Position numbers and translations under genes: made by a program | Notes under the pieces: model-generated | The model's database searches: none | Seen by the model: the letters and a program-made list of their open reading frames with translations, nothing else | Told to the model about the DNA's origin: nothing | Assembly (NCBI RefSeq): GCF_010104355.1 | Contig: NZ_CP044972.1 | Coordinates: 1,116,001-1,180,000 of the forward strand | Origin: Hydrogenophaga sp. PBL-H3 | Lineage (GTDB): Bacteria; Pseudomonadota; Gammaproteobacteria; Burkholderiales; Burkholderiaceae_C | Direction of reading: 5' to 3' | DNA: 64,000 nucleotides | Shown here: positions 1 through 64,000 of the stretch, piece after piece | How the letters are laid out: each line of letters begins with the position of its first letter | Numbering within the stretch: position 1 is the stretch's first letter

Positions 1-503
1 AAGTGGTGAGTGCTTCCAATCCCTGATGAACCGTATGTGAGTTGATCGGGCTTGCTTTTTACGAGGCTCACAAACTCTGCAAATGTATTCACCCCCGTTC
101 TGGGATGAGCCACGACGAACAAGGGGGAGCGAGCAATCAATGAGACGGGAAAGATGTCCTTGCCTACCTGATAAGTGGCTGATTTGTTGATCAAGGGCGT
201 GATCGAGAGCATCGAGCCGTCTGTAACGATGAAAGCGTGACCGTCACTTGGCGTGCTTTGCAAAAGTGTCTGGTACGCGACCACCCCATTCCCGCCAGGT
301 CGGTTATCGACCACGACTGACTGGCCCAGTCGATCACCAAGCTGCTTCGCCACAACCCGCGCGACTGAATCTGGGAGACCGCCAGGCGCATATGGCACGA
401 TGAATTTCACAGCCTTGGATGGGTAGGCTTGTTGGGCCAGCGAAGTCAGGGGCGCCAGGCAAAAGGCAAGCGCTGCAGTTGCCGCTAGGGTTCTTCGTTG
501 CAT
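1..503 (-). CDS. Bug/TctC-family periplasmic receptor, N-terminal part (runs off the window)
   Basis: The first 167 residues of a Bug-family solute receptor of the tripartite tricarboxylate transporter (TTT) class are present; the C-terminus lies outside the window. The start MQRRTLAAT gives a cleavable signal peptide ending near LTSLAQQAYP. The family hallmark FIVPYAPGGLPDSVAR follows at about residues 34-49, then VVDNRPGGNG. No TctA/TctB membrane subunits are seen nearby. It is transcribed away from the phthalate reductase gene, and a CTTAG-N4-CTAAG site lies about 120 bp upstream. By context it probably captures phthalate for the oph module, since Bug receptors accompany phthalate-isomer genes in Comamonas. 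Family call is firm; the ligand is inferred. Confidence 0.85.
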   Translation of the reverse strand, partial: MQRRTLAATAALAFCLAPLTSLAQQAYPSKAVKFIVPYAPGGLPDSVARVVAKQLGDRLGQSVVVDNRPGGNGVVAYQTLLQSTPSDGHAFIVTDGSMLSITPLINKSATYQVGKDIFPVSLIARSPLFVVAHPRTGVNTFAEFVSLVKSKPDQLTYGSSGIGSTHH

Positions 504-625
504 TTGATGTCTCCTGATGTGGTTTTTGGCGTGAACCGAGCCGGATCGAAGAAAAGACCCATGACGCCGGCAATACCGTCACGAATCGGCTGCGAGCACC
601 CGACGTGAGCGCTTCGTGTAGTTTA

Positions 626-639
626 CTTAGAGGCCTAAG
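626..639. promoter_or_regulatory. Candidate MarR operator 1 (CTTAG-N4-CTAAG)
   Basis: CTTAGAGGCCTAAG is an inverted repeat with perfect 5-bp arms, preceded by TA. It lies upstream of the Bug receptor gene. The same TACTTAG-N4-CTAA pattern recurs upstream of ophA1 and of ophA2, so all three transcription units of the oph module carry it. I infer it is the binding site of the MarR-family protein encoded at 3414-3926. Confidence 0.55.
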
Positions 640-994
640 CTTGTGCATTCTTGCAAACCGCTGGATCGTTGTCAACACTGAAAACCCTCTTCTCGTCGCT
701 GGTCAGCTGGGTGCGTAGCAAGCCGATGGCCTGGTTCGCAAGAGCGCCTCGTACGTTTAGACCGCCGTACTAACCGCGTACGCAGCCTGCAAACTGCGCA
801 AGCTGGGCACCGCGCCGAGCAGCCTGGTTGTGTCGGTCGCACTTAACGTGACGTGGCTGCTTGACTGCGGAATGGATAGGCAAAACGGCATCGCAACAGA
901 TGGCCACGCGCGACTTCAAGACAACCAAGGCGGTCGTCCACGACTTCTGGGAATCGCGCTCGGGCGACCCGCGGGTCAGCGGGTAGCGGCCGTG

Positions 995-1102
995 ACGAAC
1001 CGGATCCAGGCGGCGAAAATGAATGGACATGATCCTTACGCCCAAATGCGCGATGTGATGGCAGGCCTGCCCGTGCCGCGCGTTTACGGAAAACTGCCAT
1101 GA
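995..1102 (+). pseudogene. IS66-family transposase C-terminal fragment
   Basis: One frame reads TNRIQAAKMNGHDPYAQM followed by RDVMAGLPV. This resembles the conserved C-terminal stretch of IS66 transposases (I-Q-S-A-K-x-N-G-x-D-P-Y-x-Y-L-x-D-V). The catalytic part is absent and no intact accessory tnpA/tnpB genes are nearby, so only a scar remains. It marks an old insertion or recombination point beside the phthalate module. Confidence 0.6.
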
Positions 1103-1132
1103 GCGATGCCTTAGTGCACCTCTTGCATTTTA

Positions 1133-1146
1133 CTTAGCCAGCTAAG
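1133..1146. promoter_or_regulatory. Candidate MarR operator 2
   Basis: CTTAGCCAGCTAAG has 6-bp perfect arms if read as CTTAGC-CA-GCTAAG. It is 84 bp upstream of the ophA1 start and is preceded by TA, as at the other two copies. It is inferred to control the ophA1-ophB-marR transcript, which would include the regulator itself. Confidence 0.55.
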
Positions 1147-1229
1147 ATAATGCATCCTCGCGAGCCGGCTAACACTTGTTGGCACCGAAAGCCCTCCTTG
1201 TGTCGAGAGGGAAAACTCAAGGAATACCC

Positions 1230-2198
1230 ATGTCATCCGATCCTGTTTTTTTAAACCTCGTGGTAGCGAGTGCTGAGCCGGCTGCTCGAGACATCCAGCG
1301 TTTTGAGCTGGTTCACCCCGACGGGGAGTCTCTACCCCCCTTCACAGCTGGCGCACACATACGCATCAAGACACCCATCGGCGTCATTCGCCAATATTCC
1401 CTGAGCAACGACCCTGAAGAGCGCCACCGTTATGTCATTGCCGTCAAGCGCGAACGCGATGGCAGAGGCGGCTCAAGGAGCTTGGTTGACACCGTCAAAA
1501 TCGGTCACACCGTGGAGGTGGGTCTCCCCGAGAATCTCTTCGAGCTGGATCCCAAGGCGCGCAGCTTCGTGCTGATCGCCGGCGGAATTGGCATCACGCC
1601 CATGATGGCCATGTCGCAGCACCTCAGTACGCAGGGGGATCGTCCCTTCAAGTTGTACTACCTGACACGAGACCCCGCAGGAAGCGCCTTCCTTGAAGAG
1701 TTGCGAGGCGCAGACTTTTCTTCCAGTGTCGTGGTGCACCACGACCTTGGAGATCCGGCCAATGCGTTCGATCTTTGGCCGGTGCTGGAGAAAGCTGGAG
1801 CAGCGACGGGCCGTCACGTTTATTTCTGCGGTCCCAAGCCACTGATGGATGCCATCAAGGACATGACGGGTCATTGGCCCAGCAGCACCGTGCACTCCGA
1901 AAGTTTTGGTGGGGACACGAAGCCCCACGCCGATGACCAGCCGTTTGAGGTGGAGCTTAAAAGCAGTGGTCAGAAATTCACAGTACCGGTAGGAAAGTCC
2001 ATTCTCGACACGCTCCGCGCTGATGGGATTCACGTTCCCAGCTCGTGTGAAAGCGGTACTTGTGGCTCGTGCAAGACACGGCTTCTTCAGGGCGAAGCCG
2101 ATCATCGAGATCTGGTATTGCTGGAAGAGGAGAAGTCAGATCACATCATGGTCTGCGTCTCAAGAGCCAAGTCCCCATCCTTGTTGCTGGATCTATGA
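1230..2198 (+). CDS. ophA1: Phthalate 4,5-dioxygenase reductase component
   Basis: A 322-residue flavin reductase with a C-terminal plant-type [2Fe-2S] domain, the phthalate dioxygenase reductase / VanB architecture. The FMN-binding RQYSLSN is at 54-60, the NAD(P)H-binding GGIGITPM at 118-125, and cluster cysteines are at 273, 278, 281 and 309. It passes electrons from NAD(P)H to the Rieske oxygenase. The ATG at 1230 has AAGGAA about 7 nt upstream and is preferred over earlier in-frame codons. Its stop overlaps the next start (ATGA), so it is translationally coupled to ophB. Assignment to phthalate rests on the neighbouring ophA2, ophB and ophC homologues; by sequence alone it could serve another single-ring oxygenase. 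Confidence 0.85.
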   Translation: MSSDPVFLNLVVASAEPAARDIQRFELVHPDGESLPPFTAGAHIRIKTPIGVIRQYSLSNDPEERHRYVIAVKRERDGRGGSRSLVDTVKIGHTVEVGLPENLFELDPKARSFVLIAGGIGITPMMAMSQHLSTQGDRPFKLYYLTRDPAGSAFLEELRGADFSSSVVVHHDLGDPANAFDLWPVLEKAGAATGRHVYFCGPKPLMDAIKDMTGHWPSSTVHSESFGGDTKPHADDQPFEVELKSSGQKFTVPVGKSILDTLRADGIHVPSSCESGTCGSCKTRLLQGEADHRDLVLLEEEKSDHIMVCVSRAKSPSLLLDL

Positions 2199-3421
2199 AC
2201 AACGTTCGGTCACCATCAGAATCTGCCGCGCCCATACGGCTTGGCGTTCTTGGGCTGGGCAGAGCATTCACATTGATGCTCCCGACATTCCTTGGCGATC
2301 GAAGGGTGAAGCTCGTTGCAGCGTTCGATCCAAGGCCAGGAGCGCGGACCGCGTTTGAACAAACGTTCGGCGGGATTGCGCATCTTTCGCCCGAGGCGCT
2401 GTGTGCAGACTCCAGTGTCGAATGGGTCTACATCGCGACTCCGCATCAAATGCATGCAGAGCATGTGGCGCTCGCAGTGAGGCACGGAAAATCCGCATTG
2501 GTCGAAAAGCCCATGGCGATCCACATCGACGACTGCACCCGCATGATTGAAGCATGTGAACAGTCAGGTGCGCAACTGATCATCGGACACAGCCACAGCT
2601 TCAATGCGCCAGTGCTTCTGGCCCGCCGACTGATCGATTCGGGCGATTTCGGCGCGGCTCGTCTTGTGCATGCGATGCAGTACACCGATTTTTTGTACCG
2701 GCCGCGGCGTCCTGAAGAACTGGACACATCGCGCGGAGGCGGGGTTGTGTTCAGTCAAGCGGCGCACCAGATTGACATTGTCCGATTGCTGGCCGGTGGA
2801 CTGACCACACAGGTGAGAGCAGTGACAGGAGCGTGGGATCCGGCCAGACCGACGGAGGGTGCGTTCTCGGCACTGCTGAACTTCGCCAATGGGGCTTTCG
2901 CGAGCGTGACCTACAACGGCTACGGTTTCTACGACACGGACGCGCTCATGGATGGCATCGGCGAGATGGGTCGGCCAAAGGACCCTGCTGCTCATCACCA
3001 GACAAAGCAACGGCTCGCAAAAGTTGAGGACGAACTTCAGGAGGCGATGTTGAAGGCGGAGCGGAACTTCGGCGGCAGTCTGTATACGGCTCCTCCGGAG
3101 GCCTCCCCCGAAGCTTGTCAGCATTTCGGCCCGGTGCTAGTGAGCTGCGAAGGCGGTGACTTGCGGCTGACACCGAATGGCGTTCATGTGTTCGACAAGT
3201 CCGGCTCCCGATTCGTCAAAGCCACAGTTCCCTCGGTTCCCAGAGGTGAAGTGGTGGACGAGCTGTGGGGCGTTGCGCGCGAAGGCCGTGCCCCGCTCCA
3301 CAGCGGACCTTGGTCCCGGGCGACCTTGGAGGTGTGCCTCGCAATGCTCGAGTCCAGTCGTCGATCAGTGGATATCATGCCAAAGCTTCAAGTTGGTTAC
3401 CTTCCACCTCCACATGCCTGA
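2195..3421 (+). CDS. ophB: Phthalate 4,5-cis-dihydrodiol dehydrogenase (Gfo/Idh/MocA family)
   Basis: A 408-residue NAD(P)-dependent oxidoreductase of the Gfo/Idh/MocA family. The Rossmann motif GVLGLGRA is at 17-24 and the family EKP motif at 104-106 (VEKPMAIH). In pht/oph clusters this family member oxidises 4,5-dihydro-4,5-dihydroxyphthalate to 4,5-dihydroxyphthalate. Its start overlaps the ophA1 stop by ATGA, and its end overlaps the MarR gene by 8 bp, giving a tight three-gene operon. An upstream in-frame extension would lie wholly inside ophA1, so the ATG at 2195 is chosen. Substrate is inferred from the complete set of pathway neighbours. Confidence 0.82.
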   Translation: MNNVRSPSESAAPIRLGVLGLGRAFTLMLPTFLGDRRVKLVAAFDPRPGARTAFEQTFGGIAHLSPEALCADSSVEWVYIATPHQMHAEHVALAVRHGKSALVEKPMAIHIDDCTRMIEACEQSGAQLIIGHSHSFNAPVLLARRLIDSGDFGAARLVHAMQYTDFLYRPRRPEELDTSRGGGVVFSQAAHQIDIVRLLAGGLTTQVRAVTGAWDPARPTEGAFSALLNFANGAFASVTYNGYGFYDTDALMDGIGEMGRPKDPAAHHQTKQRLAKVEDELQEAMLKAERNFGGSLYTAPPEASPEACQHFGPVLVSCEGGDLRLTPNGVHVFDKSGSRFVKATVPSVPRGEVVDELWGVAREGRAPLHSGPWSRATLEVCLAMLESSRRSVDIMPKLQVGYLPPPHA

Positions 3422-3926
3422 TTCCGAACACACACGATATCTTTTGCGACACTGGCGCGAAGCAGTTCCGCAAGACCGCTTGGCACACTTGATTCGAGAT
3501 GTCTCCCGTGCGCAGATGCGGGCCCTGCAACTTCGCCTGGCCGCCCACGGGGTTTCGTTTGGGCATTGGACATTTTTGCGAATTCTTTGGATACAAGACG
3601 GCTTGACGCAGCGCGAGCTGAGCGACTTGGCTGGCGTCATGGAGCCCACCACGTTCAGCGCAGTCAAGGCCATGGAGAGCATGGGCTTCATCGAGCGACG
3701 GCAGTTGGCTGGCAACAGAAAGAACATGCATGTTTTTTTGCTGCCTGCAGGACGTTCGCTTGAAAAAGCGCTGGTGCCGCTGGCCGAGGAGGTCAACAGC
3801 GTCAGCGTTCAAGGTTTATCCGACCGTTCACTTGCCATCGTGCGGAAATGCCTTCTTTCAATGATCGAAAATCTGGCCGCCGATGAGGCCGCCTCCTCCG
3901 ACCCGCAAGTTCCAAACGTCAAATAG
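3414..3926 (+). CDS. ophR: MarR-family transcriptional regulator of the phthalate module
   Basis: A 170-residue winged-helix protein. The helix-turn-helix and wing are seen at about 63-110 (LTQRELSDLAGVMEPTTFSA, then GFIERRQLAGNRK). The start ATGCCTGA overlaps the end of ophB by 8 bp, and the longer upstream frame lies inside ophB, so 3414 is the likely start. It converges with ophC, the two 3' ends overlapping by 8 bp. Three CTTAG-N4-CTAAG palindromes stand upstream of the Bug gene, ophA1 and ophA2, one overlapping a good -10 box, so I infer it is an autoregulated repressor relieved by phthalate or a metabolite. The gene symbol follows context, not a proven function. Confidence 0.75.
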   Translation: MPDSEHTRYLLRHWREAVPQDRLAHLIRDVSRAQMRALQLRLAAHGVSFGHWTFLRILWIQDGLTQRELSDLAGVMEPTTFSAVKAMESMGFIERRQLAGNRKNMHVFLLPAGRSLEKALVPLAEEVNSVSVQGLSDRSLAIVRKCLLSMIENLAADEAASSDPQVPNVK

Positions 3927-4908
3927 CGTAGGTTTCGTACGTAGCCGGGTGGAAAATCTCTTCGACTGCCAACCGCCGCGCTGAAAGGCCTTGAGAGTGG
4001 TGGTGACGCAGGAAGGTATCAATGGTGGCTTTGTTCTTTGTCACGCCATAAGACCAGTAGTCGTTGCCCATCGTCTCGCGAGCCGCTTTCAATTGCTCTT
4101 CCACAAAAGGAAGAGTGACCTTCGTTGCAGAGGTATCCGACAAAGCCTCCAGAGCCGCAGCTTTTGCGTGCATGAATGCTTTGTAGACAGCACCCGGTAG
4201 CCACGGATGCTGTTCCGCCAATCTCTTTCTGATACCCACGACATGCATGATGGGGAAGATCCCGGTGCGGCGGAAATAATCTTTCGCCACTGAGGTTGGA
4301 TCATCGAAAAGCCAACCCACGTTGGGATTGTCGAGCACCTTGGCGCTGGGAGGCCTTGGGGCCATGAACCCATCAATTTCACCAAGATCTAGAAGCTCAG
4401 AAATGGTCGAGCCTTCCCGAGCGCTTTCCAACTTCACGCCGTCCGGAAGAGACAGAGCAATTTTTTCAGGTCGGCCAGCGGTTTCAATGCCCCCTCGCAC
4501 CCATGTCACATCCTCTGGTGCGACGCCATAGTCATCCTGCAAGAGCGCTCTAGCCCACACGTTCGCACTCAACTGGTACTCAGGCAGCCCGATACGCTTA
4601 CCTTTAAGGTCTTCAGGACGCTTGATTCTGTCCTTCCGCACATAAATCGATGTGTGCCGAAAAGCTCTCGACAAGAACACGGGAATGGCAACGTAGGGGC
4701 AATCCCCCTTCGCGGTTTTGACGGCATAGCTCGAGAACGAAAGTTCTGAAATATCGAAATCTTGACTTCGCATGGCCCGGAAAAACATTTCTTCCGGGTT
4801 CAGATTCATGAAGACGGGGTCGACGCCGTCGATCTGAACTCGCCCATCCAGCAAAGCGCGGGTACGGTCGTAGTCGCCCATCGCGACCGAGAGTTGAAGC
4901 TTGCTCAT
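3919..4908 (-). CDS. ophC: 4,5-dihydroxyphthalate decarboxylase
   Basis: A 329-residue protein of the Pht5 / 4,5-dihydroxyphthalate decarboxylase family, which has a periplasmic-binding-protein-like fold but acts in the cytoplasm. The start MSKLQLSVAMGDYDRTRAL has no signal peptide and matches the family opening (MGDYDR-T). Family-like segments include FDISELSFSSY and RIGLPEYQLSANVWAR. It converts 4,5-dihydroxyphthalate to protocatechuate. It lies 7 bp downstream of ophA2 in the same direction and converges on the MarR gene. The longer upstream frame runs into ophA2, so 4908 is preferred. Confidence 0.85.
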   Translation of the reverse strand: MSKLQLSVAMGDYDRTRALLDGRVQIDGVDPVFMNLNPEEMFFRAMRSQDFDISELSFSSYAVKTAKGDCPYVAIPVFLSRAFRHTSIYVRKDRIKRPEDLKGKRIGLPEYQLSANVWARALLQDDYGVAPEDVTWVRGGIETAGRPEKIALSLPDGVKLESAREGSTISELLDLGEIDGFMAPRPPSAKVLDNPNVGWLFDDPTSVAKDYFRRTGIFPIMHVVGIRKRLAEQHPWLPGAVYKAFMHAKAAALEALSDTSATKVTLPFVEEQLKAARETMGNDYWSYGVTKNKATIDTFLRHHHSQGLSARRLAVEEIFHPATYETYAI

Positions 4909-4915
4909 GGTGGAC

Positions 4916-6235
4916 TCAGGTATTGACAGAATAAGAAGGTTCGAGTTCGGGGCGTTCAATGCCGTCTGCCCACACATAAGTTGCAGCGTATTCTCGCCAG
5001 TCAGTCGTCTTTGGCACCACTGCCTGGAATGAACAAACGCTGGCCGGGATAGCAGCGTCACCGGTTCCAATTGCTGGCTCACCATTTTGGAAAGCACGAA
5101 CCGCATCCAGCATCTGCTTGCGAAATTCCACCACGGCGATGTCACTGGCACCCAACCGGTCGTTGGTGCGGTCGGCAATGGGCCCCATCGTCACCCACAT
5201 CGCTACGTCCTGATTGGGAAAGCCTTTGATGCCGGTAAAGTTTCCGGCCTTCATGGCTTGCCGATCCTGCCAGAAGCGGTTTTCTTCGTTACGCAACGGC
5301 CGGTACCTGTCGTCGAGATCAACCCCCACTGTCTGACCGAGAAATTTTCGCCAGGTTTCGGTCTCGGGCGTTTGAGCAGGGTGCCCCCAGGCCAAAAAGT
5401 AGAAGGCGGTGTTGGTGTCGTCCATCGGGACGTTCACGTTCGCCACGTTGTACAAGTTGTTGGGGGGGATGAGCGCAGACGCGGGTGCAACGAAAACCGT
5501 GGAGCGCACGTAGTCGTGTGAGCTGGCATTCTGAATGGGCCTGCGGATCGCCGCATAACGGAAACCGTAGCCAGATCGCTGCACCTGCATGCGCGGCGCC
5601 TTGTCCGTCGAAGGGCGCAACCAGGCTTTGTCGGTAGCCGCAGCACCGGAAACGCGAGCGGGAACCATATCCGACGAATGCAAACTGGAGCTGTGCGCCG
5701 AGTCGATGGCTCCCTCAAGAATCTGAGCCCAGTTGCAAGGAAGGATGACCTTTGCGATTGACACCCGAGTGTCTTGCGTCGGCGCCCATGGAGGGGGTAC
5801 GAACTCGGGCACGCTTTCCGCGGGGCCAAACCATGACCAAACAAACCCACCCCATTCCTTGACGGGGTATGCCTTGTGCTTCACCTTCTCCGCGAATCCG
5901 CTTGCCGCAGGCTCTGACACCATTTCGAGAACATTGCCCGCGACATCCATCTTCCAGCCGTGGTACAGACACCTAAGGCCACCTTCTTCGTTGCGGCCAT
6001 AGACGAGGGAGACACGCCTGTGCGGACACTTTTCGTCGAGAACGCCCACTCTCCCATCCGTATCTCGAAACACCACCAGATCTTCGCCGTACACACGCGC
6101 TTTGACCGGTGGCCCGTCAGCCTCTGAAACTTCTTCGATCAGACACACCGGGGTCCAATGGCGCCTCATCAACTGGCCCATGGGGGCGTCGCCAACAACA
6201 CGACAGAGCAGTTCGTTCTCTTCAGGAGTGATCAT
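4916..6235 (-). CDS. ophA2: Phthalate 4,5-dioxygenase, Rieske oxygenase component
   Basis: A 439-residue Rieske non-heme iron oxygenase alpha subunit. The Rieske motif is C70-P-H72 with C89-L-Y-H92, and the mononuclear iron region reads EGAIDSAHSSSLHSSD. Segments such as MRRHWTPVCLIEEVSE and RRPIQNASSHDYVRST match the phthalate 4,5-dioxygenase (Pht3/OphA2) type well. It adds O2 across C4-C5 of phthalate. The start MITPEENELL at 6235 is preceded by AAGAGG with 7-nt spacing, better than the upstream in-frame start. A sigma70-like promoter with an overlapping operator lies just upstream. It heads the ophA2-ophC unit, divided from the ophA1B unit but sharing the operator motif. Confidence 0.9.
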   Translation of the reverse strand: MITPEENELLCRVVGDAPMGQLMRRHWTPVCLIEEVSEADGPPVKARVYGEDLVVFRDTDGRVGVLDEKCPHRRVSLVYGRNEEGGLRCLYHGWKMDVAGNVLEMVSEPAASGFAEKVKHKAYPVKEWGGFVWSWFGPAESVPEFVPPPWAPTQDTRVSIAKVILPCNWAQILEGAIDSAHSSSLHSSDMVPARVSGAAATDKAWLRPSTDKAPRMQVQRSGYGFRYAAIRRPIQNASSHDYVRSTVFVAPASALIPPNNLYNVANVNVPMDDTNTAFYFLAWGHPAQTPETETWRKFLGQTVGVDLDDRYRPLRNEENRFWQDRQAMKAGNFTGIKGFPNQDVAMWVTMGPIADRTNDRLGASDIAVVEFRKQMLDAVRAFQNGEPAIGTGDAAIPASVCSFQAVVPKTTDWREYAATYVWADGIERPELEPSYSVNT

Positions 6236-6291
6236 GTGCATGCCTCTTAAGGAATACGCGACCAGAGCCAAGTTACCCAGGATCGCATTTG

Positions 6292-6332
6292 GTTAGTCGT
6301 CTAAGTATATTGCCGACCAACGCGTTTTGCAA
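6292..6332 (-). promoter_or_regulatory. ophA2 promoter with overlapping MarR operator 3
   Basis: On the minus strand TTGCAA (6332-6327) and TATACT (6309-6304) are separated by 17 bp, a near-ideal sigma70 promoter. The -10 box runs directly into TACTTAG-N4-CTAAC (6307-6292), the third copy of the module's palindrome (second arm 4 of 5 matches). A repressor bound there would block RNA polymerase. The promoter is about 60-70 bp upstream of the ophA2 start. Confidence 0.6.
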
Positions 6333-6366
6333 GCACTTCGTGGACTTCTAACTGGATTGCATTGCC

Positions 6367-7902
6367 TCACAGGCGGCGTGGGTTGCGTAAAGACACATTC
6401 ACATTCTTGGTCTGTGAAAATTCATGCAGCTCCTGAAGACATTCCTCACGGCCGATGCCCGAGCTCTTGTACCCGCCGAAGGGCGCACCAGGAATATGAA
6501 TGGAAGCATCATTGATCCAGATATATCCGGCCTGGATCCTCTTCGCCGCCCGGTGAGCCGTCACAAGATCCCGGGTCCAGATGGACGCGGTCAGGCCAAA
6601 CTCGACACCATTGACGATCGCCATCATCTCGTCTTCGCGGCTCCACTTCATGGCGGAAAGCACGGGCCCGAAGATCTCTTCGCGCGCCACGGTGTGATGG
6701 GGCAGTACGTCGCAAAGGACGGTGGGCTCAATGAAATATCCACGCTCCAGATCGACCGGTCGCCCGCCCCCGTGCAGAACGCGCGCCCCTTCGCTGCGTC
6801 CCTTGGCAATGTAGAACAAGATTTTCTCGTACTGCGCCTTATCGACCAGCGCGCCCATTGTTGTCTGCATGTGCGTTGCAATCCCAGGCTTGTGCCGCTT
6901 GGTGAGTTCGACCGACAGCGCCTCCAGAAATTTTTTGTAAACACTGTCATGGATGAGGAGCCTGCTCGTGGAGCCGCAGGATTGCCCACACCAGGTGAAG
7001 TTCATGCCACGCACCGCGCCGTACACAGCCTCTTCCAGGTCCGCGTCCGGATAGATCACCATGGCATTTTTGCCACCCAACTCCAAGAGGCAGTGTTTCA
7101 TGGTGTCAGCAGAAGAACGCAGGACGGCTTTCCCCGCCTGAACACTGCCAATCAGTCCAACGGCATCCACGTCAGCGTGCTGAGCGAGCGCCGCTCCCAC
7201 CTCCCTTCCACCCACCACACAGTTCAACACGCCAGGGGGAAACACACCGTCCAGCAGTTCCATCAACCGCAGAGTCGAAAGCGGTGCTTGTTCGGGCGGT
7301 TTCAGCAGCACGGTATTGCCGGCTGCCAGTGGTGCTGCCATTTTCCCTGCGGCGAACATGAATGGGTGATTGAACGGAAAGATGCGAGCAACGACCCCAA
7401 GCGGCTCTCTCAATGTGTAGTTCAACGACTCATTGCCCGTGGGGATGGTCTCGCCCTTGTTTTCAAGTACCAGCCCAGCGAAGTATTCCAGTTGGGTCGC
7501 CGCAATCTCGGCGTCCATTTGCATGGCGTTCACGGGGTTTCCACAATCGGCGGCGTCCACTAGTGCAAGCTCGAGCGCATGAGATCGAATGATGTCTGCA
7601 GCTTTGCGCATCAACTTCCCACGGGTCAAAGGCGGGGTCTCTTCCCAAGCGGGAAAAGCCTTCCGTGCCGACGCAATAGCAAGCTCGACATCGCCAACTG
7701 ACGCGACCGAGTAAGCACGAAGGTCCTCTTCGGTGCTGGGGTTGATGCTCGTGGCCACCGTGGAGCCACTTCCGTTCTGCCATTTCCCGTCCCAGTAATG
7801 ACCGGTTTTGGTCGGCAGAGCGGCATCGACCAAACCCGTCAAGTCCTGCTTCTGCAGTTCTTGTGGGGCAAGGCGCTTCAAAGCGTCATCGAACTTGGTC
7901 AT
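6367..7902 (-). CDS. NAD(P)-dependent aldehyde dehydrogenase
   Basis: A 511-residue aldehyde dehydrogenase of full family length. Visible are the cofactor and active-site segments IFPFNHPFMFAAGKMAAP, the glutamate in LELGGKN, and the nucleophile in CGQSCGS. It follows the ThDP enzyme with no gap (TAAATG), so the two are coupled. Together they suggest a 2-oxo acid is decarboxylated to an aldehyde by the ThDP enzyme and oxidised to a carboxylate here, as in the benzoylformate-benzaldehyde-benzoate step of mandelate breakdown. The actual substrate is unknown. Although it lies directly upstream of ophA2, about 130 bp with an independent promoter separate them. Confidence 0.85.
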   Translation of the reverse strand: MTKFDDALKRLAPQELQKQDLTGLVDAALPTKTGHYWDGKWQNGSGSTVATSINPSTEEDLRAYSVASVGDVELAIASARKAFPAWEETPPLTRGKLMRKAADIIRSHALELALVDAADCGNPVNAMQMDAEIAATQLEYFAGLVLENKGETIPTGNESLNYTLREPLGVVARIFPFNHPFMFAAGKMAAPLAAGNTVLLKPPEQAPLSTLRLMELLDGVFPPGVLNCVVGGREVGAALAQHADVDAVGLIGSVQAGKAVLRSSADTMKHCLLELGGKNAMVIYPDADLEEAVYGAVRGMNFTWCGQSCGSTSRLLIHDSVYKKFLEALSVELTKRHKPGIATHMQTTMGALVDKAQYEKILFYIAKGRSEGARVLHGGGRPVDLERGYFIEPTVLCDVLPHHTVAREEIFGPVLSAMKWSREDEMMAIVNGVEFGLTASIWTRDLVTAHRAAKRIQAGYIWINDASIHIPGAPFGGYKSSGIGREECLQELHEFSQTKNVNVSLRNPRRL

Positions 7903-9732
7903 TTATTCATCTCCATGTGATCGCGTCATGCCCTGGGACATCGCGGGTGCGTACCCGGGAGCCACAATCGCCTCGACCACCACGGATGCTCCGGTCTTCA
8001 ATGCCTGGATAGCCTGCGTCAAGACTTGTTCCAGTTCGCGCGCGCTCGTCACTGGACCAAACGCGGTCAGCCCTTGAGCCCGCGCCATCATGGCGAGGTC
8101 GGGTGCGGGGTCGTCAATTCTTTGCCCGATCCACCGGTTCTCCACTGGCCGTTCGCGCTCTTTTGCAACCCGCTCCTGGTGAAGCTCGTCGTTAAAGAAC
8201 GACCGGTTGTTTACCACCACGGCAAGCAGAGGAATTCTGGCGTGCGCTGCTGTCCAGAAAGCAGAGACGCCCATGAGGAAGTCGCCATCGCCAATGATGC
8301 CTATCGGCAATCGATCGGTACCTTTTAAAGCCAGTGCACTGCCAACGATCATGCCCGGACCTGACCCAATACCACCGCCGCCGTCGTAGCCCAAAAAGTC
8401 CAGAGGACTGTCCAGGTCCCACATCTCACCAGACCAGCTGAGGGGAAGCCGGAGCAAGGAGACGCGCTCTCCTTGAGTGAGCCGCCTCAAGATGGCAGCT
8501 ACGTCCTTGACCATCAAAGGGCCGTCTCCATCGGATGCAGAGACAGCCGGCGGGAGTACGCCCTCGGCCGCTGGCGCTGCGTCTTGACCGAGCGTGGCAG
8601 CACCCTCCAACTCCTCCAGCAGCAGCGGCACCACGGTGTCAGGTTCGCAAGGAAAAAACACGTCTGCTGGTGGCAGAGCTTGGTGGTCCATGCTCCAACC
8701 GTTGTGAATGTGATGGTCGACAGAGATCTGTATGACTTGGCAGGCAGCATGCTCTTCGCCCCACGCCTGTTTCAAAGTACCCGCCAGATCAAGCCAATCC
8801 AGGCTCAACACAACATCGGCCGAACGGAGCACCTCTGCACTCGCAGGCGAAAGGAACATTCCAGAAGGCCCAGCGTGCAAGGGGTGCGCCGTTGGAAACG
8901 CCGCACCCAGTTTGAGATCCGTGATGACCCGAGCACCCAGCGCTTCTGCAAGCTGCACGCGCTCTTGCCATGCCCGCGTTGACCTGGAGACCCGCCCAGC
9001 CAGAATCACGACCCGCTTCGCTTCAGACAGGAGCCGAGTTGCCCGTTGAACAGATTGAGCTGTGGGTACCACGGGCGATGGAGGGGCATAGCGTGATGTT
9101 TCCGGCACGTCTGGCTTCCTGTTCAACCGCGACTCCTGCAATGCGGCGTCAAAGCAAACGTACACCGGACCACGGGGCGCCGTGTCGGCAATTTGGTATG
9201 CCCTTAACAAGGCCTCTTGAGCAGCGGGAACCGAAGCAGGTTGCGCATCCCATTTGACGAAATGTCGAACCAGAGCGCCTTGATCCGCAGCCGTGTGCAG
9301 CCAATCGATCCAAGGCCTCCTGCGCGCTGCATCCACTGGTCCAGTCGCACCCAGAATGATCACGGGCGTCCTGTCCGCCCATGCGTTGAAAATAGCCATG
9401 GAGCCGTGCATCAGGCCGACGTTGCTGTGCAAGATGGCGGCCAGTGGTTGCCCCGTCACTTTGGCAAAGCCATGCGCAATGGCCACGGCGTGCTCCTCGT
9501 GCAGCACCAGAATCATCTGCGGGTCGGCGTTGCCAAGATGATTGACCAGACTGTCATGCAAACCACGAAAGCTTGCGCCCGGATTCAGCAGCACATACGG
9601 TATTCCCAAAGCGCGCACAACGTCGGCGATTGCATCGCTGCCCCAGACCACACCATTCGGTTTATGAGACACAGGTTCGTCCCTTCGCGGTCGGGAGTCG
9701 TTCACTTCAATATGTTCCTGCTTCACGTTCAT
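7903..9732 (-). CDS. ThDP-dependent decarboxylase/synthase-like enzyme
   Basis: A 609-residue thiamine-diphosphate enzyme with the acetolactate synthase / benzoylformate decarboxylase layout. N-terminal PYR domain has LHEEHAVAIAHGFAKVTG with the cofactor-activating glutamate at about 79. The C-terminal PP domain has GDGDFLMG from 481 and NN at 508-509, the Mg-ThDP motif (GDG-X~25-NN). It starts with ATG overlapping the stop of the Bug gene (TAATG), and the frame upstream of that is the Bug gene in another frame. With the following aldehyde dehydrogenase it probably decarboxylates an aryl or alkyl 2-oxo acid. About 609 residues is longer than typical benzoylformate decarboxylases (~530). Exact reaction unknown. 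Confidence 0.75.
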   Translation of the reverse strand: MNVKQEHIEVNDSRPRRDEPVSHKPNGVVWGSDAIADVVRALGIPYVLLNPGASFRGLHDSLVNHLGNADPQMILVLHEEHAVAIAHGFAKVTGQPLAAILHSNVGLMHGSMAIFNAWADRTPVIILGATGPVDAARRRPWIDWLHTAADQGALVRHFVKWDAQPASVPAAQEALLRAYQIADTAPRGPVYVCFDAALQESRLNRKPDVPETSRYAPPSPVVPTAQSVQRATRLLSEAKRVVILAGRVSRSTRAWQERVQLAEALGARVITDLKLGAAFPTAHPLHAGPSGMFLSPASAEVLRSADVVLSLDWLDLAGTLKQAWGEEHAACQVIQISVDHHIHNGWSMDHQALPPADVFFPCEPDTVVPLLLEELEGAATLGQDAAPAAEGVLPPAVSASDGDGPLMVKDVAAILRRLTQGERVSLLRLPLSWSGEMWDLDSPLDFLGYDGGGGIGSGPGMIVGSALALKGTDRLPIGIIGDGDFLMGVSAFWTAAHARIPLLAVVVNNRSFFNDELHQERVAKERERPVENRWIGQRIDDPAPDLAMMARAQGLTAFGPVTSARELEQVLTQAIQALKTGASVVVEAIVAPGYAPAMSQGMTRSHGDE

Positions 9733-10733
9733 TACTCCGCTTTGATGCCAGCAGTCTTGATGATCTTGGTCCAACGAACCAAGTCGTCGGCGGCACGCTG
9801 GCGCATTTGATCGGGCGTACTCGTCAACACCTCCAAGCCCTGTCCATTCAGACGTGTTACGACGTCGGGCATCGTCAGAATCTTGTGGACCGCTGCGTTG
9901 ATCTGTCGAATGACCGGTGCTGGCGTGGCCGCTGGAGCACAGAGCCCTAGCCAAATCTCGCTCTCGTATCCAGGCACGCCAGACTCGTCAAGGGTTGGCA
10001 CATCCGGCAGGCTGGGTTGACGCTTCTTGCTGGTCACTCCGATCGCCTTCAGCCGCCCGGATCGAATGTGAGGGATCAGTTGGTTGACGACTCCAACGGT
10101 CATCTCCAACTGACCTGCGACGACATCCGCCACTCCAGGTGCGGCACCTCGGTAAGGAATGTGCAACACCCTGGTGCCTGTCAGGGCCTTGAACATCTCG
10201 GCCGACAAATGCTGAGGGCTCCCATTTCCACTGGATGCGTAGCTCAACTGACCAGGTCGCTTCTTCAAATATGCGATGAGCTCCTGAGTGTTGTTCGCCG
10301 GGACGCTGGGGTGGACCACCAGGGCAAGCGCAGTCGTCCCCAGCAGAGAAATGGGCGCCAAGTCCTTTTGTGGATCGAATGGCATGCGATCAATCAAGGC
10401 TGGGTTCATCGAGTTGATGTTGATATTGGTCAACAACAGGGTGTGTCCGTCTGCTTCGGCACGCACCACATCGGACGCGCCAATATTCCCCGCTGCGCCT
10501 GGCTTGTTTTCAACGATCACCGGGTGAGGCCACATCTCTTGAAGCTTTTGTGCAATGGCCCTCGCCATGACATCGTTCGTACCTCCAGGCGTGTAGGGCA
10601 CGACGATGCGCACTTGCCTGGATGGAAAAGCTCCCGCCGAGACCGTTTGAGCCCGCGCGGAGATCGGGGCCAGGGCGGTGACGCCCGCAGCTTGCAGGAC
10701 CGTTCGGCGACTTATCTTGTATTGAGCATCCAT
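9732..10733 (-). CDS. Bug/TctC-family periplasmic receptor (Tat-type signal)
   Basis: A 333-residue TTT solute receptor. The N-terminus MDAQYKISRRTVLQ has a twin-arginine-like signal followed by a hydrophobic stretch ending in SARAQT. The family motif IVVPYTPGGTNDVMAR and VIVENKPGAAGNIGA follow; the C-terminus carries the usual VRWTKIIKTAGIKAE ending. It is first in the operon with the ThDP enzyme and the aldehyde dehydrogenase, so it probably binds the substrate of that pathway. No TctA/TctB subunits are present. The gene faces the MerR-citrate synthase regulator across an ~80-bp intergenic region. Confidence 0.85.
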   Translation of the reverse strand: MDAQYKISRRTVLQAAGVTALAPISARAQTVSAGAFPSRQVRIVVPYTPGGTNDVMARAIAQKLQEMWPHPVIVENKPGAAGNIGASDVVRAEADGHTLLLTNININSMNPALIDRMPFDPQKDLAPISLLGTTALALVVHPSVPANNTQELIAYLKKRPGQLSYASSGNGSPQHLSAEMFKALTGTRVLHIPYRGAAPGVADVVAGQLEMTVGVVNQLIPHIRSGRLKAIGVTSKKRQPSLPDVPTLDESGVPGYESEIWLGLCAPAATPAPVIRQINAAVHKILTMPDVVTRLNGQGLEVLTSTPDQMRQRAADDLVRWTKIIKTAGIKAE

Positions 10734-10784
10734 TTGCTTTGTCTCCTAAGAAAAAACGAAGAAGGCATGCTATCTTTGATGTTT

Positions 10785-10798
10785 AGATTGATCAATCT
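10785..10798. promoter_or_regulatory. Perfect 14-bp palindrome between Bug operon and fusion regulator
   Basis: AGATTGATCAATCT is a perfect palindrome in the ~80-bp divergent region between the Bug operon and the MerR-like regulator. A single dyad in such a position is a natural operator for an autoregulating protein controlling both directions. Binding is inferred only. Confidence 0.45.
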
Positions 10799-10812
10799 TG
10801 ATTTTGGAATCA

Positions 10813-12072
10813 ATGTTTATGCAACCGGAAAAAGACTATCTGAGCGCCAAGGAGGCGACCGAACTGCTGGGCATAAAAATGCAAACGCTGTACGCTTATG
10901 TCAGCAGAGGAATGGTTCGAAGTTTTTCGGGCAAAGGCACCAGAGCCAAGCTGTACTCACGAGAAGATGTCCAGCGGATCCGCCTTCGAACGATGGCGCA
11001 AGCGGGACAAGTGGCGGTCGCTGCATCGGCAATGAATCTGGGCCCCCCCATCGTCCCGACGAGCATCACAGAGATAACACCGCAAGGGCCCAGTTATCGT
11101 GGACAGCTCGCGACCGATCTCGCCCTGAAAGGCGCGACGTTCGAACAAGTTGCAGAGCTTCTGTGGACCGGTCTTTGGCACGAGACCGATCTGCTGTGGA
11201 AGGCGTCGCCCATTACACCGAGGGACAAAGCATTGTTGCGATCCATTCCCGCAGAGGATGCGCGCCACCAGCTGATCGAGATTCTTTCGCTGGTCGCCAT
11301 GCAGCTTGCCATCGGCCGAGGTCCGCTGAAAGATCGTTTGCGCTCTGGCCGCCCCCTCGATGCCGCGCGAGGAGTTGTCCACGGACTCATCGGCTGCTTT
11401 GGGTTTTTGGGAGAAGGCGGCCGATATGAAGAGGCAAAAGGCGGACGCAGCGTCTCACACAGTCTGCTCGTGGCGATGAGCAAGCCGGTCAGCCAAGAAG
11501 ACCGTCGACTGCTGGACGCAATTCTGGTGCTGCTCGCGGACCATGAACTGTCCCCCGGAACCTTTGCAGCGCGAATTGCGGCCTCTGCCGGAACCTCTGT
11601 ACACAGCTGCATCGCAGCGGCCATTGCTGCAAGCTCCGGCACGGAAATTGCGGAGCGCTACGAGTGGCTGGACGAATTTCAAAAGTCTGCGAAAAGCACC
11701 CCAGCACTGATTTCCAAGGCCCGGAAAACGCTCTCTTCGGGCCAACAGCTACCCGGCTTTAATCACCCGCTGTACCCAGCGGGTGATCCAAGAGCGACAG
11801 TGCTGATGGACTTGGTGAGGCAACGATCTTCACGTCCAACGCCTGTCAAGCACGTATTGGCACTCGTGGACCACCTTCGCATGGAATACGACATGCAGCC
11901 GAGACACGAACTTGCTGTCGTTTTGGCATGCAAATCCATGGGGCTTCCGGACGGCGCCCCCTCGGCACTTTTCGTGCTGGCACGCACAGCTGGATGGGTG
12001 GCACATATTCTTGAGCAGCGGCTTTCAAACACGATGCTCCGTCCGCGAGCGAAATATTCGTCGAAGATTTGA
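10813..12072 (+). CDS. MerR-type HTH fused to a citrate synthase-like domain
   Basis: A 419-residue two-domain protein. Residues about 7-60 form a MerR/excisionase-type helix-turn-helix (YLSAKEATELLGIKMQTLYA, then KLYSREDVQRIR). The rest, from about residue 90, is citrate synthase-like: DHELSPGTFAAR, GFNHPLYPAGDPRA (the GFGHPLY site) and FVLARTAGWVAHILEQ are recognisable. Citrate synthase active-site histidines appear retained in HEL and FNH, so it may still bind an acyl-CoA or 2-oxo acid. Position opposite a Bug/ThDP/ALDH operon suggests a metabolite-sensing regulator rather than a TCA enzyme. ATG at 10813 is chosen; a nearby ATG at 10819 and a TTG at 10798 are alternatives. Confidence 0.75.
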   Translation: MFMQPEKDYLSAKEATELLGIKMQTLYAYVSRGMVRSFSGKGTRAKLYSREDVQRIRLRTMAQAGQVAVAASAMNLGPPIVPTSITEITPQGPSYRGQLATDLALKGATFEQVAELLWTGLWHETDLLWKASPITPRDKALLRSIPAEDARHQLIEILSLVAMQLAIGRGPLKDRLRSGRPLDAARGVVHGLIGCFGFLGEGGRYEEAKGGRSVSHSLLVAMSKPVSQEDRRLLDAILVLLADHELSPGTFAARIAASAGTSVHSCIAAAIAASSGTEIAERYEWLDEFQKSAKSTPALISKARKTLSSGQQLPGFNHPLYPAGDPRATVLMDLVRQRSSRPTPVKHVLALVDHLRMEYDMQPRHELAVVLACKSMGLPDGAPSALFVLARTAGWVAHILEQRLSNTMLRPRAKYSSKI

Positions 12073-12263
12073 ATCCCACCGGGCACAAATGAACTCACCA
12101 TACATACGGTCCACTGAACCCTCTGAGAAATCCCCGAAGCAGTAGTGTCTGGTAGGCAACATCCTGCACGCAGGCCGCACGTCACTCGGGATGCGCTTCT
12201 GCATTCTTCGTGATGCCCTGCGCACACACCGGTGCGATCAGCAGAAACCGGTGCCTGTGGCAA

Positions 12264-13277
12264 TTACCGTCGTTTCATCGCTGCATTGAGAAACGAGTTG
12301 TCCACATAAGCCGCTGCTGGTCGCAGCGTCTTTCCTTGTGGGCCGAACTTCGCTCGCAGTTGCACAACCTTTTCGACACCTTGCATGTTCAATCGGCCTT
12401 GTCGGTAGAAACCATCCTTGACATCCAACAAAACACGATAGGCAACCTCGGCGGACTGAGCACTTGTGCCTTGCGGCATATTGCCCAGGTAGATACGAAT
12501 CGCCTCGTCCTTGTTCTTGGGGTCGTACAGCCACTCTACCGAATCAGTGAATGCACGGATGTAGGCAGAAACACGGCGTGGATTTTCGCGTGCCCAGCTC
12601 TGCCGCACGGCAGCGACCAAACCCTGATACTCGCCCAACACCTCATTGGCGCGTCCCAGTGTCTTGAACCCCTGCTCCGCGGCATTGACATCAAACGGTG
12701 TGATCAGCATCGTTCCCGCGTGCTTGCGTTGAAGAAGCGCCTGGTAGCGTTGCGACACGCCGCCCGCACGCTCGGTTCGATAATCACGGTCCAGTTTGAG
12801 TCCGTTTCGGTCGAGCATTTCGAGAAGCACGAACGCATAGCCGGTGGTCAACGCGTCCACCGAAAGGGTCTTGCCGCGCAAATCAGCGATGCTGGCAATG
12901 TCTGGTGCGCCCACCAGACGAAGAAACCCGTTGTCCGCCCCCATCACTGCGACAAGGTCTGGTCCATCAACTCCCGCTTCACCCTGTCCTTCACGGTAAG
13001 CGATAACGTTATCGATAGCGGTCATGGCGAGATCGAACTCCCCATGGATCAGGCCTTTGAGCTGGAAGGTCGAGTTTGGCGTTGGCGTTACCTGAACTGC
13101 CAAACCTTGCTGGCCAAAATACCCGCGTTGCTGAGCCACCCAGATGGGCCAATTGAACCCACCAGGGAACACGATGACGCGCAGCGGCTCCGGTGTTGCA
13201 GGCACTGGCACCGGAAGCCCCGCGCAGCCGGCGCCGAGCATCGCCACTGCGACTGCGATTGCTGTCCTTCGTTTCAT
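12264..13277 (-). CDS. NMT1/SsuA-type ABC transporter substrate-binding lipoprotein
   Basis: A 337-residue extracytoplasmic binding protein. The start MKRRTAIAVAVAMLGAGCAG gives a lipoprotein signal with lipobox LGAGC, which decides the start at 13277. The mature part has the NMT1-family layout: FPGGFNWPIWVAQQRGYFGQ, then FDLAMTAIDNVIAYREG and a central DLRGKTLSVDALTTGYAF. Such proteins feed ABC importers of organic acids, sulfonates or pyrimidine precursors. No permease or ATPase is adjacent, so it is orphaned here or works with subunits elsewhere. Ligand unknown. Confidence 0.75.
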   Translation of the reverse strand: MKRRTAIAVAVAMLGAGCAGLPVPVPATPEPLRVIVFPGGFNWPIWVAQQRGYFGQQGLAVQVTPTPNSTFQLKGLIHGEFDLAMTAIDNVIAYREGQGEAGVDGPDLVAVMGADNGFLRLVGAPDIASIADLRGKTLSVDALTTGYAFVLLEMLDRNGLKLDRDYRTERAGGVSQRYQALLQRKHAGTMLITPFDVNAAEQGFKTLGRANEVLGEYQGLVAAVRQSWARENPRRVSAYIRAFTDSVEWLYDPKNKDEAIRIYLGNMPQGTSAQSAEVAYRVLLDVKDGFYRQGRLNMQGVEKVVQLRAKFGPQGKTLRPAAAYVDNSFLNAAMKRR

Positions 13278-13446
13278 GATGAATGCCCACCAGCACCCAG
13301 GTTGGTCAAGTGCTCCACACCTGTATCCACAGGGAGGCACAGGCCAACGGAAGAATGAGCGCCAGCAGCAGGCGCTGTCGCAGCCAGCAGGCCACGGGTG
13401 AACAGAAGTCGCAGTTTCATTTTTGTCTCCATATATCGAAAAGAAG

Positions 13447-13475
13447 CCTTGATCGAGCAGCTCCGATGATCAAGG
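13447..13475. repeat. Inverted repeat CCTTGATC-N13-GATCAAGG
   Basis: Perfect 8-bp arms at 13447-13454 and 13468-13475 sit in the short gap between the lipoprotein gene and the truncated livK. There is no T-run, so it is not a classical terminator. It could be an operator left from a lost promoter or part of a mobile element end. Confidence 0.4.
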
Positions 13476-13520
13476 TGCAGGGAACGTCCGCACCTCGCTA
13501 GAAGGCGAACACAAGCAACA

Positions 13521-14393
13521 TCACTTGAGGGGGCATTGCGCCACGTAGGCGTCGGCGTGAGACTTCAGAACGTTTTCGGCGACCAGCTTGAACTCGGGCT
13601 TGCCCGCAGCCCCGGTCACCACCTGGAAAACGTGGTAGTTCTGCACCGGGTAGTGGTTTGGACCAAAGCGGAAATCGCCGCGAAGCGACTTGAACTTCGC
13701 TGAGGCAATCGCCTTGGACAAGGCTTTGCGGTCATCGGTTTTGCCGCCTGTTGTCTTGACGGCGGCATCAAGCAGCATGGCTGCGTCGTAGCTGAAGGCG
13801 GCGTACGCGGAGGGCATGCGGTTGAACCTCTTCTCGAACGCTGCGACGAACCGGCGCGACTCCGGATTGGGCATGCCCGGCGTCCAAGTGTCCGCGACAG
13901 TGGCCCCAATGGTGGCCGCGCCCATCGCATCGATGGCCGTGCCTTCAATGGTGTTGGTCGTCGCCAAGGGCATTTTCCCGAGGAGCCCGGCCTGTTGAAA
14001 CTGACGCACGAACGTCACACCAAGGGCACCCGGGTAGAAGGCGAAAGCTGCGTCCGGCTTGCTCGCATTGAGCTGGGTGAGTTCTGCAGAAAAGTCGAGC
14101 TGGTTCAGCGGGGTGTAGATCTCGTCCACGATCTCGCCCTTGTAGAACCGCTTGAGGCCTGAAATCTTGTCTTTTCCGCCCACGAAATTGGGTGTGAGCG
14201 TGCTCAAGCGCTTGATGCCCTTGTCCTGCAGATACTTGCCCATCGCTTCGGCTGGGACATCGCTCTGCCAGGAGGTAACTAACAGGTTGGGCTTGCATTG
14301 CGCACCTGCGGTTGGCGATGGTCCTGCCACAGATCCTACGAACGGAACATCGGTTGCCGCGATGCGGCTCTGAAGTGCCATGAGGATGATCAT
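13521..14393 (-). pseudogene. 5'-truncated branched-chain-type ABC substrate-binding protein (livK remnant)
   Basis: The 290 codons match the middle and end of a LivK-type receptor (AGPSPTAGAQCKPN, then GLKRFYKGEIVDEIYTPLNQ, and an intact C-terminus FGPNHYPVQNYHVFQVV). A normal protein is ~380-400 residues with a signal peptide. Here the signal peptide and about the first 110 residues are missing, and the sequence upstream belongs to another broken gene. Without export the product is unlikely to work, so I call it a pseudogene truncated by a recombination event near 14393. Confidence 0.8.
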
Positions 14394-14475
14394 CGGTACG
14401 CCGCGAACTTACTGCGCGTCACTGACTGGCCACACGCGGTCTGGCGCATCGGAACAATCGAGGACTCTCGTGAGG

Positions 14476-14838
14476 TCAACAAGCTGGACCGTCTTGGCGT
14501 CGATTCATTTGGTTGCGCCCGCGGTTGATGCCTCCTACGCGCCTTGCGAAACCCAAGGTCACTGGTTGACTACTCCGGAGATCAGAGGTATTCCAGTTCA
14601 ACCAACCGAGGCCGAGGGCGTCCATGGCGCATTCCCTGACGTCATGCATTGCTGCATCGCCATGAACGACCAACTCCACCGGGATCGGAATGTGCGGACC
14701 CGGGTAGGTACCAAGCTCTGGGACGAAGCCAGATGTGAACAGGAAGTGGCGCGTATCGTCGACCGTGACGAGGGTGCCACGAGCAGGCGGGTATTCGAGG
14801 CGGACGATGCGTCGCGCTTCACCAGATCTGAATCGGTA
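14476..14838 (-). pseudogene. C-terminal fragment resembling a prokaryotic Argonaute PIWI domain
   Basis: A minus-strand frame of ~120 codons, bounded by stops, reads RGTLVTVDDTRHFLFTSG, TYPGPHIPIPVEL, ALGLGWLNWNTSDL and PVTLGFARRVGGI in that order. This series resembles the end of prokaryotic Argonaute PIWI domains (RGT, TYPG-x-x-x-P-x-PL, L-x-LTKMNWN, PIT-x-x-x-A-x-x-VG). Only this end remains; no intact pAgo, nuclease or Sir2/TIR partner is nearby. It suggests the island once carried, or inserted into, a defence locus. The match is by recalled pattern and needs a profile search. Confidence 0.45.
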
Positions 14839-15370
14839 CTATGCCGACAGCATAGCTGGTGAATCGCGAGGTAAAAAACTCGAACTTCGCGAACTGCCAC
14901 CTCGTTCTTGACGGTTATGTCGCCGCTGCGCGCGCCGGTGAACCCACCCGCGATGCGACGGGCCCCCGGCAGGGCAGAGACGAGAGTCCCATCAACCGCA
15001 TTAAGCTTGGCCCCGAACGCCGCCGCCGGGTCGGCCTGATTCATAGCGCCAGCATGCGTCTCAACAGGACAGTTACTACCTGGTGTTCTCAGAAAGCGGA
15101 CGAGGTCGTCCACCCGGTTGGAATATCCTGGCTGACTTTGTAAGCACGGCTTGAGGCACGCATCGAGGTCACCGCGGTCACACGCAGTGGCGGCGGGTGA
15201 ATGACCGGCTCCGGCAGCCTCCGCCACCCACCGTCGCGAAGCGACCGACCGCAACCAGTCTGGAACAGCCACCCAGCCATTCAACGTGCCCGGTATGTGC
15301 GAAGCATCAAAGCGGCATTGGCGAGCGATAGACATTCACCGGACCTGCGCCCTCGTACAAAAATTCCCCG
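14839..15370. other. Gene-free stretch in the remnant zone
   Basis: About 530 bp between the Argonaute-like fragment and the CaiB fragment. Open frames exist on both strands but I recognise no family motif, ribosome binding site or consistent coding pattern. It is probably decayed sequence. Confidence 0.5.
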
Positions 15371-15654
15371 TTTGCAACCTCGATCACGAACACGCTTTCC
15401 AAGCTGGGCCCACACTTGGCGGCGGTGGGCTTCTTCCGTCAGGTCGAGCACCCGAGCGAAGGAGCGATGCGTATCTTTGGCGCGCCAGCGCGCTGGGTGG
15501 GTTACGACGTCAGCAAGCTGGCACCCGCGCCGCGATTGGGGGAGCAACCGAATCGGTGCTGCGCGAATGCGGCTTTGATGCAGTTGCGCTGGCGTCCTTG
15601 CTGGTCGGTGGCGCAGCGGTTCCACTCCTCGCCGATGCGGAGGTGTCAGAATGA
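15371..15654 (+). pseudogene. CaiB/BaiF CoA-transferase C-terminus, frameshifted
   Basis: The frame starting near 15371 reads KLGPHLAAVGFFRQVEHP and then SEGAMRIFGAPARWVG, PRLGEQ, typical of the C-terminal part of CaiB/BaiF family CoA-transferases (DPHLAAVGFF-x-x-VEHPTEG...PRLGEHT). After PRLGEQ the match continues in a different frame as TESVLRECGFDAVALASLL to a stop at 15654. One base appears lost near 15545-15548. The N-terminal ~300 residues are absent. It is a dead fragment. Confidence 0.65.
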
Positions 15655-15763
15655 GGCTTCCGGCATCAAACGCGACTCGACTGGTCAGCGCGTTGGGCCC
15701 CAATTCCGTGGATGGGCAAATGCATGGATAGCGTTGATGAAGCGGGCTGGAAGATGCTTTTTT

Positions 15764-16145
15764 GACCATTGATGACCCTGCCCGTATCGCGTTCATCGAC
15801 ATCCACCCCGACCAGACGGCGCTCAACGCGGTGCAGTTCTCGTGCAACGCCCACGCCTACTACGCCAGTCTGGGTGTGCGCATCTAGCTCCCGCTCATCG
15901 ACAACGGAGCGGCCTTCCGCTTAAGAGACTTCGCACAGGCCTGCCAAGATTTGGGTATTTGTGACCGATTCCCAGCTCGTGGCGGTCCCAAACCAGCGGC
16001 AAGGTCGAGCGCTTCATCCAGTCGGATCTGAGCGAATGGGCCTATGGCTTCGCTTACCAGAACTCCAGCGAGCACACCGCTGCGTCGGACCATTGGAATC
16101 ACCACCAAAACTGGCACCTTGGAGTTGGAGTTGACCCGATTTCGT
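15764..16145 (+). pseudogene. IS481-family transposase remnant
   Basis: Broken frames encode the C-terminal half of an IS481/integrase-core transposase: IDDPARIAFIDIHPDQTA, AHAYYASLGVRI followed by a stop, LPLIDNGAAFRLRDF (the TDNG-x-x-Y region), then GKVERFIQSDLSEWAYGF and WNHHQNWH in other frames. The first catalytic aspartate region and both termini are missing. It is non-functional and lies immediately downstream of the isophthalate module's last gene. Confidence 0.7.
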
Positions 16146-16206
16146 GACCTGCTCGGCGGTGTGTTCAAACCGGCCAAGCGCGCAACCTATCCAAACAACA
16201 CCGGTC

Positions 16207-17178
16207 TTAGAGATCCAGTACCAACAAATTGGAACGACAACCCGACACACAGATCATCATCGACTTGTTGGCAGCTCGCTCTTGCTGTGTCAGGATGCTG
16301 TCCCGGTGATCCACCTCGCCAGCCAGAACTTTGGTTTCGCAGGCACCGCAGATCCCCTCCTTGCAGCTGTAGCTAGGAATGATGCCTGCATCCATCATGG
16401 CGTCGAGAATGGTCGAACCAGCCGGCACTTGAATGATCCTCTGACTCCGGCGCAGTTCTACGGTGCAGCCATTGGCGTTGAAGGTCGGCGTCCCCACAGG
16501 TTCCACGGCGGCGAACCGTTCCAGATGCACGTGGGTGTATCCCAGACCGTCGCAAGCCTTCTGGAACGCGTCCAGCATGGGGCCAGGGCCGCAGCCATAG
16601 AAATGGGTATCGGCCGGATACGCTGCCAGCAGTGTTGGCAGGTCGGGAGACGCACCGACTTCGTCATCGAAGTGGTACCGCACTTTGAGCTGGCCTGACT
16701 CCATCGATTCCAGCACTTGCAAGAACGCAGCATCCCGGCGGGAACGAGCGAAATAGAACAGCTCGGCAGATCGACCCAGCGAAGCCAGTCGATTGAGCAT
16801 GCACAGCATAGGTGTGATGCCGATGCCACCTGCAACCAGCACGGAGTGCTGAGCACGTTCTTCCAGCGGGAAATTGTTGCGAGGCACCGAGATGTCCAGA
16901 ACATCGCCCACGCGAACCTTCTCGTGGACATACTTCGACCCCCCACGGCTCTGACGATCCTGTAGAACGCCCACCACGTAGCGTTGCTTATCGGTGATCG
17001 GGTTCATCAGCGAGTAGCTGCGAACCAAGCCGTTTCCCAGATGAAGGTCGATATGTGAGCCAGCGGCATGAGGTGGGAAGACAGTGTCTGGTGTGGCTGG
17101 CCTAAATTCGACACTAACAACGCCGGGTGCTTCAAGCCTCATGTTGTAGACAAGTGCAGAAAGCTTGGATGTTGACAT
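16207..17178 (-). CDS. iphD: Isophthalate dioxygenase reductase component (VanB/PDR type)
   Basis: A 323-residue reductase with FMN, NAD(P)H and C-terminal [2Fe-2S] domains. RSYSLMN is the flavin motif, GGIGITPM the nicotinamide motif, and the cluster cysteines are 272, 277, 280 and 310. Last gene of the unit oxygenase-Bug receptor-SDR-reductase, the gene order A-C-B-D known for isophthalate genes in Comamonas. About 44 bp separate it from the SDR. It could also serve the VanA-type oxygenase at 25.9-26.9 kb, which lacks its own reductase. By eye its GC content is lower than that of the three genes upstream, suggesting a different origin. Confidence 0.78.
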   Translation of the reverse strand: MSTSKLSALVYNMRLEAPGVVSVEFRPATPDTVFPPHAAGSHIDLHLGNGLVRSYSLMNPITDKQRYVVGVLQDRQSRGGSKYVHEKVRVGDVLDISVPRNNFPLEERAQHSVLVAGGIGITPMLCMLNRLASLGRSAELFYFARSRRDAAFLQVLESMESGQLKVRYHFDDEVGASPDLPTLLAAYPADTHFYGCGPGPMLDAFQKACDGLGYTHVHLERFAAVEPVGTPTFNANGCTVELRRSQRIIQVPAGSTILDAMMDAGIIPSYSCKEGICGACETKVLAGEVDHRDSILTQQERAANKSMMICVSGCRSNLLVLDL

Positions 17179-17222
17179 TGCGGAGTTCTAGACAAGAACC
17201 TTGGGGAACATGTCCCCAATAG

Positions 17223-18002
17223 CTACATGATGTGCAAGCCACCGTCGACCATCAGCGTGGTCCCGGTGATGAAGGATGCCTCGCTGGACGCTAGCCACAC
17301 GATGGGCCAGGCAATCTCTTCCGGCGAGGCCCAGCGCCCGATCAGCGAAGTATCCTTGCGTTCGGTCCTGAGCTGCTCGACGCTCTTGCCCGAGCCCTGC
17401 GCGCGGCCGACGTGAAAATCCGTCAGCGTGGAACCGGGGCACACCGCGTTGGCGCGCACGCCGTGCGACGACTCCTCGAACGCGAGGCTGCGCGTGTAGG
17501 CCAGTTGCGCGGCCTTGGTCGCGTCGTACAGCGCCATGCCCTTGCGGCCGGTGACCGCGTAACACGACGAGACGTTGACGATGCTGCCCGCGCCCGATTG
17601 CCGCAGCGCCGGCAAGGCCGCGGCGCAGTAGTTGGACATGCCCACCAGGTTCACGCCCACCATGGCCTGCCACTCGGCGGGCGTGGCGTCGGCGGCGGCC
17701 GAGTAGTTGCGCATGGCGGCGTTGTTTACCAGGATGTCCAGGCCACCGAGCTGCGCGTTGCATTGCTGCACGGCGGCGCGCGCGGCGACCTCGTCGGCCA
17801 CGTTGGCCGCCACGCACAGCACGCGCGCGCCCGGCAGGGCCTGCACGATGGCTTGGCGGGTGCGCTCCAGCGCCTGGGCGTCGGCATCCACCAGCAGCAC
17901 GGCCGCGCCTTCGCGACAGAACAGCGTGGCCGCCGCGGCGCCAATGCCGGCACCGCCGCCCGTGATCAGCGCGGTCTTCTCAGCGAGTCGGGGTGCGCTC
18001 AT
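17223..18002 (-). CDS. iphB: SDR dihydrodiol dehydrogenase of the isophthalate module
   Basis: A 259-residue classical short-chain dehydrogenase. The cofactor motif TGGGAGIG is near residues 14-21, NNAAM near 92, and the catalytic S...YDATK pair is visible (NVSSCYAVTGRKGMALYDAT); it ends in TGTTLMVDGGLHIM. In this gene order it would oxidise the cis-dihydrodiol formed from isophthalate to protocatechuate with loss of CO2. The start is 6 bp after the Bug receptor stop. SDR family membership is certain; the specific reaction rests on cluster order. Confidence 0.72.
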   Translation of the reverse strand: MSAPRLAEKTALITGGGAGIGAAAATLFCREGAAVLLVDADAQALERTRQAIVQALPGARVLCVAANVADEVAARAAVQQCNAQLGGLDILVNNAAMRNYSAAADATPAEWQAMVGVNLVGMSNYCAAALPALRQSGAGSIVNVSSCYAVTGRKGMALYDATKAAQLAYTRSLAFEESSHGVRANAVCPGSTLTDFHVGRAQGSGKSVEQLRTERKDTSLIGRWASPEEIAWPIVWLASSEASFITGTTLMVDGGLHIM

Positions 18003-18008
18003 GTCGGC

Positions 18009-18989
18009 TCACTCCGCCTTGGCGCCGGTGTCCTTGATGACCTTGCCCCAGCGCACGATCTCGGTGCCGATCCAGTCGCTGAACTGCTTGGGCGAGCTCG
18101 CGACGATTTCGAACTCCATCTCGTGCAGGCGCTTCTGGATGTCGGGCGAGTTGAGAATGCGCACCATCTCCTCGTGGTAGCGGTTGATGATGGCCGGCGG
18201 CGTGCCGGCAGGCGCGAGCAGACCGATCCACGAGGTGGCCTCGAAGTCCTTCAGCCCCGACTCGCTGAGAGTCGGGATGTCCGGCGTACTCGGAAAACGT
18301 TTCGGGCCGGTGGAGGCCAGCAGCTTGAGACGCCCCTCCTTCACGAAGCCCTGCACGTTGCCGGGCACGAAGAAGCCGGCCTGGATGTTGCCCGCGATTA
18401 GATCGGCCACGGCTGGCCCAGCGCCGCGGTAGGGAATATGCGTCATGCGGAAGTTCGCCCCCGACTTCATCATTTCCATGGTGAGGTGCGAGGCGCTGCC
18501 CATGGCCACCGAGCCGTAGGCATACTTGGTCGGGTTGGCCCTGGCCTTGGCGATGAAGTCCTTCACATCGGTGATGCCGGTGGCCGGGTTCACCACCAGG
18601 TATTGCGGCGACTTCACCGCCAGCGTGATGGGCGCGAGATCCTTGGTAGGGTCGTACGGCATCTTGTCGAACAGGGTGACGTTGATCGCCAGCGGCCCGT
18701 TGTAGCCGATCAGCAGGGTGTGGCCGTCCGGCGCGGCGCGGCTCACCTCGTATGCACCGATGTTGCCCCCCGCACCAGGTTTGTTCTCGACCACAAATGG
18801 CTGGCCGAGCGCCTCCTGCAGCTTCGGCCCGATCAGGCGAGCGAGCACGTCGTTGGTGCTGCCGACGATGGGCACGATGATGCGCACCGGCTTGCTGGGC
18901 TTCCAGTCGGACGCGCCTTGCGCCCAGGCGGCAGTGGCCGCGCAGGCCGCGAGCGCGACAGCCGCCGCGAGTTTCAGGTGGGTTTTCAT
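18009..18989 (-). CDS. iphC: Bug/TctC-family receptor of the isophthalate module
   Basis: A 326-residue TTT solute receptor. The start MKTHLKLAAAVALAACAATA gives a signal peptide ending AAWAQGA; the longer upstream frame overlaps the oxygenase gene. Family motifs: RIIVPIVGSTNDVLAR (the usual PYxPGG is altered to PIVGS), FVVENKPGAGGNIGA, and the C-terminal VRWGKVIKDTGAKAE. Position directly after the oxygenase matches the receptor needed for isophthalate uptake in Comamonas. TctAB-type membrane subunits are not in the window. Confidence 0.78.
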   Translation of the reverse strand: MKTHLKLAAAVALAACAATAAWAQGASDWKPSKPVRIIVPIVGSTNDVLARLIGPKLQEALGQPFVVENKPGAGGNIGAYEVSRAAPDGHTLLIGYNGPLAINVTLFDKMPYDPTKDLAPITLAVKSPQYLVVNPATGITDVKDFIAKARANPTKYAYGSVAMGSASHLTMEMMKSGANFRMTHIPYRGAGPAVADLIAGNIQAGFFVPGNVQGFVKEGRLKLLASTGPKRFPSTPDIPTLSESGLKDFEATSWIGLLAPAGTPPAIINRYHEEMVRILNSPDIQKRLHEMEFEIVASSPKQFSDWIGTEIVRWGKVIKDTGAKAE

Positions 18990-19035
18990 AGGTGTCTCCG
19001 GTGCTGTCTGTCGTGGGGTGGAAAAGTGAAGTCGC

Positions 19036-20310
19036 TCAAAGGCTGAAGACCGGTTTTTTCGTCGCGTCGGCGAGCTGCTCGCGTGCCCACGCAACGGGGT
19101 CCTGTTCCTTGGGCAGCAGCACTCCGGCGGGGCGCACGTGCTGTGCGCTTGGGTCCAGCGCGGGCGGGGTCTGGCCATCTGCCAAGCCGAGCGCCGCCTC
19201 ATGCAACATGCGGCGCGCCATCACGATAGCCTTGTCAGTGGGCAGTAGCTTTTCGGCCTCGTGATTCTGGATCGTGCCCATGCTTTCCTGCAGCGAATAG
19301 TCCTGCGCGGAGAAGCCGAACACGCCGCTGTAAGAGCGGTCTTCGCGTTGCGCCACGCGGTCCATGCAGTAGTCGTTGTCGCGGTTTTGCTTGGGGATGA
19401 AGCTGCCGGGCGCTTCGTATTCGACATGAATGCCCTTACCTTCTTCCATCGCGGTGCGTTCTTCGTCGGTGAGGGGATGGGCAGGCTGCCAGTTGATGCT
19501 CCAAGCCCAGCAGCTATGGTCGTCGATCGGCACCCACACATGCCCGCCCAGCGCATGCTCGCCAAACGGCGCGATCAGCGTGAACCAGGGGAACAGCCAC
19601 TGCGTGATGCGCCAGTAATACGAATCGGGTTCGCCGTTGCGGCGGCCGAACAGACTCAGGCCGAAGGGCGTCTGCTCGATCTCGAACTTCACGTTGCCGT
19701 CGGCCTTGATGTAGTCCAGCGCCTTCACTCCCTGGTGCATCGGGTCGGTATCCACCTCGTAGCGGTGCACGTAAGAGACGTGTGCGGTGTCGATGCCGCC
19801 TTCCATGGCCTGCAGCCAGTTGCTGTACTGCAGGCGCTTGGAGACATACACATGTTCGGGCGGCAGCGTGCACCACTCCAGCTCGGGCGGTGCGGGCTGC
19901 TGATCGGCCGGGCCCATGTAGGTCCACACGATGCCACCGCGCTCCACGCAAGGGTAGCCCTTGATGTGCATGCGCGCGCAAGCCTGAGGCGCGGACGGCA
20001 CGTCCACACATTGCCCCATGCCGTCGAACTTCACGCCGTGGTAGGCGCAGCGGATGCCGTTGTGCTCGTTGCGGCCGAAGTACAGCGACACGCCTCGGTG
20101 CGAGCAAAATTCGCCGATCAGGCAAGCCTTGCCATCGCTATTGCGAAAGGCGAGCAGCTTCTCGCCCAGCAGTTGCACGCGCACCTGCGGCCCGTCGGCT
20201 TCGGGGATTTCGCTCGACGCCAGTGCCGGCACCCAGTAGCGGCGCATCAGGTTGCCCATGCGCGTGCCGGGACCGACGCGGGTGAGCGCTTCAGACATTT
20301 CCTTGTTCAT
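19036..20310 (-). CDS. iphA: Isophthalate dioxygenase-type Rieske oxygenase component
   Basis: A 424-residue Rieske oxygenase of the phthalate-dioxygenase (single alpha subunit) type. Rieske ligands are C69-S-H71 and C88-A-Y-H91; the mononuclear iron region is MEGGIDTAHVSYVH. It begins MNKEMSEALTRVGPGTRMG; the ATG at 20310 has GGAAA upstream, and a GTG 33 bp further up is an alternative. First gene of an oxygenase-receptor-SDR-reductase unit with a divergent IclR gene, the arrangement of isophthalate genes. Distinct from ophA2 (about one-third identity by eye), so not a duplicate. Isophthalate as substrate is inferred from synteny. Confidence 0.75.
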   Translation of the reverse strand: MNKEMSEALTRVGPGTRMGNLMRRYWVPALASSEIPEADGPQVRVQLLGEKLLAFRNSDGKACLIGEFCSHRGVSLYFGRNEHNGIRCAYHGVKFDGMGQCVDVPSAPQACARMHIKGYPCVERGGIVWTYMGPADQQPAPPELEWCTLPPEHVYVSKRLQYSNWLQAMEGGIDTAHVSYVHRYEVDTDPMHQGVKALDYIKADGNVKFEIEQTPFGLSLFGRRNGEPDSYYWRITQWLFPWFTLIAPFGEHALGGHVWVPIDDHSCWAWSINWQPAHPLTDEERTAMEEGKGIHVEYEAPGSFIPKQNRDNDYCMDRVAQREDRSYSGVFGFSAQDYSLQESMGTIQNHEAEKLLPTDKAIVMARRMLHEAALGLADGQTPPALDPSAQHVRPAGVLLPKEQDPVAWAREQLADATKKPVFSL

Positions 20311-20401
20311 AGTCAGGTTTCCAAAATTGATCGACATGTCCACTGCATGACATTACAGTCCATTTTACGGATCGATTGAGCTCTGTCAAGTTTTGAATAG
20401 T

Positions 20402-20420
20402 CAGTCCATCAAGTGGACTG
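20402..20420. promoter_or_regulatory. IclR-type operator, CAGTCCA-N5-TGGACTG
   Basis: Perfect 7-bp inverted arms with a 5-bp spacer lie between iphA and the IclR gene. A further half-site ACAGTCCA occurs at 20355-20362, nearer iphA. Paired and half sites in a divergent region are usual for IclR regulators, so this is the likely target of the product of the adjacent gene. Confidence 0.6.
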
Positions 20421-20462
20421 GTGGGCGGGTACCATGATAGAAGTGCAACCTTGGGTGGAGTT

Positions 20463-21212
20463 ATGGGACCAACTGAAAAACCGGGCGAGAGTGTCCGGGC
20501 CGTGGACAGAGCGCTGGAAATCCTCATGGCGTTCACGGCAACCGACCACCAACTGACAGCGGGTGAGCTGCTCAAGCGGGTAGACCTGAGCCGTCCAACC
20601 CTGTACAGGCTGTTGCGCACGCTGGAACACAGCGGGTTCATCGTGTCGTCCGGTGATCCTCAGCGCTTCGAATTAGGTCCCTCGGTGGCGCACCTTGCAC
20701 ACGTGTGGAGCTCCAGTCTTGACATAGCGACCCTGGCGCAACCGATGCTGCGCCGCTTGTGGGACCAGACGGGCGAGACTGTTGCCTTGCTTGTTCACCA
20801 GGGCAACAGTCGAATCTGTGTGGCCGAATTGCCCAGCGCACAGCCGCTCAGTTTCAAACGCGGCTTGGGCTATCGGGAAGACGTGACGTTGGGCGCTAGC
20901 GGGCGTGCCATCCTTGCCCATGTTCCCATACCCGAAAGCTATCTGAACAAGAGCGGAGAAACCGTCAATGTGTCGGCCTATCTCGACAGGCTGCAGCAGA
21001 TCCGGGAACAGGGGTATGCGATAAGCCGGGACGAATTGATCCAGGGCGCGGTGGCGGTTGCTGTGCCGTTTTTTCTGGGGAACGACAAAGTCATGGGGTC
21101 TTTGGCCGTTTTCGGTCCTGGTGTGCGCGTGGACCAAGCGCGTGTCAGCGTATTTGTTACGCTCCTCAAGGAAGAAGCACGGAAACTCTCGCAAGCACTT
21201 GGGCAGCGCTAG
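20463..21212 (+). CDS. iphR: IclR-family regulator of the isophthalate module
   Basis: A 249-residue IclR protein: N-terminal winged helix (AVDRALEILMAFTATDHQLT, LSRPTLYRLLRTLEHSGFI) and C-terminal effector domain (LGYREDVTLGASGRAILAH, GYAISRDELIQGAVAVAVP). The ATG at 20463 has GGTGGAG 5 nt upstream and is preferred over the earlier GTG. Divergent from iphA, with a perfect inverted repeat between them. Probably senses isophthalate or protocatechuate; activator or repressor role cannot be told from sequence. Confidence 0.75.
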   Translation: MGPTEKPGESVRAVDRALEILMAFTATDHQLTAGELLKRVDLSRPTLYRLLRTLEHSGFIVSSGDPQRFELGPSVAHLAHVWSSSLDIATLAQPMLRRLWDQTGETVALLVHQGNSRICVAELPSAQPLSFKRGLGYREDVTLGASGRAILAHVPIPESYLNKSGETVNVSAYLDRLQQIREQGYAISRDELIQGAVAVAVPFFLGNDKVMGSLAVFGPGVRVDQARVSVFVTLLKEEARKLSQALGQR

Positions 21213-21248
21213 CTAGCTTCAAGGGGCCGGCCGGGGCGACACTGATTC

Positions 21249-21971
21249 TCATACACCCAAGTGCTGCTCCAGCAGTTCGGGCTTCGACAGGAGCTCTTCG
21301 GAACTGCCTTCAAACACGACCTCGCCCTTGACCAGAATCACGTTGCGGTCGGTGATCTGGGTGACGTGTTTCCAGTTCTTGTCCACGATGATGCTGCTGA
21401 TGCCGCTCTCGCGGATCAGGCCGCAGATGCGCCAGATCTCGCGCGCAATCAACGGCGCCAGGCCCTCGGTGGCTTCGTCGAGGATGAGCAGGTCGGGGTT
21501 GGTCATGAGCGCACGGCCGATGGTGAGCATCTGCTGCTCGCCGCCGCTGAGCTGCTGCCCACCGTGGTTCAGGCGCTCGGCCAGGCGCGGGAAGGTCTCC
21601 AGCACGCGGTCGTACGTCCAGTCGCGCTGACCCTTCGTGCCGGCACGTGCCGACATCACCAAGTTCTCGCGCACGCTCAGGTTGCCGAAGATGCCGCGGC
21701 CTTCGGGCACATAAGCCAGGCCTTGTCGCGCGATCTCGAAGGTGGGCGCGCCGGTCATGTCGCGGCCCTTCACATGCACTTTGCCGCCGCTGGGCTTGAC
21801 GATGCCCATGATGGATTTGAGCAGCGTGGACTTGCCCATGCCGTTGCGGCCCATCAGACCGATCGTCTGGCCCTGGCCCACGGTGAAGTCGATGCCGCGC
21901 AGGATGTGGCTGGCGCCGTAGTGGGTGTTGAGACCTTTGGCCTCCACCAATGCGTTGGTCGCTGCGCTCAT
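21249..21971 (-). CDS. livF: Branched-chain-type ABC transporter ATPase LivF
   Basis: A 240-residue ABC ATPase of the LivF type. Walker A GRNGMGKST at about 41-49, signature LSGGEQQ, and Walker B LLILDEATEGLAP are intact. Its start overlaps the livG stop (TGATG). Last gene of a livKHMGF set that follows a VanA-type oxygenase gene, so the importer probably moves an aromatic acid rather than leucine; related Liv-type systems with aromatic ligands are common in catabolic clusters. Confidence 0.85.
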   Translation of the reverse strand: MSAATNALVEAKGLNTHYGASHILRGIDFTVGQGQTIGLMGRNGMGKSTLLKSIMGIVKPSGGKVHVKGRDMTGAPTFEIARQGLAYVPEGRGIFGNLSVRENLVMSARAGTKGQRDWTYDRVLETFPRLAERLNHGGQQLSGGEQQMLTIGRALMTNPDLLILDEATEGLAPLIAREIWRICGLIRESGISSIIVDKNWKHVTQITDRNVILVKGEVVFEGSSEELLSKPELLEQHLGV

Positions 21972-22732
21972 CAGTGTTCCTCACCCAGGTAGGCTGCTTG
22001 CACGGAAGCATCGGCGCGCACCTGCGCGGGCGTGCCGCTGGCGATCACCTGGCCGTTCACCATCACGGTGAGCTGGTCGGCCAGCGTGAAGACGGCGTCC
22101 ATGTCGTGTTCCACCAGCATGATCGCGTGGTTTTTTTTCAAACGCAGCAGCAGCGCGACCATGCTCTCGGCCTCGGCCTGGCCCATGCCGGCCAGGGGCT
22201 CGTCGAGCAGCAGCACGGTGGGCTCGGTGGCCAAGGTCATGGCGATCTCCAGTTGGCGCTGTTCGCCGTGGCTGGTGGTGCCTGCGACCACGCTGGCGCG
22301 GTTCGTGAGGCCGGCGAGTTCGAGCGCACGTTCGCAGCGCTCGTTGACCGCACCCATGGCGCTGGCCGAAGACACCCAGCGCAGCGGGTTCCACGGCGCG
22401 TGCCGCTCGCGCGATTGGGCGGCCAGGCGCACGTTGTCCCACACGGTGAAGGGCAGGAAGATGTTGGTCTTCTGGTAGCTGCGGCCCAGGCCCAGGCGCG
22501 AGATTTTTTCGGGGCTCTTGCCGGCGGTCTCCACACCGTTGAGCGTGATGCGGCCCGAGGTGGGCGGCAGATCGCCCGAGAGCAGGTTGGTCAGCGTGGA
22601 CTTGCCCGCGCCGTTGGGGCCGATCACCGCGTGGATGCGTCCGCGGTGCAGGTCGACCGACACGTCGTTGACAGCGGCCAGTCCACCAAAGCGTTTGGTG
22701 AGGTTGTGGGCCGACAGGAGAAGTTCGCTCAT
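21971..22732 (-). CDS. livG: Branched-chain-type ABC transporter ATPase LivG
   Basis: A 253-residue ABC ATPase of the LivG type. Walker A GPNGAGKST, the LivG-like SRLGLGRSYQKTNIF loop, signature TSHGEQRQLEIA and Walker B VLLLDEPLAGMG are present. The start MSELLLSAHNLTKRFGG overlaps the livM stop by ATGA; a much longer open frame upstream lies inside livM and is not used. It pairs with LivF on the cytoplasmic face of the LivHM permease. Confidence 0.85.
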   Translation of the reverse strand: MSELLLSAHNLTKRFGGLAAVNDVSVDLHRGRIHAVIGPNGAGKSTLTNLLSGDLPPTSGRITLNGVETAGKSPEKISRLGLGRSYQKTNIFLPFTVWDNVRLAAQSRERHAPWNPLRWVSSASAMGAVNERCERALELAGLTNRASVVAGTTSHGEQRQLEIAMTLATEPTVLLLDEPLAGMGQAEAESMVALLLRLKKNHAIMLVEHDMDAVFTLADQLTVMVNGQVIASGTPAQVRADASVQAAYLGEEH

Positions 22733-23721
22733 GCCTTCCCCCGTTTGCTGCTGAAGCGTTCCACCAAGCCCAGCAAACCGCGCGGTGCAAACACCACCAC
22801 CAGCACGATGAATGTGCCCATGAGCAGCTGCCAGTGTTTGGTGAGGTCCTTGAAAAAGTGCATCACGTACTCGAACGCGAAGGCGCCCACGATGGCCCCG
22901 GCGAAGTTGCCCATGCCGCCGAGGATGACCATCATGATCGCGTGTGCGCTCATGTGAAAACCCATCAGCTCGGGGTTCACATAGCCGGTTTGCGCAGCCC
23001 ACAGAAAGCCCGCCACGCCGGCGAGCGCACCGGCCAGCGTGAAGGCCGCGAGCTTGTAGCCGAAAGTGCCGTAACCCACCGCGCGCATGCGGTGCTCGTT
23101 CACGCGGATGCCGGCGAGCACGCGTCCGAAGGGCGAGAACAGCAGGCGGCGCAGGAAGGCGTAAACCAGCACCAGCAGCAACAGCGTGAAGTAATAGAAG
23201 GTGGTCTTGTTCTCGAGGTCTATGCCGGCCCAGCCGAACACCGAAGCGTCGGGACGGAAGTTCACGTACACGCCGTCCGACCCGCCAAGCGCCTTGTTGT
23301 CGAAGAACAGGAAGAACACCATCTGCGCGAACGCCATGGTGACCATGATGAAGTAGATGCCGTGGGTGCGCACCACGAAGAAGCCGATGATGAGCGCGGC
23401 CAGGCCCGCGCCCAGCGCCGAGGCGGGCAGGGCCCACCACAGGCTGATCGGTGTGTCGGCCGGCGTGAGGAACGCCAGCGCGTAGCCGGCCAGACCAAAG
23501 TAGGCCGCGTGGCCGAGCGACACCAGGCCGCTCACACCCTGCAGCAGGTCCAGGCTCATGGCGAAGATCGCCAGGATCATCATTTGAGAAAGCATCTGCA
23601 GGTAGAACTCGCCACCGGTCAAGGGAATGAGCGGAAACGCGGCGAGCGCGATGGCACCCAGCACCAGGATGGCCTGGATGCTGCGCGGCAGTTTTTCGAG
23701 TTGTGCTTTGGGGGAGCTCAT
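22729..23721 (-). CDS. livM: Branched-chain-type ABC transporter permease LivM
   Basis: A 330-residue membrane protein with about eight to ten hydrophobic segments and the LivM hallmark GVSGLVSLGHAAYFGLAGY, plus VVRTHGIYFIMVTMAFAQM and the charged cytoplasmic loop FGRVLAGIRVNEHRMRAVGY. The C-terminal tail RFSSKRGKA is basic. It overlaps livH and livG by ATGA at each end. The start at 23721 is fixed by that overlap. Confidence 0.85.
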   Translation of the reverse strand: MSSPKAQLEKLPRSIQAILVLGAIALAAFPLIPLTGGEFYLQMLSQMMILAIFAMSLDLLQGVSGLVSLGHAAYFGLAGYALAFLTPADTPISLWWALPASALGAGLAALIIGFFVVRTHGIYFIMVTMAFAQMVFFLFFDNKALGGSDGVYVNFRPDASVFGWAGIDLENKTTFYYFTLLLLVLVYAFLRRLLFSPFGRVLAGIRVNEHRMRAVGYGTFGYKLAAFTLAGALAGVAGFLWAAQTGYVNPELMGFHMSAHAIMMVILGGMGNFAGAIVGAFAFEYVMHFFKDLTKHWQLLMGTFIVLVVVFAPRGLLGLVERFSSKRGKA

Positions 23722-24581
23722 TGTTTGAAGAGCCCTTCGGGCTTGTAGAGCAGCACGAGTGCCATCAGCATGTAGACCGCCATGCCCGCGATCTGGGGCA
23801 CCAGCACCTTGCCGAATGTGTCCACCAGACCCACGAGCAGGGCTGCGACGAGCGCACCGCGCACCGAGCCGATGCCACCGATGACCACCACCACAAAACA
23901 CATGATCAGCACCGAACTGCCCATGCCGGGGTAAACGCTCGCGATGGGCGAGGCGATCATGCCGGCAATGGCGGCCAGTGCCACGCCCAGCGCGAACACC
24001 ACGCCGTGGATCAGGCGGATGTTGATGCCCAGCGACTCGGTCATCTCGCGGTTGAAGGCACCGGCGCGGATCTTCATGCCCAAGCGGGTTTTGGAGATCA
24101 ACAGGTACAGGCCAAGGGCGAGTGCGATGCACACGCCCGACATCACCAGCCGGTACACCGGGTACGAGAGGTTGTCGGTCAGCGGTATCGACCAGTTCAG
24201 CACCTCGGGCACCTGCACCGCGTGCACGTCGTCACCCCAGAGGATGGAGCGCACCTCTTCAAAGATGTAGATCAGGCCGAAGGTGAGCAATACCTGGTCG
24301 AGGTGATCGCGGTGGTAGAAGTGCCGGAACAGCGACCACTCCAGCAACCAGCCCAGCGCCACGGCGATCACTGTGCCCAGCACGATGGCGAGCACCAGGC
24401 TGTCCAGCTGGCCGACCAGGAACCATGCGAGGTAGGCGCCCAGCATGTAGAAGCTGCCGTGTGCCAAGTTGACCACCCCCATGATCCCGAAGATCAGCGT
24501 GAGGCCGGCGGCCAGCATGAACAGCAACAGGCCGTATTGCAGGCTGTTGAGCAACTGGATCAGGAAGTTGGCGAAATCCAT
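23718..24581 (-). CDS. livH: Branched-chain-type ABC transporter permease LivH
   Basis: A 287-residue permease of the LivH family: FANFLIQLLNSLQYGLLLFM at the start, GVVNLAHGSFYMLGAY, and FVVVVIGGIGSVRGALVAAL near the end. Lies about 90 bp after the receptor gene and overlaps livM by ATGA. Forms the membrane channel with LivM. Confidence 0.85.
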   Translation of the reverse strand: MDFANFLIQLLNSLQYGLLLFMLAAGLTLIFGIMGVVNLAHGSFYMLGAYLAWFLVGQLDSLVLAIVLGTVIAVALGWLLEWSLFRHFYHRDHLDQVLLTFGLIYIFEEVRSILWGDDVHAVQVPEVLNWSIPLTDNLSYPVYRLVMSGVCIALALGLYLLISKTRLGMKIRAGAFNREMTESLGINIRLIHGVVFALGVALAAIAGMIASPIASVYPGMGSSVLIMCFVVVVIGGIGSVRGALVAALLVGLVDTFGKVLVPQIAGMAVYMLMALVLLYKPEGLFKQ

Positions 24582-24668
24582 GAGTTAAGGAACAAAAGGA
24601 CGAAGAAAAGCGGCGGAACATCTTTTGGACGAACTCCGCCGCTGGAGGACAACCGGGGCGCGAAAGAC

Positions 24669-25856
24669 TCAACCCATGCGGCAACCCGTGGCGGGATCGG
24701 CCACAGCCTTCTGAGCAATGCCGATCACCTTGTTGTCCTTGTTGACCACCTGGCGCAGGTAGATGTCCTGGATCGGGTTGTGGGCCTTGCTCATGGTCCA
24801 TTTCCCGCGCGGACTGTCGATAGTGGCGCCTTCCAGCGCTGCGTACAGTGCCGGTTTGTTCGACAAGTCGCCTTTGACTGCGTTGGCACCCTTGACGAGC
24901 AGCAAGCCCGCGTCGTATCCCTGAACGGCATACACATCGGGCTGCGCCTTGAACGCCTTTACATAGTCGAGGCGGAACTGCTTGTTGCGCGGGATATCCA
25001 GCGAGTCGCTGTAGTGCAGCGTGGTGAGAACGCCCTCGGCAGCTTCGCCTGCTGCATCGAGCACGCCCTCGGTCAGGAAGCCCGAGCCGTACAGTGGGAT
25101 CGTCTTGTTCAGGCCGGCCGCAGCGTAGTCGCGCAGGAACTTGGCTGCACCGCCACCGGCGAAGAAGCAAGCCACGGCGTCGGGCTTGTAAGACGCAATC
25201 TCGGTCAACAGCGACTGAAACTCCACGTTGGGAAAGGGCAGGCCGAGCTTCTTGATGATGGTGCCACCGGCTTCGGTGTAGCTCTTTTCGAAACCCTCAA
25301 AGGCCTCGTCGCCTGCGGCGTAGTTCCAGGTGATCCACACCGCCTTCTTGTGGCCTCGGTCGACCATGGCCTTGCCCAAAGCCAGGGTAGGCTGGGCGTT
25401 GGTGAAGCTGGTTCGAAACACATTGGGCGCACACTGGGCCCGGGTGGCCACGTGCACGCCGGCATTGGGAATGATGTTGAGAACTCCTGTATCGCGTGCG
25501 ACCTTGTGAATGCCCATCTGCACGCCCGAGTGCACCGAACCCACCAGCACGTCGACCTTGTCACGCATTACCAGGCGGGTCGCGTTCTCGATGCCCTTGG
25601 CCGGATTGGATTCGTCATCGACCTTGAAGAACTCCACCTCGCGGCCACCGAGCTTGCCGCCGTTTTGCGCCAGCGCCAGCCGGAAGCCGTTTTCGACGGC
25701 GATACCGGGCTGGGCAAAGGTACCTGTGAACGGCAGCATCAGGCCAACCCGCAGATTGCTGGTTTGCGCCTGCGCCCACCGGGGCAACAAAATGCCGCTG
25801 GAGGCCGCGCCGATCAGCGCGGCTCCTCGTGTCAAAACAAAGCGCCGTGAGTTCAT
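24669..25856 (-). CDS. livK: Branched-chain-type ABC substrate-binding protein (aromatic ligand likely)
   Basis: A 395-residue periplasmic receptor. The start MNSRRFVLTRGAALIGAASS has a Tat/Sec-like signal ending RWAQAQT. The mature part is of the LivK/Peripla_BP_6 type: LRVGLMLPFTGTFAQPG, VDVLVGSVHSGV, FRTSFTNAQPTLALG. It sits 34 bp downstream of the VanA-type oxygenase and upstream of livHMGF, so it likely binds the aromatic substrate of that operon. A second, truncated livK lies at 13.5-14.4 kb and is not the same sequence. Confidence 0.82.
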   Translation of the reverse strand: MNSRRFVLTRGAALIGAASSGILLPRWAQAQTSNLRVGLMLPFTGTFAQPGIAVENGFRLALAQNGGKLGGREVEFFKVDDESNPAKGIENATRLVMRDKVDVLVGSVHSGVQMGIHKVARDTGVLNIIPNAGVHVATRAQCAPNVFRTSFTNAQPTLALGKAMVDRGHKKAVWITWNYAAGDEAFEGFEKSYTEAGGTIIKKLGLPFPNVEFQSLLTEIASYKPDAVACFFAGGGAAKFLRDYAAAGLNKTIPLYGSGFLTEGVLDAAGEAAEGVLTTLHYSDSLDIPRNKQFRLDYVKAFKAQPDVYAVQGYDAGLLLVKGANAVKGDLSNKPALYAALEGATIDSPRGKWTMSKAHNPIQDIYLRQVVNKDNKVIGIAQKAVADPATGCRMG

Positions 25857-25890
25857 CTGTGTCTCCTGTTGTGGTGGGATCGGGAAAACA

Positions 25891-26925
25891 TCAGGCAGCG
25901 GATTTTTCCGCAACCAGCAACCGATCGATGATGCGGCGGGCTTGCACGCCACCGCCATCGATGTTCAGGCTCAGTAGCTTGCGCCCGGCGTTGCGCTCCA
26001 GGTTCTGCTGCTGCATCTCCAGCATCTGGAGGTCCTCGGAGAAAACCTTGCTCAGGCTGGTGCGGATCTGCTCGCTCAACGCCTGGTCCTGCGCATTGAA
26101 GTTCCTGGCCATGCCCCAAAAGTACCAGGTCGAGGACTCGGTTTCAGGTGTGATGAAGTCGATGACTGTGCTGGAGGCTTTGACCTTGGGGTCTGCATTG
26201 AAGCCGCCCTTGCCCGCGTGCGCCACACCCACATCGATCAGCACATGGCTTGGCGGATAGAAGCGGCAGATTTGCCACCGGTCCACTGGAACATCGTCTG
26301 CCAGGTTGTTTCCGCGCAAGCCCGCACGCCAGAATGGCGGCGCCATGATGCCTTCCATGTAACGCTCGGTGATGGCGCAGTCTCCATCCATCCGCGTCTT
26401 GGGCGGCGACTCATCGATTTCCTTTTGACCAATTGAGTTCGGGTGCAAGTAAGTCTCGTGAGTCAGGTCCATGAGGTTGTCGATCATGAGCCGGTAATCG
26501 CATTTGACGTGGTACAGCCCACCGCTGTAGGCCCACTCGGGGTCATCGGCCCAGGCCAGATGGTGGATCTTGGAGGGGTCGGCCTCTTGCGCATCGCCAG
26601 GCCAGACCCAGATGAACCCGTAGCGCTCCACTACGGGATACGTCCGCACGGCGGGGAAGCCGCCCACGCGTTGGCATGGCATGGCAACCGTCTTGCCATC
26701 GCAACCCATCTCCAGACCGTGGTAGCCACAAACCAGTTTGCCGTTTTCAACCTTGCCCAGCGACAACGGAGCACCGCGGTGGGGGCAAAAGTCTTCGACA
26801 GCGGCCACCTTGTTGTCGGGGCCACGGAAAAACACGATGGACTCGCCGCAAATCTTGCGGCCAAGGGGCTTTCCATCGAGTTCGCTGGGCGTAGCGCCTA
26901 CATACCACGTGTTTTTGGGAAACAT
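25891..26925 (-). CDS. vanA: Vanillate O-demethylase oxygenase-type Rieske protein
   Basis: A 344-residue Rieske oxygenase closely resembling VanA: it opens MFPKNTWYVGATPSELDGKP, has Rieske ligands C47-P-H49 and C66-G-Y-H69, and the segments WAYSGGLYHVKCDYRLMIDN, LMDLTHETYLH and APPFWRAGLRGNNLADDVPV. VanA with a VanB reductase demethylates vanillate to protocatechuate and formaldehyde. No vanB is adjacent; IphD or OphA1 may supply electrons. It is inside an operon with an ALDH, an SDR, a TRAP receptor and a Liv importer, so a related methoxy-aromatic is also possible. Confidence 0.82.
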   Translation of the reverse strand: MFPKNTWYVGATPSELDGKPLGRKICGESIVFFRGPDNKVAAVEDFCPHRGAPLSLGKVENGKLVCGYHGLEMGCDGKTVAMPCQRVGGFPAVRTYPVVERYGFIWVWPGDAQEADPSKIHHLAWADDPEWAYSGGLYHVKCDYRLMIDNLMDLTHETYLHPNSIGQKEIDESPPKTRMDGDCAITERYMEGIMAPPFWRAGLRGNNLADDVPVDRWQICRFYPPSHVLIDVGVAHAGKGGFNADPKVKASSTVIDFITPETESSTWYFWGMARNFNAQDQALSEQIRTSLSKVFSEDLQMLEMQQQNLERNAGRKLLSLNIDGGGVQARRIIDRLLVAEKSAA

Positions 26926-26973
26926 GATTCGTTCTCTCCTATAAGTACTAAGGATTCGGGCAGGCTTGTGGAG

Positions 26974-28452
26974 TCAGCCCTTGGGTGGATCAAGCACACC
27001 TACGTTCTGATAGATGTGTTTGATCTCGGTGAAATCGATCAACGCGTCAAAGCCGTGGAGACGGCCCAAGCCACTGCGGCGATAGCCGCCGGTCTCCGCT
27101 TCAGCGCACAGCTTGTTGTGGTCGTTGATCCAAACGGTGCCGTTGCGCAGCGCTCGAGCGATACGCCAGGCGCGCGCGCCCTGCTCGGTCCAGACACTCG
27201 CGGACAACCCGAACTCGGTGTGATTGGCCCGCGCCACCGCTTCGGTTTCGGTTTCAAACTTTTCCAGCACGACCAAGGGGCCGAAAATCTCCTCTTGGAC
27301 AAAAGATGCACTGGCATCCCGGTGCGCGACCAAGGTGGGCGAGACAAACCCGCCAAGCCGCAGGTTTCCGCCGAGACGCTGACCGCGCAGGATCACTTCG
27401 TCTGCGTCGTCCATCGCCTGCTCGATGCGACGTTGCACCAACTCAGTGGTAGAGAGATCGATCAAGGGACCCATCTGGGCGCCCGGGGTATTTCCGGGCG
27501 CCACTTTGATTGCCGCCAGTGCACTGGCCAGCGCTTTTTTCATCGCCTCATAGCGTGACGCGTGAACCAACACCCGGCGCGCCGCCGTGCATTGCTGACC
27601 AGAGATGACCGTCGCAGCGGCAGCCAGTTGAGGCGCGATGTGGTCGATATCGGCATCTTCAAAAACCAGGCAGCATGACTTGCCACCCAGTTCGAGCGAC
27701 AGTTTCTTCATAGTGGGAGCAGCGGCGGCCATGATGCGCTGCCCCGTCAGGTTGGAGCCCGTGAAGCTGACCACATCCACCTCTGGCGAGGAGGTGAGCA
27801 ACTGCGCCACGTCGTGGCCTTGCTCACTCACCAGGTTCACCACACCGGGCGGCAGTCCAGTCACGTCGGCCAGTTCCCTGATCACCGCAGCGGTGATGAG
27901 TGCGGACTGCGGTGCAGGCTTGACCACGCAAGTACAGCCAGCGGCCAACGCGGGGGTGATCGACCGGATAAGCAGGATCACGGGAGCGTTCCAAGGGACG
28001 ATGATGCCGGCGACGCCGGCCGGCTCTTTCAGCATCGTGGAAAATACGCCGGGTTCCACCTCGAGCACGTGGCCTGGTATGTGCCGGGCCAGACCCGCGT
28101 AGTAACGGATCTCCGAGATGGCTCCCATCAGCTCACCCCGCGATTGCGCGATCACCTTGCCATTCTCTTGCGTTAGCAGTTGGGCCAGTGCTTCAGCCTT
28201 GTGCTCTAGCCGGCTTGCCCATTCGTTCATCACGTTCTGCCGCAGCCGCGGCGACTGGGCCCACGTGGGCTTTTCAAAGGCTCTGCGTGCAGCCGAAATG
28301 GCCGCCTCTGCGTCTGCCCGGGTGGCAGCGCTGAAGCAACCGATCTGGCTGCCGTTGGCCGGGTCCAGGCTGGGCACTTCGAGGCCCTGGCTGGCGGGCA
28401 TCCACCGGCCATCGATCAAGAGTTCTGCTGTGGCGTGCATAGGAGTGCTCAA
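26974..28452 (-). CDS. NAD(P)-dependent aldehyde dehydrogenase (aromatic aldehyde candidate)
   Basis: A 492-residue aldehyde dehydrogenase. IIVPWNAPVILLIRSITPAL, the glutamate in LELGGKS and the catalytic cysteine in SGQQCTA are present. It overlaps the SDR stop by 4 bp, so alcohol and aldehyde oxidation are coupled. Next to a VanA-type enzyme, a vanillyl alcohol-vanillin-vanillate sequence is a reasonable guess. An alternative ATG four codons in (MHATAEL) is possible. Confidence 0.82.
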   Translation of the reverse strand: MSTPMHATAELLIDGRWMPASQGLEVPSLDPANGSQIGCFSAATRADAEAAISAARRAFEKPTWAQSPRLRQNVMNEWASRLEHKAEALAQLLTQENGKVIAQSRGELMGAISEIRYYAGLARHIPGHVLEVEPGVFSTMLKEPAGVAGIIVPWNAPVILLIRSITPALAAGCTCVVKPAPQSALITAAVIRELADVTGLPPGVVNLVSEQGHDVAQLLTSSPEVDVVSFTGSNLTGQRIMAAAAPTMKKLSLELGGKSCCLVFEDADIDHIAPQLAAAATVISGQQCTAARRVLVHASRYEAMKKALASALAAIKVAPGNTPGAQMGPLIDLSTTELVQRRIEQAMDDADEVILRGQRLGGNLRLGGFVSPTLVAHRDASASFVQEEIFGPLVVLEKFETETEAVARANHTEFGLSASVWTEQGARAWRIARALRNGTVWINDHNKLCAEAETGGYRRSGLGRLHGFDALIDFTEIKHIYQNVGVLDPPKG

Positions 28453-29231
28453 TGTGTGACCGATCCGCCATCAACCACAATCACCTGACCGGTGACAAAG
28501 TCACTGTCGGCGCTGGCGAGGTAGATCAAGGTGCCGGTCAGGTCGTCGGGTACCTGATCACGCTTGATGCAGCGGGACGAAACGATGCCTGAAGCGATTG
28601 AGCCTTGCCAGTCGGGATTTGCGCTGACATTGGCGCTCAGGGTCAGGCCCGGCGCCAGTGTATTGACGCAGATATTGTCGTTACCCAATTCACGCGCCAG
28701 ACAGCGCGCCATCGCCACCACGGCGCCCTTGGAGGTGACGTAGTGCAGGAAGAGCGGCGTGCCCTTGAAAACCGTGCCGGAGGCGATGTTGATGATCTTG
28801 CCGTAGCGCTGCTGACGCATCACGGGGCTGACCGCTCTGGCGCACTCGAAGGAGCCGCGCACGTTGACGGACATCACCTTGTCCCACTCGGCCGACTCGA
28901 TCTGCTCGAACGGCTTGAGGGCAAGGTTGCCGAAAATTGCGGCGTTGTTGACCAGCACGTCAATGCGGCCGAACGCCTGAAGTGCGGACCCAACCATCTT
29001 CTCCACCGATTCGCGGGACGTCACGTCTGTGTGGACAAACACCGCCCGGCCACCCTTCTCAATGATCTGGTTGACCACCCCGGTGGCGTCCAGCACATCG
29101 GCACAGACCACGGAGGCACCTTCTTGAGCCAATGCACGAGCGTATGTCTCTCCGATACCTTGCGCCGCGCCGGTCACGATCGCAACCCGGTTGGCCAGCC
29201 GTGGGGTGTTTTCTTTGGGCAGTTGATTCAT
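28449..29231 (-). CDS. Short-chain dehydrogenase/reductase
   Basis: A 260-residue classical SDR: TGAAQGIG near 20-27, NNAAI near 97, IINIASGTVFKGTPLFLHYV with the Ser...Tyr...Lys triad (YVTSKGA), ending VVDGGSVTH. A clear paralogue of the SDR at 34490-35245; both share KGTP-x-x-LHYV and the RDQVP-[DE]-DL stretch. It lies 9 bp after the TRAP receptor gene and overlaps the ALDH start. Probably an aryl-alcohol dehydrogenase. Confidence 0.82.
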   Translation of the reverse strand: MNQLPKENTPRLANRVAIVTGAAQGIGETYARALAQEGASVVCADVLDATGVVNQIIEKGGRAVFVHTDVTSRESVEKMVGSALQAFGRIDVLVNNAAIFGNLALKPFEQIESAEWDKVMSVNVRGSFECARAVSPVMRQQRYGKIINIASGTVFKGTPLFLHYVTSKGAVVAMARCLARELGNDNICVNTLAPGLTLSANVSANPDWQGSIASGIVSSRCIKRDQVPDDLTGTLIYLASADSDFVTGQVIVVDGGSVTH

Positions 29232-29240
29232 GGAGTGTCT

Positions 29241-30293
29241 TTATGTCTTGGTAGTTTTTGTGTGCTTTTCGATCAAGGCCCGGGCTGTTGACAAAAGATC
29301 GCGACCATCGAAGCCGCGGCTCTCCATGTCCTTGACCCATTCGACCTCTACCTGGCTTGCTGCGCGCCTGAACTCTTGGGCTTCGACCTGCCCGAAGTTA
29401 TGGGTGACGTTGCCGCGTGCCTCCACCAACTTGCGGGCAGGGTCGTCGCCACATTGGTGGGCGCGCCCCAAGGACGCAGAAGCGGTTATGCCCGAGTTGG
29501 GGTCCAGCACCTTCCGGACATCTGGCGGCAGGGACTCGTACTTCCGTTTGTTTGTTGCCGTCACGAATGTCGTGGTGTAGAGCGCGCCACTGGCTGGATC
29601 GAACTGACTGTGAAACTTCGTTAATTCGTGCACCTTTACGGAGGGAACGACATCCCAAGGGATCACGCAACCGTCGAGAGGCCCCTTTTGCAGTGCGTCG
29701 GGAATCTTGGGCAGCGGCATGCCCACAGCATTGGCGCCGAGGTATCCCAGCATCTTCGTAGTTTGTCTGGTTGGACCGCGAATTTTCAGGCCGCGCAAGT
29801 CGTACGGAGCCTCAAAGAGGCGGTCGCGGGTGTGGAGCATCCCCGGCCTATGAACCTGCACTGCAATGGGATGCACTTCCTTGTGTTCGTTGGACGCTTT
29901 TGTCTTGATGAACTCCCAGAAAGCCTTGGAAGTAGCCTCGGCGTTGGTCGTCATGAACGGCAGGACAAACACCTCGCTGCAAGGAAAGCCTCCAGGTGAA
30001 TAGCCGGTCAGTGTCCAAACGATGTCAGCCACGCCATCCCGTGCCTGGTCGTATGGCTGCACAGGCGCGCCATCAAGCTGCATCGCGGGGTACGCCTCAA
30101 ACCGGATGCGCCCATCTGATTCCCGTTGCACCTTTTCCATCCATACCTTGTTCATGCTGACCCATACGTTGGACATGGGAGATATGAAAGTGTGAAATCG
30201 CAAAGTGATCGACTGCTGAGCAAAGCCTGTCAGCGAGGGAGCGCCCAAGGCCATCCCTACTGCCAACTGAACGATGGTTCTGCGGTTGATCAT
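29241..30293 (-). CDS. TRAP transporter DctP-type solute receptor
   Basis: A 350-residue periplasmic receptor. Start MINRRTIVQLAVGMALGAPS gives a signal peptide ending TGFAQQS; the longer frame upstream has no signal. DctP motifs: LRFHTFISPMSNVW, GRIRFEAYPAMQLDG, and LKIRGPTRQTTKML with the arginine that binds the ligand carboxylate. Paralogue of 31899-32951. No DctQ/DctM membrane genes are present. It is first in the operon that runs on to livF. Confidence 0.82.
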   Translation of the reverse strand: MINRRTIVQLAVGMALGAPSLTGFAQQSITLRFHTFISPMSNVWVSMNKVWMEKVQRESDGRIRFEAYPAMQLDGAPVQPYDQARDGVADIVWTLTGYSPGGFPCSEVFVLPFMTTNAEATSKAFWEFIKTKASNEHKEVHPIAVQVHRPGMLHTRDRLFEAPYDLRGLKIRGPTRQTTKMLGYLGANAVGMPLPKIPDALQKGPLDGCVIPWDVVPSVKVHELTKFHSQFDPASGALYTTTFVTATNKRKYESLPPDVRKVLDPNSGITASASLGRAHQCGDDPARKLVEARGNVTHNFGQVEAQEFRRAASQVEVEWVKDMESRGFDGRDLLSTARALIEKHTKTTKT

Positions 30294-30573
30294 TTGGTGA
30301 ATTGAGGAGAAGGCGTGAGTACCTAGGAAGTGAGACTTGATCCAGTCCGCAATCCGAATTGTCCGTCTGGTGATTATGTTGTACATTCTACGGTTATGTT
30401 CACTCCACGAAATCAGGGTAAACACTGGGGGCGTCGTGAGCGGTTACCTAAATGACCTTCGATGTTGTTAGGCTGGGTCGGCACGAAACATCCGGCGCTA
30501 TCGCCAAATCCACAAGATCACGACGAGAACCGCAAGGACCGAGTCCTCATGTGCGCCACAGCCAAGCACCAGC
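30294..30573. other. Upstream region of the TRAP-SDR-ALDH-vanA-liv operon
   Basis: About 280 bp that should hold the promoter of the long operon running to 21.2 kb. I see a TTGTACA element near 30380 but no strong paired operator, and no regulator gene is adjacent. The IstB fragment follows. Confidence 0.35.
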
Positions 30574-30906
30574 GTGCAGGCCGTGGGATGTGTGGAGTCC
30601 TCGGACCTGCTCGTGCTAGATGACCAGTCTCTGGCCCGGCGCATCGCCGACATCAGCGACGAACTCCTCTATGCCATCGTTCACCAGCGCTACAACCTGC
30701 GCCGCGCCATCGTCATCACCTCAAATCTTTTGGTGCAGGACCTGAGCAAGTACCTGGCCGACGTCACCATGGCCACCACCATCCTTGATCGACTGATACA
30801 CCGCTGCTCGACGCTGGGGTTCGAAGGCAAGAGCTACCGTCTGAAGCAGTCCGCCTCACGAATCGCGATCGCACCCGAACAGTCGGAATTCGAACGACTT
30901 TGTTAG
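30574..30906 (+). pseudogene. IS21-family istB (helper ATPase) C-terminal fragment
   Basis: The frame holds the back half of an IstB-type AAA+ protein: SSDLLVLDDQSLARRIAD (Walker B), HQRYNLRRAIVITSNLLVQD, then TMATTILDRLIHRC and LGFEGKSYRLKQSA. The Walker A part and the istA transposase are missing. It lies between the two large minus-strand operons, marking a junction. Confidence 0.7.
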
Positions 30907-30951
30907 CGCAGTTTGGGTTGACCATAGGAGGAGACTGTCAAATTTAAGAAG

Positions 30952-31902
30952 TCACTCGCTCAGCGTGGAGTTCAGCAGGTAAATCGTGCGAAGCAAGGCC
31001 TCGGGACTGGCAATTCCCTTGCCGGCGATGTCCATGGCACTTCCATGCCCGACACTGGACAGCACGACGTTGCCTCCCACGCTGAGGGCACTTGCGGCGT
31101 GGGGCGCCAGCAACTTGATTGGAATGTGACCCTGGTCGTGGAAGACGGCCACATAGAGATCGTGCTGCCTGTTTGCCAACAGCGTGTCTGCGCCTGTGGG
31201 CCCACTGACATGGTGGCCTGCTGAGCGCAGCTGCGCCACCGCAGGCACCATCAAGCGAGCGTCCTCCGGTCCGAAAAGCTCACCTTCGGATGCGTGTGGA
31301 TTGATACCGAACATGCCGATGCGAGGCGTTTCCACGCCCAGCCGCTGACACGCGACGATGCCTGCCTGAGTGGCGCGCACGATCAGGTCGGTGCTCAGAC
31401 GATCAAGTGCTGTTTGAACGCTCTCGTGGAGCGTGACGTGCACGATGCGTAAGCCCGCCCCCACCAGCATCAAGAAAACGGAGTCGGCAGATTGGCCGCA
31501 CACACGCGCCACAAGAGAGGGGTACCCGCTGAACGCTATACCTGCCTGCGTGATCGCTGTCTCGTGGTGAGGACAGGCGATCACGGCGTCGAACTCGCCA
31601 GCCTGCGCAGCCTGAATGGCCGCCGTAGCGCTGGCCACCGACGAGGCGCCAGCGGCCGCGTCGATGCGACCAGGTACAGCTGCAGCCGGATCGAGGGCGC
31701 CTACCTCGTTGCAACGAACACCATCTAGCATCCCGCTAAGGTTCAATTGCTCGGCGCAGCGGCGCAGCACCGAATTCGGGCCGAACAGCGTAATACGGTC
31801 GCGCTCAGACTCTGTCAGAGTGGCAAGTGCCTTTAGCGTGATCTCCGGTCCGATGCCGTTCGGATCGCCGATCGAGATGGCCAGGCGCGCAAGGCCGCTC
31901 AT
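30952..31902 (-). CDS. tphB: TphB-type terephthalate dihydrodiol dehydrogenase (PdxA family)
   Basis: A 316-residue PdxA-family dehydrogenase. Hallmarks: [13 protein letters not shown] at the start, [44 protein letters not shown], and [18 protein letters not shown]. These match TphB (1,2-dihydroxy-3,5-cyclohexadiene-1,4-dicarboxylate dehydrogenase) more than the vitamin B6 enzyme. It would oxidise and decarboxylate the terephthalate dihydrodiol to protocatechuate. It is the last gene of the tph operon, overlapping the TRAP receptor gene by ATGA and eight genes away from the dioxygenase genes. Confidence 0.85.
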
Positions 31903-32951
31903 GCAGCCTTTGGTTTATGTTTGGCAATGAGCGCCTTTGCGCCAGCCAAGAGCTTGGCACCGTCCTGCCCGCGCTTGTCCATCTCCTGGACCCATTCGCT
32001 GGCGATGGTGCCAGTCAGTTTGACAAACTCGCTGGTTTCCGATTCGCTGAACACGTGTACCTTGTTGCCTCGATCGGTCGCCATCTTGCGACTGATGGGG
32101 TCATGATCTTGTTGCACCTTGCCGAACCAAGCCGAGGTTTCCAGGCCCGAGTTGTCGTCGATCACCTTTTTGATATCCGGAGGCAACGATGTATATTTTC
32201 TTTTGTTCATCACCATCACAAACGCCGTGTTGTAAAGAGCTGGCTTGCCGGGCGCGAACTCGCTGTGGTGCTGAACAAGCTCATGCACCTTGACCGAAGG
32301 AATCACTTCCCAAGGCAAGGCTGCGCCGTCAATGACGCCTTTGGACAGCGCGTCTGGAATCTGTGGCAGCGGCATGCCTACCGCGGATGCTCCTGCTGCT
32401 GCGAGCAACTTAGTCGCTTGGCGGGTCGGCCCTCGCATCTTCAGGCCGCGCAGGTCGGAAGCGCTGTTGATGGCCTTGCTTTTCGAGTGCAGCACTCCTG
32501 GACCATGGGTATGAAAAGCGAGTGGTTGGACGTCCTTGAACTCATCGCTGGCGTGGGTTTCGAGGTACTCCCAGGCGGCACGCGACGCTCCGATGCCGTC
32601 CATGGTCATGAACGGCAGTTCGAACACTTCGGTCCGAGGGAATCGACCGGGGGTAAGTCCAGCCAAAGTCCATACGATATCGACAACACCATCCCGTGCC
32701 TGGTCGAAAAGTTGACTTGGTGAGCCCCCCAGCTGCATGGCAGGAAAGCCCTCGAAGCGGATACGTCCGCCCGAGTCGTTCTCCACTTTCGACATCCATG
32801 CCTTGTGTGCATTGAGATAGACATTCGAGGTCGGCGCCATGAAGGTATGGAACTTCAGGGTTACCACTTGCTGGGCGAAGACGCCAAGGGTGGGGGCTCC
32901 AAGGGAAGCGGCTGCCGCCGCCGATTTGATGAGGGTTCTGCGTTGCATCAT
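31899..32951 (-). CDS. TRAP transporter DctP-type solute receptor of the tph operon
   Basis: A 350-residue DctP-type receptor with signal peptide [20 protein letters not shown] ending GVFAQQ. Motifs [30 protein letters not shown] and [14 protein letters not shown] are shared with the receptor at 29241-30293. Usual tph clusters carry a TTT receptor (TphC); here a TRAP receptor takes that place and no DctQM subunits follow. Overlaps tphB. Ligand inferred to be terephthalate or p-toluate. Confidence 0.82.
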
Positions 32952-33026
32952 GAGGTTGTCTCCTGGATTGAAGGGAAAGGCGGGTCCGGCCCCCCGGGCG
33001 GTGCTGGCTTCTTGTAGTACTGGTGA

Positions 33027-34475
33027 TCAAGCAGGGCTTGCCTGCGAAACGAATTTAGTGACGAGGTAGCCGTCGAAGGTTTCGCTGCCGCCTTCGCTGC
33101 CGATGCCGCTGTCCTTCACGCCACCGAACGGCGTCTCGGCCAGCGTGATGCCGAAATGGTTCACGTTGACCATGCCCACCTCGAGGCCGTTGACCATGCG
33201 CTCCGAGGTCTTGATGGAGCCGGTGAAAACGAAACCGGTGAGGCCGAAGGGCAGGGCGTTGGCGCGCTTCAATACCTCGTCGGTGTCCTTGAAGCGCGTG
33301 ATCGGCGCGACCGGACCGAAGGGTTCTTCGACCATCAGGCGCGCGTCGTCGGGAATGTCGGTGAGGATGGTGGGCGGGTAGAAGTAGCCAGGGCCAGCGA
33401 GCCGCGTGCCGCCGCTGGCCAGCTTCGCGCCACGCTCCAGCGCATCGGCCACCAAGCCTTCCATGGCATCGACCCTGCGCAGGTGCGCCAGGGGGCCCAT
33501 CTGCGTGTCCTTGTCCATGCCGTCGCCCACCTTCAAGCCACCGTAGGCTTTCGTGAAGGTGTCGAGAAAGCGGTCGTACACCTTCTCCTGCACGAAGAAG
33601 CGGCTGGGTGCAATGCACAGCTGCCCCGCGTTGCGCGCCTTGAAACGCGCCAGCAGATGGGCCGCGTCGTCCACGTCGGCGTCGTCGAACACCACCACCG
33701 GCGAGTGCCCGCCCAGCTCCATGCTGATGCGCTTCATGTGCAGGCCGGCGAGCGACGCCAGCTGCTTGCCCACCGGCACCGAGCCGGTGAACGATACCTT
33801 GCGCGAGATCGGCGAGCGGATCAGGTGGTCCGACACCTCGGCCGGCACACCCCACACCACGTTGAGCACGCCCGGGGGCAGACCCGCGTCGTGGAACATG
33901 CGCGCGAGCGCGATCACCGCGCCCGGCGAATCCTCTGGCCCCTTCAGCACAAGCGTGCAACCCGCGCCGATCGCCGCCACCATCTTGCGGATGGCCTGGT
34001 TAAACGGAAAGTTCCAGGGCGTGAAGGCCACGCACACGCCCACGGGCTCGCGCAGCACCAGCTGGCGCACGTGGGGCAGGCGTGCGGGGATCACGCGGCC
34101 ATAGATGCGGCGGCATTCTTCGGCGTGCCACTCTGCGTGTTCGGCACAGGTGGTCACCTCCAGCAGCGCCTCGCTCAGCGGCTTGCCCTGGTCGAGAGTG
34201 ATCTGGCGGGCGATCTGCGGTGCGCGTTCGCGCGTGAGCTCGGCCACGCGGCGCAGCACCTTCGAGCGCTCGAGCGGCGAACTCTTGCGCCAGCTCTCGA
34301 AGGCGCGTTGCGCCGCGTTCAGTGCGCGGTCAAGGTCGTCGCGGCGCGCGTGCGGCAGCGAGCCGATCACCTCGCCGTTGGCGGGGTTGATGATGTCCTG
34401 GTGTTGGCGGTCGCCGCCTTCGATGAATTCGCCATCGATGTAGAGGAAAGGCTTGCCGTATGCGGTGTCGGTCAT
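33027..34475 (-). CDS. Aldehyde dehydrogenase of the tph/P450 operon
   Basis: A 482-residue NAD(P)-dependent aldehyde dehydrogenase with full domains: VAFTPWNFPFNQAIRKMVAA, glutamate in MELGGHS and nucleophile in NAGQLCIAPSRF. It follows the SDR by 14 bp. In the proposed route it would oxidise 4-carboxybenzaldehyde (4-formylbenzoate) to terephthalate. By sequence alone it could be a general semialdehyde dehydrogenase of the GabD type. From here to tphA2 the DNA is visibly more GC-rich than the two genes downstream. Confidence 0.82.
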   Translation of the reverse strand: MTDTAYGKPFLYIDGEFIEGGDRQHQDIINPANGEVIGSLPHARRDDLDRALNAAQRAFESWRKSSPLERSKVLRRVAELTRERAPQIARQITLDQGKPLSEALLEVTTCAEHAEWHAEECRRIYGRVIPARLPHVRQLVLREPVGVCVAFTPWNFPFNQAIRKMVAAIGAGCTLVLKGPEDSPGAVIALARMFHDAGLPPGVLNVVWGVPAEVSDHLIRSPISRKVSFTGSVPVGKQLASLAGLHMKRISMELGGHSPVVVFDDADVDDAAHLLARFKARNAGQLCIAPSRFFVQEKVYDRFLDTFTKAYGGLKVGDGMDKDTQMGPLAHLRRVDAMEGLVADALERGAKLASGGTRLAGPGYFYPPTILTDIPDDARLMVEEPFGPVAPITRFKDTDEVLKRANALPFGLTGFVFTGSIKTSERMVNGLEVGMVNVNHFGITLAETPFGGVKDSGIGSEGGSETFDGYLVTKFVSQASPA

Positions 34476-34489
34476 GGTGAGTCAACCGA

Positions 34490-35245
34490 TCAGATGAATA
34501 CCGAGCCACCGTCGACGGCGATGGTCTGGCCGGTGATGAAGCCCGCGCCGTCGCTGGCTAGGAAGAGCAGGGCGCCCACCAGGTCTTCAGGCACCTGGTC
34601 GCGCTGCAGCGAGCGGCTGGTCTTGCGCACCACGTCGCCCATCTTGCTGTGCAGGTCGTTGTCGAGCACACCGTCGCTCAGCGTGAAGCCCGGGGCAATG
34701 GCGTTGACGGTGATGTCGTCCTTGCCGAGTTCGCGGGCTAGCGAGCGCGTGAACGCGATCACCGCGCCCTTGCTGGCCACGTAGTGCAGCATGTTGGGCG
34801 TGCCCTTGATCGGCGTGGTGGACGCGATGTTCACGATGCGGCCGAACCCGTTCTTGCGCATTTCGGGCACGACCGCTTTGGCGCACACGAAAGGCCCCAG
34901 GGTGTTGACCTCCATCACCCGCATCCACTCGGCGTCGCTGATCTGGTCGAACGGTTTGAGCGTGAGCGTGGTGAACAGGCCGGCGTTGTTCACCAGCACG
35001 TCGAGCCGGCCGAACGCCTTCACGGCCTGTTCGACCATGCCCGCCACGTCGGCGGGCTTGACCACATCGGTCTGCGTGCCGATGGCCTTCAGGCCCTGGG
35101 CACTGAGGCGTTCGGCCGCTTCGACGGCACCGCGCAGGTCGGCGATGACGACCTGGTGGCCCGCGCGCGCGAGGGCTTCGGAGAAGGCGAAACCGATGCC
35201 GCTGGCGCCGCCAGTGACCGCGATGACCCGGGATGCTGCTGTCAT
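34490..35245 (-). CDS. SDR alcohol dehydrogenase of the tph/P450 operon
   Basis: A 251-residue classical SDR: TGGASGIGFAFS, NNAGL, IVNIASTTPIKGTPNMLHYV with YVASKGA, ending IAVDGGSVFI. Paralogue of the SDR at 28449-29231. Between a P450 redox system and an ALDH, the expected role is oxidation of an aryl-CH2OH to the aldehyde, here 4-hydroxymethylbenzoate. A dihydrodiol dehydrogenase role is less likely because tphB is in the same operon. Confidence 0.8.
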   Translation of the reverse strand: MTAASRVIAVTGGASGIGFAFSEALARAGHQVVIADLRGAVEAAERLSAQGLKAIGTQTDVVKPADVAGMVEQAVKAFGRLDVLVNNAGLFTTLTLKPFDQISDAEWMRVMEVNTLGPFVCAKAVVPEMRKNGFGRIVNIASTTPIKGTPNMLHYVASKGAVIAFTRSLARELGKDDITVNAIAPGFTLSDGVLDNDLHSKMGDVVRKTSRSLQRDQVPEDLVGALLFLASDGAGFITGQTIAVDGGSVFI

Positions 35246-35297
35246 GTGTTGTCTCTTTCTGTGGGAAGGTGTGGATGTCGAATGGGACTGAGGGAGC

Positions 35298-36473
35298 TCA
35301 GGTCGGTGCTAGCACCGGCGCGAGGGCCGTGCGCGCGCGCATGTGGGCGGCAGGGTCGTTGAGGGATTCGACGGCGCTGAGTTGATCGCCGCGGTAGCGC
35401 AGCACCGAAAAGCGGCCGCTGGCCGGATCGCCCTCGATGTCGCTGCGGTCGCCCGGCGCGGCCAGGCCGGCCATCTGCAGCCGGCAAGGGCCTTGCTCGC
35501 TCCAGAACCAGGGCACCTTGGCGTACGGCAGGGGTTGACCGCACAGGCGCGCGGCGATGCAGCGCGCCTGGTCAACGGCGTTCTGTACCGACTCGATGCG
35601 CACGCGGGAGCCGCCATCGGCCGCGAACGGAAAGTTCGCGCAGTCGCCGAGCGCGGAGATGGCGGCGTCGCTGGTGAGCAGCAGCTCGTCGACCTCGATG
35701 CCATTGCCCACCGCCAGCCCGGCGTCGCGCGCCAGCTGGTCGTTGGGCGTGACGCCTACCGCGATCACGATGAGGTCGGCGACGATGCGGCCACCGCCGT
35801 GCAGGCGCAGGCCGGTGGCGCGGCCGTCCTCGCCTTCGATGGCGTCGAGCTGCGTGTTCAGGTGGAATTGCGTGCCCTGGGCTTCGTGGAAGGCTTGCAG
35901 GTGTCGCGCCATGGGCTCGGAGAGGGCGCGCAGCAGGGGCCGTGCCGTGGCCTCGATCACCTGCATCGGCAGGCCCTGGCCGCGCGCCACGGCCGCGAGT
36001 TCCAAGCCAATGAAGCCGGCGCCGACCACGGCCACCGAGCGCGCGCGGGCCAGTTGCTCTCGGATGCGCCGCGCGTCCTCCAGACCGCGCAGCACGTGCA
36101 CGCCGGACAACCCCGCTCCGGGCACGCACAGGGTGCGCGCGGTCGCGCCGGTGGCCAGCACCAGGTGGTCGTAGGGCAGGGTCTGGCCGCTGGAGAGGTG
36201 CACGCCACGCGCCGCGCGGTCGATGCGCGCCACGCGCGTGCCGCCGAGCACGCGGGCATCGATGCGCTGGTAGAACGGGGGCGGGCGCAGCAGCAGGCCG
36301 GTGTCGTCCACCTTGCCTTGAAGGAAGGCCTTGGACAGCGGGGGGCGCTGGTAAGGCAGGCCGGGCTCGTCGCCGACCAGGGTGATGGGATCGGCATAAC
36401 CCGAATCGCGCAGCGAGGCCGCGAGCTGGAAGCCGCCCTGCCCGGTGCCGACGATGACGGTGCCGTGGGCCAT
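35298..36473 (-). CDS. FAD-dependent ferredoxin reductase (P450 redox partner)
   Basis: A 391-residue putidaredoxin-reductase-type flavoprotein. FAD-binding motif VIVGTGQGGFQLA at 6-18, NAD-binding VAVVGAGFIGLELA, and the FAD-binding ALGDCANF are present. Its start overlaps the ferredoxin stop by one base (TGATG); the longer frame upstream lies inside the ferredoxin gene. It moves electrons from NADH to the adjacent ferredoxin for the P450. Confidence 0.85.
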   Translation of the reverse strand: MAHGTVIVGTGQGGFQLAASLRDSGYADPITLVGDEPGLPYQRPPLSKAFLQGKVDDTGLLLRPPPFYQRIDARVLGGTRVARIDRAARGVHLSSGQTLPYDHLVLATGATARTLCVPGAGLSGVHVLRGLEDARRIREQLARARSVAVVGAGFIGLELAAVARGQGLPMQVIEATARPLLRALSEPMARHLQAFHEAQGTQFHLNTQLDAIEGEDGRATGLRLHGGGRIVADLIVIAVGVTPNDQLARDAGLAVGNGIEVDELLLTSDAAISALGDCANFPFAADGGSRVRIESVQNAVDQARCIAARLCGQPLPYAKVPWFWSEQGPCRLQMAGLAAPGDRSDIEGDPASGRFSVLRYRGDQLSAVESLNDPAAHMRARTALAPVLAPT

Positions 36474-36796
36474 CAGACCTGCCGCTCCGGGATGTGCATG
36501 ATCAGTTGGTCCACGCCGGGCGCCAGCGCGAGCTGGCAGCCCAACCGGCTGTGTTCGCGGCGCTCGCCCGCGGCGCTGGCCAGCATTTCGTCCTCGACGT
36601 CGCTGATGGGCGGCAGGAAGCCGATCGAGGCCGGGTCCACGTACACGTGGCAGGTGGCGCACATGGCGGAGCCGCCGCACTCGGCGACGATGCCGGGAAT
36701 GCCGTGGCCGACAGCGGTCATCATGACGGTAGCGCCGGGACTGGCGGGCACGGCTTCTCGGGAGCCGTCGGGTTGTACGTAGACGATCTGGGGCAT
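36473..36796 (-). CDS. [2Fe-2S] ferredoxin, putidaredoxin type
   Basis: A 107-residue vertebrate-type [2Fe-2S] ferredoxin. Cluster cysteines at 40, 46, 49 and 87 (C-x5-C-x2-C...C; CGGSAMCATCHVYVDP). Length and spacing match the ferredoxins partnered with CYP199 and P450cam. Translationally coupled to the reductase; follows the P450 by 38 bp. The ATG at 36796 opens MPQIVYVQPDGS. Confidence 0.85.
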   Translation of the reverse strand: MPQIVYVQPDGSREAVPASPGATVMMTAVGHGIPGIVAECGGSAMCATCHVYVDPASIGFLPPISDVEDEMLASAAGERREHSRLGCQLALAPGVDQLIMHIPERQV

Positions 36797-36834
36797 CGTG
36801 GGTTTCTCTCTTCTAGTTCGAATGGGGCGGGATG

Positions 36835-38055
36835 TCAGTGCACGGCGGCCAGCAGCGGCTCGACCGTCACGGGCATGCTCTTGAGCCCGCGCACCGTGTT
36901 GTTGAAGTGCTGGACCGGTTCGCCGTCGAGGCGGATCGAGGCCACGCGGCGGGCCAGTGCGGTGAGCACGATCTCGCCTTCGAGGCGCGCCATCATCTGG
37001 CCGGCGCAGCCGTGAATGCCCGTGCCGAAGGCCATGTGGCCGGTGGCGCGGCGGGTGATGTCGAAGCGGTCGGCTTCGGGCCAGCGGCGCGGGTCGCGGT
37101 TGGCCGAGGCGATGAACACCACGATCTTCTGGCCCTGCTTCACGGTGATGCCGCCGAGTTCCACGTCCTGGGTGCTGGTGCGGTAGAAAGAGTGGAAGGT
37201 GCTGTCGTAGCGCAGTACCTCTTCGAGTGCCTGGCGCGCCAGCGAGGGGTCGTCGCGCAGCAGGGCCCATTGACCGGGGTTGCGCGCGAAGCTGGTGAAG
37301 GCGTTGCACAGGGTGAACACGGTGGTGTCCAGCCCGGCGGAGAGCAGGGTGCGAACCAGCATGCCGGCCTCGTCGTGGCCTATCTCGCCCGCGTCGGCGG
37401 CGGCGAACAGCTGGGCGCCCAGGCCGTCGGGCGTGAGCGCGTCGCGCTGGCAGACCTTGGCGATCCAGTTCACCGCTTCGCCCGAGCTGTTCATTCGGTC
37501 TTGGAAACGCTCGTTGATCGGGCCGAATCCATTGAACACCATGTCACCGTAGGGCAGCAGGTGCTCGCGCCCCTCGGCGGGCAGGCCCACCGCGTCGCCG
37601 AAGGCCTTGATGGGAAAGGCCTCGCACAGTTCTTTGGCGGCGTCGAACGAGCCGCGTTCCACGAGCTCGTCGACCATGCGCGCGGCCACGTCCTCGAAAG
37701 TGGCGCGCAGGCGTCCGATCGATGCGGGCGAGAGCACGCGCGCCACCACCTTGCGGGTGCGGCTGTGGTGGGGCGGGTCTGCTTCGAGAATGATGCTGGG
37801 CTTGCGCCAGGGCGTCTCGGTGTGGAAGTTGGTAAGGCCCACGCCCGCGCTGGAACAGAAGATGTCGGGCTGAGACAGGATGCGCTGCACTTCGTCGTGG
37901 CGTGCGACCGCAAGCACGCCGTAGCGCTCCAGCCAGGCCCAGGGGCCGAGTTCGCGCAGCTGCTCGTAGTGGGGATAGGGGTTGGCCAGCACCTCGGTGG
38001 CGTACGGGTCGAAGTCGCTGGTGGGAACGTTGTCGTAGGGGTTGGGATGGGTCAT
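36835..38055 (-). CDS. Cytochrome P450, CYP199-like (para-substituted benzoate oxidation)
   Basis: A 406-residue soluble bacterial P450. Heme ligand C350 in FGTGIHGCAGQ (343-353), ExxR in EEVLR (278-282), I-helix AGLDTT (240-245). FCSSAGVGL, ETPWRKPSIILEADPPHH, VRTLLSAGLDTT and FNNTVRGLKSMPV resemble CYP199A enzymes, whose PWR-x-PS and R-S-LLSAGLDTT segments hold the carboxylate of para-substituted benzoates; here the second has T for S. CYP199A members demethylate 4-methoxybenzoate and hydroxylate the methyl of 4-methylbenzoate. Embedded in a tph operon between tphA1 and its own ferredoxin and reductase, p-toluate oxidation is favoured; anisate or veratrate demethylation is the alternative. 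Confidence 0.82.
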   Translation of the reverse strand: MTHPNPYDNVPTSDFDPYATEVLANPYPHYEQLRELGPWAWLERYGVLAVARHDEVQRILSQPDIFCSSAGVGLTNFHTETPWRKPSIILEADPPHHSRTRKVVARVLSPASIGRLRATFEDVAARMVDELVERGSFDAAKELCEAFPIKAFGDAVGLPAEGREHLLPYGDMVFNGFGPINERFQDRMNSSGEAVNWIAKVCQRDALTPDGLGAQLFAAADAGEIGHDEAGMLVRTLLSAGLDTTVFTLCNAFTSFARNPGQWALLRDDPSLARQALEEVLRYDSTFHSFYRTSTQDVELGGITVKQGQKIVVFIASANRDPRRWPEADRFDITRRATGHMAFGTGIHGCAGQMMARLEGEIVLTALARRVASIRLDGEPVQHFNNTVRGLKSMPVTVEPLLAAVH

Positions 38056-38080
38056 GGAATGGCTCTTCTTCGGGTGTGCT

Positions 38081-39115
38081 TCAGTCGGTCAGCGCGGAGG
38101 TGCGGGGCTGGGCCACCACGAACGCGTCGCAGAAGAACGCATCGGGCGGCAGGCCGCGGGTTTCGACGAAATCGCTGCGCGCCGCGCTCACCATGGCAGG
38201 CGCGCCGCAGGCGTAGACCTGGTGGCCGGCAAGACTGTCGTGGTCTTGCAGCACGGCCTGGTGCACGAAGCCGGTGCGACCGCTCCAGCCGGCCTCGGGT
38301 TCGGAGATCACGGGCACGAAGCGCAGGCCGGCCTGCTCTCCCCAGCCGCGCGCCAGGTCGAGCAGGTACAGGTCCTTCTCGGTGCGCGCGCCCCAGTAGA
38401 GTGCGATCTCGCGTGCCTGGCCCCGGCGCAGGCCGTCCTCGACCATCGACTTGATGGGTGCGAAGCCGGTGCCGCTGGCGAGCATCACGATGGGCGCGGT
38501 GCTGCCCTCGCGCAGGTGAAAGTCGCCATGCGGCAGTTCGACCCGGAGGTGGTCACCCACCTTGAGGTCGTGCGCGAGCCAATGCGAGAACGCGCCGCCT
38601 TCCAGCATGCGGATATGCAGCTCGGCGCCATCGTTCTGGTGCGGCGGGTTGGCCATGGAGAAGCTGCGGCGCTGGCCGTCGGGCAGCAGCACCTGCAGGT
38701 ACTGGCCGGCCTTGAACTTCACCTTCTCGCCCGCCGGAAAACGCAGCTTGAGGCGCGCCACGTCGCTGGCCAGAAAGTCGATGCGCATGACCCTGGCGGC
38801 GAGCTGGCGGCGCGCGTTCGGATCGGTTTTCTCGATCTGGCGCGGTTCGATCTCGATGTCGGTGAGCGGGCGCGCCTGGCAGAACAGCACCTGTCCGTGC
38901 GCGATCTCGTCCGCCGTGAGCGTGTGCTCACCCGCCGCGCCGGGGTTCACCCGGCCCGAGACGACGCGGCCCTTGCAGCTCGCGCACACGCCCGAGTTGC
39001 ACGAGAACGGCATCTCGTAGCCGGCCTGTCGCACTGCGTCGAGCACTGTCTGACCAGCGGCGCAGGGGATGGCGGTGGCCATCCCGGCGATGCGTATGAG
39101 GTGCGGGGTGCTCAC
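38081..39115 (-). CDS. tphA1: Terephthalate 1,2-dioxygenase reductase component
   Basis: A 344-residue reductase with the ferredoxin domain at the N-terminus, the TphA1/BenC order and opposite to OphA1 and IphD. Cluster cysteines 39, 44, 47 and 79; flavin motif RRSFSMANPP; nicotinamide motif ASGTGFAPIKS. The start is GTG at 39115 (reads MSTPHLIRIAG), 7 bp after the tphA3 stop; further upstream codons fall in tphA3. It supplies electrons to TphA2A3. Confidence 0.82.
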   Translation of the reverse strand: MSTPHLIRIAGMATAIPCAAGQTVLDAVRQAGYEMPFSCNSGVCASCKGRVVSGRVNPGAAGEHTLTADEIAHGQVLFCQARPLTDIEIEPRQIEKTDPNARRQLAARVMRIDFLASDVARLKLRFPAGEKVKFKAGQYLQVLLPDGQRRSFSMANPPHQNDGAELHIRMLEGGAFSHWLAHDLKVGDHLRVELPHGDFHLREGSTAPIVMLASGTGFAPIKSMVEDGLRRGQAREIALYWGARTEKDLYLLDLARGWGEQAGLRFVPVISEPEAGWSGRTGFVHQAVLQDHDSLAGHQVYACGAPAMVSAARSDFVETRGLPPDAFFCDAFVVAQPRTSALTD

Positions 39116-39122
39116 GGCTTGC

Positions 39123-39599
39123 TCACAGGGGAATGGCCAGCAGCGTGTCGATGTTGTGGCTGTCGCAGACCACCACACGGCTGGCCAGGCGCAGGGTATC
39201 GCCTCCATCGATCACCAGCTCGTCGAGGTAGCGCCCGGTGGCGAAGAGGCTGGTCTCGCCGCCACGCATGATGCGCACCACCACAAACGGGGTTTCGCTG
39301 CGGCGCCCGCGCGGCGTGTCCTCCAGCAGGGAGGGCAGGCCCACCAGGTGGCGGTAACGTTGTTTCTCGTAGACGTTGGCGGTGCGCAGTGAGAGCACGC
39401 GGTCGTTGAGCATGGCGCGCGAGTCGGCGTAGATCAGGCTGGCTTCCATGCCTTGCGCATGGTTGTCGGCGGTGGTCACGCGGTAGAGGCAGTGTTCGGT
39501 GAAGAGCTGCGTCCAGGCTTCGAGCTCGTCGTTGTCGATGCAGCGCGCACAGTGCGCGTTGAGCGCCAACGCGCCCGTGGTGTCGATGGCCACGCTCAT
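39123..39599 (-). CDS. tphA3: Terephthalate 1,2-dioxygenase small (beta) subunit
   Basis: A 158-residue ring-hydroxylating dioxygenase beta subunit: [37 protein letters not shown] and [13 protein letters not shown] follow the TphA3 pattern, ending [15 protein letters not shown]. Its start overlaps the tphA2 stop by ATGA. It is structural, holding the alpha3beta3 oxygenase together. Confidence 0.85.
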
Positions 39600-40855
39600 G
39601 AATCCGCCCCCATGTGGAAGCGGTAGGCCTTCCAGAAGCCGCGCACCGAGGCTTCCGTGGTGCGGCTGCTCTGCGAGCGCACGCTGTCGCCGCCCATCTC
39701 GACGATGGCTTCCTGCGCGCCAGCGGAGGCAATGCCGCGTTGCACAAAGCCGCCCACAGCGCCGTCCTCCATCGATACGAAGCCGGCCGGCCCGATCAGG
39801 TTGGACTGCTTGTGGCGCATGGTGCGCAGCTCGGGTGTGTCGTCCTGGAAGCCGAGGTACACCCAGTTCAGGGCGGTGGTCTCCAGGCCTTCGGGCAGCA
39901 CCTGGCGTACCGCGATGGTGTTCTGTATCTGCGCCAGCACGAAGCCCGGAAATACCGAGAGGATCTGCAGCGTCACGCCATCGCCGAACTCGTCTATTCC
40001 TTTCAACAGCGTGGCGTCCTCGAGCTTGAAGTCGTCCTTCTCCGAACGCAGTTCCTCGGTCTTGTAGTCCTCGCCATTTTCGGCGATGGGGTCGATGGCG
40101 GAGAAGCTGATGTGGTTGCCGCCACATTCGCTCACCACCACGCCGCCCTTCTGCGAAAGGCGGTTGAGCCGGAACGTGGTGAAGAACACGTGCAGCAGGC
40201 TCGCGTGGTACGTGTCGCGCACGTTCTCCACGTAGAGCTTCCAGTTGTTGGGCAGCGTCTGCTTGAAGCGGCCGAGGATCTGCACCGGCTTGTGCAGCAC
40301 GCGCGAGATGCCGCGCGCGATTTCCGGGCCGAGGTAGTCCTCCAGGTCGGGCACGTCGTCGCTCAGGCTGCCAAATACCAGGCCACAAAACACACTCGTT
40401 CTCAATTTGCGCGGACCATGACTCTTCATGCAGAAAGCAGGGTCCATGCCGCCTTCTCCGTTTACGCCGTTCTGGAACGCGATGCCCTTGAGGTTGCCCT
40501 GGCGGTCATAACGCCATGCGTGGTACACGCACTGGAAGTCACGCGCGGTGCCGCCGTCGTCCAGGACGATCAGTGCGCCGCGGTGCGAGCAGCGGTTCTC
40601 GAACGCGTACACCTCGCCGTCGCTGTCGCGCGCCACCACCACCGGCATGCGGCCGAGGAACGTCGTGCGGTAGCCGCCGGGTTGTGGCAACTCGGCTTCG
40701 AGACACAGGTAGTTCCAGGTCGCGCCTTCGAAGATGCGCTGTTGCTCGGCGTCGAGCACGGCCGGTTCCTGGTACAGGTGGTATGGCACGCGGGTGAGGT
40801 TCCCAGGTGGCCAGAAGGTGAGGGGTGCGTTATTCGCAGGGGCGGTGACGCTCAT
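39596..40855 (-). CDS. tphA2: Terephthalate 1,2-dioxygenase large (alpha) subunit
   Basis: A 419-residue Rieske oxygenase alpha subunit. Rieske ligands C89-S-H91 and C109-V-Y-H112; iron-binding [14 protein letters not shown] with H217 and H222. Segments [53 protein letters not shown] and [20 protein letters not shown] follow TphA2 closely. It forms the cis-1,2-dihydrodiol of terephthalate. The start MSVTAPANN at 40855 is chosen; the extra upstream codons run through the operator region. First gene of a ten-gene operon ending at tphB. Confidence 0.9.
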
Positions 40856-40883
40856 GATGCAGTGGGGTTCTTGCCTTGGAAGA

Positions 40884-40898
40884 ATTCGGATAACGAAC
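40884..40898. promoter_or_regulatory. IclR-type operator copy A of the tph promoter region
   Basis: ATTCG-GATAA-CGAAC has the NTTCG-N5-CGAAC form with one arm mismatch. It lies 29 bp upstream of tphA2. A matching site is found 69 bp further on, nearer tphR. Confidence 0.5.
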
Positions 40899-40966
40899 TT
40901 TTGACCGTTTGGTGAACCGCGACTGTATTTTTTGAGTTGATGAAGGTCAACAAAATCCGGCAAAAT

Positions 40967-40981
40967 GTTCGAATACCGAAC
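40967..40981. promoter_or_regulatory. IclR-type operator copy B of the tph promoter region
   Basis: GTTCG-AATAC-CGAAC is a perfect 5-bp-arm inverted repeat with a 5-bp spacer, 26 bp upstream of the IclR gene start. The form matches PcaU/PobR/PcaR-class IclR sites. Two sites in one divergent region suggest one for activation of tphA2 and one for autoregulation. Confidence 0.6.
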
Positions 40982-41007
40982 TTATTCAACTTCGAGTGGG
41001 GCCGCAA

Positions 41008-41778
41008 ATGGACGATGAAGCGCGTGCAGTTGACAAGGAATACGTCATGGGTCTGGAGAAGGGCCTACTCCTGATCGAGGCCTTCGGCGTCAGCAATTCG
41101 CCTCTGACGCTGACTGAAGCGGCCGATATCACAGGCCACAGCAAGGCCTCGACTCGCCGCGCCCTGCTTACCCTCGTCAAGCTAGGCTACGCGCGAGCAT
41201 CGGGGCGGCATTTTTTTCTCGAGCCGCGCACCTTGCGGCTGGTGCACGCCTACGTGAACTCTACGCCCCTGACCAAGGTGGCGCAGCCCATCCTGGAGAT
41301 CACGAGTGAGCGCACGCGCGAGTCCGCGTCGCTGGCGGTGCTGGACTCGCAGTTTGTCGTTTTCGTTGCACGTTCAACTCAGCGGCGCAGCTTGTCTTTC
41401 GGTCTCGGTATCGGCGCGCGATTGCCCGCCTATTGTTCTGCAACCGGGCGAGTGCTTCTCGCGGGTATGTCAGACGAGGAGGTTGAATTCCGCCTTGAGC
41501 GAATGAGTCGCCAGGCGATTACGCCGAAAACAAAGACTGACGTGGCGGCACTGATGAAGGAGGTGCAGGCTGCGCGCGAGTGCGGTTATTCGATGAGTGA
41601 CGAAGAGCTGGAAATTGGCTTGCGTTCCATTGCCGTGCCGGTGCGCAATGGAAAGGGTGAGTTGCTGGGGGCTATGAGTCTTTCCGTGGCCACTTCGCGC
41701 ATGTCACGCGACGATGTCGTGAACAAGTTGATGCCAGAACTTGAAGTGGCACGAAGGACGTTTGCACTGCAGTTGTAG
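41008..41778 (+). CDS. tphR: IclR-family regulator of the tph operon
   Basis: A 256-residue IclR protein: winged helix GLEKGLLLIEAFGVSNSPLT and GHSKASTRRALLTLVKLGY, effector domain SFGLGIGARLPAYCSATGRV and GYSMSDEELEIGLRSIAVPV. The latter part is of the PcaR/PobR/TphR kind. ATG at 41008 follows GAGTGGGG; a GTG 12 bp upstream is the alternative. Divergent from tphA2 with two operator-like repeats between. In Comamonas TphR activates tph genes in response to terephthalate; the same is inferred here. Confidence 0.8.
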   Translation: MDDEARAVDKEYVMGLEKGLLLIEAFGVSNSPLTLTEAADITGHSKASTRRALLTLVKLGYARASGRHFFLEPRTLRLVHAYVNSTPLTKVAQPILEITSERTRESASLAVLDSQFVVFVARSTQRRSLSFGLGIGARLPAYCSATGRVLLAGMSDEEVEFRLERMSRQAITPKTKTDVAALMKEVQAARECGYSMSDEELEIGLRSIAVPVRNGKGELLGAMSLSVATSRMSRDDVVNKLMPELEVARRTFALQL

Positions 41779-42387
41779 AGCCGCCTGTTGGCTTCCGTTG
41801 AAAACTGACGCCCTGTAGAGCGGCAGAGATCAGTCGAACTCAACACGACGTATCCAGATCGTCCAAATGGAATGATCAACTTGCGCAGAAAGGGGCTCTG
41901 ACCGACCTTGCGGCACGTGAATGGTGAAGTCTTCAAGGCGGCGGCGCCGGCGCGGATCCGCGACCGAGGTGCGTGCGCACGCGCTCGATCGTGGGCCGCT
42001 CGCGTTGGGCGAGCACGCCGTCGGCCACGGCCCAAACGTCATCGACTTGGACGCCCCGGGAGGCTCTCGTACTTTTCGTTGGCATCGCCCTGCTCCGTGC
42101 TGTAAATTACTCACGATAAGATATATTTATCGACACCTATCTCCCTGACAGCTCACAAGGAGCGGGCGGATTTTTGTCGCTTCACAACACTCACCGGGCG
42201 CCTGCTCACGCTACAGAAAACGTTTGCGCCCCGGTCGCAGAAACTGATCGATGTGACTTCGCACGCAATTTCTCTGCGGGACTTTTGCGGGACTGGGCTC
42301 TGAAATACATGTCTAAACAGGGTAGTTTTGGTACAATGAGCGGTCACAGAGTCTATATAAATCAACATCTTACAGATGATCTGGTAG
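41779..42387. other. Gene-poor right end of the island
   Basis: Around 600 bp between tphR and the tRNA-Arg fragment. It holds only the truncated KfrA gene listed separately. AT-richer sequence at 42095-42140 and 42300-42380 contrasts with the GC-rich flanks, as is usual near attachment sites. No integrase gene is seen. Confidence 0.5.
41933..42085 (-). pseudogene. Truncated KfrA-type DNA-binding protein
   Basis: A 50-codon frame starting MPTKSTRASRG reads VDDVWAVADGVLAQRERP then TIERVRTHLGRGS, the opening of the KfrA N-terminal DNA-binding domain (V-x-x-A-A-D-x-L-x-x-x-x-x-RPTIE-R-V-R-x-x-LGRGSP), before running into APAPPP and a stop. A full protein has the rest of the helix-turn-helix domain and a long coiled coil. 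KfrA-like genes belong to plasmids and integrative elements and often sit next to integration sites. Confidence 0.6.
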
Positions 42388-42432
42388 CTACGAACCAAGG
42401 GGTCGTGGGTTCAATTCCTGCCAGCCGCACCA
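42388..42432 (+). repeat. tRNA-Arg 3' half: island attachment site (attR-like)
   Basis: The 45 bp from CTACGAACCAAGGGG to CAGCCGCACCA are the anticodon-loop-to-CCA half of a tRNA-Arg (anticodon ACG): 3' anticodon stem CCAAG, T-arm GGTTCAATTCC and acceptor strand CAGCCGC-A-CCA. The matching 5' half (acceptor GCGGCTG, D-arm) is not upstream. This is what remains when an element integrates at the 3' end of a tRNA: the intact copy moves to the far end of the element. Core genes start right after. Confidence 0.75.
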
Positions 42433-42436
42433 AACA

Positions 42437-42468
42437 AAAAACCCGCAGCCACAAGCTGCGGGTTTTTT
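42437..42468 (+). terminator. Rho-independent terminator after the tRNA-Arg fragment
   Basis: CCCGCAGC (42442-42449), loop CACAA, GCTGCGGG (42455-42462), then TTTTTT, preceded by AAAAA. It is a strong hairpin with a U-run and is the native terminator of the tRNA-Arg gene, supporting the view that the sequence rightwards is original chromosome. Confidence 0.85.
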
Positions 42469-42511
42469 CATTTCTGCCGCTGAAAACGCAAGCCGGCGGC
42501 GAAGGGTCACC

Positions 42512-43075
42512 ATGAGCAAGGCATTCACCAAGGAGTCCGACCAGGACGAGGATGACGATCTTTCGCCAGTGGCACCGGTGCCCGGCGGCAAGAACTACAT
42601 CACCCGCGCCGGATACGACCGCCTGCGCGCCGAGCTGTTCACGCTGATCGACGACGAGCGCCCCAAGATCGTCGAGATCGTCCACTGGGCCGCCAGCAAC
42701 GGCGACCGATCGGAAAACGGTGACTACCTTTACGGCAAGAAGCGCCTGCGCGAGATCGACCGGCGCATCCGGTTTCTCACGCGCCGGCTGGAGATTGCCG
42801 AGGTGGTCGATGCGTCGCAGCACTTCGGAGGCGACCAGGTTTTCTTTGGGGTCACCGTGACCTACGCCGACGACGCAGGCACTGAAACCACCGTCACCAT
42901 CCTGGGCGTCGACGAGGCGGACAGCGCGCAAGCTCAGATCAGCTGGGTGTCCCCCGTGGCGCGTGCGCTGCTCAAGGCGAAGGTGGGTGACGTGGTTCGC
43001 CTGATCGTGCCCGGTGGGGCGCAAGAACTCGAAGTCCTGGCGGTGAGCTACCCTGCGCCGTCCGGCGGCACCTGA
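42512..43075 (+). CDS. greB: Transcription elongation factor GreB
   Basis: A 187-residue GreA/GreB-family protein with an acidic N-terminal extension (DQDEDDDL), the coiled-coil domain (KNYITRAGYDRLRAELFTL, NGDRSENGDYLYGKKRLREI) and the C-terminal FKBP-like domain ending LEVLAVSYP. Releases backtracked RNA polymerase by stimulating transcript cleavage. The YGKKRLREIDRRIRFLTRRL segment is GreB-type rather than GreA. Ends one base before the spoT stop, convergent. Confidence 0.92.
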   Translation: MSKAFTKESDQDEDDDLSPVAPVPGGKNYITRAGYDRLRAELFTLIDDERPKIVEIVHWAASNGDRSENGDYLYGKKRLREIDRRIRFLTRRLEIAEVVDASQHFGGDQVFFGVTVTYADDAGTETTVTILGVDEADSAQAQISWVSPVARALLKAKVGDVVRLIVPGGAQELEVLAVSYPAPSGGT

Positions 43076-45325
43076 TCAGGCCTTGACGGGCTTGAAGCGC
43101 TGCGCCTTGATCACCGAGGTCGTGCGTTTGAGGCTGCGCAGCACATCGGCCAGGTGCTGGCGGTCGCGCACCGAGACTGAGAAGCGGATGTCGGTCGCGG
43201 TCTGGGCGGGCTCGTCGCCCATGTCCACGTGGGTGATGTCGGCCTCGGCCGACGCGATGCTGGACGCCACGCGCGCCAGAACGCCTTTGCCGTTGGTGAC
43301 GGTGACGATCACCGTTGTTTCAAACGAGCGCACGGGCTCGTCGGCCCATTCCACTTCCAGGAAGCGCTCGCTGTCGCGCAGCAGCAGGCGTTTGCCGGTC
43401 GGACATTCCTCTGCGTGGACCACCAGACCCTCTCCGCGGCCCAGGTAGCCCACGATGCGGTCGCCCGGGATGGGCTTGCAGCACGGGGCGTACTGCACAG
43501 ACAGACCTTCGCTGCCGTCGAGCGTGACCACGCCCTGCGAGGCCGATTCGTCGCGACCGCTGGCGTAGCGCTCGGTGCTGATCAGCAATGCATCGGGTTT
43601 GAGCCCCATTTCGGACAGGAGCACGGCGAGCTTCTTGCCCACCATGCTGGCGATACGCTTGCCCATGCCGATGTCGGAGAGCAGCTCGTCTCGCGTTTTG
43701 TTGCCGGTGAACCGGAGCAATTTTTCCCAGGTGCTCTGGTACTCGCCGTTTTCGGCGGGCAGGGCTGCAATGCCTTCAGATCTCAGCGCCTGGCTCAGCA
43801 TGCGCTCGCCCAGTTCGTGCGACTTCTCCTGCGCCACTGTCTTGAGGTGGTGGCGGATCTTGGAGCGGGCGCGGCCGGTCTTGACGAACGAAAGCCAGGT
43901 TGGATTGGGTTCGGCATTCTCGGCGGTGATGATCTCCACCACGTCGCCGTTGGCCAGTTCGGTGCGCAGCGGGCGCTGCTCGCCATTGATGCGGGCCGAC
44001 ACGGTTCGGTTGCCCACGTCGCTGTGGATGGCGTAGGCAAAGTCCATCACCGTGGCGCCGCGTGGCAGCGCCATGATCTTGCTCTTGGGCGTGAACACGT
44101 AGACCGCGTCGGGGAAGAGATCGATCTTGATGTGGTCCCAGAACTCACCCGCATCGTGGGTTTCCTGCTGGATGTCCAGCAGTGACTGCAACCACTGCGT
44201 GCCCAGACGCTGCGACATGTCGCTGCCGGGCTCGCTGGCTTTGTACAGCCAGTGCGCGGCGACGCCGGATTCGGCCACCACATCCATGGCGTGCGTGCGC
44301 AGCTGAAATTCGATGTTGGTGCCGAACGGGCCGATCAAGGTGGTGTGCAACGACTGGTAGCCATTGACCTTGGGAATTGCAACATAGTCGCGGAATTTGC
44401 CCGGCAGCGGTTTGTAGAGCTGGTGCAGCACGCCGAGCCCGGTGTAGCAATCGGTCAGCTCGGGTACCACGATGCGAAAGCCATAGACATCGGTCACCTG
44501 CGAGAACGACAGGTGCTTGTTGTCCATCTTGCGGTAGACCGAATAGAGCGTCTTCTCGCGGCCCATGATGCGCACGCTCATGCCCTGGCGAGCAAACACG
44601 CTCTCCACCTCCTTCTGTACGCGTGAAATCAGGTCGCGGCGGCGGTTGCGCGACTTGTTGAGCGCCTTGGACAGCACCTCGTAACGCCAGGGGTGCAGAA
44701 AACGGAAAGCCAGGTCCTGCAGCTCCCGGTAAGTAAAGTTCAGACCGAGGCGGTGGGCGATCGGCGCATAGATCTCCAGTGTTTCGCTGCTGATGCGTTG
44801 CCACTTGCTGCGGGGCATGTCCCCCATGGTGCGCATGTTGTGCGTGCGATCCGCCAGCTTGATCAGGATGACGCGCACGTCCTTGGCCATGGCCAACAGC
44901 ATCTTGCGAAACGACTCGGCCTGGTTTTGCTCGCGGGTGTCGAATTCCAGCTTCTCCAGCTTGGTGAGGCCGTCCACCAGTTCGGCCACCGGTGCGCCAA
45001 AGCGCTCGACCAATTCTTCCTTGGTCACGCCGCAGTCTTCGATGGCGTCGTGCATCAAGGCCGACATGAGTGCCTGCGCGTCAAGCTTCCACTCGGCACA
45101 CTGGGCGGCCACCGCAATCGGGTGGGTGATGTAGGGATCACCGTTCTTGCGCAGCTGGCCGAGGTGCGCTTCGTCCGCAAAACGGTAGGCCTGCCGGATG
45201 CTCTCGATGTCGCCTGGGCTCAGGTAATCCAGTTTCGCGAGCAAGCCGGCGAAGCTGGCTGCGGCTGCGCTGGCGGCTGGATGCGCCTGGTCGTCCGCAG
45301 AGAAAGAGGAGCCACTGTCGGCCAT
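43076..45325 (-). CDS. spoT: Bifunctional (p)ppGpp synthetase/hydrolase SpoT
   Basis: A 749-residue Rel/Spo protein in standard order: HD hydrolase (THPIAVAAQCAEW, ALMHDAIEDCGVT, LADRTHNMRTMGDM), synthetase (RIMGREKTLYSVYRKM, VTDVYGFRIVV, HTTLIGPFGTNIEFQLRT), TGS domain (KIMALPRGATVMDFAYAIHS) and a C-terminal ACT domain. The intact HD histidine-aspartate motif indicates active hydrolysis, so SpoT rather than RelA. The ATG at 45325 has GGGA 8 nt upstream; an ATG nine bases earlier is the alternative. Confidence 0.92.
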   Translation of the reverse strand: MADSGSSFSADDQAHPAASAAAASFAGLLAKLDYLSPGDIESIRQAYRFADEAHLGQLRKNGDPYITHPIAVAAQCAEWKLDAQALMSALMHDAIEDCGVTKEELVERFGAPVAELVDGLTKLEKLEFDTREQNQAESFRKMLLAMAKDVRVILIKLADRTHNMRTMGDMPRSKWQRISSETLEIYAPIAHRLGLNFTYRELQDLAFRFLHPWRYEVLSKALNKSRNRRRDLISRVQKEVESVFARQGMSVRIMGREKTLYSVYRKMDNKHLSFSQVTDVYGFRIVVPELTDCYTGLGVLHQLYKPLPGKFRDYVAIPKVNGYQSLHTTLIGPFGTNIEFQLRTHAMDVVAESGVAAHWLYKASEPGSDMSQRLGTQWLQSLLDIQQETHDAGEFWDHIKIDLFPDAVYVFTPKSKIMALPRGATVMDFAYAIHSDVGNRTVSARINGEQRPLRTELANGDVVEIITAENAEPNPTWLSFVKTGRARSKIRHHLKTVAQEKSHELGERMLSQALRSEGIAALPAENGEYQSTWEKLLRFTGNKTRDELLSDIGMGKRIASMVGKKLAVLLSEMGLKPDALLISTERYASGRDESASQGVVTLDGSEGLSVQYAPCCKPIPGDRIVGYLGRGEGLVVHAEECPTGKRLLLRDSERFLEVEWADEPVRSFETTVIVTVTNGKGVLARVASSIASAEADITHVDMGDEPAQTATDIRFSVSVRDRQHLADVLRSLKRTTSVIKAQRFKPVKA

Positions 45326-45430
45326 GGTGATCATCCCGGTACTTTAGCGTGAGATCACATCCACTGCCGAGGGGCTGATCCCCGCTTCGCCAATGTCGGA
45401 GATAGCGAATTGGCAGAACGGTGTCGGGGC

Positions 45431-45460
45431 GAAAAAAAACACCGCGTTGCGGTGTCTTTT
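45431..45460 (-). terminator. Rho-independent terminator downstream of rpoZ
   Basis: Arms ACACCGC (45439-45445) and GCGGTGT (45449-45455) with a 3-nt loop are followed on the minus strand by a run of T (A8 at 45432-45439 on the plus strand). It stops gmk-rpoZ transcription before spoT, at least partly. Confidence 0.8.
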
Positions 45461-45480
45461 CGAGGAGGCTGCAGCTCAGG

Positions 45481-45684
45481 TCAGAGCGGCACCTTCTTGA
45501 GCATTTCCAGGCCGACCTTGCCTTCGGCAATTTCACGCAGGGCGGTCACGCCAGGCTTGTTCTTGCTCTCGATCTTGGGGGCATGGCCCTGGCTCAGCAT
45601 GCGCGCGCGGTAGGTGGCAGCCAGCACGAGCTGGAAGCGGTTGGGGATTTTTTCCAGACAGTCTTCGACGGTGATGCGTGCCAT
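45481..45684 (-). CDS. rpoZ: RNA polymerase omega subunit
   Basis: A 67-residue omega subunit: [46 protein letters not shown]. Assists folding of beta-prime and binds ppGpp. The family start MARITVEDC fixes the ATG at 45684; the open frame continues upstream without homology. Sits between gmk and spoT, the standard proteobacterial order. Confidence 0.93.
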
Positions 45685-45712
45685 GGGCGGGCTCCAGTAA
45701 ACGGGCTTGAGA

Positions 45713-46333
45713 TCAGAGGATGTTGAGCGCTTTGAAGGTATCGCCGCGGGCGATACGCTGGGCGGCGAACTTGAGCCGCTGGGCATGGACGATGGCCTTG
45801 AGGTCAAACAGGGCCCGCTCGAACAACTCGTTGATTATAACGAAGTCGAATTCCTGGGCGTGCGCCACCTCGGTGGCTGCGTTTTCCAGGCGCAACTCGA
45901 TCACATCGGCCGTGTCCTCTGCCCGACGCTCCAGCCGCGAGCGCAACTCCTCCCAACTGGGTGGCAGGATGAAGATCAGCACCGCGTTGGGAAAGATGCG
46001 CTTGACCTGGATCGCACCCTGGAAATCGATCTCAAGCACCACGTCGGCACCCTGCGCCATGCGCTGCTCGATGGCCATCTTGGACGTGCCGTAGCGGTTG
46101 CCATGCACCATGGCCCACTCCAGGAACGACCCCTGGATGACCATCTGGTCGAAGGTTTCCTTGCTGACAAAGTAGTACTCGCGGCCGTGCAGTTCCTGGC
46201 CCCGGGGTGGGCGGGTGGTGTGCGAGACCGAGGGCACGACGCGCGAGTCGAGTTCCATCAAGGCTTTCACCAAACTGGACTTGCCGGCCCCGCTGGGGGC
46301 TGCGACGACAAACAGGTTTCCGGGGTATTCCAT
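45713..46333 (-). CDS. gmk: Guanylate kinase
   Basis: A 206-residue guanylate kinase. P-loop [12 protein letters not shown]-binding [11 protein letters not shown] and Y-Y-F (GREYYFV), then [13 protein letters not shown]. Phosphorylates GMP to GDP. The ATG at 46333 (MEYPGNLF) is preferred; a GTG at 46339 overlapping the yicC stop is possible. Coupled to yicC upstream and rpoZ downstream. Confidence 0.92.
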
Positions 46334-46335
46334 GC

Positions 46336-47268
46336 TCACTCTATGTTCTGTACCTGCTCGCGCATCTGCTCGATGAGCACCTTCATGTCCACCGAGATGC
46401 GCGTGAGTTCCAGGTTGGACGACTTCGATCCCAGCGTATTGGCCTCGCGGTGCAATTCCTGGATCAGGAAATCCAGTCGTTTGCCCACTTCGGCCCCCTT
46501 CTTGATCAACCGCTCGATTTCGGTCAGGTGCGAGTCAAGCCGGGTGAGCTCTTCCGCCACATCGATGCGGATGGCGAATGCCGTGGCTTCGGTCAGGGCG
46601 CGGTCGTTGGCCATGTCGGACGTGACCGCGTTGCCTGTGGCCGACGGTCCGCCGGCCGCCAATGCCTCGTTCCAGCGGTCGATGAAGCGCTGGCGCTGTT
46701 GGGCCACCAGTTGTGGAATGAGCGGCTGCGCGTCTTTGGCCAGTTGCCTGAGTTGAACCAGGCGGTCCAGCAGCATGGCTGCCAGGCGCTTGCCCTCGCG
46801 CTCGCGTGCCTCCATGAGGTTGTTGATGGCCATGTCGGCCAACGACTGCAGCCCCTCGTTGAGCTCGCCCGGATTGCCTTGCTGGCGCGAGGTGAGTTGC
46901 AGCACTTCGGCCACCGACAGAGGGCTTGCGGTAGGCAACCAGGCGCGCACGTTGTCCTGGAGGCCAACCAGTTTTTGCAGTTCGAGCGGGCTGGGCGAGC
47001 GCGGCATGGCGTCGCTGCGACCTTCAATCCAGGCGCGCACCTCGACCTTGCCGCGTTTCAGGCGTGAAGTAAGGAGCTCGCGCAGGGCAGGCTCCGATCC
47101 GCGCAAGTCGTCCGGGAGCTTGAAGGTGAGGTCGAGAAAACGGCTGTTGACCGAACGAATTTCCAGGCCCAGACCAGGCTTGGCATCGCGCGCTGGCTCT
47201 GCGCTGGCGGCCGTCGCAGGCCCGCCCAGGTGGGCCGTTGCATAGCCGGTCATGCTGTAAACTGCCAT
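46336..47268 (-). CDS. yicC: YicC-family endoribonuclease
   Basis: A 310-residue YicC protein: opening [32 protein letters not shown] and C-terminal [20 protein letters not shown]-like stretch ([20 protein letters not shown]) with [20 protein letters not shown]. YicC acts as an RNase affecting small RNAs. Divergent from the protein kinase gene with only 60 bp between starts. Confidence 0.88.
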
Positions 47269-47328
47269 TGCACTTTGCCCGTCAGGTTGAGTGGTCCAAA
47301 ACGAGGCGTTCCGGAAACCATCCGAATT

Positions 47329-48336
47329 ATGTCAAAGGTCAAACCCGCTCCGCTTCCGCCGGACACCGTGATCGGTGGCTACCGCATCGTTCGCAAACTG
47401 GCAGCTGGTGGATTTGGTGTTGTTTACCTTGCTGTGGACACCGAAGGCCAGCAGGTCGCGGTCAAGGAATACCTGCCTTCGTCGCTCGCCTCGCGTGGCC
47501 CCGGCGAGTTGCTGCCCCAGGTGCAGCCCGAAAAGCTCTCTCTGTACCGCCTGGGATTGAAAAGCTTCTTCGAGGAAGGTCGGGCGCTGGCACAGATTTC
47601 ACACGCCTCGGTGGTCAGCGTGTTGAACTTCTTCCGCGAGAACGAGACCGTGTACATGGTCATGAACTTCCTGGAAGGCGCCTCGCTGCAGGAATTCATC
47701 ATCACGGCGCGCGAGCAGAAAAAACAAAAGGTCTTCCGCGAATCGACCATCCGCTCACTGTACGACGAGGTGTTGCGCGGCCTGCGCATCGTGCACCAGC
47801 ACAAGATGCTGCACCTGGACATCAAGCCGGCCAACATCTTCGTGACCGACGACAACCGCTCGGTGCTGATTGACTTCGGCGCCGCCCGCGAGGTGCTGAG
47901 CAAAGAGGGCAACTTCATTCGTCCGATGTACACCCCCGGTTTTGCCGCACCCGAGATGTACCGCCGTGACTCAAGCATGGGCCCGTGGACCGACATCTAC
48001 GCGATCGGCGCCTGCATCTACGCCAGCATGCAAGGCTATCCACCGAACGACGCGCCGCAACGCCTGGAGAAAGACCGCCTGTCGCTGGCGTTGTCCCGCC
48101 TGCGCGGCGTCTACTCCGACAACCTGATCGAGGTGGTCGAATGGTGCATGTCGCTGGATCCCTTGTCGCGTCCGCAATCGGTGTTTGCGTTGCAGAAGGA
48201 ACTCAGCCGCGAAACCGAGCGCAGTTACACCAAGCTCACGGTGGCCGAAAAGATGCGTCTGCAGTTTGACAACATCGTCTCGGACAACAAGAAGGTCATG
48301 CGCAAATCCACCAACGCCGGCACCAAGTTTCGATGA
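47329..48336 (+). CDS. Serine/threonine protein kinase (non-RD)
   Basis: A 335-residue Hanks-type kinase with no membrane segment. GG-loop AAGGFGVVYLA, lysine in VAVKEY, glutamate-bearing helix FFEEGRALAQI, catalytic HLDIKPANIF, DFG in IDFGAARE, and GFAAPEMY. The catalytic loop reads H-L-D in place of H-R-D. MSKVKPAPLPPDTV at 47329 is the start; the ORF upstream is in the yicC leader. It overlaps the phosphatase gene by ATGA, so the pair acts together. Targets unknown. Confidence 0.88.
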   Translation: MSKVKPAPLPPDTVIGGYRIVRKLAAGGFGVVYLAVDTEGQQVAVKEYLPSSLASRGPGELLPQVQPEKLSLYRLGLKSFFEEGRALAQISHASVVSVLNFFRENETVYMVMNFLEGASLQEFIITAREQKKQKVFRESTIRSLYDEVLRGLRIVHQHKMLHLDIKPANIFVTDDNRSVLIDFGAAREVLSKEGNFIRPMYTPGFAAPEMYRRDSSMGPWTDIYAIGACIYASMQGYPPNDAPQRLEKDRLSLALSRLRGVYSDNLIEVVEWCMSLDPLSRPQSVFALQKELSRETERSYTKLTVAEKMRLQFDNIVSDNKKVMRKSTNAGTKFR

Positions 48337-49232
48337 AATTTTCGGTCTACCAGATCAGCCGCCAAGGTGGGCGCGAGCGCAATGAAGACCGCATGGGCTA
48401 TGCCTACACCCGTGAATCCGGGCTTTTCGTGCTGGCCGACGGCATGGGGGGGCACCCCGAGGGCGCGATGGCTGCCCAACTGGCCCTGCAGACCTTCTCG
48501 GCCTACTTTCAAAAAGCGGCGAATCCCACGGTGAGGGAAGTGCCCGAGTTCCTCTCCAGCGCGTTGATGGCCGCGCACCACCAGATCATTCGTTACGCCG
48601 CTGAAAAAGGCATGCTCGACACGCCGCGCACCACGCTGGTCGCGTCCGTCATGGAGCGGGGCCACGTGTACTGGGTGCACTGCGGTGACTCGCGGCTGTA
48701 CGTGGTGCGCAACGGTGAGATGCTCACCCGCACGCGCGACCACTCCTACATGGAACAGCAGGCGCATCTGGGGCGCGCCACCGAGCACATCAACCGCAAC
48801 ATCCTGTTCACTTGCCTGGGCTCACCCGCCAAGCCCGTGTTCGACCTGTCGGGTCCGGTGCAATTGCTGCAGGGCGATCGTGTGCTGCTGTGCTCCGACG
48901 GCCTCTGGGGCACGGTGACCGACGAGGAAATCACCTCCGAGTTGTCCAAGCGGCCTCTGGAGCAGGCGGTGCCCGAGTTGGTGGAACTCGCCCTCAAGCG
49001 GGGCGGCCCGCGCTGCGACAACGTGACTGTGCTCGCCATGGAATGGGAGACGGCCGACGAGTTCCAGAGCACCCGCGTGTCCACCGAGGACATCGAAGAC
49101 GGCGTGTTCGCCTCCACCATCCAGTCGGGCACGCCCGACTCGACCATGGAAGATCTGGACGACGCGGCGATCGAACAATCGATCGCCGAGATCAACGAAG
49201 CGATTCGCCGCACGGCCGAACGCAACACCTGA
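48333..49232 (+). CDS. PP2C-family protein phosphatase
   Basis: A 299-residue PPM/PP2C phosphatase. Metal-binding motifs: GRERNEDRMGYAY, LADGMGGHPEG, HCGDSRLYVVR, LLCSDGLWGTVTD and RCDNVTVLAME are intact. The C-terminal ~50 residues are acidic and Ser/Thr-rich (STEDIEDGVFASTIQSGTPD), a likely target for the upstream kinase. Coupled to the kinase by a 4-bp overlap. Confidence 0.9.
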   Translation: MKFSVYQISRQGGRERNEDRMGYAYTRESGLFVLADGMGGHPEGAMAAQLALQTFSAYFQKAANPTVREVPEFLSSALMAAHHQIIRYAAEKGMLDTPRTTLVASVMERGHVYWVHCGDSRLYVVRNGEMLTRTRDHSYMEQQAHLGRATEHINRNILFTCLGSPAKPVFDLSGPVQLLQGDRVLLCSDGLWGTVTDEEITSELSKRPLEQAVPELVELALKRGGPRCDNVTVLAMEWETADEFQSTRVSTEDIEDGVFASTIQSGTPDSTMEDLDDAAIEQSIAEINEAIRRTAERNT

Positions 49233-49241
49233 GGTTTCCCC

Positions 49242-49979
49242 ATGAGCGACGTTTCCCGACCCGGCCAACGGGCCGTTGATGCCTTGCGCCCTGTGCGCAT
49301 CACCCGCAGCTACACCATGCACGCCGAAGGTTCGGTGCTGATCGAGTTTGGCCACACCAAGGTGCTGTGCACCGCTTCGGTCGAAGAGAAGGTGCCGCCG
49401 CACAAGCGCGGCAGTGGTGAAGGCTGGGTGACAGCCGAGTACGGCATGTTGCCGCGCGCCACCCATACACGCAGCGACCGCGAGGCGGCCAAGGGCAAGC
49501 AGAGCGGGCGCACACAGGAGATCCAGCGCCTGATCGGCCGCTCGCTGCGCGCTGTGTTCGACCTCAAGGCGCTGGGCGAGCGCACCATCTCGCTCGATTG
49601 CGACGTGATCCAGGCCGATGGTGGCACCCGCACGGCGAGCATCACCGGTGCTTTCGTGGCCGCGCACGATGCGGTCTCCAGGTTGATCACCGAGGGCAAG
49701 ATCGCAGCGTCGCCCATCAAGGACCACGTGGCCGCGATCTCGGTCGGCATTCTGGATGGCGTGCCGCTGCTCGATCTGGAGTACGTGGAAGACTCGGCTT
49801 GCGACACCGACATGAATGTGGTGATGACCGGCGCCGGGCACTTCGTGGAAGTGCAGGGCACGGCTGAGGGCGTGGCCTTCACACGCCGCGAGATGGACGC
49901 GCTGCTGGCACTGGCTGAAAAAGGCATCGACGAACTGGTGGCACTGCAACGCAGCTGCCTGGGTCTTAACAAGGCATGA
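49242..49979 (+). CDS. rph: RNase PH
   Basis: A 245-residue phosphorolytic 3' exoribonuclease that trims tRNA 3' ends. R-P-V-R-I-T-R and [16 protein letters not shown] open the fold; [21 protein letters not shown] and [12 protein letters not shown] are family-diagnostic, with the phosphate-binding arginines in the latter. It overlaps rdgB by ATGA. Confidence 0.93.
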
Positions 49980-50581
49980 AACTGGTCCTGGCGTCGAACA
50001 ACAAGGGCAAGCTGGCCGAGCTGCAAGCGCTCTTTGCGCCGCTGGGCATCGAGTTGGTGCGCCAGGCCGACCTGAACATTCCCGAGGCGCCCGAGCCGCA
50101 CCGCACTTTTGTGGAAAACGCACTCGCCAAGGCGCGCCACGCGGCACGGCTCAGCGGTCTGCCAGCGCTGGCTGACGATGCCGGGCTGTGTGTCGAGGTG
50201 TTCGGTGGGCTGCCCGGGGTCGACACGGCGTACTACGCCACGCAGTTTGGGTACGCGAAAGGCGACGACAACAACGTTCGTGCGTTGCTCGAACAGATGC
50301 AGGGCATTCAGGACCGCCGCGCCGCGCTGGTCAGCACGCTGGTGGCCCTGCGCAGCGCCGACGACCCCGAGCCTCTGGTGGCCACGGGCCGAGCGCCCGG
50401 TCTCATCACGCAGGAGCCCATTGGCGAGAACGGTTTTGGCTTCGACCCGGTGATGTACCTGCCGGCCTTCGGCAAGACCTTTGCCGAGCTGCCCACCGAG
50501 GTGAAGAACGCCAACAGCCATCGCGGACGTGCGGCCCAGCAGATGCTGGAGCTGATGCGCGAGCGCTGGTTCGCACCATGA
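49976..50581 (+). CDS. rdgB: RdgB/HAM1 XTP/dITP pyrophosphatase
   Basis: A 201-residue non-canonical purine NTPase. Motifs [41 protein letters not shown] and [10 protein letters not shown], then SHRGRAAQ. Cleaves XTP, ITP and dITP, keeping them out of DNA and RNA. In the common rph-rdgB-hemW order, each overlapping the next. Confidence 0.92.
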
Positions 50582-51852
50582 GTGCAGACAAGCCGGTGTC
50601 CTGGCCCGGCGGCCTGCCTGGCCGCAAGGCGGTCAAGCCCGAGGTGCCGTGGAACGATGTGCGTCACTGGATGCGCCCTGGCACGCTGCAGCTGCAAAGC
50701 CTGCCTCCGCTGTCTCTCTACATCCACCTGCCTTGGTGCCTGAAGAAGTGTCCGTATTGCGATTTCAATTCGCACGAGTGGACCGCCACATCCCAGCCCG
50801 ACCAGCCTCTGCCCGAATCGCGTTACCTGGATGCCTTGCGCGCCGATCTGGAGGCATCGTTGCCGCTGATCTGGGGCCGCACGGTGCACAGCGTGTTCAT
50901 TGGTGGCGGCACGCCCAGCCTGTTTTCACCGGCGTCCATCGACCGGTTGCTGTGCGATGTGCGCGCCCTGTTGAGACTCGACGCCGATGCCGAGATCACG
51001 CTCGAAGCCAACCCGGGCACATTCGAGAAAGACCGTTTCCGCGCGTTTCGCGCTGCGGGTGTGACGCGCTTGTCCGTTGGCGTGCAGAGCTTCAACGACG
51101 CACACCTCAAGGCGCTGGGCCGCGTGCACGATCGAGACCAAGCCATGGCTGCGGTGGAAGAAGCCGCGCAGGCCTTTGATACCTTCAACCTCGACCTCAT
51201 GTATGCGTTGCCCGGGCAGACGCTGGCCGATTGTGAGACGGACGTGCGCACCGCGCTGGGCTTTTCTCCGCCACACATCTCCATCTACCACCTCACGCTG
51301 GAGCCCAACACCTACTTCGCCAAGTACCCGCCGGCCTTGCCGCCCGAAGACGAGGCCTGGGACATGCTCGACCGCATCACGGAGATCACCGGCGCGGCAG
51401 GGCTGGAGCGTTACGAGGTGTCGGCCTATGCGCGCGCGGGGCACCGTTGCTGGCACAACACCAACTACTGGCAGTTCGGTGACTACCTGGGCATTGGAGC
51501 GGGCGCTCACAGCAAGCTGAGTTTTGCCCACCGCGTGGCGCGCCCGGTGCGCGTGCGCGAGCCGCGCCTGTACATGGAGCGGGCGATGGCGGGCAACGCC
51601 GTGGTCAGTGCCGATGAAGTCTCGCGCACCGAGTTGCCGTTTGAATTCATGCTCAACGCCATGCGGTTGAAGGAAGGTTTTTCCCTGCAGCAGTTCATGG
51701 AGCGCACTGGCTTGCCACTTTCCAGCATCGAACCCTGCCTGGCGCAGGCGGTGCAAAAAGGCTTGATTGCGCGCGATGCGGCTCGGGTGTGGCCCACCGA
51801 TCGCGGCTTCGATTTCCTCAGCGACCTGCAGGCCCTGTTTCTGGCGGATTGA
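50578..51852 (+). CDS. hemW: HemW-type radical SAM heme chaperone
   Basis: A 424-residue radical SAM protein: YIHLPWCLKKCPYCDFNSHE holds the C-x3-C-x2-C cluster motif, SVFIGGGTPSLFSP the GGE-like site, and GVQSFNDAHLKALGR the conserved helix. It is of the HemW/coproporphyrinogen-III-oxidase-like group that inserts heme into proteins, not HemN itself. The ATG at 50578 overlaps the rdgB stop. A longer upstream frame inside rdgB is spurious. Confidence 0.88.
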   Translation: MSADKPVSWPGGLPGRKAVKPEVPWNDVRHWMRPGTLQLQSLPPLSLYIHLPWCLKKCPYCDFNSHEWTATSQPDQPLPESRYLDALRADLEASLPLIWGRTVHSVFIGGGTPSLFSPASIDRLLCDVRALLRLDADAEITLEANPGTFEKDRFRAFRAAGVTRLSVGVQSFNDAHLKALGRVHDRDQAMAAVEEAAQAFDTFNLDLMYALPGQTLADCETDVRTALGFSPPHISIYHLTLEPNTYFAKYPPALPPEDEAWDMLDRITEITGAAGLERYEVSAYARAGHRCWHNTNYWQFGDYLGIGAGAHSKLSFAHRVARPVRVREPRLYMERAMAGNAVVSADEVSRTELPFEFMLNAMRLKEGFSLQQFMERTGLPLSSIEPCLAQAVQKGLIARDAARVWPTDRGFDFLSDLQALFLAD

Positions 51853-51864
51853 TGCCTCGCGGCC

Positions 51865-53256
51865 TCAGGCTGCCGCGCTGGCGGCGTGCAGGCTGAAGCC
51901 CACGCGGGTGGTGCCCCCGCTGGACTCGGCGGCGGGAAAACCGTCGTGCATGCGCGCGATGGCCGCCACGATGGACAGGCCCAATCCGTGGTGCGGTTTC
52001 TCCATTTCGCAGCGCGAGATGTCGGCGCGGAAGAAGCGGTCAAACAGACGCGGCAGGTGTTCGGGCTCGATCGACGGCCCTGCGTTTTCCACCCACAGCC
52101 GCACGCTGTCACCCGACTCACGGGCGATGCGCACGCACAGCGTCGAGCCTGGGTTGGCGTAGCGGATCGCGTTGCCCAGCAGGTTGGACAGGGCGCGCTT
52201 GACCAGCGGCTCATCCACCGACAACGCGGTGTCGCCGTCAATGGTCACGGTCAGACCACGCTCCTCCATCGGCGCTTCGTGGAACTCCACCACCTGCTGC
52301 ACCAGCCCGGCCAGGCTCACCGCCGCGCCGCGCCGCGCCTTCACGCCGCGGTCGGCCTGCGCGAGGAACAGCATGTCGTTGACGATGGCCGCCATGCGGT
52401 GCAGCTCTTCCAGGTTGGAGTGCAGCGTGTCTTCGAGCTCGCCAACGCTGCGTTCGCGGCTGAGCGCCACCTCGGTTTGACCGATCAGGTTGGCCAGGGG
52501 CGTGCGCAGTTCGTGGGCCACGTCGGCGTTGAAGCCTTCGAGTTGCACGTAGGTGCGCTCCACGCGCTGCATCAGGCCATTGAACTGGTCGATCAGCGGC
52601 TGCAGTTCTTCTGCCGTCTCGTCCAGCGAGAGCCGCTGCCCCAGGCGCCGCGCGTCGATGGCCTTGGTCTGGGCGGCAAGGTCGAGCAGGGGGCGCAGGC
52701 TGCAGCGCACGCGCCAGAAGGTGCCCCAGCCCACCAGGGCTGCACCGGCGAGCACGGCGCCCACCAGCAGCAGGGCCATGCGCCTGGCGGTCTTGGCGTC
52801 CTGCGAGCAGTCCAGCACCAGCCGGCCCTGCAGCGCGCTGCCGTCCTTGGTGGGCACGGTGAAGCCCTTGCCACGGGCGCTGGGCTGGGTCACGTCGAAG
52901 GTGGGCTCGGCGTCACGGTAGAGCTCGCTGCCGTCGGCACGCTGCATCCGCACGAACGTGCCCGGGCGCCGCTCGGCCAGCCAGGCGAGCTTGGCCCTGA
53001 CCTCGGCTTCGCCCCCTTTGAATTCGGCCTCGCGCACGACATCGACCAGCACGCTCGAGTAGCTGCGCAGCTCCTCCTCGTGCTTGGCCACAAAAAGCAT
53101 GGAGGTCGCGCCGTAGATGAAGGCCAGCAGCACACCCAGACCGATGACGGTCTGGATCGCCAGCAGCAGCGAGAGCCGCCGGCCGATGGAATAGGTGCAG
53201 GGCGCTGCCGTTGGTGCGTCGCCCACCCGTGGGGTGTCCAGCGTTGTGGTGTTCAC
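51865..53256 (-). CDS. Sensor histidine kinase, metal-response type
   Basis: A 463-residue membrane kinase. TM1 near 25-47 (RRLSLLLAIQTVIGLGVLLA), periplasmic sensor of ~110 residues, TM2 (MALLLVGAVLAGAALVGWGT), HAMP, H-box AHELRTPLANLIGQ, N-box LLGNAIRYA and G-box HHGLGLSI. This is the CusS/IrlS/CopS layout. The start is GTG at 53256, overlapping the regulator stop (GTGA). Ligand probably a metal ion by family, not shown. Confidence 0.8.
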   Translation of the reverse strand: MNTTTLDTPRVGDAPTAAPCTYSIGRRLSLLLAIQTVIGLGVLLAFIYGATSMLFVAKHEEELRSYSSVLVDVVREAEFKGGEAEVRAKLAWLAERRPGTFVRMQRADGSELYRDAEPTFDVTQPSARGKGFTVPTKDGSALQGRLVLDCSQDAKTARRMALLLVGAVLAGAALVGWGTFWRVRCSLRPLLDLAAQTKAIDARRLGQRLSLDETAEELQPLIDQFNGLMQRVERTYVQLEGFNADVAHELRTPLANLIGQTEVALSRERSVGELEDTLHSNLEELHRMAAIVNDMLFLAQADRGVKARRGAAVSLAGLVQQVVEFHEAPMEERGLTVTIDGDTALSVDEPLVKRALSNLLGNAIRYANPGSTLCVRIARESGDSVRLWVENAGPSIEPEHLPRLFDRFFRADISRCEMEKPHHGLGLSIVAAIARMHDGFPAAESSGGTTRVGFSLHAASAAA

Positions 53257-53933
53257 GCGCGCTCCTCCAGCACATAGCCCATGCCGCGCACGTTGTGCAG
53301 CAACTTGGGTTTGAAAGGGTCGTCCATCTTGGAGCGCAGACGACGCACGGCCACTTCCACCACGTTGGTGTCGGAATCGAAGTTCATGTCCCACACCTGC
53401 TCGGCAATCGTGGTGCGCGACAGGATCTGGCCCTTGCGCCGCGCCAGCAGCGCGAGCAACGAGAACTCCTTGGCGGTGAGCTCCAGCCGCTGCCCTGCGC
53501 GCCAGGCCTTGCGGCTGAGCAGGTCCATCTCCAGGTCGCTCACCGCCATTCGGGTGTTGGCTGACTCCGACGCCGCCGGGCCGCGGCGCAGCAGCGCGCC
53601 CACGCGGGCCAGCAGTTCTGAGAAGGCAAACGGCTTGACGAGGTAGTCATCAGCACCGGCCTGCAGGCCCTGCACGCGGTCTTCCACGCGATCGCGCGCG
53701 GTGAGCATCAGCACCGGCGTACCGCGCTTCTCACGCAAGGCCGCCAGCACGCCAAATCCGTCGATGCCCGGCAACATGATGTCGAGCACCACCAGCTGGT
53801 AGTCGCCTTCGAGCGCGAGGTAGCGGCCTTCGATGCCATCGCGCGCCACGTCCACCGTATAGCCGGCCTCGGACAGGCCGCGCTTGACGTAGTCAGCGAT
53901 CTTGGCTTCGTCTTCAATGACCAGCACGCGCAT
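53253..53933 (-). CDS. OmpR-family response regulator, metal-response type
   Basis: A 226-residue regulator: receiver domain with VIEDEAKIADYVKRGL, phosphoacceptor in VLDIMLPGIDG and KPFAFSELLARV, and a winged helix with LLARRKGQILSRTTIAEQVW and VVEVAVRRLRSKM. Resembles CusR/IrlR/CopR. Divergent from the DUF4148 gene, with a dyad resembling metal-response boxes between them. Confidence 0.85.
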   Translation of the reverse strand: MRVLVIEDEAKIADYVKRGLSEAGYTVDVARDGIEGRYLALEGDYQLVVLDIMLPGIDGFGVLAALREKRGTPVLMLTARDRVEDRVQGLQAGADDYLVKPFAFSELLARVGALLRRGPAASESANTRMAVSDLEMDLLSRKAWRAGQRLELTAKEFSLLALLARRKGQILSRTTIAEQVWDMNFDSDTNVVEVAVRRLRSKMDDPFKPKLLHNVRGMGYVLEERA

Positions 53934-54020
53934 GGCAGGAATCCAACCGGGGTTGCAAGGCAGGGGCGTGACACCCCTGGGGAGTACACCCGATTGTCGT
54001 GGAAACGGGCTTTTTGCTGC

Positions 54021-54036
54021 ATTACGAATTTGTCAT
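54021..54036. promoter_or_regulatory. Candidate response-regulator box
   Basis: ATTACGAATTTGTCAT is a near-palindrome (6 of 8 arm positions), like the ATGACAA-x-x-TTGTCAT boxes of CusR/CopR-type regulators. It lies between the regulator gene and the divergent DUF4148 gene, so it may control both. Confidence 0.45.
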
Positions 54037-54139
54037 TCTGGCGTTCGGGAAACGACAACCTCGGTTTTTAAAGTTCTCTCTGTGCCGAACACAAAGCGGC
54101 ACACCAGTCTCCTCCCCAACGCTCTCACAAGGAATCATC

Positions 54140-54595
54140 ATGAATCGCTCGACCAGCATCCTCCTTCCCCTGATCCTCGTTGCCACCGCCGGTACCGCCA
54201 TGGCCCAGAACGCCCCGCTGACCCGCGCCGAGGTGCAAGCCCAGGCCATCGCCGCCCGCGATGCAGGCCAGTTGCCCGACGGCACCATCGTGAAATTTGA
54301 AGTGCCTGCCGGCTCCACCGTCACCCGCGCACAGGTGCTGGCCGAACTCGCCGAAGCCCGTCGCCTGGGCCAGCTGGGTGACCCGGACATCGTGACGTTC
54401 AAGGTGCCCACCGGCCCCGGCAAGACTCGCGCACAGGTGCTGGCCGAGCTCAACGAAGCCCAGCGCCTGGGTCTGGTGGACTTCGCCGACAACAAGTACC
54501 CCGTGGTGGCCACGCCCGAGCAAGCCGAACAGATTCGCCAGGCCGGTCTGCGTGCTGTCGGCGGCGTGAAAGTGGGTCAACTGAATCAGCAGTGA
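54140..54595 (+). CDS. DUF4148 exported small protein
   Basis: A 151-residue protein with signal peptide [20 protein letters not shown] ending AMAQN. The mature part has three copies of the DUF4148 motif L-T-R-A-[EQ]-V-x-A-[EQ]-L-x-E-A-x-x-x-G at about residues 27, 58 and 91 ([20 protein letters not shown] and [20 protein letters not shown]). Ribosome binding AAGGAA precedes the ATG. Common in Burkholderiales; biochemical role unknown. Possibly controlled by the neighbouring two-component system. Confidence 0.8.
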
Positions 54596-54613
54596 TGCGG
54601 GCGACCTGTGTGG

Positions 54614-54650
54614 CGGGGCGCGCAACTGTCAGAGGGATGGCCGCGCCCCG
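54614..54650. repeat. Inverted repeat CGGGGCGCG-N19-CGCGCCCCG
   Basis: Perfect 9-bp GC-rich arms just after the DUF4148 stop. No T-run follows, so it is only a weak terminator or an mRNA-stabilising hairpin. Confidence 0.4.
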
Positions 54651-54728
54651 CCCGGGTTTGAAACAGGTCTTCGGTCATCGTTGACTTCAGTCACCTCATG
54701 CGCAACAGCATCGAGGTTCGCTTGACGC

Positions 54729-55094
54729 TCATTGCACCGTGGACACCGTGGTGTGCCAGAGGCGCCGCTCCGGCAAGAGGTCTTCGTTGCACAGCGCGGA
54801 AGACGTGATCGTCGCGTCGCAGGCCTTCACCAGCGTGTCCCAGTGCTGGTGCATGCGCTGAAGCACGGTCCGAAAGCTCGGCGTGAGCCCTGGGTGTTGG
54901 CCCAGGAAAAACAGGTTGGATCGGATCTTCCTGCCCATGAGATCGCGCTGCGTGGCGCAGGCGCTCTGGGCGTGTCCCGTCATCAGGGCCAGCGTGCCGG
55001 CCAGCATGGCCTCGGTGCAGGGCAATACATGTTCTTCGTCGGCGGTCGGTTCGGTGGGGTCGTTCACAGCGGTCTCCAGGCAGGTTTCTGACAA
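54729..55094 (-). CDS. Conserved-looking hypothetical protein
   Basis: A 121-residue soluble protein without signal peptide or known motif. The N-terminal part is acidic (DPTEPTADEEHVLPC); the middle is helical (EAMLAGTLALMTGHAQSACA) and has several histidines and cysteines. Composition and third-position GC suggest a real gene. It stands alone between DUF4148 and the sugar-acid operon. Function unknown. Confidence 0.55.
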   Translation of the reverse strand: MSETCLETAVNDPTEPTADEEHVLPCTEAMLAGTLALMTGHAQSACATQRDLMGRKIRSNLFFLGQHPGLTPSFRTVLQRMHQHWDTLVKACDATITSSALCNEDLLPERRLWHTTVSTVQ

Positions 55095-55218
55095 CGCAAC
55101 AAGGTGCGAGCGGTGCTGGCTGCCGGTCCGGATTCGACGGTGACGAAGGACTTCAGGTGGCTTGCGATGCCATCTTAAATGAGAATTGATCTTATTTGAA
55201 GTGGGGCGATGCCCGCAC

Positions 55219-56652
55219 TCAATGCGGCGCGGGCAGCACTTTCGCGGGGTTGAGCAGGTTCTTCGGGTCCAGCGCCTTCTTCACCTGCCACATCAGCTCA
55301 AGCTCGACCGGCGATTTGTACAGCGTCAGGTCGTCGCGCTTGGCCACCCCGATGCCGTGCTCCGCCGAGATCGAACCACCCGCCGCGTGGGCCAGTGCAT
55401 CCACCGCGTGCGAGACCTGTGTGTAGCAGGCGGCCATGTAGTCGGCCGCGCTGGTGTCGGCCGGGCGCAAAGGGTTGAAGTGCACATTGCCGTCGCCCAT
55501 GTGGCCATAGACCACCATGCGTGTGCGCGGCTCCAGCGCGAGCACGGCGGCGGTGGCTTCCTCGATGAAGCCGGCGATGCGCGAGAGCGGCACGGACACG
55601 TCGCACTTGATGCTGCCGCCGGTGCGCGTCTGCGCGTCCGAGATCTCTTCGCGGATGCGCCAGAACGCCAGCGCGTCGGTGCCGCTGGCGGCGACCGCAG
55701 CGTCGAGCACCAGACCCGCCTCCAGGCCGGCTTCGAGCAGCTGCACCATGGTCTGGTCCAGGCTGTCGGCGTCGGTGCCGGCGGTGAGTTCGATCAGCAC
55801 CATCCAGTCGTGTGACCCGGCCAGTGGCGACTTCTCGCCACCGAGGTAGGCCAGCACCAGGTCCAGCGCGGGCCGTGACACGAGCTCGAACGCGGTGACG
55901 GCCTGGCCTGCCGTGCGCTTGGCTTCGCCGAGCAGGGCCACGGCGGCGGCGGGTGAGGCCACGGCCACGAAGGCCACCGACGAGGAGCGGGGCAGTGGCA
56001 TCAGCTTGAGCACGGCGGCCGTGATGATGCCCAGCGTTCCTTCGGAGCCCACGAAGAGTTGCTTGAGGTCGTAGCCGGTGTTGTCCTTGCGCAGCGCGCG
56101 CAGGCCCGAGTACACGCGACCGTCGGGCAGCACCGCTTCCACGCCGAGCACCAGGTCGCGCATGTTGCCGTAGCGCAGCACGGCGGTGCCACCCGCGTTG
56201 GTGGAGAGGTTGCCACCGATCTGGCAGGAGCCTTCGGAGCCGATGCGCAGCGGAAACAGCCGACCCGCCGCTTCGGCGGCGCTGCGCGCGGCACTCAGGG
56301 TGACGCCGGCCTGCACGGTGAGCGTGTCGTTCACCGCATCGACCTCGACCACCTGGTTCATGCGCTTGAGGCTCACCACCACCGCCGTGCCGCTGTCGTC
56401 GGGCACCGAGCCGCCCATCAGCGAGGTGTTGCCACCCTGCGGCACCACCGGCACGCCGTGGGTGTAACACCAAGCCATCACGCGGCTGAGTTCGTCGGTG
56501 CTGGCGGGCAGCACCACAGCGACCGCCTTGCCGAGGTAGAGGCGTCGGTAGTCGGTGGTGAAGGCGTCGGTGTCGGCGCCGCTCAGGCAGGCTCGTTCGC
56601 CCACGATGGCGGTGAGCGCGACGACGATGGTGGGCGATGCTGGGGTGGTCAT
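55219..56652 (-). CDS. FAD-linked 2-hydroxyacid dehydrogenase (GlcD/D2HGDH-like)
   Basis: A 477-residue flavoprotein of the VAO/GlcD family. FAD-binding VVPQGGNTSLMGGSVP, GGNLSTNAGGTAVLRYGNMR and LFVGSEGTLGIITAA; C-terminal GHMGDGNVHFN with metal-binding histidines, and AEHGIGVAKRDD. Probably oxidises a D-2-hydroxyacid (glycolate, D-lactate, 2-hydroxyglutarate or tartronate type). Last gene in the sugar-acid operon, 10 bp after the aldolase; glycolate or tartronate from sugar-acid cleavage is a possible substrate. The start at 56652 has no overlap with the aldolase. Confidence 0.8.
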   Translation of the reverse strand: MTTPASPTIVVALTAIVGERACLSGADTDAFTTDYRRLYLGKAVAVVLPASTDELSRVMAWCYTHGVPVVPQGGNTSLMGGSVPDDSGTAVVVSLKRMNQVVEVDAVNDTLTVQAGVTLSAARSAAEAAGRLFPLRIGSEGSCQIGGNLSTNAGGTAVLRYGNMRDLVLGVEAVLPDGRVYSGLRALRKDNTGYDLKQLFVGSEGTLGIITAAVLKLMPLPRSSSVAFVAVASPAAAVALLGEAKRTAGQAVTAFELVSRPALDLVLAYLGGEKSPLAGSHDWMVLIELTAGTDADSLDQTMVQLLEAGLEAGLVLDAAVAASGTDALAFWRIREEISDAQTRTGGSIKCDVSVPLSRIAGFIEEATAAVLALEPRTRMVVYGHMGDGNVHFNPLRPADTSAADYMAACYTQVSHAVDALAHAAGGSISAEHGIGVAKRDDLTLYKSPVELELMWQVKKALDPKNLLNPAKVLPAPH

Positions 56653-56662
56653 GCGAAGGCGA

Positions 56663-57460
56663 TCAGTAGGCGGCCGAGCGCTCGGCCGGGGCCGCGGTGC
56701 CGCGCCCGAAGTCGGTGGCGAGCTTGCGCGCTGCGTTGGCGAACAGCAGCACGTCCACACCGGTGGCAACGAAGGTGCAGCCCAGCGCCAGGTAGCGCCG
56801 CGCCAGGGCCGGGTCCGAGGTGAGCGTGCCGGCGGCCTTGCCGCTGGCCACGATGGTTTTCATGGCCTGCTCGATCGCGGCCTGCACCTCGGGGTGACCG
56901 GGCTTGCCGCGGTGGCCCATCGAGGCCGCTAGGTCGGCCGGGCCGATGAAGACACCGTCCACACCGTCCACCGCACAGATGGCGGCCAGGTTCTGCAAGG
57001 CCTTGACGGTCTCGGCCTGCACCAGCAGGCAGACCTCGCTGTCGGCAACGTCGAGGTAGTCGGTGCGCGCGCTCCAGCGCGACACCCGCCCCACCGCGCT
57101 GCCCACGCCGCGAATGCCCAGCGGCGGGTAGCGCGTGGCCTGCACCAGGGCGGCGGCTTGCTCGGGCGTGTCCACCATGGGCACCAGCAGGGTCTGCGCG
57201 CCGATGTCGAGCAACTGCTTGACCAGGTGCACTTCACCCGACACCACGCGCACCACCGGGTGCGTCGGGTAGGGCGCCACGGTCTGCAGGGCGCCCAGCG
57301 TGGTGCGCAGGTCGTTCGGTGCGTGCTCGCCGTCGATCAGCAGCCAGTCGAAACCGGCGGTGGCGCTGACTTCCGCGAGGTAGGGGTCGGCCATCGAGAG
57401 CCACAGGCCGACCTGTGGACGCTGTGCCGCCAGCGCGGCCTTGAAGGGGTTGCCGCTCAT
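56663..57460 (-). CDS. HpcH/HpaI-type aldolase (GarL-like)
   Basis: A 265-residue metal-dependent aldolase: [47 protein letters not shown] and [16 protein letters not shown]. Such enzymes split 5-keto-4-deoxy-glucarate to pyruvate and tartronate semialdehyde (GarL) or related substrates. Its start overlaps the aldehyde dehydrogenase stop by 4 bp. Given the adjacent galactarate dehydratase, a GarL role is plausible. Confidence 0.78.
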
Positions 57461-58941
57461 CGCAGGCCCCCTTGGCAGAGGTACTTGACGTGCATGTAGT
57501 CGTCCAGGCCATCGCGCGAGCCTTCGCGGCCGTAGCCCGACTCCTTCACGCCGCCAAACGGCGCGGCCTCGGCCGCCAGCGCACCTTCGTTGATGCCGAC
57601 GATGCCGGTCTCCAGCTGGTCGGCCACGCGCCAGATGCGCTTGGCATCCTGTGTGTAGAAGTAGGCCGCCAGGCCAAACGGTGTGTCGTTGGCCAGGCCG
57701 ACCACTTCGTCTTCGGTGGAGAAGCGGAACACGGGCACCACCGGGCCGAAGGTTTCCTCTTGCGCCAGCACCATCGCCATGTTGGCGCCCGCCAGCACGG
57801 TGGGTGCGTAGTAGTGGCCAGCGCTGCCGGCATCCGACGCGCTGAGGCGGCGTCCGCCGGTGACCACTCGCGCGCCGTGCGCCACAGCATCCACCACGTG
57901 GCGCTCGATCTTGTCGACCGCCCGCTGGTTGATCATGGGGCCGATCTGCGAACGCTCGTCGCTCGCGGGGCCCACATGCAGGGCGCCAACGCGGGTCGCG
58001 AGTTTCTCGACGAAGCGGTCGTGCACCGTGTCGTGCACGAACACGCGGTTGGGGCAGACGCAGGTCTGCCCGCCGTTGCGGAACTTGGAGACCATCAGGC
58101 CTTCGACCGCAGCGTCCAGGTCGGCGTCCTCGAACACGATGAAGGGCGCGTTGCCGCCGAGTTCGAGCGAGAGTTTCTTGAGCGTGCCGGCGGATTCACG
58201 CGCCAGGTGCTTGCCCACCGGTGTGGAGCCGGTGAAGGTGATCTTGCGCACCCGTGGGTCCGCCAGCCAGGCGTCGACCACCTCGGGCGTGTGCTCGCGC
58301 GAGGCGCACACCAGGTTGATCGTGCCGGCGGGAAAGCCCGCGCGGTGGGCGAGTTCCACCAGGGCGGCGGCGGTCAGCGGCGTGTCTTCCGCGGGCTTGG
58401 CCACCACCGTGCAACCGGCGGCCAGGGCCGGCGCGATCTTGCGCGCGATCATGGCCAGCGGAAAGTTCCACGGCGTGATGGCGGCCACCACACCCACGGG
58501 CTCCTTCACCGCCATCATTTTTCGACCGCGCACCGGCTCGGGAATGATGTCGCCGTGCGTGCGCGTGGCTTCCTCGGCGAACCATTCCACGTACGACGCG
58601 CCGTAGAGCACCTCGCCGCGCGCCTCGGCCAGGGGCTTGCCCTGTTCGGCCGAGATGATGCGCGCCAGGTCTTCGCGGTGTTCCAGGATCAGGGCGTGCC
58701 AGCGCTTGAGCAACTGCGCGCGTTCGCGCCCGCTCTGGTCGCGCCAGGCCGGAAAAGCCGCGTGTGCCGCGTCGGCCGCGGCCTGCGCATCAACCGCGGT
58801 GCTGTCGGCCACCTGCGCGATGGTGGCCAGCGTGGCGGGGTCCACCACGTCGAGCAAGGCGCCCGCCTGAGCAGGCAACCAGCGGCCTGCGATGAAGTTG
58901 TGCGTGCGCAGCAGTTCGCCGCGAACAAGTTCGCCCAGCAT
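57457..58941 (-). CDS. Semialdehyde dehydrogenase, GabD/KGSADH type
   Basis: A 494-residue aldehyde dehydrogenase: [52 protein letters not shown] with the catalytic cysteine. Close in type to succinate-semialdehyde dehydrogenase GabD. In sugar-acid operons this type oxidises 2-oxoglutarate semialdehyde or succinate semialdehyde. Follows garD by ~40 bp and overlaps the aldolase. Confidence 0.82.
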
Positions 58942-58982
58942 GAAGACTCCAGTGTGTTTGAGAGAGAAGGGAGTGAGCGGCT

Positions 58983-60506
58983 TCAGCTCACGATGCCCAG
59001 GTGCCAGGGCACGAATTCATGGTCGCCCAGGCCCAGGGCTTCGCTCTTGGTCGGCTCGCCCGAGGCGTGCCGCAAGATCGCTTCAAAGATGCGCTGGCCC
59101 ATTTGCGGCACGTCCACCTCGCCGTCGAGGATGGCGCCGCAGTTCACGTCCATGTCTTCTTCCAGCTTGCGGTACATCACCGAGTTGCTGGCCAGCTTGA
59201 TGGTGGGCGCCGGCTTGGAACCGAACATCGAACCCCGGCCGGTGGTGAAGCAGATCAGGTTGGCGCCGCTGGCGATCTGGCCGGTGCAGGCCACCGGGTC
59301 GTAGCCCGGTGAATCCATGAACACGAAGCCCGCCTGGTCGATTGGCTCGGCGTACTCGTACACCGCCTGCAGCGGCGTGGTGCCGCCTTTCATGGCCGAG
59401 CCGAGCGATTTCTCGAAGATGTTCGCCAGGCCACCGGCCTGGTTGCCCGGGCCGACCACGCCGTTGAACTGGCCGTTGTGGCCGCGCGTGTAGTGCTCCC
59501 ACCAGGTCAGGCGGTCCAGCAGTTTCTGGCCGACCTCGGGGCTCACCGCACGGCGCGTGAGCATGTATTCCACGCCGTGGATCTCGGGCGTTTCCGACAG
59601 GATGGCCGTGCCGCCGTGGCGCACCAGGATGTCCATGGCCGCGCCCAGCGCGGGGTTGGCGGTGATGCCCGAGAAGCCGTCGGAGCCGCCGCATTCCAGG
59701 CCGATCTTGATGTGGCTCGCCGGCACGCTCTGGCGCTGGTAGCTGTTGGCCAGCGGCAGCATGTCTTCGATGGCCTTGATGCCCGCTTCGATGGTCACGC
59801 GGGTGCCGCCCACCTCCTGCATCACCATGGTGCGCATCAGGCGGCCGCTTTCCAGGCCTTGCGATTCCACCAGGCCCGCGACCTGGTTGCGCTCGCAACC
59901 CAGGCCGACGATCAGCACACCGGCCATGTTGGGGTGGCGCGCATAACCGGCGATGGTCCGGCGCAGCACGTCGAAGTGTTCGCTGGGCGACGACATGCCG
60001 CAGCCGCTGGTCTGGGCAAAGGCCGCCACGCCGTCGACGTTGGGGTAGGCCGCCAGGCGCTCGGGCGTGAAGTGCGCGGCGATGTTCTTGATCACCGTGG
60101 CCGAGCAGTTGACCGAGGACAGGATGCCGATGAAGTTGCGTGTGCCCACGCGGCCGTCTTCGCGCACAAAGCCCATGAAGGTCGCGCGCTCGGCCTCGGG
60201 CACGTAGTCCACCGGCTTCACGTCCAGGCCGAAGCCGGGGTCGCGGTCGAACTCCAACATGGCCAGGTTGTGCGTGTGCACGTATTCACCCGCCTCGATG
60301 TCGCGCTCGGCCACACCGATGACGGTGTCGTACTTGCGCACGCGCTCCCCCTGCGCAATGCGGCTGGCCGCGATCTTGTGGCCGGCCGGCACCTGCGCGC
60401 GCACCCGGACGCCGAACTCGGGCAGGTCCTGGCCCAGGGCCAGCGGCGACCGGGCGACGAGCACGTTGTCGTTGGCGTGCAGGCGGATCAGGGGGCTGAG
60501 CGTCAT
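58983..60506 (-). CDS. garD: Galactarate dehydratase / altronate hydrolase family
   Basis: A 507-residue UxaA/GarD-family dehydratase with the N-terminal SAF domain (IRLHANDNVLVAR) and the large catalytic domain: GFVREDGRVGTRNFIGILSS, AQTSGCGMSSPSEHF, GLGCERNQ, KIGLECGGSDGFSGITANP and TTGRGSMFGSKPAPTIKLAS. Converts galactarate to 5-keto-4-deoxy-glucarate. It lacks a separate UxaA small subunit, as expected for single-chain GarD. Altronate is an alternative substrate. Confidence 0.82.
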   Translation of the reverse strand: MTLSPLIRLHANDNVLVARSPLALGQDLPEFGVRVRAQVPAGHKIAASRIAQGERVRKYDTVIGVAERDIEAGEYVHTHNLAMLEFDRDPGFGLDVKPVDYVPEAERATFMGFVREDGRVGTRNFIGILSSVNCSATVIKNIAAHFTPERLAAYPNVDGVAAFAQTSGCGMSSPSEHFDVLRRTIAGYARHPNMAGVLIVGLGCERNQVAGLVESQGLESGRLMRTMVMQEVGGTRVTIEAGIKAIEDMLPLANSYQRQSVPASHIKIGLECGGSDGFSGITANPALGAAMDILVRHGGTAILSETPEIHGVEYMLTRRAVSPEVGQKLLDRLTWWEHYTRGHNGQFNGVVGPGNQAGGLANIFEKSLGSAMKGGTTPLQAVYEYAEPIDQAGFVFMDSPGYDPVACTGQIASGANLICFTTGRGSMFGSKPAPTIKLASNSVMYRKLEEDMDVNCGAILDGEVDVPQMGQRIFEAILRHASGEPTKSEALGLGDHEFVPWHLGIVS

Positions 60507-60510
60507 GGGA

Positions 60511-61521
60511 TCAACCCTTCTTGAGCAGTTCTTTGAGCTTGAGGCGCTCGATCAGTTGTGTTTCGCGGTCGTACATCACCTGCACGTACTTCTTGTAGTC
60601 GGGGCCGTCCAGGTACATGAGCGGCGCGTCGATCTTCTCGGCCACGGTCTTGAACTCGGTGCTGTTGACGGCGAAGCGGAAGGCGTCGCGCAGTTTCTTC
60701 TCGATCGCCGGGTCCAGACCCTTGGGGGCGCCGATGCCGTTGGGCGCGTCGACCACGACCTTGTACCCGAGATCCTTGAGTGTGGGCGTGTCTTTGAAGC
60801 GTGGCGTGCGCTGCTCGCCCCAGGTGGCCAGCAGGCGCAGCTTGCCGGCCTCGACGTGTGGTGCCCACGAGCTTGAGTCGGCCAGCAGGTCGACCTGACC
60901 ACCGAGCGTGTCGGACAGTGCCTGCGCGCCGCCCTTGTAGGCAATGGCGTTGAGCGAGATGCCCGCAGCCAGCGCGAACTCTTCCATGCCCACGTGGGTG
61001 GCGCCGCCGATGCCGGCGTGGCCGTAGGTCACGATCCCGGGGTTGGCCTTGGCGAAGGCGACCATGTCCTTGAGCGTGGCGAATTTCGAGTTGGCCTGCA
61101 CCGCGATCCCGAAGGTCTGGCCGGAGGTGCGGGCGAGGTAGGTGAAGTCGGTGCGCGGGTCGGCCTGCAGGGTGCCGAGCTGGGAGAAGCGGGTCACCGA
61201 GATCGGGATCTGGCCGATGGTGTAGCCGTCGGGCCGGGCGCTGGCAATGGCCTTCGCGCCGATCATGCCGGCCGCACCCGCCTTGTTTTCCACGGCGATG
61301 GGTTGCTTGAGCACACCGGCGGCCACCAGGCAGATCGCGCGCATCGACTGATCGGCGGTGCCGCCAGCGGGCCAGGGGCAGATGAAGCTGATGGGGCGCT
61401 CGGGGTAGTTGGCCGATTCCGAGGCCAGGGCCAGTGATGGCACGAGGATGCCGGCAGCGGTGGCGCTGCCACCCACCAGCAGCTGGCGGCGGGAGATCGG
61501 GGTGTGGGGTTGGAGTTTCAT
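60511..61521 (-). CDS. Bug/TctC-family receptor of the sugar-acid operon
   Basis: A 336-residue TTT receptor with a Tat-like signal (ISRRQLLVGGSATAAGI) and motifs ISFICPWPAGGTADQSMR, IAVENKAGAAGMIGA. First gene of the operon with garD, ALDH, aldolase and GlcD, so it probably binds galactarate or glucarate. The ATG at 61521 is chosen; the 15 upstream codons would include the LysR operator region. Confidence 0.82.
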   Translation of the reverse strand: MKLQPHTPISRRQLLVGGSATAAGILVPSLALASESANYPERPISFICPWPAGGTADQSMRAICLVAAGVLKQPIAVENKAGAAGMIGAKAIASARPDGYTIGQIPISVTRFSQLGTLQADPRTDFTYLARTSGQTFGIAVQANSKFATLKDMVAFAKANPGIVTYGHAGIGGATHVGMEEFALAAGISLNAIAYKGGAQALSDTLGGQVDLLADSSSWAPHVEAGKLRLLATWGEQRTPRFKDTPTLKDLGYKVVVDAPNGIGAPKGLDPAIEKKLRDAFRFAVNSTEFKTVAEKIDAPLMYLDGPDYKKYVQVMYDRETQLIERLKLKELLKKG

Positions 61522-61563
61522 TGTCGTCCTCTGTGGTGGAGCCGAGATTGTTCGACATACGGC

Positions 61564-61613
61564 CATAACAATCCAATCGTTAAACGGAATCGCTTCATGA
61601 GTGGTTGGTTATG
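61564..61613. promoter_or_regulatory. Candidate LysR operator region (imperfect inverted repeat)
   Basis: CATAACAATCC (61564-61574) and GGTTGGTTATG (61603-61613) match at 9 of 11 arm positions across the ~100-bp divergent region. The right arm ends 8 nt before the LysR start, fitting autorepression. LysR target inferred. Confidence 0.35.
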
Positions 61614-61621
61614 ATGAAACC

Positions 61622-62554
61622 ATGGCTTCCATCGACCGTGTCCTGCGTTCCAACATCAAGTTGCGCCACCTGCAGTTGCTGGTGGCGCTCGATCAGTTTC
61701 GCCACCTCGGGCGCACCGCCGAGTTCATGGCCGTGAGCCAGCCGGCCGTGTCCAAGATGCTCACCGAGGTGGAGAGCATGCTGGGCTCCACCCTGTTCGA
61801 ACGCTCGACGCGCGGCACAGAGCCCACCTCCGCCGGCCGTTCGCTGGTGCGCTTCGCCAGGTCCGTGCTGGCCGACTTCGAGCGCACGCGCGGCGAGATC
61901 GCGGCGGTGGAAAGCGGCGCTGCAGGCCGCACGCGCGTGGGCTCCATGGTGGTGACGCTGCCGGTGTTGCTGGCCCAGGCGGTGGCGCAGTTCAAGCAGC
62001 TCGCGCCCGGGGCCACGGTGTTGGTGGAAGAGGGCGATCTGACCCAGTTGCTGCCCAAGCTGCGGCTCGGTGAGATCGATCTGTTCGTGGGCCGGCTGGA
62101 GCCGGGTTACGCGGCGCCGGACCTGGTGACCGAGAAACTCTTCAACGAGCCGATGGTCGCGGTGGTGGGCTCGGGGCATCCCCTCTCGCGCAAGAAGCAA
62201 ACCACCTGGGCCGACCTCGCCGCCATGCCCTGTGTGCTGCCGCCGCCCTGGGCTTCGCTGCGGGTGAAGCTGGAGCAGCAGTTCTTCAAGCACAAGCTGC
62301 AACCCCCGGCAGACATCATCGAAACGGCCTCGTTTCTGGCCATCAGCACCTTCGTGCAGCAGCGCGGGGCGGCGGCCTTTGTGGCGCGGTCGGTGGGCGA
62401 GCATTTCGAGCGCGAAGGCCTGTTCAAGGTGCTCAAGCTGCCGGTGCCTGTGGACCTGCCGCCGGTGGGCCTGATCACGGTGCGCGGGCGCCCGCCGACC
62501 CGCATCACCGAACAGCTGATGGAATGCCTGCGCCGCGTGGCCGCCGAGCGTTGA
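61622..62554 (+). CDS. LysR-family regulator of the sugar-acid operon
   Basis: A 310-residue LysR protein: N-terminal HTH (LRHLQLLVALDQFRHLGRTA, VSQPAVSKMLTEVE) and a C-terminal effector domain of the GbpR/galactose-binding type (TRVGSMVVTLPVLLAQAVAQ, PPPWASLRVKLEQQF, FVQQRGAAAFVARSV). Divergent from the Bug-garD operon. MASIDRVLRSN at 61622 is the start; an in-frame GTG 21 bp upstream is less likely. Confidence 0.8.
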   Translation: MASIDRVLRSNIKLRHLQLLVALDQFRHLGRTAEFMAVSQPAVSKMLTEVESMLGSTLFERSTRGTEPTSAGRSLVRFARSVLADFERTRGEIAAVESGAAGRTRVGSMVVTLPVLLAQAVAQFKQLAPGATVLVEEGDLTQLLPKLRLGEIDLFVGRLEPGYAAPDLVTEKLFNEPMVAVVGSGHPLSRKKQTTWADLAAMPCVLPPPWASLRVKLEQQFFKHKLQPPADIIETASFLAISTFVQQRGAAAFVARSVGEHFEREGLFKVLKLPVPVDLPPVGLITVRGRPPTRITEQLMECLRRVAAER

Positions 62555-62561
62555 CGCCTGG

Positions 62562-62596
62562 CCAGAAAAAAGGGCCTTGATTTCTCAAGGCCCTTG
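62562..62596 (-). terminator. Rho-independent terminator of tRNA-Ser (possibly bidirectional)
   Basis: AAGGGCCTTGA (62570-62580) and TCAAGGCCCTT (62585-62595) form an 11-bp perfect stem with a 4-nt loop. On the minus strand a T-run follows (A at 62565-62571 on plus). It ends the tRNA transcript and may also stop lysR. Confidence 0.82.
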
Positions 62597-62603
62597 AATT
62601 CGT

Positions 62604-62691
62604 TGGCGGAGACTGTGAGATTCGAACTCACGGACCCTTGCGAGTCGGCAGTTTTCAAGACTGCTGGTTTAAACCGCTCACCCAAGTCTCC
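62604..62691 (-). tRNA. tRNA-Ser (anticodon UGA)
   Basis: An 88-nt class II tRNA with encoded CCA. Acceptor GGAGACT pairs with AGTCTCC; anticodon stem-loop GCAGTCTTGAAAACTGC with anticodon TGA; long variable arm; T-arm GTGAG-TTCGAAT-CTCAC. Reads UCA codons. Confidence 0.95.
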
Positions 62692-62715
62692 GGATGCGTC
62701 GGCAATGCAGCGATT

Positions 62716-63399
62716 TTAGCCTGCGATGGCGGTGGCCTCGGGCTGCGCCTGGGGCAGCATGCCGCGCGTCTCGATGAAGCGCACCACCTCGTCCACGCCG
62801 GCCAGCGTCTTGAGGTTGGTCATCACCCAGGGCCGGCGCGCGCTGTCGGGGCGCATGCGGGCGGTGTCGGCCTTCATCACTTCCAGGTCGGCGCCCACGT
62901 GCGGGGCCAGGTCGGTCTTGTTGATGACGAAGAGGTCGCTCTTGGTGATGCCGGGGCCGCCCTTGCGCGGGATTTTCTCGCCTGCGGCCACGTCGATCAC
63001 GTAGATGGTGAGGTCGCTGAGTTCGGGGCTGAAGGTGGCGGCGAGGTTGTCACCGCCGCTCTCGATGAACACCACGTCGGCGTCGGGGAACTCACCGAGC
63101 ATGCGGTCGATGGCCTCCAGGTTGATGGAAGCGTCTTCCCGAATGGCGGTGTGCGGGCAGCCGCCCGTTTCCACGCCCATGATGCGTTCGGCCGGCAGCG
63201 CGCCGCTCACAGTGAGGATGCGCTGGTCTTCCTTGGTGTAGATGTCGTTGGTGATGGCGATGAGGTCGTAGCGCTCGCGCATGGCCTTGCACAGCATCTC
63301 CAGCAGCGTGGTCTTGCCAGAGCCCACCGGGCCGCCGATGCCCACGCGCAGGGGGGGCAGGTGCTTGGTGCGGCGGGGAATGTGGTGCAGGGGGGTCAT
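62716..63399 (-). CDS. ureG: Urease accessory GTPase UreG
   Basis: A 227-residue UreG: N-terminal short basic/His leader ([15 protein letters not shown]), P-loop [14 protein letters not shown], metal-binding CPH in [32 protein letters not shown], and [13 protein letters not shown]. Hydrolyses GTP during nickel insertion into urease. Overlaps ureF by ATGA. Confidence 0.93.
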
Positions 63400-64000
63400 G
63401 AGCGGAACAGGCGTGAGTACTGGGTTTCGTGGCGGGCGGAGTGGATGGCCAGCAGCGGCGTGAAGGCCTGGCGGTCATTGTCGTGCAGGGTGATGGCGTG
63501 GTCCACCGCGGCCGGTATCTGCAGCGCCAGGCGGGCCAGCATGCGCTGGCCGGCGCTCTGGCCCAGCGGCACCGACTTGATGGACGCCTGCACCATGTTC
63601 TCGCACCAGCCGAAGGCGTAGCCGACCAGGCTGTCGTGCACGCTGGCGGCGGTGCTGGCCGCGGCACAGGCGCACGCCACGGGGTAGGTGGGCGGGTCCA
63701 GGCGGGCGCTGTGCAGTTGTTCGAACACGCCCGTGCCCAGTTCGCCGAGCTGGCGCGCCCACTCCAGCAGCGAGCGCCCCATCTGCTCGCTCTGCAGGCG
63801 GAACTCCAGCGTCTCGCGGGTCTGCAGCACCCAGTGGTTGAGCGTGGTGATGCGCACCAGGTCGTTCGCGCGCCAGGCGGGGATGGCTTGCGCCACCACG
63901 GCCAGATCGCTTCGGGCCAGGCCCAGGTGCAACTGGTCGGTAAGCCACGCGGCCGCACTCGCCTCGTCGTGCACCAGGCCGGCCTCGACGCCGGCCTCCA
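63396..64000 (-). CDS. ureF: Urease accessory protein UreF, C-terminal part (cut by the window end)
   Basis: About 200 residues of UreF with the N-terminus beyond the window edge. Recognisable are [52 protein letters not shown] and [19 protein letters not shown], the UreF C-terminal pattern. UreF works with UreD and UreG as urease maturation chaperone. Coupled to ureG by a 4-bp overlap; the rest of the ure cluster should continue outside the window. Confidence 0.88.

Follow-up and report, generated by a model that had tools for sequence, protein, structure and literature searches.

In Comamonas testosteroni, 4-methylbenzoate (p-toluate) is converted to terephthalate by the TsaMBCD system, in which methyl hydroxylation is followed by a short-chain dehydrogenase (SDR, TsaC) and then by an aldehyde dehydrogenase (ALDH, TsaD) (PMC10579966). 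The closest known P450s to the one discussed here are CYP199A2 and CYP199A4 of Rhodopseudomonas and PbdA of Rhodococcus RHA1, and those CYP199A enzymes that have been characterised O-demethylate p-methoxybenzoate (PMC11530827). CYP199A4 and PbdA also hydroxylate p-ethylbenzoate at its para side chain, an activity that the authors of that work hold to be non-physiological for PbdA, and the benzoate carboxylate is bound in PbdA by Arg84, Ser87, and Ser237 (PMC11530827). Canonical terephthalate (tph) loci are arranged tphA2-A3-B-A1 with an IclR gene, and residues N224, S243, R309, and R390 have been proposed as a marker motif of terephthalate dioxygenases (PMC9060491).

The window analysed here, a 64,000-nucleotide stretch from Hydrogenophaga sp. 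PBL-H3, carries ten intact minus-strand genes from 40855 to 30952 in the order tphA2-tphA3-tphA1-P450-ferredoxin-reductase-SDR-ALDH-DctP-tphB (Table 1). Both this order and the tight spacing (about 75 bp or less, with overlaps) described in a sequence-only reading of the window hold up. In order of transcription the intergenic gaps are -4, 7, 25, 38, -1, 52, 14, 75, and -4 bp, with 4-bp overlaps at tphA2/tphA3 and DctP/tphB and a 1-bp overlap at ferredoxin/reductase. The terephthalate dioxygenase set is complete, with alpha, beta, and reductase subunits and TphB all in one locus, and all four proposed marker residues are kept in this TphA2. The class I P450 set is also complete, as ferredoxin and reductase adjoin the P450. 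Neither Pfam nor NCBIfam gave a match to the 107-aa ferredoxin at E 0.001, but in the PDB it matches putidaredoxin-type ferredoxins. None of the genome's 17 matches to DctM falls inside the window.

Table 1. Features of the operon and its upstream region (positions in the window; module loci are the 22 loci whose P450 shares 62% identity or more with the present one).
Feature	Position	Strand	Basis
tphB, dihydrodiol dehydrogenase	30952..31902	-	Pfam PdxA; HDQGH motif; 56-71% identity to tphB of 32 other tph loci
DctP-type TRAP receptor, proposed role in uptake of aromatic acids	31899..32951	-	Pfam DctP
ALDH, proposed 4-formylbenzoate dehydrogenase	33027..34475	-	Aldedh; closest solved relative 5vbf; at least 60% in 15/22 module loci
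SDR, proposed 4-(hydroxymethyl)benzoate dehydrogenase	34490..35245	-	adh_short; TGxxxGxG, NNAG, and YxxxK motifs; at least 60% in 21/22 module loci
Ferredoxin reductase, putidaredoxin-reductase type	35298..36473	-	Best PDB match 3fg2; Pyr_redox_2 and Reductase_C
[2Fe-2S] ferredoxin, putidaredoxin type, 107 aa	36473..36796	-	Best PDB match 4ltu; Cys 40, 46, 49, 87
CYP199-type cytochrome P450, proposed 4-methylbenzoate methyl-hydroxylase	36835..38055	-	P450 family match, identity, tree, structural matches
tphA1, reductase, GTG start	38081..39115	-	Fer2, FAD_binding_6, NAD_binding_1
tphA3, beta subunit	39123..39599	-	Pfam Ring_hydroxyl_B
tphA2, terephthalate dioxygenase alpha subunit	39596..40855	-	Rieske and ring-hydroxylating alpha; 63.9% identity to TphA2 structure sequence 7vju; N224, S243, R309, R390 kept
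Second palindrome copy, one mismatch	40884..40898	.	Sequence match
Sigma-70-like promoter match, between both palindromes	40922..40950	-	Consensus only
Palindrome GTTCG-N5-CGAAC, exact copy, putative IclR operator	40967..40981	.	Before tphA2 or P450 in 18/22 module loci
IclR-type regulator, TphR-like, divergent from tphA2	41008..41778	+	Pfam IclR_C and HTH_IclR; IclR gene at least 55% in 15/22 module loci

We consider it likely (a probability of about 80%) that this operon serves p-toluate catabolism via terephthalate, with the P450, SDR, and ALDH making terephthalate, the job of TsaMBCD. The reductase and [2Fe-2S] ferredoxin would pass electrons from NAD(P)H to the P450, which would hydroxylate p-toluate on its para methyl group to give 4-(hydroxymethyl)benzoate; the SDR would convert this to 4-formylbenzoate, and the ALDH would convert that to terephthalate. 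TphA1A2A3 and TphB would then yield protocatechuate, whose ring would be opened by the LigAB-type protocatechuate 4,5-dioxygenase that is encoded elsewhere in the genome, and the DctP receptor probably shares in uptake. The proposed order of methyl hydroxylation, SDR, and ALDH is that of TsaMBCD. However, the first step of TsaMBCD uses a Rieske oxygenase and reductase, whereas here it would fall to a P450 with ferredoxin and reductase; the operon's sole Rieske protein is TphA2 and the first-step candidate is the P450, so a TsaM-type Rieske first enzyme is not found. The present genes also differ from the TsaMBCD system in lying in or adjoining tph, and reading the SDR as a TsaC orthologue was not supported: the structure of TsaC is solved, but TsaC is absent from the SDR's close relatives of solved structure. 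For the ALDH, considered likewise as a possible TsaD orthologue, the closest relative of solved structure is 5vbf. Among the matches listed in the open-access literature we found no P450 route from p-toluate to terephthalate, which is weak evidence of novelty given that most subscription papers lie outside that scope.

P450s are placed in a CYP family at 40% identity or more to its members. The present P450 lies above 40% to CYP199 members, being 52.3% identical to CYP199A2 and 48-52% identical to the CYP199A2, CYP199A4, and PbdA entries, and the 18 best structural matches to its predicted model (Foldseek) are all CYP199A2, CYP199A4, or PbdA entries, with TM scores of 0.94-0.95. By sequence and predicted fold it thus lies inside CYP199, as claimed, and does not fall outside the family. 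CYP199A4 itself oxidises 4-methylbenzoate. In a tree with identical sequences collapsed, built without the broken L183 copy and the control L010 and with CYP199A2 as the reference row, the P450 and its near relatives from Alpha- and Betaproteobacteria form one clade with support of 100/100, separate from CYP199A2. The equivalents of PbdA Arg84 and Ser87 are kept in 25/25 clade members, and all 25 also carry Thr for Ser237 and Phe for Val288, both found in 0/67 other CYP199-type P450s. As judged from these alignments, the clade combines a predicted acid anchor with a changed pocket. The present P450 shares family, fold, the equivalents of Arg84 and Ser87 in the carboxylate anchor, and an accompanying putidaredoxin-type ferredoxin and reductase with CYP199A2, CYP199A4, and PbdA, but differs from them in the two pocket residues and in its linkage to SDR, ALDH, and tph genes. 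One Piscinibacter copy (L183/L106) goes out of frame near residue 347, and its heme cysteine is accordingly missing from the alignment.

To compare gene neighborhoods, the 22 module loci were set against 58 loci whose P450 shows 56% identity or less, within the sequence around each locus. An SDR at least 60% identical was found in 21/22 module loci, a tphA2 at least 50% identical in 17/22, and an ALDH at least 60% identical in 15/22, versus 0/58 distant-P450 loci in each case; the ferredoxin (at least 50%) discriminates less, with 21/22 versus 15/58. Among the seven module loci lacking such an ALDH, a different one stands behind tphA1 in L103 and one of 37% identity behind tphA2 in L092, while L102 and L106 are incomplete or disrupted. 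A Rhodococcus locus (L012) with a 48% P450 has a nearby SDR and ALDH at just 33-34%. At the genome level, across 49 genomes drawn from 50 of the 80 loci (L129 was left out, and L089 was omitted as the same genome as L087), TphA2 is present in 20/21 module genomes versus 3/28 controls (Fisher p 1.2e-9, a value inflated by relatedness); in the one exception, L105, the contig ends about 0.4 kb before tphA3. The P450 matched 62 plasmid records, all below 60% identity, and the three of these that were inspected contained no tph genes.

These counts bear on whether the P450 could instead O-demethylate p-methoxybenzoate to 4-hydroxybenzoate, as CYP199A4 and PbdA do, and simply travel with tph genes in an aromatic-acid island. 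CYP199A2, A4, A25, A35, and PbdA all O-demethylate p-methoxybenzoate or veratrate (PMC11530827), and the carboxylate anchor is conserved in the present clade. We nevertheless regard this as improbable, since an O-demethylase requires neither the SDR nor the tph genes that accompany this P450 and not its distant relatives, and two pocket positions are altered throughout the clade. Furthermore, three Hydrogenophaga genomes (G318, G321, and G340) carry the present type of P450 together with a second CYP199 lineage (51-52%). Neither an SDR nor an ALDH match lies near the latter, as would fit separate functions for the two lineages. The p-toluate pathway linking the P450 set to tph, as first proposed from the sequence, is in turn supported because P450, ferredoxin, SDR, and often ALDH are co-conserved with the tph genes and a palindrome is common to the loci.

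The sequence-only reading noted that tphB, normally beside tphA2A3, is here at the far end of the operon. This position is indeed unusual: in 31/33 other tph loci tphB falls between tphA2A3 and tphA1 and shares their strand (in L184 it lies 3 kb off on the opposite strand, and in L197 it was not found). A far-end tphB also occurs in 10/11 other Hydrogenophaga loci with a matching P450 (L042-L052), L047 having no nearby tphB. The description of the P450 block as embedded in the tph unit stands for the present operon, but not as a general layout, since it was seen only in Hydrogenophaga. The conserved unit is P450-ferredoxin-SDR, with ALDH in 15/22 loci, rather than a P450 within tph. Canonical tph loci share TphA2, A3, B, and A1 with the present operon, most with a divergent IclR gene, but 31 of the 33, a set that includes two loci from module genomes (L171 and L183), have no P450/SDR/ALDH set; in L171 (Ottowia) the set lies about 6 kb upstream, and L183 (Piscinibacter) has the broken P450. 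On a quick TphA2 tree with many weak branches, identical sequences collapsed, and L171 and L183 labelled as P450-linked, that label needs 7 changes; the P450 is one lineage and its tph partners are several. Because the P450 forms a single clade while these changes accumulate and the module's gene order differs among loci, the association between P450 and tph seems to have re-formed.

An IS21-type istB fragment (30574-30906) adjoins the operon, a sign of past mobile-element activity that could suit two unrelated operons abutting by chance with no common pathway. We give that idea hardly any credence: a largely similar gene set recurs in other genera with differing gene orders and tph lineages, which makes chance assembly unlikely, and the genes within the operon are separated by small gaps and overlaps. 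The palindrome GTTCG-N5-CGAAC points the same way, with an exact copy even upstream of each of the two separate operons of L092. It precedes tphA2 or the P450 in 18/22 module loci and is absent from 4/22, with the qualification that it was picked by eye from the present window and that two loci (L085 and L086) are near copies of that window. Among the 33 canonical tph loci, it is found before tphA2 in none and before the IclR gene in 6. The palindrome is a putative IclR operator, and the divergent IclR protein probably acts through it to control the operon, which is presumably transcribed as a single unit. When 30400-41200 was scanned for consensus sites, a single promoter-like site appeared on the operon strand, upstream of tphA2, and a single terminator-like site on this strand, within the reductase gene (against 7.1 expected from shuffled sequence).

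A further possibility is that the main substrate of the module is a different para-substituted benzoate or a sulfonate, such as p-toluenesulfonate, with p-toluate as a side substrate only. TsaMBCD handles 4-methylbenzenesulfonate and 4-methylbenzoate alike (PMC10579966), and CYP199A4 accepts several para substituents (PMC11530827). By reasoning, however, the co-conserved TphA takes terephthalate as its substrate, and this arises only when the side chain is of carbon and is finally oxidised to a carboxylate, a sulfonate would end as 4-sulfobenzoate, and 4-(hydroxymethyl)benzoate would need no P450; we thus find a different main substrate unlikely. Separately, a VanA-type Rieske gene with ALDH and SDR (25891-29231) was considered as a parallel m-toluate route by an isophthalate cluster and rejected, as the Rieske protein has matches (E 1e-70) in 106/250 family genomes and is perhaps just a widespread VanA-type enzyme.

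Returning to p-toluate, we lean towards a broader view in which the Val-to-Phe and Ser-to-Thr pocket changes have turned a distinct clade of CYP199 enzymes from cleaving ethers to hydroxylating methyl groups, and this clade heads a P450-based p-toluate module in Alpha- and Betaproteobacteria that has been repeatedly re-joined to different tph sets under one IclR-type operator, as a second independent solution beside TsaMBCD. If true, this would be a natural P450 route into terephthalate metabolism and a CYP199 branch with a physiological role other than O-demethylation, with two named residues as candidates for a methoxy/methyl switch. It would also offer a small set of genes that could be put to use in p-xylene/terephthalate wastewater treatment or terephthalate production, and it suggests that a CYP199 gene and an SDR beside tph genes should be read as p-toluate catabolism. 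Because other bacteria have a largely similar set of genes next to their terephthalate genes, this appears to be a genuine second route by which p-toluate, a pollutant, enters central metabolism.

The ten genes of the operon are all intact and tightly packed, with successive gaps of -4, 7, 25, 38, -1, 52, 14, 75, and -4 bp, which bears out the sequence-only reading of a minus-strand run with gaps of about 75 bp or less. A consensus scan of the operon strand found one promoter-like site, before tphA2, and one terminator-like site, within the reductase gene. The far-end position of tphB had also been called unusual, and indeed tphB lies between tphA2A3 and tphA1 in 31 of the 33 other terephthalate (tph) loci. 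The window's arrangement is common to 10 of the 11 other Hydrogenophaga loci and was not seen among the compared module loci of other genera, module loci being the 22 whose P450 is at least 62% identical to that of the window.

Features of the window and their positions
Feature	Position	Strand	Remarks
Window	G000:C1:1116001-1180000		4.8-Mb genome
LigXa-type Rieske oxygenase, ALDH, thiamine-diphosphate enzyme, TctC receptor	4916-6271, 6367-7902, 7903-9954, 9732-10733	minus	perhaps another aromatic-acid cluster
Isophthalate cluster	16207-20343	minus	Rieske oxygenase, then TctC receptor, SDR, reductase
Set directly behind operon	25891-30425	minus	second DctP receptor, SDR, ALDH, VanA-type Rieske oxygenase
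IS21-type IstB gene fragment	30574-30906	plus	between operon and next cluster; sign of past mobile-element insertion
Ten-gene operon	40855 to 30952	minus	tphA2, tphA3, tphA1, P450, ferredoxin, ferredoxin reductase, SDR, ALDH, DctP receptor, tphB; from families and motifs
Palindrome GTTCG-N5-CGAAC, one mismatch	40884-40898		between tphA2 and IclR gene
Palindrome GTTCG-N5-CGAAC, exact	40967-40981		between tphA2 and IclR gene
IclR gene	start at about 41008		divergent from operon

The window TphA2 shares 63.9% identity with the solved TphA2 structure 7vju. Its metal ligands are retained, as are N224, S243, R309, and R390, four residues that have been proposed as a mark of terephthalate dioxygenases (PMC9060491). 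All 14 P450-linked rows and all 40 further rows with at least 60% identity have these four residues too, and the motif therefore fails to tell the groups apart. The protocatechuate 4,5-dioxygenase genes for LigA and LigB adjoin each other in the window's genome. The Rieske oxygenase of the isophthalate cluster matches isophthalate dioxygenase 9INA over 426 residues (921 bits), and the gene order is that of the described iphA2CBA1; with this cluster beside the tph operon, the window seems to hold both the terephthalate and the isophthalate pathways. In the set directly behind the operon, the SDR and the receptor each share about 50% identity with their counterparts in module-type operons, and the VanA-type Rieske gene is widespread across the family.

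The P450 is CYP199-type, as had been claimed: it is 52.3% identical to CYP199A2, and the 18 best structural matches of its AlphaFold2 model (mean pLDDT 90.5) are CYP199A2, CYP199A4, and PbdA structures (TM 0.94-0.95). The best solved relatives of its ferredoxin and ferredoxin reductase are 4ltu and 3fg2, which belong to the redox chain that serves CYP199A in Rhodopseudomonas. The module P450s group as a single clade, set apart from 26 others with 100/100 support. In PbdA, a CYP199-type P450 of Rhodococcus RHA1, the substrate carboxylate is bound by Arg84, Ser87, and Ser237, and the pocket is lined by Phe173, Phe176, Phe291, Ala241, Thr245, and Val288 (PMC11530827). Arg84, Ser87, Ala241, Thr245, and Phe291 are common to PbdA and the window P450 in the alignment, whereas Val288 is replaced by Phe and Ser237 by Thr; as the guide row (Rhodococcus, L012) is numbered differently around Phe173 and Phe176, these two were placed via the FNxFGP motif. 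Positions 288 and 237 are the two named pocket residues among 22 listed clade-specific positions, with Phe at position 288 in 25/25 clade members and 0/67 other P450s (62 of them Val), and Thr at position 237 in 25/25 and 0/67 (66 of them Ser). We infer that a bulkier residue at this point of the pocket, beside the para substituent, would suit a group that is shorter than methoxy.

The genome_contigs collection was scanned with a five-sequence CYP199 alignment and the best 80 loci were kept, more distant ones existing; many are related, so the locus counts are not independent and tree-based counts correct this only in part. Among these 80, P450 identity drops from 62% to 56% together with a sharp change of context. 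At the 22 module loci, the SDR (68-100%) and the ferredoxin are each found in 21, the ALDH at 60% or more in 15, and tphA2 in 17 within the retrieved sequence (up to 10 kb on either side, less where a contig ends). The 58 loci with a P450 at or below 56% include 15 with the ferredoxin at 50% or more; none of them has the SDR at 60%, the ALDH at 60%, or tphA2 at 50%. At the genome level, in a search given 50 of the best 80 loci, TphA2 was found in 20/21 module genomes versus 3/28 controls; in the single module genome where it was missed, the contig stops about 0.4 kb short of tphA3. In Ottowia (L099), some 6 kb separate the ALDH from the tphA2 that follows it. Of 300 genomes sampled from the order, three give a P450 hit at E 1e-60, one being the genome of the window and the other two having 50% and 38% identity. 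Within the genus, 12/67 genomes have a match, 11 of them with a module-type P450 (at least 81% identity; 12 copies), and the named records whose P450 is 100% identical to that of the window are Hydrogenophaga. The main rival explanation, that the P450 is an O-demethylase merely travelling with the tph genes, leaves the SDR and tph partners unexplained. The tie of P450, SDR, and ALDH to a terephthalate dioxygenase is, judging from sequence, best explained as p-toluate oxidation to terephthalate.

Module loci occur in betaproteobacteria (Hydrogenophaga, Noviherbaspirillum, Neopusillimonas, Ramlibacter, Ottowia, Piscinibacter, and other Comamonadaceae), as well as in Celeribacter, Mesobacterium, Sphingomonas, and one further alphaproteobacterium. 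On a quick TphA2 tree the P450-linked label requires 7 changes, or 9 when unlabelled rows are taken as not linked, 5 of these forced by well-supported branches; by these comparisons, one P450 lineage is paired with several tph partners. The tph genes stand ahead of the module in Hydrogenophaga, N. malthae, Celeribacter, and Mesobacterium, and behind it in Neopusillimonas, two Ramlibacter MAGs, two Comamonadaceae MAGs, and Piscinibacter; in N. suwonense and Sphingomonas the two are on opposite strands. In three loci (L095, L096, L105) the ALDH is followed by a more divergent reductase (36-37%), and no reductase was found in module loci L094 and L104. Seven of the 22 module loci have no ALDH orthologue; in one of them, L103, tphA1 is followed by an unrelated ALDH. 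In Piscinibacter defluvii (L106 / L183), a module-clade P450 adjoins tph genes but has no SDR with it, and its reading frame is lost from about residue 347 onward, through either decay or sequencing error. At another locus (L054, G321:C177:50000-69999), a canonical tph locus has, within a few kb, a P450 of another CYP199 lineage (about 50%) together with a ferredoxin and a reductase; the SDR and the ALDH are missing there. Both CYP199 lineages are present in each of genomes G318, G321, and G340.

The palindrome, a motif chosen from this window, was counted at up to one mismatch within 300 bp upstream. It precedes tphA2 or the P450 gene in 18/22 module loci and was missing there in L094, L104, L105, and L106; among the 33 other tph loci it precedes tphA2 in none and the IclR gene in 6. 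The background, true sites counted in, is 146/4400 random 300-bp stretches of module loci. N. suwonense (L092) has an exact copy before the P450 operon and another before its separate tph operon. This pattern speaks for shared regulation by an IclR-type protein, with the palindrome as its putative operator.

In the proposed route, the P450, then an alcohol dehydrogenase, and then an aldehyde dehydrogenase would convert the para methyl group of the benzoate to a carboxylate, yielding terephthalate from p-toluate. CYP199A4 and PbdA both hydroxylate p-ethylbenzoate, which places benzylic hydroxylation within reach of the CYP199 family, and the authors do not take this reaction as physiological for PbdA (PMC11530827). 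The known enzyme set for the conversion, TsaMBCD, opens with a Rieske oxygenase, as had been claimed (PMC10579966), whereas in the module route a P450 would take the first step.
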